From the NCBI RefSeq assembly GCF_026151205.1, contig NC_087075.1:8731303-8795302 (forward strand): a stretch of 64,000 nucleotides of DNA, in the 5' to 3' direction. The notes beneath the pieces are model-generated. The model was not told the origin of the DNA. It did not search any database and saw only the letters and a list, made by a program, of their open reading frames with translations. Origin of the DNA: Bolinopsis microptera (lineage: Eukaryota > Ctenophora > Tentaculata > Lobata > Bolinopsidae). The position numbers and the translations under genes were made by a program. This document shows, in pieces, positions 1-64,000 of the stretch. Positions within the stretch are counted from its first letter, which is position 1; each line of letters begins with the position of its first letter.

Positions 1-1980
1 TCTATCACAAACGTATTTTAGGAAACCTCCTACTTCCCTGATCTTGCACTCACCTGAAGTTAACTTATTAAACATTTTGAATTTTGAACCATATTCCATA
101 ACCTGAATAATGAATCTGTAATATACAAGATTACTTTTATTCGAATGTTCAAAAAGTTACCAGCATTTGAACCGGAGCTGGAACCAGGGCCATATCTTGC
201 TTTTTTCGGAGGATATGGATTGTCTTGCGACGAAATAATATCATATAAAACGATGATAGCAAGTGGCAAAAAAATCCGCATTTGAATTTGCAAAAATGTA
301 GGATTTGTTATAAGAAAATGAATAATTTTTCTGGGTCAACCTGGCCTTGCTTATATAAGTGTTTATTGTTATATATTATGCTCATATCATACTTGCCACC
401 CCATGGCAACATTAAAATAGATGCGACTATTCGGATAACCGCTAAAACACTATTTAATACCAGGTCACGCTGCTCTGTGCGTTTGGTCAGATGATTCAAT
501 TAGAGTTAGAAAAATGACTGACGGACCAAACTTGATCAATTAACAAAGATTTTTTATAAGAGAGGCTGGGCCAAGATAGCCCACGAGAGGATAGCATTGA
601 GATGCTCTGCCTACCTCTGGGGTGTGGCAACCCTGGGGAAGGTTGCCGGTGAAATCAGAGTGATTGGTGGAGGATGGCGTAAAGATTATGTGTTCAGGGA
701 CAGTTCTCAATAAATTATAACCAAAAAGGAACGACCGATCACCGTAAACCATGATGTTGCTAAGCGCAAAATGGTACAGGGTCCCCGACCTTGGTAATGT
801 GCACGGAGGACACCAGTAACGCGGGTACCATGCTTTGCAGGCATGAGCTGAAAAGTTTAACCTAGCTGCAGAGAGGTGTAAATTCCTTAGGCACATGTAT
901 TACAAATTTACTGATGGATCGCATCACCAATTAATCGTCACTGATTGGATGACATGAATTGAATTATATAAGATTGACGCATCACCTGTAGCTTTATCAA
1001 ATGTATTGCTAGTGCTTCTTAGTAAGACATCTAGCGTCTAGCAGTTCGCTCATTGCAGTTCGCTCAGAACAGGGTTTTTACCAAGTTTCTGTGATTGTCC
1101 CCATTATTGCGGGTTCCAAAGTAAGTCTCGTTTATGCTGAGACTTATCACAATCAATATCATTTTATTTTACAATAACCGTCCCGTACACGGATTGATCG
1201 TGGCTCGTGCGTATGATAGCATTGGGGTGTTATACTTGACGTTCAATATGTTGCGAGGTTTGCTATTCTTTTCAACTCTTATAAAAACAAAGGCTGACAT
1301 CTCAGACAGCATTGTTTTCTACGACGTCAAACATTTGACACCCAAATGCTACAGAAAAATGGTGTCTTTTCTTTTTTCTTGTGTCACTGGTCAGTGGTCA
1401 GGTCTCCAATGCTCTATCTTACAGTGGTCACGATCTTACCATTAGTGATATTGACCACAGCTACAGCCCCCTACGAAGAAGAGGTCAGCCGTTAACCTTA
1501 TCAATATCAAGAGCCGACGAACAACATGTTCAATGGCCAACAATAAATATTGAAGATTCTCTAACATGCTACCAGTGCAATAAATTCTTACTGCCAGCCC
1601 AAATAATGGCCGTTGAATGCTCAATATAGCAATACAAATAAAATAATACTAGCTGTTCGGGAGCTATTCTATTGCCACCTCTGTTTCATTGGTATCCCTT
1701 TCACAACAGGGAAAAAAGGAAATCGCGGCATGTACGGAATCGCGATTTTTCCCATTATTTGCGACAAATTTTATGTATAGTTTAATGTATAGTCTGTTAA
1801 AAATCGCGGTATCTCGAATTTTGGCCAAAATAATCGCGAAATCCTTTTGTACCTGTAATGCACAATGAGCCGTAATTTGGGGCTAGGATCTTGTCAATTC
1901 CCTCACGACTGAAAATAATAACTTTTTCAGAATATCTGTTAACTGCATCACGTGATTTAACTAATAACATTCCATTTTAG
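1..1980. other. No gene identified; upstream of first visible rootletin exon
   Basis: I find no convincing exon here. The first rootletin exon starts at 1981 with two bases of a split codon, so at least one more 5' exon must exist. None of the open stretches here encodes coiled coil, and none ends with a donor in the needed phase that I could defend. Longer open frames at 540-896 (minus) and 1381-1629 (plus) lack a recognisable domain. The missing N-terminus probably lies upstream of the window. Confidence 0.5.
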
Positions 1981-4900
1981 CCCGACTAGAACAACAATGC
2001 AAGTCTGCCTACTTGGAAGCACAAAGCTTGCTCGACAACGAGAGATTAGCAAGAGAACAACTGGAGATTGTGCTGGGTGAGAGGACCAACTCTTTCAACG
2101 ATCAACAACGAAAGTAAGATCCCTAAATTAGTTTGTGTATTTAAACCTCGTGAAGTTAAATGATGTTTAATTTCGACGATAAATAATTCCCGGAACAATC
2201 TATAGCATAGTTTATTGTACCGACGAAACATCTGACCGGTGACCTGGGGGTCCTTTGCCTAAAAAGTACCGGTTAATAGTTTTAGAGTACTAGTAAATTT
2301 TATTATTCAATTTCATCTCAGTATATCAGTCTGTTAGCTTGTAATTTCGCAACTCGCAAGTTACATTTGAAATATAATTTGTTTGTTTGTGTCAATAACA
2401 ATCTGTCGTCCAGGTTCGAGAGCGAGAAAACAGAGCTACAGGGGACTATTCAGCAACTGCAGAGTACAGTTGACACGCTGACTCGGGACCTTGCTTCCAC
2501 TGACACCGAACTCAACAAGACCAAGGCTGACTTCTCTGATCTGGTGAGTTGTTCGTTTCAACTTACGTTTCTAATCTTAAAGTTAAACATTGAACAGGGA
2601 TCTGAAGTCGATTGTATTTATTTGGTAAACCCTGCGCCGAAACGTTTAAGTCTTATATGGTCGACTGGTCGAGCGATCACTTTAATTTGCAGCAGATGTA
2701 TTACTATTAATGCATTTATAAAATTGGGACCAATGTAAGTGTCAAGTTAATTCCCTTTCCTAATGCCAGAGCTTTGAGTGGCATAACTTACCCTGTAATC
2801 GATTTCTAATGGACTTCTGATTGAATCGAGCATACTGTCACCAGTATTACTATACATGCACCATCCTTTGCTTTACATTCTTTTATCTCTAACTTCACGC
2901 AAATTTCTGCACACTCGACCCAAATACCCCCTTCTCGCTCAGTTTGCCTCACTGTGAAATGTTCCAGGACCACGAAAAGGGTATGACAGACGCACATCTC
3001 TCCCGAGAATCGGAGAAAGCAAAGAATCTGAAGAATGAAGCTGAGTCGTACAGTACCACTCTCAAGGACATCATCAACGCGGTGTCACGTGCACAGGCTG
3101 CCATGGGACTGGATTGTACCCTGGATTCCTCTCTTAGAGACATCCCCAGACCAGGGTCTCCTAAACGATCTGCCTCACCAACACGGGACGTTGCACGAAC
3201 TGGTGAGTCATCCTAGTGGATAATTGTATTTCTGTTTCACAATTGTTGTAACTGTGACCCAGCCCCAGGACGTTGTGCCCCAGACTCCCGAGCACTTGTA
3301 GTGCAATTAAGTCTTAAAAAAGGGGATATTTCAAATTCAATTGTTATCTACTATATCTCTATATTTCCCCCTCCCCATATACTAACTATGTGTCCTAACA
3401 GGAACAACTAGTTCAATTGTTAAATGTTAACTACTAATTTCCCCCTCCCCATATACTAACTATGTGTCCTAACAGGAGCAACTAGTTCAATTGTTAACTA
3501 CTATATTTCCCCCTCCCCATATACTAACTATGTGTCCTAACAGGAGCAACTAGTTCAATTGTTAACTACTATATTTCCCCCTCCCATATACTAACTATGT
3601 GTCCTAACAGGAGCAACTAACGATGTTGTGAACTCTGTCCTCTCCTCCGTACCCTCCCAACACCTCTGTGAATGGGCTGCTAGCTCTGTCAGGTACAGTT
3701 CTATAGTTGCTCTACTACTTTTACTGTTCACAATATTCATTGTATTTCGCTACATTACCAACTAATTGGAATTAGTGAAAACTACCCCTATACTATCTCA
3801 ATTGTTAACACACCCTCGTTGTAACAGGGCTACAATCTGTGGATTTGAGGGTAGAATAGAGGAGCTGATGGCAAACGTAGAAGCAGGGTTAGACTCGCTG
3901 GATGAGAGTCACAAGGAGAGTGGTAAAGTGAGGGGTGAGAACGCTGGACTGTCCAAGGCGTGCGAGGCGCTCAAGGCTGAAATCTCCGAGGTCAAAGGTG
4001 AGGATTTTTGGGGCGAACTTTCTTGGTACATTATAGTTTTGTTTTCGTTTCGATTAAAACTTTTTTCAAATCTTTACTTTCAGTTGAATCGAATGTTTTT
4101 TATTGTATCAATTGTGTTACCTACTATTTTTTGTGCTCGGTTAGCGATGGAGAAATACCTGATTACCATTTTCCTTCAGACTCATTAGACGAGAGGTCCG
4201 GGCAATACAACAAAGCAATGGACGAAATATCAGCCCTCAGCACCGCTAAATCAGGTTTTTATTTGATAGTTTTACAAAAATTATTAAACTAAAATGATCA
4301 AGCTCAAACTTTGAAAATATGTTCCATTAATTATTGAGTGTAAAATGCTAAAAGTATTTTCAGAAAAATCAAAATGTACTCTCACGCACTCATGTTTTTG
4401 TTTTCTAATTTGATCGGTCTTTATTTGATCGGACATTACGTGGACGCTGAATGGGTCCACGTAATATCAACCAGTAGTAAAGTCCGGCTACTGGATGTAT
4501 AACTCTCAAAAACATTTTTGCATCCATGATTAGTCCAATCAAAATTATTTGTCCACGTATCGGAACATCTTTAATTCCCTCTTCTCCGTACTGCCCTTAT
4601 AAAAAAAAGTTTCAGTAACCAGTACTTTTTTCTTGATTTTGTCTTTTTTATACGGATACACCATGACATCACATTTCCAGCACATCTGTCCACCGCTGGC
4701 CGATGTTTGGCTACTCTTCCACACGTTCTTACATCCAGAACAACAGAAGTGGCCAAACATTCTATTTTTGCCCTGATTAACTGCTGAACCGCTGCTCTGA
4801 AAAGAGAGATATTTTAGATACATTCGTTAAAAATGTGTACTAAGCTCCTCTTAGCTCACCTAATGAAACTATTATGGTTACCAAAATCAGGATTCGTAAA

Positions 4901-7900
4901 CTAATTTTACCGCTGTATTTTTTGAAAAAAAAGATGGCATTTCAAATTGAAACGTTTTAAAAACATGATAAAAAACACATGATCATACAAGATGAAGTCC
5001 AGAATATATAAATATTGAGCAGAATATCTTACTTGATCCGACATTGTCTGTGTGAGGATCTCAAATCAAAGGAAATGTTAGATCGAATCCAATGAAAGGT
5101 GTTTAGCAATAAAATGAAGACCGCGATTCTAATCGGCTTATTAAGAGATTAAGGTGACAAGCATCAGTGTGAAAATGGTAAGCATCAGCGTTTGGCTGGC
5201 AAGAGTCATCCAGCTTTAAGTGTTCATCAACCGAAAAGACTGCTTGAAAATTATGTAGAAATTCAAACTTCACCGTTTGGCTGGCAGATAATAACATGAT
5301 CTGCCAGCCAGGCACGTAAAAATTTTGCGAAATAGGGTGTTTTAGACGACATTTGGCATTAAAGAAATTTGTAGGACAGCAATAAACTGGGATTGAAAAG
5401 AATCAAGTACTCACGTAAATTTGGTAACTTCACAACAGCAATCTGCATTCTCCAATCAGAATTTATGACTTACTCAGGCCTCATCGTCTTAAGATTTTGA
5501 CATTTCCTACGGCCTAGGAGACACTATTGACTATTTATAGAAGTCTTCTAGAATGTTCGCTTCGATGTTATGACAGATATTTACTAATTCACATTTCAAA
5601 TCTTTGACTGACTGCAGTCATAAACACAGCCCAGTTACCAGGCGACCATGGGGACTAGGGGGCTTATCTTTTTTCTGGGGTTCAATTTTTTTTCCGGTGG
5701 GTGCAGCCACCCTAGCCCGCCCCCCCCCCCCCCCCCCCCCCCCCCTGACTACGTGCCTGCTGCCAGCCATCTTGCCAGCCAAACGGAGAAGTGTAAATTT
5801 ATACTAAATGTATTACCAGTTTTTCTTCAGCCGATGAATCTCTGATCATGATTCCAACTTTGTACATCGTCGAAATGCACCGGTCGAATTGTCAGTAGAA
5901 CGGTCGACCGACTTGAGCGCCATCTTTAATTAGTTTGTTTTTTAAATACACGTCTTCAGGTCTAGAAAAGAAGATTTGGGAGAATCAAACTTTCAAAATA
6001 TATTCCATTAATTATTAAGTGTAAAATGCTACAAATATTTTCAGAAAAATCAAAATGTACTCTCACGCACCCATGTTTTTGTTTTCTAATTTGATCGGAC
6101 TTTATTTGATCGGACATTACGTGGACGCTGAATGGGTCCACGTAATATCAACCAGTAGTCAAGTCCGCTACTGGATGTATAACTCTCAAAAACATTTTTG
6201 TATCCATGATTTTGTCCAATCAAAATTATTTGTCCACGTATTGGAATTCCTTGTATTCCACCTTCTCCGTTTTGCCATCAGTACAAAAATGCAGAGTTTC
6301 AGTAACCAGTACTTTTTTCTTGATTTTGTCTTCTTTATATGGATACACCATGACATCACATTTCCAGCACATCTGTCCACCGCTGGCCGATGTTTGGCTA
6401 CTCTTCCACTCTTTCTTACATCCAGAACAACAGAAGTGGCCAAACATTATATTTTGGCCCTGATTGACTGCTGAACCGCTGCTCTGAAAAGAAAGATATT
6501 TTTTCGAGACATTCGTTAAAAAATGTGTACTAAGCTCCTCTTAGCTCACCTAATGAAACTACTTTGGTTACCAAAATCAGGAATTGTTAGCTAATCAAAC
6601 TTTGTGAACCGCTGTACAACCGGTGTATTTTTTCCATTTCACCCTTTTGAAAAAAGGCAATAGTGAAAGGTTACGAATGGTCGTTTTTGCAGAAAAACGT
6701 GGATTTTGGAGATTGGGGTAGGTGGGTCAAATATATGTCGTGTTCCTTCCGTCCGTTACCAAGCAACGAAAAAGTTGCGCGCGCGCGAGGATTGCTTGCG
6801 GAGATGTGATGTATAGATAGCCTGTGATCTATGAATGCGCGGCGCGACTGTGTTTTAATGTATATGATGCATGTTATGTATAATATTACTAATAGGTAAT
6901 TCGCCCAATTTGTACGTGGCACGCGTAGTGTATTGATGTGTACACGAGTATAGTTTACCTTTGCTGATAATTTCTTGAATTACAGATACAAGTTAAGTTC
7001 TACGGCAATTGAACTGAATTTTTTCCCGTATTTGATGCATAATTTATCAATATTATTATCATGAAGATTGAAGTGAGCTGATTGGAGCTTATACTTAAAT
7101 TTATAGTAAATGTGAAATGGAAATCTAGCGTCCGCCAAAACGAAACAACGGGCGCAATTCTTGTTTGGAGATGAAAGTTGGCATTTCAAATTAAAACGTT
7201 TTAAAAACATGATAAAAACACATGATCATACAAGATGAAGTCCAGAATATATAAATATTGAGCAGAATATCTTACTTGATCCGACATTGTTCGCCTGTGT
7301 GAGGATCTCGAATCAAAGGAAATGTTAGATCGAATCAAAGGAAATGTTGGATCGAATCCAAGGAAATGAGGACCGCGATTCGAATCGGTTCATTAAGGCC
7401 AGAGGTGGGGGGGGGAGGGGGTAACAATTCTTTTTTCCGTTTTCACATATTTGATCAGAGCTTAGATGGCAAGTAGTAAGTACGTACGGTGCAGGGCTTT
7501 AAGTACGTACGGTACAGCTACTTTTAAAGGTACGTACCGTACAGGCACTGTAAGGTACAATTTTTTTTCAAATTTTTAGAATCAACTTCAGTGAATTACT
7601 TGCAATTTTTGATTAGTATTATCATCATAATTTTTGAAATAGAAGTCGAAAATAAACACAGTGGTTAAAACAATACAAGATTGAAGAGGAAAATTTGTGT
7701 ACCGGATCGCTCTTAGTCTTAACCGGTACTACACTACTACTACTTGTCATTATCGTTAAACTCAAAGCTTCATCCTTTTGTTGCAGTATACGAACACCAG
7801 CTTTTCAGCTAGCTCAGGTCGCAACCTTAATCTACGCTTGTCCATAATATACTTGTAATCTCTAAAATTGGTCTCACAAATTGACGAAGAACTTAAAACA

Positions 7901-10900
7901 CTGAATGAATACTATTTGGGCCAACTGTTTAAGCAGAAAAAATTTTGAGAATTTCGCGCGAAGGTTCCAATTCTTCTACTTCTGGATTAATCTGCGCACG
8001 TACCGTCTAGTTTTTGTTTCCATTGCTATCAACTGGATTTGTACCTTTCAGCCTACTTTATTAAGTACGTACCGTACAGCTAATTTAAAGGTACGTACCG
8101 TACGTACTTGCCATCTTAGGATCAGAGCTGCTGGAGACGAACAAGAAGAAAAAACCGGACCAAAATCTGACATTGTGTTTTCGAGATATTACATGTAAAA
8201 CTTTAACTTAAACTCAAAAAAGGTAAACCTCCTTTTCGGGAAAAGACTGGCCACACCCAGAAGCTGAAATTTGGTACAGGTGTTCCTTGGGTTGTTGCAC
8301 AAAAACGTTATGTTTTAGAATTTTGATTTGAAAACTGGAAAAACGATTTTTACCCCCCGCCGCCCCCCCCCCCCCCCCCCCCCCCTCTGGCTTTAGTGTT
8401 ACTAGCATCAGTGTGAGCCTCATGGTAAGCAACAGCGTTTGGCTGGCATGAGTCATCCAAATATGCGTTCAGAACGCATACCTACTTGTCGGAAATTTGG
8501 TTGAAATTTAAACTTCTCCGTTTGGCTGGCAGATAATAACCTGATGTGCCAGCCAAACGGAGAAGTGTAAATTTATACTAAATTTATTACCAGTTTTTCT
8601 TCAGCCGATGAATATCTTATCATGATTCCAACTTTGTTAGTCGAAATGCACCGGTCGAATTGTCGGTAGAATGGTCGACCGACTTGAGCGCCATCTTTAA
8701 TTTGTTTTTTAAAAACTCACGTTTTCAGGTCTAGAAAAGAAGAGTAAAGATTTGGGAGATAGTTTGACGAGTTCTCGTGGCGAGGCTTCCAATCTTACTA
8801 CACTTAACACCGAGCTTAATGTTCAGGTATGAAGGAACCTTTAAATTACTGCAGCGTATTCATAATCATATTAGATGCAATCTTTTCTATTTTATGTCGA
8901 GTCTTTGGGAGTTTCAGCGTATACATTTAATAATTTATCACCTCAAATATTCATGGTTCGCGCATCAAGCATGTGTACATTCCTAGGATGATCTCTTTCT
9001 CATTAAGTTATTACACGGACCTTACTACTATACAGGTTGCGGGACTACAATCTGAGAAGGAGCGTCTGTTAGCTGAAAAGAGTAAGAGGAAGGATCAACT
9101 AGCTCATTTAACTGAGGTGAGTGTTATGACGTCACTTGGTTTTGTCATGATGTCACTTGGTTTTGTTATGACGTCACGTAGTTTAGTTTTGAGGGAAACA
9201 TCACGTGTAATCATGACGTCATGTGATATCCAATCACCCTAAATGGTGACATTATCAATATCAATGGTTCGACACTGTTATTGTTTTTTTTTTAAACAAT
9301 CAATGATGGTGTCTGGACTTTTAAATCGATGCCCTGTAAATATCAAAATTATTTTTCATATTACATATTTATTATTTAATAATCATGTTCAAATTATTTT
9401 GCTACATCTGAGTATAAAAAGTCAAAAGTAGCGAATTTTAGCTAATCCCGACACACTCTACGCGAATTAGGAGCAAACATCAAAGCAGTGTGTACTCTAA
9501 AACTACACGACTAGTGACTGGAGGTAATCAGCGGCCCATTACACACAAATAGAGACCCCTGCCATTCCACGTTAAGGGTAATTACATGGCAGGTGGCCAA
9601 TTAGGAACCCTTATTCAGTCACGTGACAAAGAATAAAGTAAAGTGGTCAGAGAGAGGAGGGTTTAATAGACATCCGGGTTCGAGCCCTCCAGCAAGCTCA
9701 TGCAACCCCTTCTTTCTTTTATACATCCGAGTAGCAACTACCGTGTACAGTCTTTTACTTTCGGTATATCTTTTCTTTGTCATGTCTTTAGTTAATTGTA
9801 CTTGGGCGCGAAATTTGAAACTTGCAATATGCATATTGTGAAGCTGTTTTAGAGTTTATTCAAGACATTTGGGCTCGGGTTAATTATTTGTTGAATTGTT
9901 TTATCGTCAGTCGTTATTTGCACTACAAACCCATCGCTTTTATTTTGTCTTACCATTTGCTTCGAACTTCTTTTTTCTTTATCACCATTCTATGTATACT
10001 GTATAGGTCCAGTTGCCTCTACGGAGAAAGAAGTATGAACCAGCCTACCTAACGAACTTTACGGCTACCCCTTGTCGAATATCAGATTGACAGTACACGG
10101 TTCCAATTTCCATTCAATCGGGCCACATTGCAGTGTGAGGCCCTGTGATTCAGTTTGAAATATTAGAAAGAACAGCTTTCAACTAGTGATTATCAAGTGA
10201 TTATCAAGTGATTATCAAGTGATTATCAAGTGATTATCAAGTGATTATCAAGTGATTATCAAGTGATTATCAAGTGATTATCAAGTGATTATCAAGTGAT
10301 TATCTCTTACTAATATCTGAGTTGAATCTCTACTGAACATGATGCGAGGATCCCGACCTGTGCATAACCTGGTGAAGGTACATGGTTACCTCCACATAGA
10401 TGAGGACTCGGAGAACCAATCCCCCGGTGGTAACACCACTGGGCCTAACCTAAGCTACGTAGTCTTGGACCCTCATGGGGGTAATGAAAAACCCGGCAAA
10501 CAGAGAAATTTTGAGAATTCAGGTGGTGATCATGATCATAGGTCTCCTGAGAGGAGATTAGATGATCATAGATCTCCTGAGAAGAGATTAGATGATCATA
10601 GGTCTCCGGAGACAAAAACTCTCAATATCAGTGATCATAACATGAGGGATCAAACAAGGGTTACTGGTCATAAATCAGCTCACCAGAGAAAAGATCGCCA
10701 TGATCATCGCATTAATCATCGCAATGATCATCGTATTGATCATCTTATTGACCATCGCATTGACCATCGTAATGACCATCGTAATGACCATCGCAACATA
10801 ACGACAAGCTCGCACAACGACATCAGCAATCTAAATCAGACAAACGATTCCAGTCAGTCTGCCATAATAGATGTGACGGAGGATCTGTATCAGACTCCGC

Positions 10901-13900
10901 CTGGAGCTGACGACCACAAAAAACCCGTGAGTTAGCTAGCGAATTATTCTGTATCAGACTCCGCCTGGAGCTGACGACCACAAAAAACCCGTGAGTTAGC
11001 TAGCGAATTATTCTGTATCAGACTCCGCCTGGAGCTGACGACCACAAAAAACCCGTGAGTTAGCTAGCGAATTATTCTGTATCAGACTCCGCCTGGAGCT
11101 GACGACCACAAAAAACCCGTGAGTTAGCTAGCGAATTATTCTGTATCAGACTCCGCCTGGATCTGACGACCACAAAAAACCCGTGAGTTAGCTAGCGAAT
11201 TATTCTGTATCAGACTCCGCCTGGAGCTGACGACCACAAAAAAACCCGTGAGTTAGCTAGCGAATTATTCTGTATCAGACTCCGCCTGGAGCTGACGACC
11301 ACAAAAAACCCGTCAGTTAGCTAGCGAATTATTCTGTATCAGACTCCGCCTGGAGCTGACGACCACAAAAAACCCGTGAGTTAGCTAGCGAATTATTCTG
11401 TATCAGACTCCGCCTGGAGCTGACGACCACAAAAAACCCGTGAGTTAGCTAGCGAATTATTCTGTATCAGACTCCGCCTGGAGCTGACGACCACAAAAAA
11501 CCCGTGAGTTAGCTAGCGAATTATTCTGTATCAGACTCCGCCTGGAGCTGACGACCACAAAAAACCCGTGAGTTAGCTAGCGAATTATTCTGTATCAGAC
11601 TCCGCCTGGAGCTGACGACCACAAAAAACCCGTGAGTTAGCTAGCGAATTATTCTGTATCAGACTCCGCCTGGAGCTGACGACCACAAAAAACCCGTGAG
11701 TAAGGTAGCGAATTATTCTGTATCAGACTCCGCCTGGAGCTGACGACCACAAAAAACCCGTGAGTTAGCTAGCGAATTATTCTGTATCAGACTCCGCCTG
11801 GAGCTGACGACCGCAAAAAACCCGTGAGTTAGCTAGCGAATTATTCTGTATCAGACTCCGCCTGAAGCTGACGACCGCAAAAAACCCGTGAGTTAGCTAG
11901 CGAATTATTCTGTATCAGACTCCGCCTGAAGCTGACGACCGCAAAAAACCCGTGAGTTAGCTAGCGAATTATTCTGTATCAGACTCCGCCTGAAGCTGAC
12001 GACCGCAAAAAACCCGTGAGTTAGCTAGCGAATTATTCTGTATCAGACTCCGCCTGGAGCTGACGACCGCAAAAAACCCGTGAGTTAGCTAGCGAATTAT
12101 TCTGTATCAGACTCCGCCTGGAGCTGACGACCGCAAAAAACCCGTGAGTTAGCTAGCGAATTATTCGGAGCTGTGTCTCCCGCACCAGCTGAGTAATCCT
12201 AAATCCTCTCCGCGCCGGTTAAGATCTTACTCGAACGGTTAAGCTGTGGATGTTGGTTCATCTATGAGGACTGTGGAGTTTTGTCCGAGAAGAGACAGCA
12301 TATAAATTCTAAAAATTCTTTTAAATTTGAAGCATGACTTCGCGTCATAAATATAAATGTGGGCCTTGCAGATTGCAGAATTGTACATCCCTCACCTGTT
12401 TAGATATCTGCTAATTCTAGCTCGAAAATATGGATACAATCCCGATATTACCCAGCTAAAACTTTGTCCCAACCCCAACATTAATTAACCCTCACACCCT
12501 CCCTACAGCGTTCTGACGTCCTACAAAGAGAACATGCAGCCCTTAGCAAAGAAGAACAGATCCTACGAGGGAAGCTGGGCAGATCTGAGACTGATGTGGC
12601 GAGGCTGAGTGAACTGAAAGTGGAGATGGGAGACAGGGTACAACAGCTAGAGAGGGTCAAGAGCGATCAGACTGATGTTATTGGCAGGTTCGCGCATTGA
12701 TGACGTGCAGATTTTGTATTATAAATGGATTCTGGATGTCATGTGCAGATTATTTATCATATAATTATACGTGATATGGATTCTGGATGTGTTGTTAAAG
12801 TTTTAAAAAATCTTCCGCATCACACATCTAACGAATCTGTTTTCAGAATGAAACTAGAGAAGCAGTCCTTCGAGGACAAAGTGTCCCATCTTGAGACGAC
12901 TCTTGGACAATTGGAGGCGGAGAAGATTGACATGAAGAGCGCTCTAAAAACTGCAGGTTACTTGAGCTAAATATTAAGGGGAAATGTTTTGGGAAATTGA
13001 TGTCTACGTCATAACTTTAGTTTTTGAGCTCTGTCTTCAACAACAAATCTAACAACTTATCTGTAGGCATTGAACGTGTGAAGCTGAGCCAACTTAAGGA
13101 TGAAGCTGAGGTGGACAATAATAATCTTAAAAACGAGGTAAGAGATCAAATTATTATTTAAAGTTTCATTTGCAAATTACAAGTAAAGTCCTAATGTATG
13201 AGTCAGCCTCGTGATTACAATCCATAAATTCCAACGACTATTTTCTAACAAAAACTACCATTTTCAGTTGGCAACACTGATCAACAAGTTCGAACTGATT
13301 GACGGAGAGAAAAATAGGCTGCTTCAAGTGAACAACGAACTAGAGATTACCAAAGCTAACCTCGAGGAGTGTGTCAGAAATATCGACAGAGAAAAAGGTT
13401 AGTTTCCTTTAAACTTAGCTTGTCTTGATTCTGTTCCTGTGACCCTACTCCTTAAAAATGCTCCTTTTATTCAGTTAGCCTCACAACAAATTCTTTTTCA
13501 GGAGATCTGAACGAGTCGTACACATTGCTGGGTATGGAGAAGGAAGACCTGTTGGACACTTTGGAGACGTCTACCAGAGAGAGGGAGAAACTTGGACAGG
13601 TGAGATTATTTGTTCAGTTTTCATTTCGCTGCCTAGAGCTGTAATATCATGACGAATGTTTTGACGCCCTCTTCTGATCACCATCACAACTTTTTACATT
13701 AAACATTAAACATCCTAAGATAAATACTGAACAATATCCAATAATAGGATAATTGATAATCAAATATAATGATTTAATAATTTAATAAATATAACTATTA
13801 ATCTCTCAGACCATCGTACGGATGGCTAAAGCACGAGAAGATCTAGTAAAAGAGAAACACCAGTTGAAGGAGGAGCTAGGAATGGTGGAGATGCGACTAG

Positions 13901-16900
13901 ACGGAGCTATAGAACAGAACAAGAGTCTAGCAGAGAGTAAGGCTAGCTTAGAACAGTCGCTCCACGGTACAGAACAGAACCTGGCACGTGTTGAGTTGCA
14001 CAAGGAGAGTTTGGAGAGAGAAGTGGAGGAGCTGGTGCAGATAAAGGAGGATCTGACTGTCGAGCTGGCAGCTGTCCAGAAAGAGAAGGAGATCCAGGTA
14101 ATGTTCTTTTTAAACACAAGGAAATATCTTAAACTGAACACTTACCTAGGACTAGGTATACCAGAGGATTAACCAGGATGAGAAATGAATTTATAAGCTC
14201 ATTAGATACTCAAAATTTGTTCTCCTAATTCCTTCACGTTTTTACCACAATATTAGTTTTAACATAGCTTCAATCAGGGAGTTACACTAAGTAAGGATAT
14301 CGAGCAGCTCAAGGTAAGACTGTTACAAACTACAAACGATAAGAACAACCAGATCGAGAGACTCAACAAGCAGATGCAGGACGCTCTCAGACAAGCAGAG
14401 GTAATAATCACAAGACTCTGAATTATGTTTTTTTGTAGACTGTATCACTGCTAGTTACAAAATACACGCAGTTTTTCTATACCTAAAAATACAACAACTG
14501 TGGAGTCGTTCTGTATTGAAGTCTGTCTTATACAATGATGATATCTGATAAGCCGGTTGCTTAACCAATAACCAGCGTCATACTTTCAATCGTAACTCCC
14601 AATCTCTTGCAGGAAGAAAAGGAAGACGCACTCTTTGAAATGAAACGATCAAAGGATCAGGACCTAGAAATAGTGTTAGCAGAGAAGCAGAGCATGGCGA
14701 TAAGAGGCGAGAAGGAGAGAGAGGAGTTACAGGACGAACTTGACAAAACCAGGACCAATCTCAGGTAAGGGGTCTTTATTTTAAAGTGAGGTTGGAAAAG
14801 ATTGTTATTATTATTAACAAGCAAAAGTAAAACGAATGTGAAAATGATAGTATTAGTATCAATAAACACTTCCTCTCAAAATCTGCATTTAATTACGCAA
14901 TATGAAATTTCATCAAATTAATGGATCATGTTTTTTTGTTCAGTGAGTCAGTAAACAAGCTGATGAAAGAGAAACATGAAGCGATACAAGACCTGGATGA
15001 ACAGCGAGCAGCAGTGACAGAGAAGCTTCACAAGCTGGAGAGACAACATGACCACACCCTGTCCGAGTATGAGAGAGCTAGGGACAGCTTCTCTATGAGG
15101 TCTCAGCAGAACAAGGAGGAGATCGCTGGCCTGCAGGTAAACTTAACAGAAAGTGAAACTTAAATTGGAACTTAACTGCCTGTTCAATTTTGTAATGTTA
15201 TCTTTCCCCATCTTAGATTCTAAGAGGACATTCGATTTTGAATTCTTGATCTTCTCAGACATTTTTAAATACTGCTAATTCAACTTTCACTGCAGCATTT
15301 TTTGTAATTCTTAAACCTCTTCGCCACCACGACATGAAGAAGAAAACCCACTAAACTGCCATTTCTTTCAGGACAAATTGGAGAAGACAGGAGACGAGCT
15401 GTCAAAGACAGAACACTCTCTCCGAGCCCTGACCACCAAACATAACGACACGGTGCTTCGTACCACTAAAGATATTGAGGATCTGAGAGAAAAGTGTGCT
15501 GAACAGGAGGATGACAACGCTGCTCTTTCTCAGGTAAATGTTGTTAACTGACACGTGACTTTTAAGTTTGACACGTGACTTTTAACATTCTGTTTTAAAC
15601 TCGAACTTAAGCTGATGAGAACACCCAAGATTCATCACAATTGTTGAATTGTTATACTAATTTTTTGATTGCTGTAGTTAAAAACACACTGCTATTTCAG
15701 GAGATACAAACGCTCCGTCTGAAGCTCGCTGAAGCGGAGGGATGTCTTGAAGTGGTCAGATCACACCTCCAGGATGTTGAGGCAATGAAAAAAGAACTGG
15801 AAGAAGAGCGAAGCAAAACTCTTACCGAATTGGGTACGATCGAACAGAAAGCTCGAAGAGACGAAATCGAGAAAGAGAGCTTCCAACGAGATGCTCAGGA
15901 GCTGAGGAAGAGACTTGCCAAGACAGAAGAAGCAAGAGAAGCCATCAAGGCAGAAGCTACCAGTCTACGAGGAAGAATGGACGAGGCAGAGGAAGAGAGG
16001 AAGAACATCTGGAAAGAAGCTCTGGAGCTTAGAGCTGCGATACGTCACACCGAGAAAGCTAGAGCGGACGCGAATAAAGAGCTGGATGAACTGAACCATA
16101 AGGCTCACATCTTGGAGGAACAGAAACAAGAAGCAAAATCGGGGCTGGATAACTTCAAGAATCAGCTCTACAAGCAGGAGAAGATGGCCCAGGAGGACAC
16201 TAGGACTATTGATATACTGAAGACAAAGTTACACGATGTGGACCAGGAAAGGGGAAAATCTCAGAACGAGCTGAATAATTTGAGGAAACAGATCAAGGTA
16301 GTGGAGGGCCAGAAGAGAGATACAGAGGACAAGCTTCGTGGAGCAGTGGAGAAGTTACAGAGAGAAGAGAGACAAGCGGACAAGAGAGCCCGAGCTCTGG
16401 AACAGATGTTGGAGGAAGCAGGTAGAGAGAAGGGTGAAGCTGAGTGTAAACTATCAGGTGCTGAAGGCAGAATGAACGGTTTGGAGAACCAGCTAACCAG
16501 AACAGAAGGACAGAGAAAGGAGCTTCAGCTCAGACTCGCCAACCTTGTCTCCGTGCTTCAAGCTACACTTGGACTCAGAGACCTAACCCAACCGTCCCTC
16601 ATTATCCCAGAGGAAGAAGACTTCGGACCACCAAGCCGCTCATCCTCTCCCATCAGACGTCCCATATCTCCCAGCCGGATCAACAGATCTGCATCACCCT
16701 CCAGATTGTTGGGAATGGCAGGAGAAGCCCAAGTAGAGGCTGAAACAGTTAGACACGCCGTCCTGCATTTAAGAGGAAGTCTCGCTAACGCTGAGGGAGA
16801 ACGAGACGAAGCTATCGCTACAGTGGACAGTCTCCAGAGAGCAATGAAGGAGCTGGATGAGGACAAGAAGAGGGGGGACCTGAAAGTTAACAGTTTGCGT

Positions 16901-19900
16901 GATCAGATCGCCAGCATGGAGAGTGGAATACGAGGAGCTGACGGCAGGTTGGTCACCGCTCAACAAGCCCTGTCCCAGCAGGAGGAGAGATACAGATGTG
17001 GCGAGAAGGAGAAGACCCTGCTAACGGAGAAGTTGAACAACGCTAATAAACAGTTGGCAGCATTGCAGGAGGAGAGGAGGGAGTTACAGGAAACAGGTCA
17101 TAAACTAAACCTCTCTGTGAAGGGGTGCGAGAGGGAGAAGAAGGAGCTCCAGGACAGGTAACTTTTTTATACAGAACTGCTATTTATATAATGAAGTTAA
17201 TATAACAAATATTGTCTGTTATGCTTGAAATTTTAAATAAATTTCATTATTTATATCTTATCTTCTCAGACTAGAAGAAGTAGCCGCACAGCTAGCAACT
17301 GGAGAGAGAGACAAAAGACAGACCCTGGAGGAACTGCAGAAATCTCAGCGACAACATATTGAGGGAGAGGCAGAGAGGAAGGTTCTCCAGCAGAGACTTG
17401 AGTTGCTGAGACAGAGTCTGACTGAGGCAGAGAGGGAGAAAGGACAGTTACAGGATCTTTCAGCCAGACTCACCAAATCTCTTCAGGTTTGTTATATTTG
17501 TCACTTTTTTAATCAGAAATTAATTTGGCTTTAAAGATCGGATGTGTATCATTATTTAACTGAGACTAGCTCTTGATCTTGAAATAATGTTGCATCAATA
17601 TTCAATCTTTCTGGTAATTTTCTCTCGGACTGCAATTTACCTCATACGATTCATCAAATTTATCTTGCTCATCTTAAGAAGACACCCTATAACCTTTTTC
17701 CTGTTCAGAAAGTACAGGAAGAAGAGAAACACCTTCTGGGGACTGTGAACGATCTGAACCAGTCCCTAACGGACAGCCAACATGGTTCTCAAACTCTTCA
17801 GGAGAAACTCACTCAGTATCACAAGAGACTGAACGCTGCAGAGAGCGAAGGACGAGTACTCAGTGAGAAATTGGCAGCGCTCCAACAGAGTCACTCAGAA
17901 CAAGAGGACCTTATCAACAGACTTCAAGAGAGGATGGCTACTCTACAAAATAACCTAACTGACAATGAGGTCCAGAAGATACGTCTTGAGGGACAGGTGC
18001 GGAACCTGCAGCTCACCCTTCAACAGAAGGATAATTTGATAGAGGACCTCAACAGTAAGATTGAGGAACTGAAGGGGGAGAAGGAGCATCTTAGCAAGGT
18101 CATCAGCCAGACTGAACACTCCGCCATGCAGGTAATGAGTCAGTTTTCTGTAATGTTTGTTGATACTTCTGATATTTATGATAAGGGGTCGTTCACATAT
18201 TACGTAATCAGCTGAGGGGGGAGGTTCCGAATGATTACGCTAGTGTAATTTTTACACAATAGCTATGTGTAAAACTGTTTACGGAGGGGGGGGTAAAAAT
18301 GTTTCAAAAAACGATTACGTAATATGCGAACGACCCCTAATATGATAATATGATAACTTATTAGTTGATGATCACCACTATAAGTTAGAGTATATTTTCT
18401 GTTCGTCTCCTCGTAACGAACACTTCTCACTCCAGGCTGAACAAGAAAAGCGGGGTCTGAAAGAAGAGCAGATAATCTCAGAGAAGGAGAAGAGAGGTCT
18501 CCAGCAGATGTTGGAGCTTGCTACCGCGGAGAAGAGCCGTTTGGATGAGCAGCTGAGTTTGGTGGAGAAGAGACGAGGAGACTTGGAGACCACCCACAAT
18601 TCTACTAGCAGAGAACAAGCTAAAGTGAACAGAAGGTGGGTGCTTCAACAATCTACTGTTTTAGTAGTTTTATTCGGGCTAATAACATACCTTTCTGATA
18701 GGTTATGCCTGGGAAACTTTTGTTATTCATGCATTATCTTTGAGTTCCTGTCTCAACTGAATGCGATTTAAGTAAGATTTAGATACTCAGATATACAGGG
18801 AACCTCATTAATTAATTAACGGTTTTACAATTTCAGACTAACGATGACCCAGCAGCAGTTAGCAGATACTGAACAGAGCTTTAACCAGCGACTTACCGCC
18901 GGCCAAGTCAGACACAAACAGGTCAATATCTTATTTGTGTTACTGTTAATTACTCAGATCTATACTGCGGTGTTCAAACATATTAGGGCCTAACTTGATT
19001 TTTTAAAATCGCTCAATGATTCTCTTTCACATTATGTGTGTATGAAGTATGACATTCTCACAATTGCTAAATCTCAACCCATGCTAACAGGAGTTAGTAC
19101 GTGAACAAGAGAGGGTGAAGAGAACAGAGAAGTTACTTAAAGAGGAGCATGAGCGTGGGAATTCTCTGCTAACCCGTGTCAAGGATCTCGAGATCCAGAA
19201 CTCTTCTCTCAGGTTTAGAAACTTTGCCATGCAGCATTAACAAATATTTTGATATATTTCAAGCTTTTTTAGCCCACTTTTTTGAGATTGCTGTTATCTT
19301 TTATGAATCAATCAACTCCAATCCCACCAGGTCTCAAATATCTGAGGGGGCCCTGAAGAGACAAAGCTACCTCGACAACTCTTACAAAAAGAGTGCTGAG
19401 ATCAGAGAACTGAGAGGACTGGTCGGGGACTCCTTTAACTCGCTCGCTAAAGATCCGGCTGTGGACAGTTCTTTGTTACAGCACGAGGTACTTACATTTT
19501 TACATATTTTACATATTTTACATATTTTACATATTTTACATATTTTACATATTTTACATATTTTACATATTTTACATATTTTACATATTTTACATATTTT
19601 ACATATTTTACATATTTTACATATTTTACATATTTTACATATTTTACATATTTTACATATTTTACATATTTTGCATATTTTGCATATTTTGCATATTTAT
19701 ACATTTTACATATTTACTTACATTTTTATATTTGTCAGTTCTAGCTACTTTACTAGACAGAACACACTGCCATTTCACTAATTACTTTCACTTCGACGTT
19801 GAGGGTGTTATTAAATTGATAGAATTGAATCCACCATGGTTTACAATTCCCTGTTCTACTTCAAGACAAATTGCGGTTTAAGTTTCACTTTCACTTTCTC

Positions 19901-20062
19901 TTTCAGGCTGGCAAGTTAGACAGAAGTTACCGTGGTCGAGCCTCCCCCGACAGATCAGTCTCTCCCTCACGTTACTCTCCTCGGATCCGCCACACCTCTC
20001 CAGAGAGACCTGTCAGACTTCTTACCTCACCTAAAAACACTAGCACACCTATCCGCAGATAA
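1981..20062 (+). CDS. CROCC: Rootletin (ciliary rootlet coiled-coil protein), 26 exons, 5' end missing
   Basis: Rootletin builds the striated ciliary rootlet that anchors basal bodies, and helps link centrioles. Exons: 1981-2113, 2414-2543, 2968-3202, 3611-3692, 3828-3997, 4180-4254, 8729-8826, 9036-9116, 12509-12687, 12847-12956, 13067-13137, 13268-13397, 13502-13599, 13810-14097, 14278-14400, 14613-14764, 14944-15136, 15372-15533, 15701-17157, 17270-17486, 17709-18131, 18436-18635, 18837-18921, 19091-19212, 19331-19487, 19907-20062. All phases chain and sum to 1,774 residues plus TAA; human rootletin is about 2,017. The protein is almost entirely heptad coiled coil rich in E, K, Q, R and L. 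It is broken by three Ser-Pro/Arg linkers: SPKRSASPTR in exon 3, SPIRRPISPSR in exon 19, and the C-terminal SPDRSVSPSRYSPR. Those positions suit proline-directed phosphorylation (inference). The start is not in the window. The call rests on length, coiled-coil continuity and linkers; another long centrosomal coiled coil is less likely. Confidence 0.85.
3366..3620 (+). repeat. Four tandem copies of a 3' splice site before rootletin exon 4
   Basis: A unit of 67-74 bp is repeated. Each copy carries a pyrimidine-rich stretch, TACTAAC, the acceptor CCTAACAG and the first exonic bases GAGCAACTA (GAACAACTA in copy 1). Acceptor AGs end at 3401, 3475, 3543 and 3610. Only the last continues the rootletin frame into exon 4. 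Splicing to the first three reaches TAA within the repeat. Confidence 0.85.
4545..5044 (-). CDS. Mini-gene A: small 3CxxC-like zinc-binding protein, nested antisense in rootletin intron
   Basis: Two exons are read on the minus strand: 5033-5044 (ATG, peptide MSDQ, donor gtaaga) and 4545-4796 (acceptor ttttcag, stop TAA). They give an 87-residue protein. Near the N-terminus it reads FGHFCCSGC, then about 20 residues on CWKCDVMVYPYK, then a Lys-rich stretch, ending YVDK. The spacing FGxF-CxxC-x(n)-Gx-CxxC-xxxVxPY resembles the zinc-binding domain of ZAR1/RTP-type 3CxxC proteins, several of which bind RNA or assist receptor trafficking. Only two CxxC pairs are present, so it may be a reduced form. 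The gene sits wholly inside rootletin intron 6 in reverse orientation, and a second copy follows. Expression is unproven. It could be part of a mobile or recently captured element. Confidence 0.5.
5033..5044 (-). CDS. First exon of mini-gene A (MSDQ)
   Basis: A four-codon exon, ATG TCG GAT CAA, is followed directly by gtaagatatt on the minus strand. The identical exon and donor recur in unit B at 7276-7287. The phase (0) matches the acceptor at 4797. An exon this small would be easy to miss without the second copy. Confidence 0.45.
5715..5746. repeat. Poly-C tract
   Basis: An uninterrupted run of about 28-30 C. A matching run occurs at about 8357-8385 in the second duplication unit. Run length in an assembly is unreliable. 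Confidence 0.9.
5960..5983 (+). pseudogene. Truncated duplicate of rootletin exon 7
   Basis: Twenty-four bases after an intact acceptor (cgtcttcag) match the first part of exon 7 at 8729 but lack seven bases (agtaaag). The match stops at the duplication junction. No donor follows, so it is unlikely to be spliced in. Confidence 0.75.
6226..7287 (-). CDS. Mini-gene B: second copy of the nested 3CxxC-like protein
   Basis: Exons are 7276-7287 (MSDQ) and 6226-6483, encoding 89 residues. It keeps FGHFCCSGC, the GGQMCWKC pair and VYPYK. It differs from copy A mainly in the C-terminal third, which has a net two-codon insertion and many substitutions without loss of frame or of the YVDK end. Preserved frame through an indel suggests the reading frame mattered after duplication (inference). 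The intron is 792 bp versus 236 bp in copy A, enlarged by inserted sequence between about 6600 and 7180. Confidence 0.5.
7465..8115. mobile_element. PIF/Harbinger-like MITE, 651 bp
   Basis: The ends are inverted: GATGGCAAGTA at the left and its complement TACTTGCCATC at the right. Both are followed inward by repeats of the palindromic string GTACGTACCGTAC and its complement. The element is bounded on both sides by TTA (7462-7464 and 8116-8118). A 3-bp TTA target duplication is typical of PIF/Harbinger elements. There is no transposase frame, so it would be non-autonomous. It is present only in unit B, so it inserted after the intron duplication. Confidence 0.65.
9117..10186. other. Rootletin intron 8, first part; no gene identified
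   Basis: AT-rich intronic sequence. It begins with short repeats of a tgacgtca-type motif (9126-9220). At about 9640-9715 a stretch contains gggttcgagccctcc, which resembles the internal B box of a tRNA, but no full cloverleaf is visible. Confidence 0.6.
10187..10305. repeat. 11-bp minisatellite (gtgattatcaa), about 10 copies
   Basis: Near-perfect tandem copies of gtgattatcaa end 34 bp before the ATG at 10339. The position fits a 5' flank or leader of the 10339 exon. Confidence 0.95.
10339..10935 (+). CDS. His/Asp/Arg-repeat protein: possible alternative first exon of rootletin, or a small gene
   Basis: The frame opens at ATG 10339, 18 bases after an in-frame TGA (10318-10320). It runs 196 codons to a donor, CCC|GTGAGT, at 10926. 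Without splicing it ends at the TAG at 10933 (198 residues). The peptide is hydrophilic. It has three DHRSPE blocks and a run of DHRN/DHRI tetrads from a 12-bp repeat (about 10700-10795), ending in YQTPPGADDHKKP. No known domain is visible. The donor phase (0) equals that of rootletin exon 8 and fits exon 9 at 12509, so an alternative promoter could produce a shorter rootletin with a charged N-terminus (inference). Alternatively it is an unrelated or non-functional frame. Confidence 0.4.
   Translation: MMRGSRPVHNLVKVHGYLHIDEDSENQSPGGNTTGPNLSYVVLDPHGGNEKPGKQRNFENSGGDHDHRSPERRLDDHRSPEKRLDDHRSPETKTLNISDHNMRDQTRVTGHKSAHQRKDRHDHRINHRNDHRIDHLIDHRIDHRNDHRNDHRNITTSSHNDISNLNQTNDSSQSAIIDVTEDLYQTPPGADDHKKPVS
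10885..12165 (+). repeat. 20 tandem 64-bp copies of an exon end plus 5' splice site
   Basis: The span of 1,281 bp equals 20 x 64 plus one extra A in a single copy (about 11233). Each unit runs ctgtatcag, actccgcctgga, gctgacgaccacaaaaaaccc, then gtgagttagctagcgaattatt. That is the last 42 exonic bases of the 10339 exon followed by its donor and 22 intronic bases. Variants include one gtcagt donor (about 11312), one gtgagtaag copy (about 11695), and a block of later copies with ccgc for ccac. Copies are otherwise almost identical, which indicates recent expansion or homogenisation. Confidence 0.95.
12166..12508. other. End of rootletin intron 8; no feature seen
   Basis: Unique AT-rich intronic sequence between the 64-bp array and exon 9, ending in a good acceptor (ccctccctacag). 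Confidence 0.7.
18184..18338. mobile_element. Short inverted-repeat MITE in rootletin intron 21
   Basis: The ends are AGGGGTCGTTC and GAACGACCCCT, extended by attacgtaat near both ends. Total length is about 155 bp with no coding capacity. A related single end occurs at about 21553 (gggtccttcacatattacg). The flanks are TA-rich, so the target duplication is ambiguous. Confidence 0.6.
19495..19725. repeat. Minisatellite (acatatttt-type 10-bp unit) in last rootletin intron
   Basis: About 22 copies of a ttacatattt unit start within ten bases of the exon 25 donor (gag|gtactt). The last copies drift to ttgcatattt. The array makes long artificial open frames on both strands that are not genes. Confidence 0.95.
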
Positions 20063-22340
20063 ATAGTTACTCTCTTAAATCATTAAGTATAATCATTCTC
20101 GTGATTATGCTTAATTGTAATTACGTATAATCATAGGCTCTGAATTTTTGGTTAATTAAACACTGTAGACCGGAGGCTTTTCAGCTTTAAGAAGCGGTTT
20201 TTTTTTTCGGCATAGAAACTGATGCACGAACGGAATGTGTAAACTGTGTAATTATATTTTATAACTGTAATTTAATTTTGTAAATATTTTAAACGAAAGG
20301 GCTGGCAGCAGAAACCGACAAGTGTTAATTATTCTCTCTGGATATGATAATTTCATAGCATGTGTCTTCTAGTTCTTATTTCATTGGCGCCTGGACTGCA
20401 TTGGTATCGGTATTGGCATAGAATTAGATAGGATAGCTAAAAGTAGCTAAGAGTATATGGTGGAATTCAACAACCTAAGATAGATTAACTGAATTGGTAA
20501 TTTTAATTTGGTTTCTTTCATAACTGCGAATAGAGGGGAAAGTGTGTTGTGACAGGATTGTAAATATAATGGTAGACTCTTTAAGCTCTGTAAACGATAC
20601 AAAAATTTGACTTCGCCAATCTTATCTTTACATCTCCGCTGTTTTTGGTAGGATCTGAAATTATTTACTTAACAGCTTGATATACATTATTTTATCTCTT
20701 AATAGATTATTTTATCCGTACCTTGATTTCTTTTTCTAGTATAAGATTTATGAGAAAAAAACATGCGAAATTATGTCAACTAATTGACATTGTAAGTGGA
20801 ATCCACAATTTCGAAACTGACAGCTTTAATTATAATAATAGGTATAACAAATTGAAAAGATTTGAGCAAATAATTGAGTTCGGGATTAATGATTGTATTT
20901 GATCTGATTTAAACCGTATGAAGAATCACTTGTGATGTATTATGTTTTTGTGTTCGGGAAGATTTCTGGTTTTGTATCTGAAAGTTAATCACGTGACGAG
21001 GGTCAAGTGGTCTATATTTACCCTATGTTGCATGGTTATGTACTATAGGAACATTGGTAGAATTTACCCTACCAATTTTTGTGTTTTAAAAATCAAATTA
21101 GTGATTTGTATTTGTCGATGCTTTGAAAATTATGGAAGAACCAAATATGATACATAATAAAACAAATGAAATCTAAGATCCAAAAAAACAAATGGTTAGT
21201 TAAGTTTAAAGTTTAAACATGAAAATAATTAAATTGTGAGGAGTCTATCCACAATATACAACATTATCCGATATTTCATCAGTCATCTACACGACAATTC
21301 GGCGCTACACTCAGTCGTCAGAAACTTGCACCACCGCGAGTCGCGGCCGCCGCTGCCGCGAAATTTTGACCCAGACCGCCGCCGCGAAATTTTGTCCCAG
21401 ACCGCGGTCTTTGAGGTGTTGGCTGTCAGATCAACAAAAGAACAAATACAGCTGTGAACGACGAATTTGTGATTTGTCTTCTGCAGCTTAATACAGTATT
21501 CAAAGTCTCAGCTCTGATAACTGTAATACGTCCGTACACTACTGTATCATTAAGGGTCCTTCACATATTACGTAATTTTTATTTTCATCGCTAACTTGTC
21601 TTTGTAGGTTTATAACCTATTAGGACGCGCGCCGAGTTAGACGGTCCTCGAAAAATATATTTTACGAGCATCACCCGTCAAACCTGTTTTCGATCGATTT
21701 GTACCTAAAAAGTAAAAATGTAAATGACGTTGGTGAATTAACAATTTAATGATTTCTTTGTTAGATTATTTAACTGATGGAGTTGCTGTCATCATTTACT
21801 GATTAGATAAGATCTTTAGCATTTAGGTTGACGGATGTTACTCGTCTTAGTAGCGATGGCAAGTGCTAGTGCTACGAAGTAGCGCGCCGGGCTAGACGGA
21901 GACCATTAACATGAACAATGGTCAAATCTTTAGGTAAATCTGGCTAATTTTATCCAGCGATCTCTAAGATTCAGTACTTTGTCTGCTAATAATAACAGTC
22001 AGCCAGGGGCCAGTCTTTTATAAATGTCGAATACAGTCAGACAACATCGACACTCGACTAAAACTTTTCGTTAAATTATGCGGATTATTATATTCGATAT
22101 CAACGAAACTCCTTCGTGAGAAAAAGCATAAAATAAAATTCCCAACGAAATATTAGATCAATTTTAGTTAAATGAAATAAGCACAAATCTCCCAATCGAT
22201 GGCTGCCTGTAAGTTAGAATAACTCTCTATTGGTACTCTCTTGATCGCTTTTTCTGACAGCCATCTTTTTAACAATTAGTTTTTTACAGCAGGCATTAAT
22301 AGGTATTTTAAGAGCTCGGCTCACTTTTACAGAGGAGACA
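20063..22340. other. Rootletin 3' flank and intergenic; no gene identified
   Basis: AT-rich sequence with no supported exon. AATAAA at 21156-21161 could be the rootletin polyadenylation signal, but this is weak evidence in AT-rich DNA and would imply a 1.1-kb 3' UTR. A local GC-rich patch at 21335-21410 contains repeated cgccgcgaaattttg; I cannot assign it. Confidence 0.5.
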
Positions 22341-22344
22341 CCAC

Positions 22345-22715
22345 GGTATGAGTTCAGATAAAGTTCCAAGTTTGCACCAGGCTAAGATAGTCACTGTGGT
22401 TTGAGTTCAGATAAAGTTCCAAGTTTGCACCAGGCTAAGATAGCCATTAGTCACTGTGGTTTGAGTTCAGATAAAGTTCCAAGTTTACACCAGGCTAAGA
22501 TAGTCACTGTGGTTTGAGTTCAGATAAAGTTCCAAGTTTACACCAGGCTAAGATAGCCACTGTGGTTTGAGTTCAGATAAAGTTCCAAGTTTGCACCAGG
22601 CTAAGATAATCACTGTGGTTTGAGTTCAGATATAGTTCCAAGCTTACACAAGGCTAAGATAGCCATTAGTCACTGTGGTTTGAGTGATCAGATAAAGTTC
22701 CAAGTTTGCACACGG
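22345..22715. repeat. About 53-bp tandem repeat (ggtttgagttcagataaag), seven copies
   Basis: The unit is gtggtttgagttcagataaag-ttccaagtttgcaccaggc-taagatagtcact, with variants carrying an extra agccattagtc segment. It lies just downstream of the GPCR stop codon (minus strand), in its 3' UTR or 3' flank. Confidence 0.9.
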
Positions 22716-22788
22716 TGGTGTGGTTTGGCTGTATCTCTGGACTCCGAGTAGTGCAGTCCTTCGTTGACTATACATTTGTATAGTGTCC

Positions 22789-25587
<2,799 letters not shown>

Positions 25588-25599
25588 ATTATCACTTCT

Positions 25600-28500
25600 G
25601 AAGCATCAATAATTGGAAGTTCTCATCGTTAATGCTTTTATGGAATTAAAGGTCCCTAACAAGGGTCCTTTTAAAGCAACCCTTCAGCGACCATTAAGAG
25701 ACCATCAACGGATTTCTAAGTTGCTGAAAAACTTAATATTTAATGTTTTGTTAGGACGGTACTGAATTCTATATTGTATATAATATATATCATTTGACCA
25801 AAACCCATAATTGGGTAGAGTGGATCGCTGCCAGTGTCTCTTTCCCAAACAAAAGTAAATGATATTAATTTGAATGACCGTCCGTAAATGCAAAATGATA
25901 CCGAGAATGAAATCGGTCGCTCGCTTTTCGCTAGCATTGTTATAATTTCGTATAACAGTGCTGGCGCGTATTTTGCGCAAATTTCTTAAAAACTTAAAAT
26001 TTCATTTCTGTTTTAGTTACGCATTTGATTTTTGATATGCGTATAGAAAATTGATACAGCTTTAAAATGAGATGTCCGGCGACCTTTTAGCTTACTCACG
26101 AGACTCAGTAAGACTAAGAGTGATTGAACTGCGAGGAACAATTGAGGCTAACGAATTAGCCTCATCACTTTAAAAAAGACCTTCTCATGTTACGTCCATG
26201 ATATCCAAGTTGCAAGTATAATCCATAGTGATTATACTTGATCGAGATCTAAGCTTTAAATATACGAGGTGAAAATTAGGCTAACCACCTTTTGAGAGGA
26301 TGAAATGAGGCTAACAAGTATACTTTTGTGTATATTTTCGAGCAGGGTTGGTATTGTGACTATCTAATGTGTCAACAATAAAGATTGATTCATCCTCTTC
26401 AAGCTCAACATTTCAGAAATTGCCGAGTCTACTTGTAGCTAGGAGGCCAAAATGAGGCTAATAAAGAATTCGACCGTTTTTTAACTTAAATGTACGGAAA
26501 CAGGTTATACCTTATCGAACCTTATTTGAATGGAAATTATGTGAACGGACATAATGTTGAACGGACATTAAAATGAAAGCTCGAAAAAGTTCAAAACTAT
26601 TAAAAATCAGAATTTATTCATATTGTTTTCAATTTTAACAGATAATTTTTAAATCAATTTTTCATACAGGAAGTAAGAAACTGAAAAGCAGTTGTTAGGC
26701 ATTTAAATGTTAAATGCTGTGCAGATGAGGTATGAAGGTACGTCGGCCATATCCCTCGGAAGATATCCAGGTTTTCGAATTCTATATCATCGAGATGGTT
26801 GGTATGGTAGAAAGTATCGTCGTTGACATGAACCACCGAAGGTAGCCTTTGCCAAGTGGGGGGGGCTAGAGATAAAGCTCAAGTTGTACTTCAGGAATTC
26901 TAGTGTCTCTGGTAGAGCAGTTGATATCGTTCATTAACCGGTTACAACTACGAGTTGGATAAATAACCAGTTGTTAGAGATCTAGGTATCTATATGTGGC
27001 TAGGTAGATATTAATATAATAGTAACTCCGAAGAAATGAACGAGGAACCGTAAGTTAAGAAAGTAGAGAAGTGCCATAATATGATAATTAGAAAATATAA
27101 ATTTTATAATAAATGATTGATCCAATGATATAGTTTAGTTCGATGATAGAAGTTAAAATTAACTGAAATTAAAAAGTTGTCATATCCTGGACAAGTTCGC
27201 AGTGGAATAATTTTTGAAAAATATTTAATGGACTTTAATTTGGGCGGACCTTAAACGGACGGACATTATTTGAACGGACATTAAGATGAACGCTAGGGCC
27301 TCCAGCGTTCAATTGATGTCAAATAAGGTCCGATAAGGTAGACCCACTAAAAAAATTGTTATTGCAGCCCGAAGGTTATTGAGACTTTATCATAACTTAT
27401 GTGAGGTTGGATTGAGGCTACCCTCTCTCCGGGAGGCGAAATTGGGACTAACAGATCAAACCATCGAGTAACTTGTGTCGCAATCAGATGTAATGTTAGA
27501 ATATGGTTAACCATATGGATAACAATCTAAAAAGCATGTTTTATAGAGTGTCAGCAAGTTAGTCTAATTTTGAACTCATTAAACTAAGGAACCATAACCT
27601 TATTGATCTTTAGTCAAAGCAAAAATTAAATCTTACAATAAATAAAAGTATTCAACATTAAAACTATCACTTGTTAAATATCAAAATAAGCGTGACAGGA
27701 GTTAGCCTCAATCTCACCTCCCAAAACTCATGTCAGGTTAGTATATGATAGTCGACTATTCATGAATACAGGTTAAACAGAAACAATTTTAAGGGCTAGT
27801 ACGAACTACGAAGAAGCAGCTGGGTCGGCCGGGCCGGCCTTCGACCTAGAGCATCCATCTCATGTATTTTAGGTCAGAGGATACTTTGATAGACGTTATT
27901 ATTCAAATATAATTCAAAAATTAGAAATGACTTGTTAGCCTAATTTTCTCCTCAATTAGCGAACAAATTTCCCTCTTCTCTTCGGATTCTGAAAAAGTGA
28001 GATCTGATGAATCGATTATTAAACACGTTTAAACTTTTATTGCATGCTTGGAAGCTGTCATTAGAAAAAAAATTAAAATGACTCGTTAGCCTCAATTTGC
28101 CCTCGACTAAATGCTTCAAAAATTGTATTAATCGAAACTCAATCAGTTGAACTATAGACATCTGAAATATCATATGCCTATCTTAAAATTTCTTGCTGTT
28201 ACAATCTTCTAAAGTAAAATTGGGAAAAACGTGATCCATCTCGTGCGAACTTTCCTAATGACCAGGGTCAGGGGGTAAATAGTATAATGAGTATTATAAC
28301 TTATATAATGGCGACGGTCGTGCTTGCCAGCACTGTGATAGTATAAACCAAGAAAAACAAGTTATCGAGTAGAAACATACAAAGCAAAATGATAGGACGG
28401 TCTATTATTTGCTGCTGGCAAGTAGTGACTTTATGTGAAGAGCGAAGACATTTTGTTGTCCTTTGAATATCTAATAAAAATGAAATATATATATATGAGT

Positions 28501-29038
28501 TACTGTCCAATTTCTCTAACCAAAGGAACTCCTTAAATATATTCATAAAAGTACCGATCTATTAGTATTTATGCGTTCTTTGTCTTCTTCGTCCAACATG
28601 TCTCCAAGTAATAAAACTGAATCTCAATTTGTAAAGGCAAAGTCAATGAACTAATGAACAATACATTGAGGCCCTCGCAGTTCGCACAATGCGTTCATTA
28701 TATGCGTCAAAAGGCACAAAAGCTGATATCAAAAAGCAGTTGATATATTAATTTTACCGTTTAATTTATAACGTTCATTTAAAATTCACCCAAGGTACTA
28801 AATTTTTTAATTTGATTTGTGGTAAGAAACAATTCTACCATATTTCCAAAATACGACTCGGTTTCATTAAGTTAAATTAAATCTTAGTATGCGAACAAAA
28901 GTGCCTCTTGTCAACTAAGAAACATTCAAAGATACGAGGTTTGCCCTAAGCAATTTCCTGACAGAATAGGAACCATCGCAGATGGAAAGTATCTTCAAGT
29001 CGTACTGCTTATTGAAGTTAATCAAAATTCTGTACCCC
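25600..29038. other. Intergenic, no gene identified; dispersed short repeats
   Basis: There is no supported exon in this stretch between the two receptors. It contains a diverged fragment of the family that forms the 47812-48195 palindrome (about 25795-25945), several pieces of the ggaccttatttga family, and scattered copies of the 9-mer GAGGCTAAC or its complement. Confidence 0.6.
27244..27340. mobile_element. Short inverted-repeat element (ggacctta... family)
   Basis: The left end is cggaccttaaacgg; the right end is aaataaggtccgataagg. An inner palindrome, gaacgctagggcctccagcgttc, lies between. Related sequences occur at about 25186-25285, 26512-26580, 45470-45522 and, more distantly, 4425-4490 and 6105-6170. 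This points to a dispersed non-autonomous family. Confidence 0.5.
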
Positions 29039-43218
<14,180 letters not shown>

Positions 43219-44149
43219 CTGAAAATTTACTATGATTATTTCCGATTTGTTTTTAAACGAAAGGTTGATATTTTGAAAATGTCCTACCGCCACCGGGCAC
43301 CGGTAGGACATTTTCAGATTTCAACTTTCCGCAACCAAAATTTCGCTGCTTTGACTGAATTTTTTTTAATTACCATCTTACAAGGTCGCTGAGGATGGCA
43401 CAAGACAGATTGAGGTAATCAAAGTTCTATTCCTTAAGAAAGCTTTGATAAACGGTAAATCGTCAGAATATAAAAGGGATTTTGGAAGATTTCGGAAGAG
43501 CTTTAAGCTTTTCTGCCGTCCTCTTGACCGACATTTCGCGGTTTTGACCAGTGACCAATCAGCGAGGTCAGTGAATTTTAATTTCCACAATTTAGACCCA
43601 TAGAGGACTATTTTGGAGTGCTGGCTACACATGTCTATGCCCGGAACTGGATTGCAGGAGATGCAGAAGCTCTGAATTGCAGAATAAAACCTTGCATCAA
43701 AAAGATTCCCAAGCAAACTGTAGAACTAGAAGCCGCGCTTCAGTGGCTGTAACTGTAAGAAAGAGATTGCTCTGTGCCTACCTCAAGGGGCTTTGAGTGT
43801 CTGGCATTTACTATTTCTGTTCAAAATTGTCCAAATTTTAACACTGATTGTGACCACAAATGAATTGATCGACCCGATAAAGGGATCTGAAAAAAAGTTC
43901 CTTTTTTTGTAATCATCCGTTATGTTGTGTACTAGCTAATTAGGCTAGTTTAAAAGTTTTAAATCGGAAAGTTAGACCTTATATTGCTAAAATCACTAAA
44001 ATTTGCTTTTATAAATGTCTGAGTCAGCACGATCCTTTTTGGAAAAATAGTCCTAAAGATAAAGAACTATTAAATTTGTAATAGTTGCCAAAATATAATT
44101 ATACGTTGTAGTTGTACCGGTACGACGTACGTGGATTTTATTCATTTAA

Positions 44150-44490
44150 TTGTGAGAAAACATAATTTGTGAGAAAACATAATTTGATTTCATGACGATT
44201 ATTAGGTTGCATATTTATTCTTATTTTCAAAACATAATTTAAAACACAATTTGTGAGAAAACATAATTTGATTTCATGAAGATTATTAGGTTGCATATTT
44301 ATTCTTATTTTCAAAACATAATTTGAAAACATAATTTGTGAGAAAACATAATTTGATTTCATGACGATTATTAGGTTGCATATTTGTTATTTATCCTTAT
44401 TTTCAAAACATAATTCGAAAACATAATTTGTGAGAAAACATAATTTGATTTTATGACGATTATTAGATTGCATATTTATTCTTATTTTCA
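44150..44490. repeat. Tandem repeat, about 80-100 bp unit, four copies
   Basis: The unit contains gagaaaacataatttgattt, catgacgattattaggttgc and atatttattcttattttcaa. Copies vary in length because a short inner repeat (aacataatttg) also expands. Confidence 0.85.
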
Positions 44491-44659
44491 AATCTATCCT
44501 TTTTAAATCTATCCTTTTAATATTATAATTCAATTTAGTTAGACCGCACAATTATCTAAGTTTGTTAAGCCTAAGGCACTTAGTGTAGTACAAAAAACTT
44601 TGTTACTAGCTCAAAATCATACTCATAATTTCAAAATTATCTTCCATTCTTTATATATA

Positions 44660-44747
44660 AATGTTTGGTATTCAACATAGCATATAATGTAGTATATATA
44701 ATATATATATATACTACATTATATGCTATGTTGAATACCAAACATTT
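44660..44747. repeat. Hairpin, arms about 40 bp
   Basis: The left arm, aatgtttggtattcaacata..., and the right arm, its exact complement ending ccaaacatt, are separated by a few AT bases. It may be a short fold-back element. Confidence 0.85.
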
Positions 44748-44808
44748 ATTCATCTCATTGGAATATTTGCGGTTATTTGAATATTTTTATGAGTCGCATT
44801 GTTTTAAT

Positions 44809-44944
44809 GTATTCTGTGTAAAATTATTTTTATCCCGGTTACTGCGTCAAGTAAAAATGCTCTTATTAAGTAAACTCCTTTCCCTAATAAGAGCATTTTT
44901 ACTTGTCGCAGTAACCGGGATAAAGATAATTTTACACAGAATAC
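44809..44944. repeat. Hairpin, arms about 60 bp
   Basis: The left arm (gtattctgtgtaaaattatt, then cccggttactgcg) pairs with the right arm (cgcagtaaccggga, then ttttacacagaatac), with a loop at about 44869-44883. One or two mismatches are visible. Confidence 0.85.
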
Positions 44945-46320
44945 AAGTATTAATATATTTCATATATTAATTAAAGCTCCAGCCTTTAACTTTGTGCGTG
45001 CTTTTTGATAAAAGGCTGAGCTGATCATAGACATAATAATTATATTTCTCCATCATGAACGAGGAAATTCGTTTAACGAGGAATCCGGTGGCGGTATCCG
45101 TATACTTATACTTATAGTGCGAATAATTGCGTTGTTCATTGAATTTGGTAGTCGTACTCGTTATAGTTTAAAAAATAGTTTTGAAATCTCCGATCTCAAG
45201 CAACTATCCTTTACGAGCTTGAAATCTATTCGTTTGTTTGTTTTCCACTTGTCTCATGTTGTTCAACCATGCGTGAATGCAATCTCTATAATCCATATCT
45301 AGGAACATTAAATTGACCTCAGACTTAATTGCTAGTTAGCACTAGCAGAATTGTAGACTTAGCGGAGAGATAAAATACTATCGTGGTAACTCGTACTCCG
45401 TTTTACAATCTATTGTAGAGTACGCTGTATAAATATCTACCACACTTTATATATTCACAAACAACTACCTTATCGGACCTTATTTGAATGGACATTAATT
45501 GAACGCTGGAGGCCCTAGCGTTTATCGCTAACTATGAGGTCTCTGCTGACACTACTATCAATACCAGCTATAAATATAATGAGCCCAGAGCCGGGTGACC
45601 AGTACAAGCCGCTCGAAGGAGAAGAGGAGATGTCGGAGATAGGGAAATCAGATGAGCTGTGTGACTCCGATAACCTTACCGTGGAAGATGTGGTTAACAA
45701 GTAAGTTTTTTAACTTGCTAAAATATCCTTGATACCGATTAATTAATTAAAGGGTAGCATCCAATAAGCAGTATCCAAGAAATTCGACCCATTCCATGAG
45801 GGAAATCAGAAAATATCAGAAATAATTCCGAAATAAAGTATCAGAAATAATTCTAGCAGACAAAATTGATGCTGACATTACCCTGATAATTATTCTCATT
45901 GCATTTTAACCGGCATTCTTAACTATGACAGTACTATCGGAGCTACGAACTCCAAAACCGCCCTATTTAAATTTATAGCACTCTTCATCGCTGGAATGTT
46001 GGCAAAGATGGCTGGTCCTATTTTAGCTTACGCTCCCATCTTTACAGGTATAACTATTATATACTTGAAATTGTGAATCAGTGCTGTTTTGAGATATTAG
46101 TATTACTATCAGATGATATTGATAACAGTGCACCAATTTAGAATTTGCGGATTCTTAGTAACATTAAGGTCATCCAATTAAAATGGACATACGTCTAATG
46201 GGGTTCCGGTTAATCAATATCCAAGTGAAATCTGTTCACTTTCCTGAGTTCCTATAGCGTAAAATCTTCTTTTCGCACCACGAATGCTTAAAACGTAGCT
46301 TTTGATATTTGAATAAATAT

Positions 46321-48196
46321 CACAATGCTGGCAAGCATGACCGTGCCTCTTATATTCACAATACTATTTACCCCCTTTACTATTTACCCCCTTTACTATT
46401 TACCCCCTTTACTTTTATAACCCTTTATTGTTTTTCGGGCATTAAGACTCATCGAAAGTAGTTCAGCAGGTATATTTAAGTTCAAATCATTCTAATTCAA
46501 TGTTAAAGATGACAGGAACAAGAAATAGTTATGTGGAGGTTTTTAAGAAATTTGCGCAAAATACGCGCCAGCATGTTATACGAAATTCGGTAAAAAACCC
46601 AAAATTGCCATATTCAGGTGCCTTAAAAACCATGTTAAAATTGAGTTAGAGATCTGAAACTTTGCAGGGCGTCTAGACGTTGACCAAATCGACTGTAAAA
46701 AAAATTTCATGTTTCAGGAGTATCGGGAAATGGGTTTTCTGGAACCCCTGTTTTACGATAGATTGTCGTGATACATATATTCAGGGATAGACGCTTTGCC
46801 AGTCAAATGTAGTCAATTGTAGCCTGAATTTAAGTGTCCGGAGATTCAAAAGTATAAAAGATACAGCAATTTCCGACCACAGGTCTTAAAGATAATTGTT
46901 TACACTTCAGTTTTAATTATATCGAAAAATAATTTAACGTCATCATCACCACTTGATGACGTCATCAAATTAAGTGTTTTTAAAACTTGATTTTTGACAA
47001 AATAACAACTTTTCAAACTGATTTTACACCATTAAGGAGTAATTTTATTCAAAATCTGAGGACATTTTCTCTTAGATAATTGTTCAAGCATTCTGAAAAT
47101 CTACCGGAAAGTTTCCCTACCTTGCTCCTTCATAAAGATATTTGCCATTGAAGTTAGTGCTTTTTTGAAGAATTATTTTATAAAAACGTCAATTTTGCGA
47201 TTTAGTATTCTCTGGTGTTGGGCTATCCCTTGGGTTGTGGAGCTCAGTTCTGCTTCCTATAGGTATAAATTGTGTATTAGGCTAGTTTTAAAGTTAAAAA
47301 TCTAAAAGTTGCACACGTGGGGACACGCCCAAATTGATTAAAAATTGCTAAAATCACTGAAAATTGCTGTTTTTACCATTTTCTGTAAACGTTGGTGTGC
47401 CGTTGTGATTACAGTTCTTCTTGAAATACTTTGAAACTTTGCATGCTTATCAAACTATATATAAAACACCAACACGCGAAAATTTACGGCGATTCAATAT
47501 TGGATGCGCACGCAACGTCCGCTCATAGTTTGCACGTGCGAAAGGTGATAATTTTGCTCATTCGTGATTTCGAACAAATTCTGCTTTACCACGACAGTTC
47601 AATGTCATTATATATAAATTTAATGCCAACTTGAATGAGTATAAAGTGGCAAATTCAGTCAGTGATCGACCGATATGCTTACCCAAACACAAGGAAATGT
47701 TTTCAAAGGAAAAATTTCGAAATCGTTGAAACTTCCTCCTTATTAATGAAGATATCAGTTTATATTTCGACTTTATAAAGTACCCGCTGACATTAATCAA
47801 AAAGCGATGATATTTGACCAAAACCCATAATCATGGGTAGAGTGGACCGCTGCCAGTGTCTCTCTTTCCCAAACAAAAGGAAATGATATTAATTTGATTG
47901 ACCGTTCTCAAATGCAAAATGATACCGAGAATGAAATCGGTCGCTCGCTTTTCCCATTCATTTACAATTGTAATAGATTAAGAAGAACTACCCAAAGGCA
48001 GCTAGCTGCCTTTGGGTAGTTCTTCTTAATCTATTACAATTGTAAATGAATGGGAAAAGCGAGCGACCGATTTCATTCTCGGTATCATTTTGCATTTGAG
48101 AACGGTCAATCAAATTAATATCATTTCCTTTTGTTTGGGAAAGAGAGACACTGGCAGCGGTCCACTCTACCCATGATTATGGGTTTTGGTCAAATT
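46321..48196. mobile_element. 1.9-kb insertion in intron 2 of transporter copy 1
   Basis: Copy 2 reads continuously across the point where copy 1 carries this segment (aataaatact/agatattaatt versus aataaatat...aaattagatatt). The segment includes three tatttaccccctttac repeats (46367-46415), sequence repeated in inverted orientation at 52779-55200, and the perfect palindrome at its right end. Confidence 0.75.
47812..48195. repeat. Perfect 384-bp palindrome, no spacer
   Basis: Two 192-bp arms mirror around 48003/48004 (centre gcagctagctgc) with no mismatch seen. Outer ends are atttgaccaaaaccca and its complement. Single diverged arms occur at about 25795-25945 and 52779-52955, so the arm is a family member duplicated head to head. 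Confidence 0.9.
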
Positions 48197-49852
48197 AGAT
48201 ATTAATTTAATAGATGTATAATTCATCCAGGTTTCCTGAACTACAAAGATTGGGAATGTATCTCACATAGATGCGACGAGCTTATGGGAAATTATACGAA
48301 TGAGCCGGAGACGTTTTTCAGTCGTGTAACTATATGCGAAAACTCCCTGAAACCTAACCAAGACTTCAAGTGGACAATCGAAAGAACGAGTTTCGCAATG
48401 GAATGGGGCCTCATATGCTCGGATGAGGACAAAGGATCAAACCTGAAGAGTTTCTTCTTCATCGGTGCTTTCGCAGGTCTATAAATAGTGGGGACGGCTT
48501 TATTCGATAAGATTGGAAGGAAGACAACATGTCTGATTGGAATAGCGATAACATCAATATCCAGTCTTGCTGCTTTCTTTGTGAACAACTACAATGTCAT
48601 GCTTGCACTGAGAGTAGTTCACGGAATTGGAGGATTTATTGCAGTGACAGGAGTTGATCTGCTCTCGATAGAGTTCACTCCAACAAAACTGAGGAACCTT
48701 AGTCAAATTCTCAGCTCCAGTACTTGGGATCTGGGATCTGTTGTCATCGTTGGTATTTCTTATGGTTTGAAGGATTGGCATCACATCTATTTGGTGATTG
48801 GATGTATTATGGCTACCACAGCCATAGCTGTCTTCATTTACCCAGAGTCACCGAGATTTCAGTTGATCAAAGGTAAAGAGAAAGAGGCACGAGCAACGTT
48901 TAAAAGAATCTCAGGTATTTTCAATACCACTGAAATATCGGATAACACGGAGTTGGCCTACAAAGATTACGATAAGAACTACTTGGGCCAAATTAAAGAC
49001 TTCATAAAACATCCTTTAATGCTAAAGAACACTGTCATATTGATGGTATGTTGGATGATGATATCATGCGTATCTTACGGTCTTCTCTTTAGCTGGGGTA
49101 AAATAGGGGCTGGTATCTACACCGGCATCCTCTTTGATACTGGAGCCGGCTTCATTGCCAAGGGATCTGGGATGCTTTACTTTATAATCCACTACTTTGG
49201 CCGGAAGAACGCTGTGGTGATCAACTTTGCAGGGGCAGCAACGGTTTTCTTTCTCGCTATCCCTTGCTACGGAGTCCACTTGACTGGAACTTGGAGGCTG
49301 GATCACGTGATATGTCTATTCGCATCTCCATTTATGTCGGGTGTTTGGGTATCCGTGGCTCTACTGACCAAAGAACTGTCCCCCACATCACACCGAGGAA
49401 TGATATACTGCATGGGCTCTGCCTCTGCCAGGATTGGTGCTTTCGTGGGTCCCTACTTGACTCTCTTTTACAACCATATCGATCCCAGGATAGTGCTGGC
49501 CATCTTCGGAGGTATTGCAGCGTTGCCAGCTTTCCTGGCTTTCTTCAACTCAGACAGCACTGGTAAACCAATCCCATCAACTCCAGAAGATCTGCTGCAA
49601 CTCCACTCGGAGACTGGACACAAGAAACTGCAGAACGACGATGACGATTAAAGAATTAACTGAAAGTAAGGTTTATCGACGAAATACTTCAACAAGATAA
49701 TGAAAACGAAGAGCTGTGGTTGCATGACATTATACAATAACTATAAGACTTTGATCCTGCAGACGACACCTAACTCTAAGCATGACATTTCAGTGACCAT
49801 TACCAAATTCCTCCAAATATGCAATAATATGGTGAAATGTTTTTATTTTTAA

Positions 49853-49926
49853 CGGCCAGGTAGCGCAGTTGGTTAGAACGTCAGCTTTGCAATCGTAAGG
49901 TTGCGAGTTCAAATCCCACTACTCCA
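49853..49926 (+). mobile_element. tRNA-derived SINE head (tRNA-Ala-like)
   Basis: tagcgcagttgg fits a pol III A box, and gagttcaaatcc fits a B box at tRNA spacing. The would-be anticodon loop is tttgcaa (TGC). The acceptor stem does not pair, so this is a SINE head rather than a working tRNA. It joins directly to the fold-back element that follows. Confidence 0.55.
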
Positions 49927-52232
49927 GTAGCAGGGAGGTGTTGAGTGTGCACTTCGATGTATAGAGTTTTTTGCTATTGAATCGGGTTAAATAGGTCATT
50001 GGTAACTCAAATCACCGAGGGGGGAATTTTGTGTCGCTAGCCCCAACCCTGTGGAGCCACGCCCATATTTCATATCAGGTGCGTATATGGGAAATATGTA
50101 TCTCAGCTTCTGAAGGTCTTAGAGACTCAAATTTGAGTTTAAAATGACCGCAATGCACATGTTTATGTTAGTACTATGAAGGTCATGAAAGCCCAAAATG
50201 CTTATTTTTGGAAAAAATTCAGAAAAACCGATTTTCACTTGAGCGTGAGTAAAAAAATCTACTCTTGAAATTTAGTGAAAATCGAGTAAGCAGTTCAGTG
50301 TCTACAAGATTTCTAAACACAGGGTCCTCTGTTAGGTCATTCTGAATTAGAATTGATAAAGTAAGCAAATTCTATAAGTAGTTTCAACCCTGTGGAGCCA
50401 CGCCCATATTTCATATCAGGTGCGTATATGGGAAATATGTATCTCAGCTTCTGAAGGTCTTAGAGACTCAAACTTGAGTTTAAAATGACCGCAATGACCA
50501 TGTTTATATTAGTACTATGAAGGTCATGAAAGCCCAAAATGCTTATTTTTGGAAAAAATTCAGAAAAACTGATTTTCACAAGCAAAAAATCTACTCTAGA
50601 AGTTAAGTGAAATCGAGTGTGAAGTTCAGTGTCTACAACGTTTCTAAACATAGGATCCTTTGTAAGATCATTCTGAATCAGAATTGATAAGGTATGCAAA
50701 TTCTATTAGTAGTTTTAACCCTAGGGTGCAAAACTCCTAAATTACCCCCAGGCGCAAATATATGACTTTTCTATCTCGGCTTCTGAACGTTGTAGGGGCC
50801 TCTCTTTGAGCTCAAACTAACTACAATGGCCACATTTATATACCGACTATAAAGCAACATAGGGTCTATATAGCTTAGTTTATAGAAATTCATTAAAAAC
50901 TGTTTTAACCTTCATGCATCATAAAATAGTAATATGATCAAACATGTACTTAATAATGATATCTCGGGCTAAAAAGATATTTGCAGCACAGTAAAACGTT
51001 CAACATAAACACATTAGGATAACATTTATGGAGCAGCACATACCACCTAACTTTAATTTTGGTATAACTGCGAAAATACTCAGTTTCAGAAGGCTGCCTT
51101 CAGCTCCCTCTCTGGGGCTCTCTCCAGTACTGCTCGGCTTTTATGGCTAATCAACTTGAATCCAACCTCATGTAGCAGAATCTACTTCTAGCTGCCTTCT
51201 GCTAACTCCAGGTCAACTCTACCCAGCTACCACCATACGTTATAATTTTAGATCTTATAACCTCTGATATGAGTGCTACCTCCGCTGCATCCAACAATTT
51301 CCAGCTCATTAAGGAAGAGGACATTTTTCTGATGGTTGCTAGATAGGGCAAGAAGTAGTCCACTAACCTAAGCTAAGATTGCTAGAAATAGCAGAAGTTG
51401 GAGGAACCTTGGTGGTAGCTAAAGAGATAGTAGCCGAAGTAGGTGAAAACAGCTGGAATTGGTGTATAGTAGCTGGATAGAGGAAGAGGTAGCATTCATA
51501 TCAGAGGTTGCTAGAAAGATTTAAAATCATAACGCACTGGTGGTAGCTGGGTAGAGACTAGGGATGATGCATGAAGGTTAAAAAAGTTTTTAATGAATTT
51601 CTAAAAACTAAGCTGTATAGACCCTAAGTTGCTTTGTGCTTTATAGTCGGTATATAAATGTGGCCATTGTAGTTAGTTTGAGCTCAAAGAGAGGCCCCTA
51701 CAACGTTCAGAAGCCGAGATAGAAAAGTCATATATTTGCGCCTGGGGGTAATTTAGGAGTTTTGCACCCTAGGGTTAAAACTACTAATAGAATTTGCATA
51801 CCTAATCAATTCTGATTCAGAATGATCTTACAAAGGATCCTATGTTTAGAAACGTTGTAGACACTGAACTTTACACTCGATTTCACTTAACTTCTAGAGT
51901 AGATTTGTTGCTTGTGAAAATCAGTTTTTCTGAATTTTTTCCAAAAATAAGCATTTTGGGCTTTCATGACCTTCATAGTACTAATATAAACATGGTCATT
52001 GCGGTCATTTTAAACTCAAGTTTGAGTCTCTAAGACCTTCAGAAGCTGAGATACATATTTCCCATATACGCACCTGATATGAAATATGGGCGTGGCTCCA
52101 CAGGGTTGGGGCTAGCGACACAAAATTCCCCCCTCGGTGATTTGAGTTACCAATGACCTATTTAACCCGATTCAATAGCAAAAAACTCTATACATCGAAG
52201 TGCACACTCAACACCTCCCTGCTACTGGAGTA
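49919..52232. mobile_element. 2.3-kb fold-back (giant inverted-repeat) element
   Basis: The left arm (49919-50930) and right arm (51563-52232) are complementary from tactccagtagcaggg inward. The left arm has an extra tandem copy of about 345 bp (50041-50385 versus 50386-50700). The centre (50931-51562) contains a second inverted pair, about 51225-51283 with 51489-51552. There is no transposase frame. It lies between the 3' end of transporter copy 1 and the point where homology with copy 2 resumes (about 52517), so it inserted after the gene duplication. Confidence 0.75.
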
Positions 52233-52516
52233 CACTGTCTGCCTGGTCGTGGGGTGAACGTCATTGACGTTCAGCTAAGGATCTTGAGTGGTCTATGCAG
52301 CCCCCCGGTCTACTCAGCCGAATACTTAAGAAATCGGGTGTGAGGGTTAAATGAGGAGCTGCATATTGCAGCAAAGTCTCAGGCGAAGAAAGTATGGTAC
52401 ACATACTGGCCAAATAAATCCTTTGGCTTCCTGTAATTGGCTGGTTGCACTTGTGTAACACTAACAATGTGGCTGTTGGAATACACCGAAGTAAAATAAG
52501 TGTCTTGATTTTTTTT

Positions 52517-52779
52517 TAATTATTATGAATAATTCAGATTAGATTTTTTATTGTTTGAGAATGCGAGTTTAATCAATTCTTATCCTTTTAAAGCGAACGA
52601 ATTGCATAATATTAATAAGAGCTGTATTCACATTTGACTCAATTATAGCTTTTCTGCCGTCCCCTTGACCGGTCATGACCGAAATTGACCGGTCATGACC
52701 GAAATTTCGTGACCAATCAGTGAGGTCGGCAAGAGTGACACAAGTCGCCATCAACGTACTGGAACCAGTATAATAGTAC
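52517..52779. repeat. 3' flank of transporter copy 1, duplicated at 59175-59420
   Basis: Both contain taatgaataattcaga, gcgaacgaattgcataat, agcttttctgccgtcccctt and actggaaccagta. This extends the gene duplication past the coding sequence. Copy 1 has an extra duplicated gaccggtcatgaccgaaatt (52670-52710). Confidence 0.8.
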
Positions 52780-55200
52780 AATTGTAAATGAATGGGAAAA
52801 GCGAGCGACCGATTTCATTCTCGGTATCATTTTGCATTTGCAGACGGTCAATCAATTTAATATAATTTTTTTTTGTTTGGGAAAGAGAGACACTGGCAGC
52901 GGTCCACCCTAACCATGATTATGGGTTTTGGTCAAATATCATTTCTTTTTTTATTATAATGTCAGGGTACTTTATAAAGTCGAAATATAAACTGATATCT
53001 TCATTGATAAGGAGGAAGCTTCAACGATTTCGAAATTTTCACCTTTCGCACCTGCAAACTTTGAGCGGACGTTGCGTGCGCATCCAAGATTGAATCACCG
53101 TAAATTTTTGCATATTCGTAATTTATGTATGGTTTAATAAGCATGCAAAGTTTCAAAGTGTTTCAAGAAGAATTGTAATAACAAAGGCACTCCAAAGTTG
53201 ACAGAAAATGGTGAAAACAACAATTTTCAGTGATTTTAGTAATTTTCTATCAATTTGGGCGTGTCCCCACGTGTGCAAATTTTCGATTTTAAACTTTAAA
53301 ACTAGCCTAATGCATAATATGTACTTATAGCAGAACTGAGCTCCACAACACAAGGTATGGCCCAACACCGGAGAATACTAAATCGCAAAATTGACGTTTT
53401 TATAAAATAATTCTTCAAAAAAGCACTAACTTCAATGACAAATATCTTCATGAAGGAGCAAGCTAGGCAAACTTTCCGGTAGATTTTCAGAATGCTTAAA
53501 CAATTATCTTACTTCAATGTGACCTCAAATTTTGAATAAAATAACTCCTTTATGCTGTAAAATCGACTTGAAAAGTTGTTATTTTGTCAAAAATCAAGTT
53601 TTAAAAACGCTTAAATTGATGACGTCATCACTACCACTATCGTTACCCCTCTCCACAAAAAAGGTTGTCCACATGACCCGGATAACTATCGAGCAATCGC
53701 CGTGGGCAGCAATTTGGGTGAGTTATTTTCAAATATTTTGCTCAGTCGACTTCTCGAATTCAGAGCTGTACATTGCCCCGAATCACAGAACCAGAGAGGA
53801 TTTTGCAAGGGGGCACAAACCTCTGATCATATTTTCACACTTAACACCTGTATTGAAAAATATGTAAATTCGAGCGCCTGCATCTCTCGCTGCTAAAATG
53901 GACGACTGGGGTCAACAAGAGAACTTCAAATATCCCGATATGGGGTGACACAGGAAGATATCCCCTTGGAATACAACTGAGTAAGCTCTTTCTTGACTTC
54001 CACAACAGGCTCGTCCTCCTTGACAGAAAAAACTCACCACAGATTGTTCGCCATGCTTTTGTAGAGCAAAGAAACCTAGAGCTGACCTGGTTCCGAACAT
54101 CGAGAGCGCTGACCGACGCATTTGACCCAGGAGCAATTAAACGAACAATTGTCTCGAAGAATGTTCCCATGCCGAACAGCCAACTCGTTCGGAGTAGAAT
54201 GAGAAATTGGTTCCAAGAAAAGTGGGAAAAAGCTCGACTTGAAAACAAAAAGCTTACATTCTACAACGAAGTCAAAAGCAGCTTTGGATTAGACACATAC
54301 CTGTCTCTACTCAATCACAAGAAAACCCGATGTACCACATGGCTGAGGACAAGCTCCCACAAACTTAATATCGAGACGGGTCGATATGGCTGGAAAAACT
54401 CAAGCATCTTCTACAGAGCTTGCCACTTCTGCTGCAGCTCAGACAGAATCACCATAGACCTCCTGGACGAGCTCCCGTTTAGTGACATCATTAAAGAAGA
54501 CGAAGTCCATTTGCTTAAAGAATGTCTTGTCTACAAGGAGATCAGACAAAGAAACAGCACAGACCTTCACAACATACTCACAAATAGTCAATTCAGTAAA
54601 TTATTTAATGATGATTACATTTTGGAGACCAGAAATTTTGTTTATAATCTATTTCGTGAAAGATTTCCTAAAAGTAAGCTATGACTTAGTCTTAGTATCC
54701 TTATTTCGTGCACACTTTCAAACCTTTTAATTATTTATTTAAGATATTATGTTCTTTTTATTGTTTGGTTGTATAACTTTCATTTAACTGATTGGGATCT
54801 GACACATGTAATTTTGTAATGATCTTTCTAATTTCTAATTTCTAATTTCTAATTTCTAATTTCTAATTTCATCAAAGGGTAATAATGACGTCAATTATTT
54901 TTTTGCATATAATGTAAACTACTGTGTAAACAATTATCTTTAAGACCTGTGGTCGGAAATGGCTGTATCTTTTATACTTTTGAATCTACGGACACTTAAA
55001 TTCAGGCTACAATTGACTACATTTGACTGGCAAAGCGTTTATCCCTGAATATGCATGTAATTGTATCACGACAATCTGTTGTAAAACAGGGGTTCCAGAA
55101 AACACACTTCCCGATACTCCTGAAACATGAAATTTTTTTAACAGTCGATTTGGTCAACGTCTAGACGCCCTGCAAAGTTTCAGATCAAGCCGAGGGTGGG
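52779..55200. mobile_element. Second, inverted copy of the 46321-48196 element, interrupted by a LINE
   Basis: 52779-53632 and 54872-55200 match the complement of 48000-46600. Shared strings include gatgacgtcatca, aactttccggtagattttca, caacgtctagacgccctgca and gtaaaacaggggttccagaa. The two halves are split by the LINE fragment at 53633-54871. With the copy at 46321-48196 this makes a large inverted pair about 4.7 kb apart. Confidence 0.75.
53633..54871 (+). mobile_element. Non-LTR retrotransposon (LINE) fragment, truncated and internally deleted
   Basis: The start encodes reverse-transcriptase residues (VTPLHKKG, PDNYRAIAVGS, QRGFCKGAQTSDHIF), then stops at 53894. A second frame to 54684 encodes the C-terminal part, with FYNEVKSSFGLDTYLSLLN, a Cys pair, and EDEVHLLKECLVYKE, a CxxC...H...C arrangement common at LINE ORF2 ends. 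Between them the polymerase core, including the catalytic YxDD motif, is missing. The element ends in a (taatttc)n tail at about 54835-54871. ATCA at both junctions may be the target duplication. It is inactive. Confidence 0.75.
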
Positions 55201-56700
55201 GAGGAAGAAGTTAAACTTTAGTGATTTTCGTTTATTATGCAGACATAAATTCACGCTTTACTTGTTATTTACTCTTAACCTACGATGCCGGAAAATTTCA
55301 TGGAATACCAAACATCCATTCATCTTAATTGAAATATTTGCGGTTATTAGGAAAGGAATTGAATATGTGATCATATTTCTCCTCCTTTAACGTGCGAGCT
55401 TTGTAATAAAAGGCTGAGCTGATCATAATAATTACATTTTCCCATCATGAAGTTGAATGAGGATATTCGTTTACCGATGAATCCGGTATAGTGCAAATAA
55501 TTCCGTTGTTCATTGTGATTGTATTTGTAAAAGTCGTACTCGTAGTTTTAGTTACCATTTTGCAGCTCTATGTCTAATATAGATTATAGGTACACGTACT
55601 CAAGTTCGTCACGCACTCTAGTTCGACACGTAGGTACTGTAGTTCGACAAACACTAAGGTTCGACTCTGTCGAACTAAAGTGCGCTACCTGGACTCAAGT
55701 TTGACACGTACTGAAGACGTAAAGTTCGACAAGAGAACTAATAGACCAGAACCAAGTGCGGCAAACAGGAAAATTAAAACTATACTGAAAGGTTCTGGAA
55801 TTTCTTACCGCTGGTTGCTACTTGCTAGATGTCAGAAAATTGTTTTATCTGCCATTGAACCCTGTGATCCTATGATGAGGACCCGGCAATAGCCGTTGGA
55901 TTACATTTACAAGCATAAACTATTTGTCGAGCTAAAGTACGCTACCCATGGACTCTATAGTTCAACACGTACCGAAGTACGACAGGAGTGATACCTTGAG
56001 TTGTGATATCTTGAGTTGTCGACTTCGAGCTATGCCTATAGTACGTGACGAACTAGAGTACGTGAATCTCTAAGACATGCATACCTTACTCATAGTCATA
56101 GTCATTATTATTGTCGTTGTTAAAAAGTGGCGGTTTTTGAGCCATCGCCCATCCTACCATATTTTTAACGGTTGGTATACTTAACGGTCACAATATTAAG
56201 TATTAACCGTTGTGTCAATTCATAATATGCTCAAATTTAAAATATTCTAATTTAGTACATGAATCAGTTTGGTGATAACAAAATCAGTACAACATTTACC
56301 ACTATTCAATTTCGAGCGTGCTAAATCACTCTACAGTCGATCTTCGAGATTTTTCTAAAAGGGCCCCGATAGTTGAAAATGAAACCGACTCGAAGCGATG
56401 TATTTTCAAACGCTGATTCCGAATCAATCTAGGGTTTCAGCATGTGCTTTTGTTAAGAATTGGGTTAGGGTTGGGATCAGATTAGAGGGTCAGGGTTTCG
56501 AATAGATGTTCAGGGCCAGCTAGAGAACAGGTTGAAAAATTCACGTGACAGTTGAGTGTAGAGTGATTAATCATCATATATTTAATTTGTTCTGAACTCA
56601 GTTTTTGCTTCGATATTAGTTCGAATCGATTTATGATATTGACTTATTGACACTTTGATGACGTTTGCAATGTTTTCACTTCTTGATGGGTGCTCTACTG
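55200..56700. other. Intergenic; degenerate gttcgacacgtac-type repeats
   Basis: No exon is supported. 55200-55330 resembles 59840-59960 (cgctttacttgt.atttactct), another dispersed family. From about 55590 to 56070 there are a dozen irregular copies of agttcgacacgtac and its variants on both strands. Confidence 0.55.
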
Positions 56701-56707
56701 AATAAAT

Positions 56708-58951
56708 ATGAGGTCTCTGCTTACACTACTATCAATACCAGCTATAAATATAATGAGCCCAGAGCCGGGTGACCAGTACAAGCCGCTCGAAGGAGAAGAG
56801 GAGATGTCTGAGATAGGGAAATCAGATGAGCAGTGTGACTCCGATAACCTTACCGTGGAAGATGTGGTTAACAAGTAAGTTCTTTAACTTGCTAAAATAT
56901 CCTTGATACCGATTAATCATAGGTAGCATTGAAGAAGCAGTATCCAAGAAGCTCGACCCATTCTATATTCAAGGGAAATCAGAAAATATTAGAAATAAAG
57001 TATCGGAAATAATTCGAGCAGACAAAATTTGACGCTGACATTATTACCCTTATATGATATTTATTCTCATTGTATTTTAACCGGCATTCTTAACTCAATA
57101 CTTAAATACCTTTTAATGACAGGACCATCGGAGCTGCGAACTCCAAAACCGCCCTATTTAAATTTATAGCACTCTTCATCGCTGGAATGTTGGCAAAGAT
57201 GGCTGGTCCTATGTTAGCTTACGCTCCCATCTTTACAGGTATAACTATACTTAAAATTATGAATCAGTGCTGTTTTGAGATATTACTATCAGATGATATT
57301 GATAAAATTGCACCAATTTAGAATTAGGTCATCCAATTAAAATGGACATAAGTCTAATGCATGGGGTTAATCAATATCCAAGTGAAATCTGTTCACTTTC
57401 CTGAGTTCCTATAGCGTAAAATCTTTTTATCGCACCACGAATGCTTAAAACGTAGCTTTTGATATTTGAATAAATACTAGATATTAATTTAATAGATGTA
57501 TGAGTATTAGTATGAGTATTATAATTCATCCAGGTTTCCTGAACTACAAAGATTGGGAATGTATCTCAGATAGATGCGACGAGCTAATGGGAAATTATAC
57601 GAATGAGCCGGAGACGTTTTTCAGTCGTGTAACTATATGCGAAAACTCCCTGAAACCTAACCAAGACTTCAAGTGGACAATCGAAAGAACGAGTTTCGCA
57701 ATGGAATGGGGCCTCATATGCTCGGATGAGGACAAAGGATCAAATCTGAAGAGCTTCTTCTTCATCGGGGCTTTCGCAGGTCTAATAGTAGGGACGGCTT
57801 TATTTGATAAGATTGGAAGGAAAACAACTTGTCTGATTGGAATAGCGATAACATCAATATCCAGTCTTGCTGCTTTCTTTGTGAACAACTACAATGTCAT
57901 GCTTGCACTGAGGGTAGTTCACGGAATTGGAGGATTTATTGCAGTGACAGGAGTTGATCTGCTCTCGATAGAGTTCACTCCAACAAAACTAAGAAACCTT
58001 AGTCAAATCCTCAGCTCTAGTTGCTGGGATCTGGGATCTGTTGTCATCGTTGGTATTTCTTATGGTTTGAAGGATTGGCATCACATCTATTTGGTGATTG
58101 GATGTATTATGGCTACCACAGCCATAGCTGTCTTCATATACCCAGAGTCACCGAGATTTCAGTTGATCAAAGGTAAAGAGAAAGAGGCACGAGCAACGTT
58201 TAAAAGAATCTCAGGTATTTTCAATACCACTGAAATATCGGATAACACGGAGTTGGCCTACAAAGATTACGATAAGAACTACTTGGGCCAAATTAAAGAC
58301 TTCATAAAACATCCTATAATGCTAAAGAACACTGTCATCTTGATGGTATGTTGGATGATGATATCATGCGTATCTTACGGTCTACTCTTTAGCTGGGGTA
58401 AAATAGGGGCTGGTATCTACACGTCCATCCTCTTAGGTACTGTGGGCAGCTTCATTACCAAGGGATCTGGGATGCTTTACTTTATAATCCACCACTTCGG
58501 CCGGAAGAACGCTGTGGTGATCAACTTTGCAGGGGCAGCAACGGTTTTCTTTCTCGCTATCCCTTGCTACGGAGTCCACTTGACTGGAACTTGGAGGCTG
58601 GATCACGTGATATGTCTATTCGCATCTCCATTTATGTCGGGTGTTTGGGGATCTGTGGCTCTACTGACCAAAGAACTGTCCCCCACATCACACCGAGGAA
58701 TGATATACTGCATGGGCTCTGCCTCTGCCAGGATCGGTGCTTTCGTGGGTCCCTACTTGACTCTCCTTTACAACCATATCGATCCCAGGATAGTACTGGC
58801 CATCTTCGGAGGTATTGCAGCGTTTCCGGCTTTCCTGGCTTTCTTCAACTCAGACAGCACTGGTAAACCAATCCCATCAACTCCAGAAGATCTGCTGCAA
58901 CTCCACTCGGAGACTGGACACAAGAAACTGCAGAACGACGATGACGATTAA
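56708..58951 (+). CDS. SLC22-type (organic ion) transporter copy 2, intact, three exons
   Basis: Exons are 56708-56874, 57123-57238 and 57534-58951, giving 566 residues; phases agree. SLC22 proteins are 12-TM major facilitators at the plasma membrane moving organic cations, anions or carnitine. Visible features: TM1 in exon 2 (FIALFIAGMLAKMAGP); a Cys-rich glycosylated first loop (NYTN; Cys in WECISDRCDE and TICENS); EWGLICSDEDK before TM2; GTALFDKIGRKTT, the MFS loop 2-3 signature; PESPRFQLIKGKEKEA, the SLC22 signature after TM6; SPTSHRGMIYCMGSASARIG before TM11; and a cytosolic end with DDDD. Exon 1 encodes an acidic cytosolic N-terminus. ATG 56708 was chosen; MSPEPG (56753) is an alternative. 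Substrate cannot be inferred. Confidence 0.85.
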
Positions 58952-61216
58952 AAAATTAACTGAAAGGAAGGTTTTTTGACGAAATACTTCAACAAGATAA
59001 TGAAAACGAAGAGCCGTGGTTGCATGACATTATACAATAACTATAACACTTTAATAACACTCTATAAGATTTTGATCCTGCATAGCAGACGACACCTAAG
59101 CATGACACTTTAGTGACCATTACCATTTACCTCCAAATATACAATATATAAAATACGGTGAAATATCTCAATTTTGATTAATGAATAATTCAGATTAAAT
59201 GTTTTATTGTTTGCGAATGCGAGTTTCACAAATTTTTATATTATTATACTTATAGTTATAGCGAACGAATTGCATAATAACTATAAGAGAGCTGTATTCA
59301 CATTTAACTCAATTATAGCTTTTCTGCCGTCCCCTTGACCGAAATTTCGTGATCAAGCTAGTGAGGTCGATGAAAGTGACACAAATCGCCATCAAGGTAC
59401 TGGAACCAGTAATAGTATATCCGGAGAAAACTTTGCGAAGCAATGAAAATTTTGAATACGTACTAACGGTGGCGGTAGAACAATGACAGATTCGAATTCA
59501 GCCTTCCGCGACCCAAATTTCGTGTTTTGAAGCTGAATTCTTTTGAATGATCATCTAGCAAGGTCACTGAGGAAGGCACAGAAAACTATATCGTGATTTT
59601 TGCCACGATATTTTCGAGCACTTGTGCGCGGTATAGGATAAAGACCCACAGATTGGACACACAGCTTGGGGCAACAGTTTCCTTGGCCGAAATTTTACAG
59701 TTTTGACCAATCAGTGAGGTAGATGGTAACTTGTGTCACTCACCTCAGTGATTGAAATTGTTTCTCTGATCTGGAAGTGATAATTATTATGTATCAGTTA
59801 AGTTTAACGACGTGTGCACACTGAACCTAAGTCATTTAGTCCGAAGGCCGGGTGGGGAGGAGGAAGTTACCCATGATTTTCGTCTATTATGCCGACATGA
59901 TTTCACGCTTTACTTGTCATTTACTCTAACCTGCGATGCCGGGAAATGTTTCGTAAACAAAACCAATTGTCAGCAAGATCAGCATCACCATCTTGTGTCT
60001 TGAGAATTAGTCAGAGGGCGACTGCTTCGTCTTCGATGAATTTTCTTGAGTTCAATAGAAAATTCAAAGCCTAACTATGTCTTCGTATGTAAATTAAGAC
60101 ATCAAACACAAAACAGGGAAACAGATACAAAGCGCTTATCGCTCGAGAATTGTACATCATCTGCAAAAATGCTACCTTAAACCCACAACACACTCTCATA
60201 CTGAAGCATGTAAGCTAATCACAATTTTATCATGTATTACTTCGTATCCTGTTCGTATGAAGATACGATTTCATATGCCCTGAGGAGGAAGAGGAGGAAA
60301 GGACTTAGAGGGGTGAAGAAGAGAAGTTCAAAAAGGGAAATTGAAGAATAAGCACGACGAGGAGATAAAAGGAGGAGAATTAATAATGTTTAATAAATCC
60401 AGCATGGACTTACTAAAGTAGAGTATCCCAGAATGTACGCGGCTGACATAAGTTGAAAATATTTTCTCCAGGTCTTCAATAAAAATTTAAACACTGATTT
60501 GCGAATATCAAGGATAGAATAGTGGTCATTCTAACAAACGAGCTGGTGAAAAATTCGCATCGATCTTTAGGTAAACATATACGCAGGGTCGAGGGTGGTA
60601 AAACATAGGTACATTGAGTAGGTTGCAACATGTGGTCATCTAGTCAGGACTCAGGAATTTAGAAATCAACTTCAATGTAAATGTAAATTGTAAAATAATT
60701 TAATATCTTGGTTAAACGTAAAGCTAAAAGAAACAATTTAAGATGTCACAGTCAATATGATAACCCGTTTCAACACTCAAGAAGTCAGATACTATTTCCA
60801 AACAAGAACTCACATACCTAATGCAGTACTATTCCAAATTTCTGGACACCGAAATATTTGATTTTCTTCTGATTCACCTACAACAATTAACGGACAACAC
60901 TTAAGCAATGACAAGAAGTAAGGCTGCAAAGAAGAAAGGCTGCATCGAAACGCATGGCAACACGTTTCAATAAGTGACATATATGAGCCCAATAAGTGAC
61001 ATCTCAGCATTGGAATTAACAAAACAGAATATAATTTGAATTTCTATTTCGATGCCCAAATGTTTTCACACACAAGAGACCAGGTAAATGTTTTTAATTG
61101 CGTCAATCAAGGAAATTAGACCTATTATGAAACTAAACCTAAAGCATGAAACGCTCCGTAAACAAATTTTAAGGACAAAAGCTGATTCGAATGAATAATG
61201 AATAATTTAACTAGCT
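58952..61216. other. No gene identified; transporter 3' flank and dispersed repeats
   Basis: 59175-59420 is the duplicated transporter flank. 59500-59760 and 59820-59960 match repeat families seen at 43310-43560 and 55190-55310. A purine-rich patch (gaggaggaagaggagg) lies at 60275-60380. No exon is supported. Confidence 0.55.
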
Positions 61217-62322
61217 TTAAGGTCGTTGTCCTCTTAGGACCCTATCAGATATTGGGACAGACACCTTTTTGAATAACTGGTCTGAATTGGAACTGACGGA
61301 GCCAGGACTTGATTTGGCGGACAAAGACACCCCGTCAAATGATCCACTAGAGCGCAATACTCGAGGAGAACCATGTTTATTAGGGGTTTTATAGTTCGGC
61401 TTTATAGTTCCTGCTAATCGAACACTGTCCTTATTATTGGGGGATCTGGTGTTTGCAGATTTTTTACTGGTAGATCGGGTGGTTATTGCTCGTACTTCAG
61501 GGAGTGTCTTCCCTGATTTCCTCTTATCTACCAGCTCTAGGACACATGAGGAACGCGTTAGCTTTCGCTTCCGCACTGCTTCCATTTTTTCAGAGATTTT
61601 CCGATTGGTATCGTGTTTCTGATTGATATCGTCCCGATAATTCGTGTCGAATCGTCCAGAGGATCGTTTGCGTGAAGATGAACTTCCACGTTTAGTTTTT
61701 ACTGCCTGGCTCCTAGTTCGGGAGTTACCCTCCGGATTATCACTACTTTTTAAGTCTCTGATTGCACGCAACTCTCCCGATTTTGAGTCACTACTGTTGT
61801 CACGGTTATATCGAGATCTCGTGTGATTTGATTTACTTAGAGATCTGCATTCCCGAGACTTTGAGGCGGAGCTGCTTTCGTCACTGTCCACTGAGAGCGG
61901 TTTGGAGAATATTACCACGTCTGTTTTAATGACCGGGCGAGGGATTAGATCATATATGCTGTCCTCGTCTTCATCTGAAATAATCACCCAGTTAGTCAGA
62001 TTTATACTCTTATATACTTACTTTTAAATCATAATATCTTAATGCAACTTCAGCTGCTATTTCACTCGGCGAACTTAACCAACTTTGTATTTGGTTTTTG
62101 GGTTAAATAGGAATATTTTGTTCGACTTTATTTTTTGCCACTAAACTATTACCTGCAAGGTATAGTGAGAGATGGGGATAACGTTTAGGTGTGGGGTTGC
62201 TTCTTTGTATAGTGGCTCTTAAACTGTAGCTTCTATCTTCTCCTTTTATCTGTACTCCTATTTCTTGTGGTCCCCCAGTCGAGAACAGTCCCTTACTAGA
62301 TCTGGGGGTTTTATGGTTTAGA
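61217..62322 (-). CDS. Basic Ser/Arg-rich protein of unknown function, last two exons
   Basis: Exon 62153-62322 joins 61217-61974 through a split Asp codon (G|AT). The first part reads TPRSSKGLFSTGGPQEIGVQ and ends HLSLYLA. The second begins DEDEDSIYDLIPRPVIK and continues as a long low-complexity region rich in S, R, K and D, with many SP/TP and KR pairs (SSSSRKRSSGRF, EAVRKRKLTRSS, NKHGSPRVLRSS), to TAA. This looks like a disordered nuclear or chromatin-associated tail (inference). No domain is recognised. Upstream exons are needed, because the 62322 acceptor enters in mid-codon. Confidence 0.6.
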
Positions 62323-62460
62323 CTGCAATCAAATATCAAGAGACTATCAGTTGCAGTGGTATAATTACTATGCTGATGAAGTGTAATTATTTAATAATTT
62401 AATTAGTGCAGGGTATCTAGAACGCTATAAAATTCACCTTTCACAGGTTTTACAGCCACA

Positions 62461-62895
62461 ATGTTCGTTGTTCTCTCCGAAGAAGAAGTCCCCGTAATAG
62501 ACCAGAACTTCATCTCCCACATCCATATCACGTTGAACTTGAACACAGGCCACATCACGGGACATAAACACGAACTGAAAACATCTGCGTTAATAACGAA
62601 ACCTCCTGGTATCTATTATCAGGGCCTTGACAAGGGCCATCAATTCTGGCGGGATATTTCATATTATAGCTTGAAACACAACCTGAATAAAGATTTAAAA
62701 TACAAAACTAACCTTGCAATTAGGTTTACAGTCGTGATTGATGTATGCAGCAGGACCAAGCCAGAGCTGAGATATGTTCTTGCGAGTACTAAACATGACA
62801 GAGAAATCATTGACTCCTGGCGTTATAAAGCTGCGAGAGTTGAAATTGTTATCGGCGGTGAATACGAACAATTGTTAGTCGGAAATTTTGAATAG
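62461..62895 (+). CDS. Hypothetical protein, 144 residues
   Basis: An open frame from ATG to TAG with no intron, 138 bp from the previous exon of the opposite-strand gene. The peptide is mixed alpha/beta-like with good composition ([50 protein letters not shown]). It has no signal peptide or membrane segment. cacaggttttacag directly before the ATG could be an acceptor, so upstream exons are possible. No family is recognised. Composition argues for real coding sequence, but nothing else supports it. Confidence 0.4.
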
Positions 62896-64000
62896 CGAAT
62901 GAGAATTAGAAATTGTACAAAGTTTTCAAAAATTGGACGTAAAATATGAAACTGAAGATTTTCTTGGAATGCAACTTACTTCGACTCTTCTTCAAGGCTC
63001 ATTTCAGCAATCACTCCGCAGAGTTTGGGAATAAACTCTCCAGCACACCTGAATTAGCGTAAGTTGCAGATTAGCTGGCTCAAATTGAAGATCGTATGTT
63101 TCTAAGACACGAAAAAGCGAGCCACAGATTTAACATTGAAAGACGCTGAGAATATTAATTTGAACGGCCCCTCCTATTGCCAATTTGTCATGTAACGACA
63201 TATATTCACTCTCCAGAATATTTCAACTACTTACCACTTCTTAGTGACCCTAATTTTACATTCCTTGCGATCATCAGTAGAGAATCTGTGACAAATGGAT
63301 ACCATAAATCCACTCAAAGGGTGCTGGATATGTATATACTTGATAACCTGAAATATTACAGTAAGTCAATATTGTAGGAAGTTGTCCTTTAGAAGAAATC
63401 TATTTTTGGAATCGACTATTTAGTGATCGGGGTTCCATGAGGATACAATGTCGGTAATTCGACACTGTATGGATGAGTAGGTAGTCCGTGAGAGTAGGAA
63501 ATTTACTTCAGGTTGAGCTAATAATATATTAGGCAACGAAAGTAGCGGTTTTGATCCCTAATTTAGGACCTGATACTGAATAGAACTGCAGACATGCAAT
63601 AACAATATTGCGATGCCGCGCGCGCGGCTAGCTAGCGAGAGCGCGCACGTACGTGAGTATCAATAAGAGATCAATCCCGTACCAAAGACGTGTACTTCGC
63701 GCGTTCCGCACAGCACACTGAACAATTGGTCGCAATTGACGGAAGCTTTCATTTCCTGCAATTTAACCGATGGGAATACGAGAATTGTGTACTACGTGGC
63801 CGCACATAACCGCACAAAGTACTCACATGTTCTTTGAATACTTTAAACTGCTGAGGGGTCTTTAAACTGGTGAAATACTTGTACCAATGTGGATGGCAGT
63901 CCATTAACCTTTCAAATGTTAACTCTGCATCCTGAAGAAAGAACCTTCAGGGCAAGTTATTAAATAGCTCTAAATCAAAAGTACAATCATAATGCATGGG
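62896..64000. other. No gene identified
   Basis: AT-rich sequence with a short CG-rich patch at 63615-63655 (gcgcgcggctagc...gagcgcgcacgtacgtgag). Short open frames lack convincing splice context. Confidence 0.5.

Follow-up and report, generated by a model that had tools for sequence, protein, structure and literature searches.

Three minisatellites in a 64-kb window of the ctenophore genome, the window being the whole stretch at positions 8731303–8795302 of contig C4, consist of tandem copies of an exon edge together with its splice site. We think it likely that these and similar arrays elsewhere in the genome are "mirages", that is, ordinary minisatellites that arose from a tandem duplication that happened to span an exon/intron boundary. 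We infer that the founding duplication would have straddled the boundary by chance, giving a unit that joins part of the exon (4–43 bp in the window) through the splice site to part of the intron, and that unequal exchange or slippage would later have expanded the array. The copy beside the exon body would keep the reading frame and be the site spliced productively. Those beyond it would be intronic and could drift freely in number, and splicing to one of them would mostly produce a stop or a frame shift. The number of edge arrays that we see needs no process that seeks out exon edges.

Exon-edge arrays in the window

Array 1 (about 3340–3619, plus strand) repeats a 3ʹ splice site region four times in tandem; TRF reports 3425–3619 with a period of 68 bp, and the left end was judged by eye. 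Each of its units, which are 74, 68 and 67 bp long, comprises a TACTAAC-like sequence, an AG and 9 bp from the start of the exon, and the acceptor copies give exon starts at 3402, 3476, 3544 and 3611. The last, exon-proximal copy fits the exon at 3611–3692 (plus strand) of a gene for a long coiled-coil protein, which has a single open frame across four exons (2943–3202, 3611–3692, 3828–3997 and 4180–4254). A Pfam scan of this protein returned no specific family; it may be rootletin-like. A dispersed element of ~150 bp lies at 1699–1868, with at least 38 further copies at 93–97% identity, found on each of contigs C1–C13.

Array 2 (10884–12166, plus strand) has 20 copies, according to TRF, of a 64-bp unit formed by the last 43 bp of an exon, GTGAGT and the start of the intron. 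Its first donor GT is at 10927. The exon that ends there (10339–10926, plus strand) is a 200-codon open frame with its own ATG at 10339, shortly after an in-frame stop, and its phase-0 join to the next exon of the coiled-coil gene (12509–12687, plus strand) reads KKP/RSDVLQRE. Because the exon at 9036–9116 also joins 12509 in frame (AHLTE/RSDVLQRE), and because the ATG follows so soon after a stop, 10339–10926 is probably an alternative first exon. In-frame coding repeats occur within it at 10532–10612 (30 bp) and 10700–10796 (12, 24 and 36 bp), all with periods that are multiples of three. A 21-bp array detected by TRF at 9122–9192 (plus strand) begins 5 bp into the intron with donor GT at 9117; it is adjacent to an exon edge and does not copy the GT.

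Array 3 (24037–24361, minus strand; 16 copies in TRF) has a 20-bp unit with a TAGC/GTAAGT donor. It lies at the end of an exon of a rhodopsin-family receptor (24358–24547, minus strand, with an approximate upstream limit). This exon runs from the DRY-like motif of the receptor up to the loop that precedes the next exon, which begins at 23699. The exon-proximal donor reads NEETVS/GTAAGT, with the exon ending at 24358, and the spliced protein matches 7tm_1 (PF00001; 2.5e-16) over residues 2–224, spanning the junction at array 3. Run on the raw sequence, our own gene finder ended the exon at 24364, 6 bp earlier, and the exact donor is therefore uncertain. The array is abutted by a GTCT microsatellite of 68 copies (23767–24038), and a 39-bp array of six copies (22805–23040) lies in frame within the C-terminal tail of the receptor.

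The initial annotation described these arrays as copies of an exon edge that include the splice site. This description holds, and in each array the exon-side terminal copy fits the reading frame. This copy would be the productive splice site, because the further copies lie in the intron and an added unit gives a stop in all three arrays; frames and homology agree with this assignment.

The window contains other duplications. Identical 80-aa minus-strand frames at 40527–40769 and 41066–41308, 539 bp apart, represent a recent local duplication, and two near-identical transporter genes occupy 48231–49651 and 57534–58951, ~9 kb apart; the first copy is MFS_1/Sugar_tr by Pfam.

Recurrence outside the window

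The pattern is also recurrent, as had been claimed. We found seven further edge arrays outside the window: two definite cases in 200 kb of random DNA, and five among 16 arrays on contig C1. The C1 arrays were picked by donor motif from motif listings, three of them (L036, L040 and L044) with one end only. Since this set was chosen by donor motif, it is unable to measure an excess.

In the random DNA, L021 has 51 acceptor copies at an SNX5-like exon (PDB 8a1g, E 9.2e-12), with homology starting at exon residue 2. In L027, 48 donors follow an exon whose frame spans 250 aa and for which a Pfam scan gave no match; L025 is a possible further edge array. On C1, L039 is at the acceptor of a CDK2-like exon (E 5.6e-22), and the alignment passes the junction gap-free; the 286-bp intron of this gene (L039, 1821–2112) is almost wholly a 41-bp array. 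The L044 array, read on the opposite strand, copies the acceptor of an exon that is copine-like (E 2.6e-7), and L040 is at the donor of a dynein-heavy-chain-like exon (E 0.016). The exons whose donors are copied in L030 and L031 are paralogous and sushi-like, with Pfam E-values of 0.024 and 0.0026, neither of which reaches the curated cut-off. Although they share the same donor edge, L030 (C1:401 kb) has a 34-bp unit and L031 (C1:428 kb) a 54-bp unit, and these differing lengths reflect independent origins or strong turnover.

Three more C1 arrays, L033 (at a C8-domain exon), L029 and L038, lie close to a predicted edge, ending 3, 10 and 13 bp away. The remaining eight of the 16 have no clear exon edge by the gene model and a one-strand test. 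Our rereading of C1 covered L029, L030, L031, L033, L038, L039, L040 and L044, with L034–L037 and L041–L043 assessed by the one-strand test only. A first tally, in which 2 of 13 C1 arrays had coding sequence upstream, was too narrow, being limited to one strand and to donors, and was set aside. L041 and L042 (C1:36.6 and 761 kb) share a 32-bp unit, AGGTAAGTACCTGAGTAAAGAGCGCTATCATG; they belong to a dispersed tandem family and have no clear coding edge.

Both types of boundary are affected. Array 1, L021, L039 and L044 copy acceptors; arrays 2 and 3, L027, L030, L031 and L040 copy donors. In arrays 1–3, L021 and L027 the copies carry the splice signals. Neighbouring copies overlap by 9, 43 and 4 bp of exon in arrays 1–3, and by 28, 5, 41, 26, 32 and 8 bp in L021, L027, L031, L030, L040 and L039, respectively, counted as exact runs, which understates the diverged terminal copy of L027. 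The periods of the arrays that we noticed within coding sequence (39, 30, 36 and 54 bp) are multiples of three, whereas those of most edge arrays are not (64, 20, 67–74, 68, 32, 34, 41 and ~46 bp), neither being a systematic count; the exceptions among edge arrays are L031 (54 bp) and L040 (57 bp), both of which lie outside the frame. This contrast is what selection on reading frame alone would be expected to produce.

Edge arrays, chance and seeding

Are edge arrays more common than expected by chance? We combined the window with the 200 kb of random DNA, giving 264 kb of a 264.65-Mb genome in 232 contigs. TRF arrays with a period of at least 8 bp are dense: 178 non-redundant arrays cover 40.9 of the 264 kb (15%), 5.4 kb in the window and 35.5 kb in the random DNA. 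For splice-site prediction we built our own hidden Markov gene model, with the same 264 kb as training data. The coiled-coil gene is recovered by this model, which also placed an exon in the GTCT microsatellite; repeats with a period below 8 were masked in later runs. For the overlap test, 177 arrays (period 10–200) were collapsed to one unit, and the frequency with which a predicted splice site fell in the unit was compared with that under circular shifts. The outcome varies with whether the left or the right copy is kept on collapse, and the test under-counts, because L021 and array 2 escape the gene finder whichever copy is kept, as does the L027 donor array in one of the two schemes.

For all 177 arrays, we observed 10 overlaps against 8.2 expected with the left copy kept, and 5 against 7.8 with the right copy kept. 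The window, with 33 arrays and 121 predicted splice sites, has 2.25 ± 1.4 expected under circular shifts. With the left copy kept, 5 were seen (P 0.07), or 6 once the array 2 donor is added manually (P 0.02); keeping the right copy gave 1 against 2.2 expected. Thus, three edge arrays in 64 kb is not far from chance. The initial annotation argued that minisatellites placed at random would seldom fall on an exon edge, and that three cases in the window were improbable; this argument fails because arrays and exon edges are both dense here.

The annotation's own test compares overlap with that at shifted positions. In the random 200 kb there is no excess (left copy, 5 of 144 arrays against 5.5 expected; right copy, 4 against 5.1), whereas some left-copy subsets show up to about twofold. 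Among arrays of 2.9 or more copies, counting splice sites no more than 5 bp from the unit, the left copy gives 12 of 87 against 5.35 (P 0.008) and the right copy 7 against 5.06 (P 0.23); in random DNA alone, the corresponding values are 5 against 3.6 and 4 against 3.3. Another subset gives 9 of 67 against 4.4 (P 0.03) with the left copy and no excess with the right. A post hoc subset of the window only (at least 2.5 copies and a period of at least 15, with the array 2 donor added by hand) gives 6 of 13 against 1.3 (P 0.0005). Some of these values hint that edge arrays are commoner than chance; the excess ranges from none to about twofold by subset and scheme, and is larger in the post hoc window subset. 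A twofold excess is compatible with the data, as is no excess.

An alternative to chance duplication is that exon edges are preferred seeds, with paused polymerase, R-loops or spliceosome-bound nascent RNA starting duplications, such that mirages outnumber the chance expectation. We consider this unlikely, although it is the reading favoured by the left-copy subsets. It is also favoured by the C1 set, in which 5 of 16 donor-motif arrays hold a coding-exon edge against a chance value of ~1 per 15 arrays (a rough figure for a 40-bp unit and one site per 570 bp; the set was selected by motif, and the five include two paralogues), by the three arrays ending close to a predicted edge, and by the different units at the same edge of the paralogous sushi exons. 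In our own count, exon edges occur at 4 of 9 AGGTRAGT arrays and at 1 of 14 isolated AGGTRAGT sites (Fisher P 0.056). Against preferred seeding stand the random 200 kb, the right-copy scheme and the behaviour of the donor motif itself.

Tandem triples of GTRAGT number 29,841 genome-wide against 11,753 for the reversed motif, and those of AGGTRAGT number 2,312 against 198 (gaps 6–36) and 3,084 against 207 (gaps 38–68); CAAGGTRAGT gives 154 against 0, and a permuted motif 566 against 447 for its reverse. We rejected this excess over reversed motifs, more than 10-fold for AGGTRAGT, as a sign of splice-site seeding, because AGGTRACT, a one-letter neighbour that is not a donor, is equally over-represented (2,525 against 25 and 2,726 against 56 for short and long periods). 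Single counts of AGGTRAGT and AGGTRACT are alike (19,232/15,615 and 19,048/15,354). Repeats favour GGTRAC words too: when the 2,080 hexamers are ranked over 85 array units, GGTGAC comes 12th and GGTAAC 13th. AGGTRACT triples exceed the reversed control 50- to 100-fold even though this motif is no splice consensus. Within the 177 array units, a position weight matrix (PWM) finds strong donors in 2, against 0.19 expected at threshold 8 and 1.26 at threshold 7, which is too few to interpret. GT[AG]AGT occurs in 7 of the 177 units and the reversed motif in 8; among the 55 arrays with at least four copies the counts are 7 and 3. Among the matches listed, donor arrays numbered 6 over the initial 4.2 Mb of C1 (two being one dispersed family), neighbour arrays 13–14 over 27.4 Mb, reversed 5–6 over 39.7 Mb and permuted 10–11 over 72.5 Mb; with counts this small and regional, donors could still exceed the neighbour by up to threefold.

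If exon edges were a preferred birthplace of minisatellites, thousands of splice sites would lie in mirages, paralogous edges would be hit independently (L030 and L031), whole introns would turn into arrays (L039), and mirages would keep altering intron length and supply material from which new introns could form. We put this forward tentatively and rather doubt it. The two definite cases in 200 random kb extrapolate to ~2,600 genome-wide (95% range 320–9,600); adding the window, which was picked for having edge arrays, five cases in 264 kb extrapolate to ~5,000 (range 1,600–11,700).

That some of the arrays are incidental, with splice-like motifs in repeats, no exon at the edge and false gene models, is an improbable explanation. 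In its favour, 11 of 13 GTRAGT-rich arrays have no clear coding sequence upstream of the first donor on the motif's strand, and the gene model predicts no coding flank for the L017 array. Homology or long frames at the edge of array 3, L021, L039, L044 and others argue against it.

What becomes of the extra copies? One extra unit leads to a stop in seven of the nine cases read (arrays 1–3, L021, L031, L039 and L040), to a frame shift in L030 and to an in-frame insertion in L027. The splice dinucleotides of the decoy copies are intact. In arrays 1–3 and L021 pooled, changes affect 0 of 178 such positions and 79 of 5,030 others; the corresponding figures for L027 are 7 of 110 and 165 of 1,650. 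Intact dinucleotides in nearly all copies, and the in-frame insertion that the first extra L027 copy would make, could suggest that the repeats have a role in splicing, as modulators or as binding sites for splicing factors, yielding isoforms or kinetic control, but such a function is very unlikely, since most arrays are near-identical at all positions, so that intact decoys need no selection, and an extra unit usually gives a stop.

Comparison with known tandem duplications of splice sites

In the minisatellite of the human interferon-induced gene 6-16, a short repeat covers a donor site; the extra donors are reportedly used in transcripts, whereas here the exon-proximal copy would be the one used. 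In human segmental duplications, minisatellites at exon–intron boundaries have been tied to novel introns (PMC2812944). Tandem repeats likewise lie at the boundary in that account, which treats them as exon/intron change between paralogues and not as splice-site arrays. In potato RdRp, an intron was reportedly gained by tandem duplication linked to splice sites (PMC4974935), as here; there the duplication creates an intron, whereas here existing introns are lengthened. A C. elegans minisatellite linked to alternative splicing (PMC4039745) was rejected as a parallel, as it concerns motifs within introns and not exon edges.

The initial annotation knew of no named class of such repeats. The class is that of the amphioxus mirages, which PMC3087553 describes in Adh3 and globin genes as minisatellite-like tandem duplications of the exon/intron boundary, both 5ʹ and 3ʹ, under a name taken from work on amphioxus Adh3 (with Canestro et al. 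2002 cited), and proposes as a route of intron gain. Their units are 10–72 bp in Adh3 and 150–160 bp in globins, with many copies carrying AG/GT signals; in one globin gene the two haplotypes have 6 and 3 units, and RT-PCR there pointed to undisturbed regular splicing (PMC3087553). The lancelet PGBD5 gene has 60- and 108-bp repeats, and troponin C is also named (PMC3902484); the PGBD5 repeats are imperfect and include a 3 × 108 bp triplication, unlike the arrays described here. In the part of the literature that was searched, no ctenophore report of mirages was among the matches listed.

Our cases are concrete ones, several with homology at the edge, that bear on how a single site is selected in splicing from among dozens that are nearly identical, and on whether such arrays seed new introns. 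The arrays here differ from those of amphioxus in that the host is not a chordate and they are known from the sequence of one assembly, and they reach ~58 copies by TRF, in contrast to the 3 and 6 copies reported for one globin gene there. They resemble amphioxus mirages in that the unit spans the boundary, 5ʹ and 3ʹ edges are both affected, and the copies carry splice signals. This suggests that mirages are common in another animal lineage besides lancelets, the only group that we have met in print under that name.
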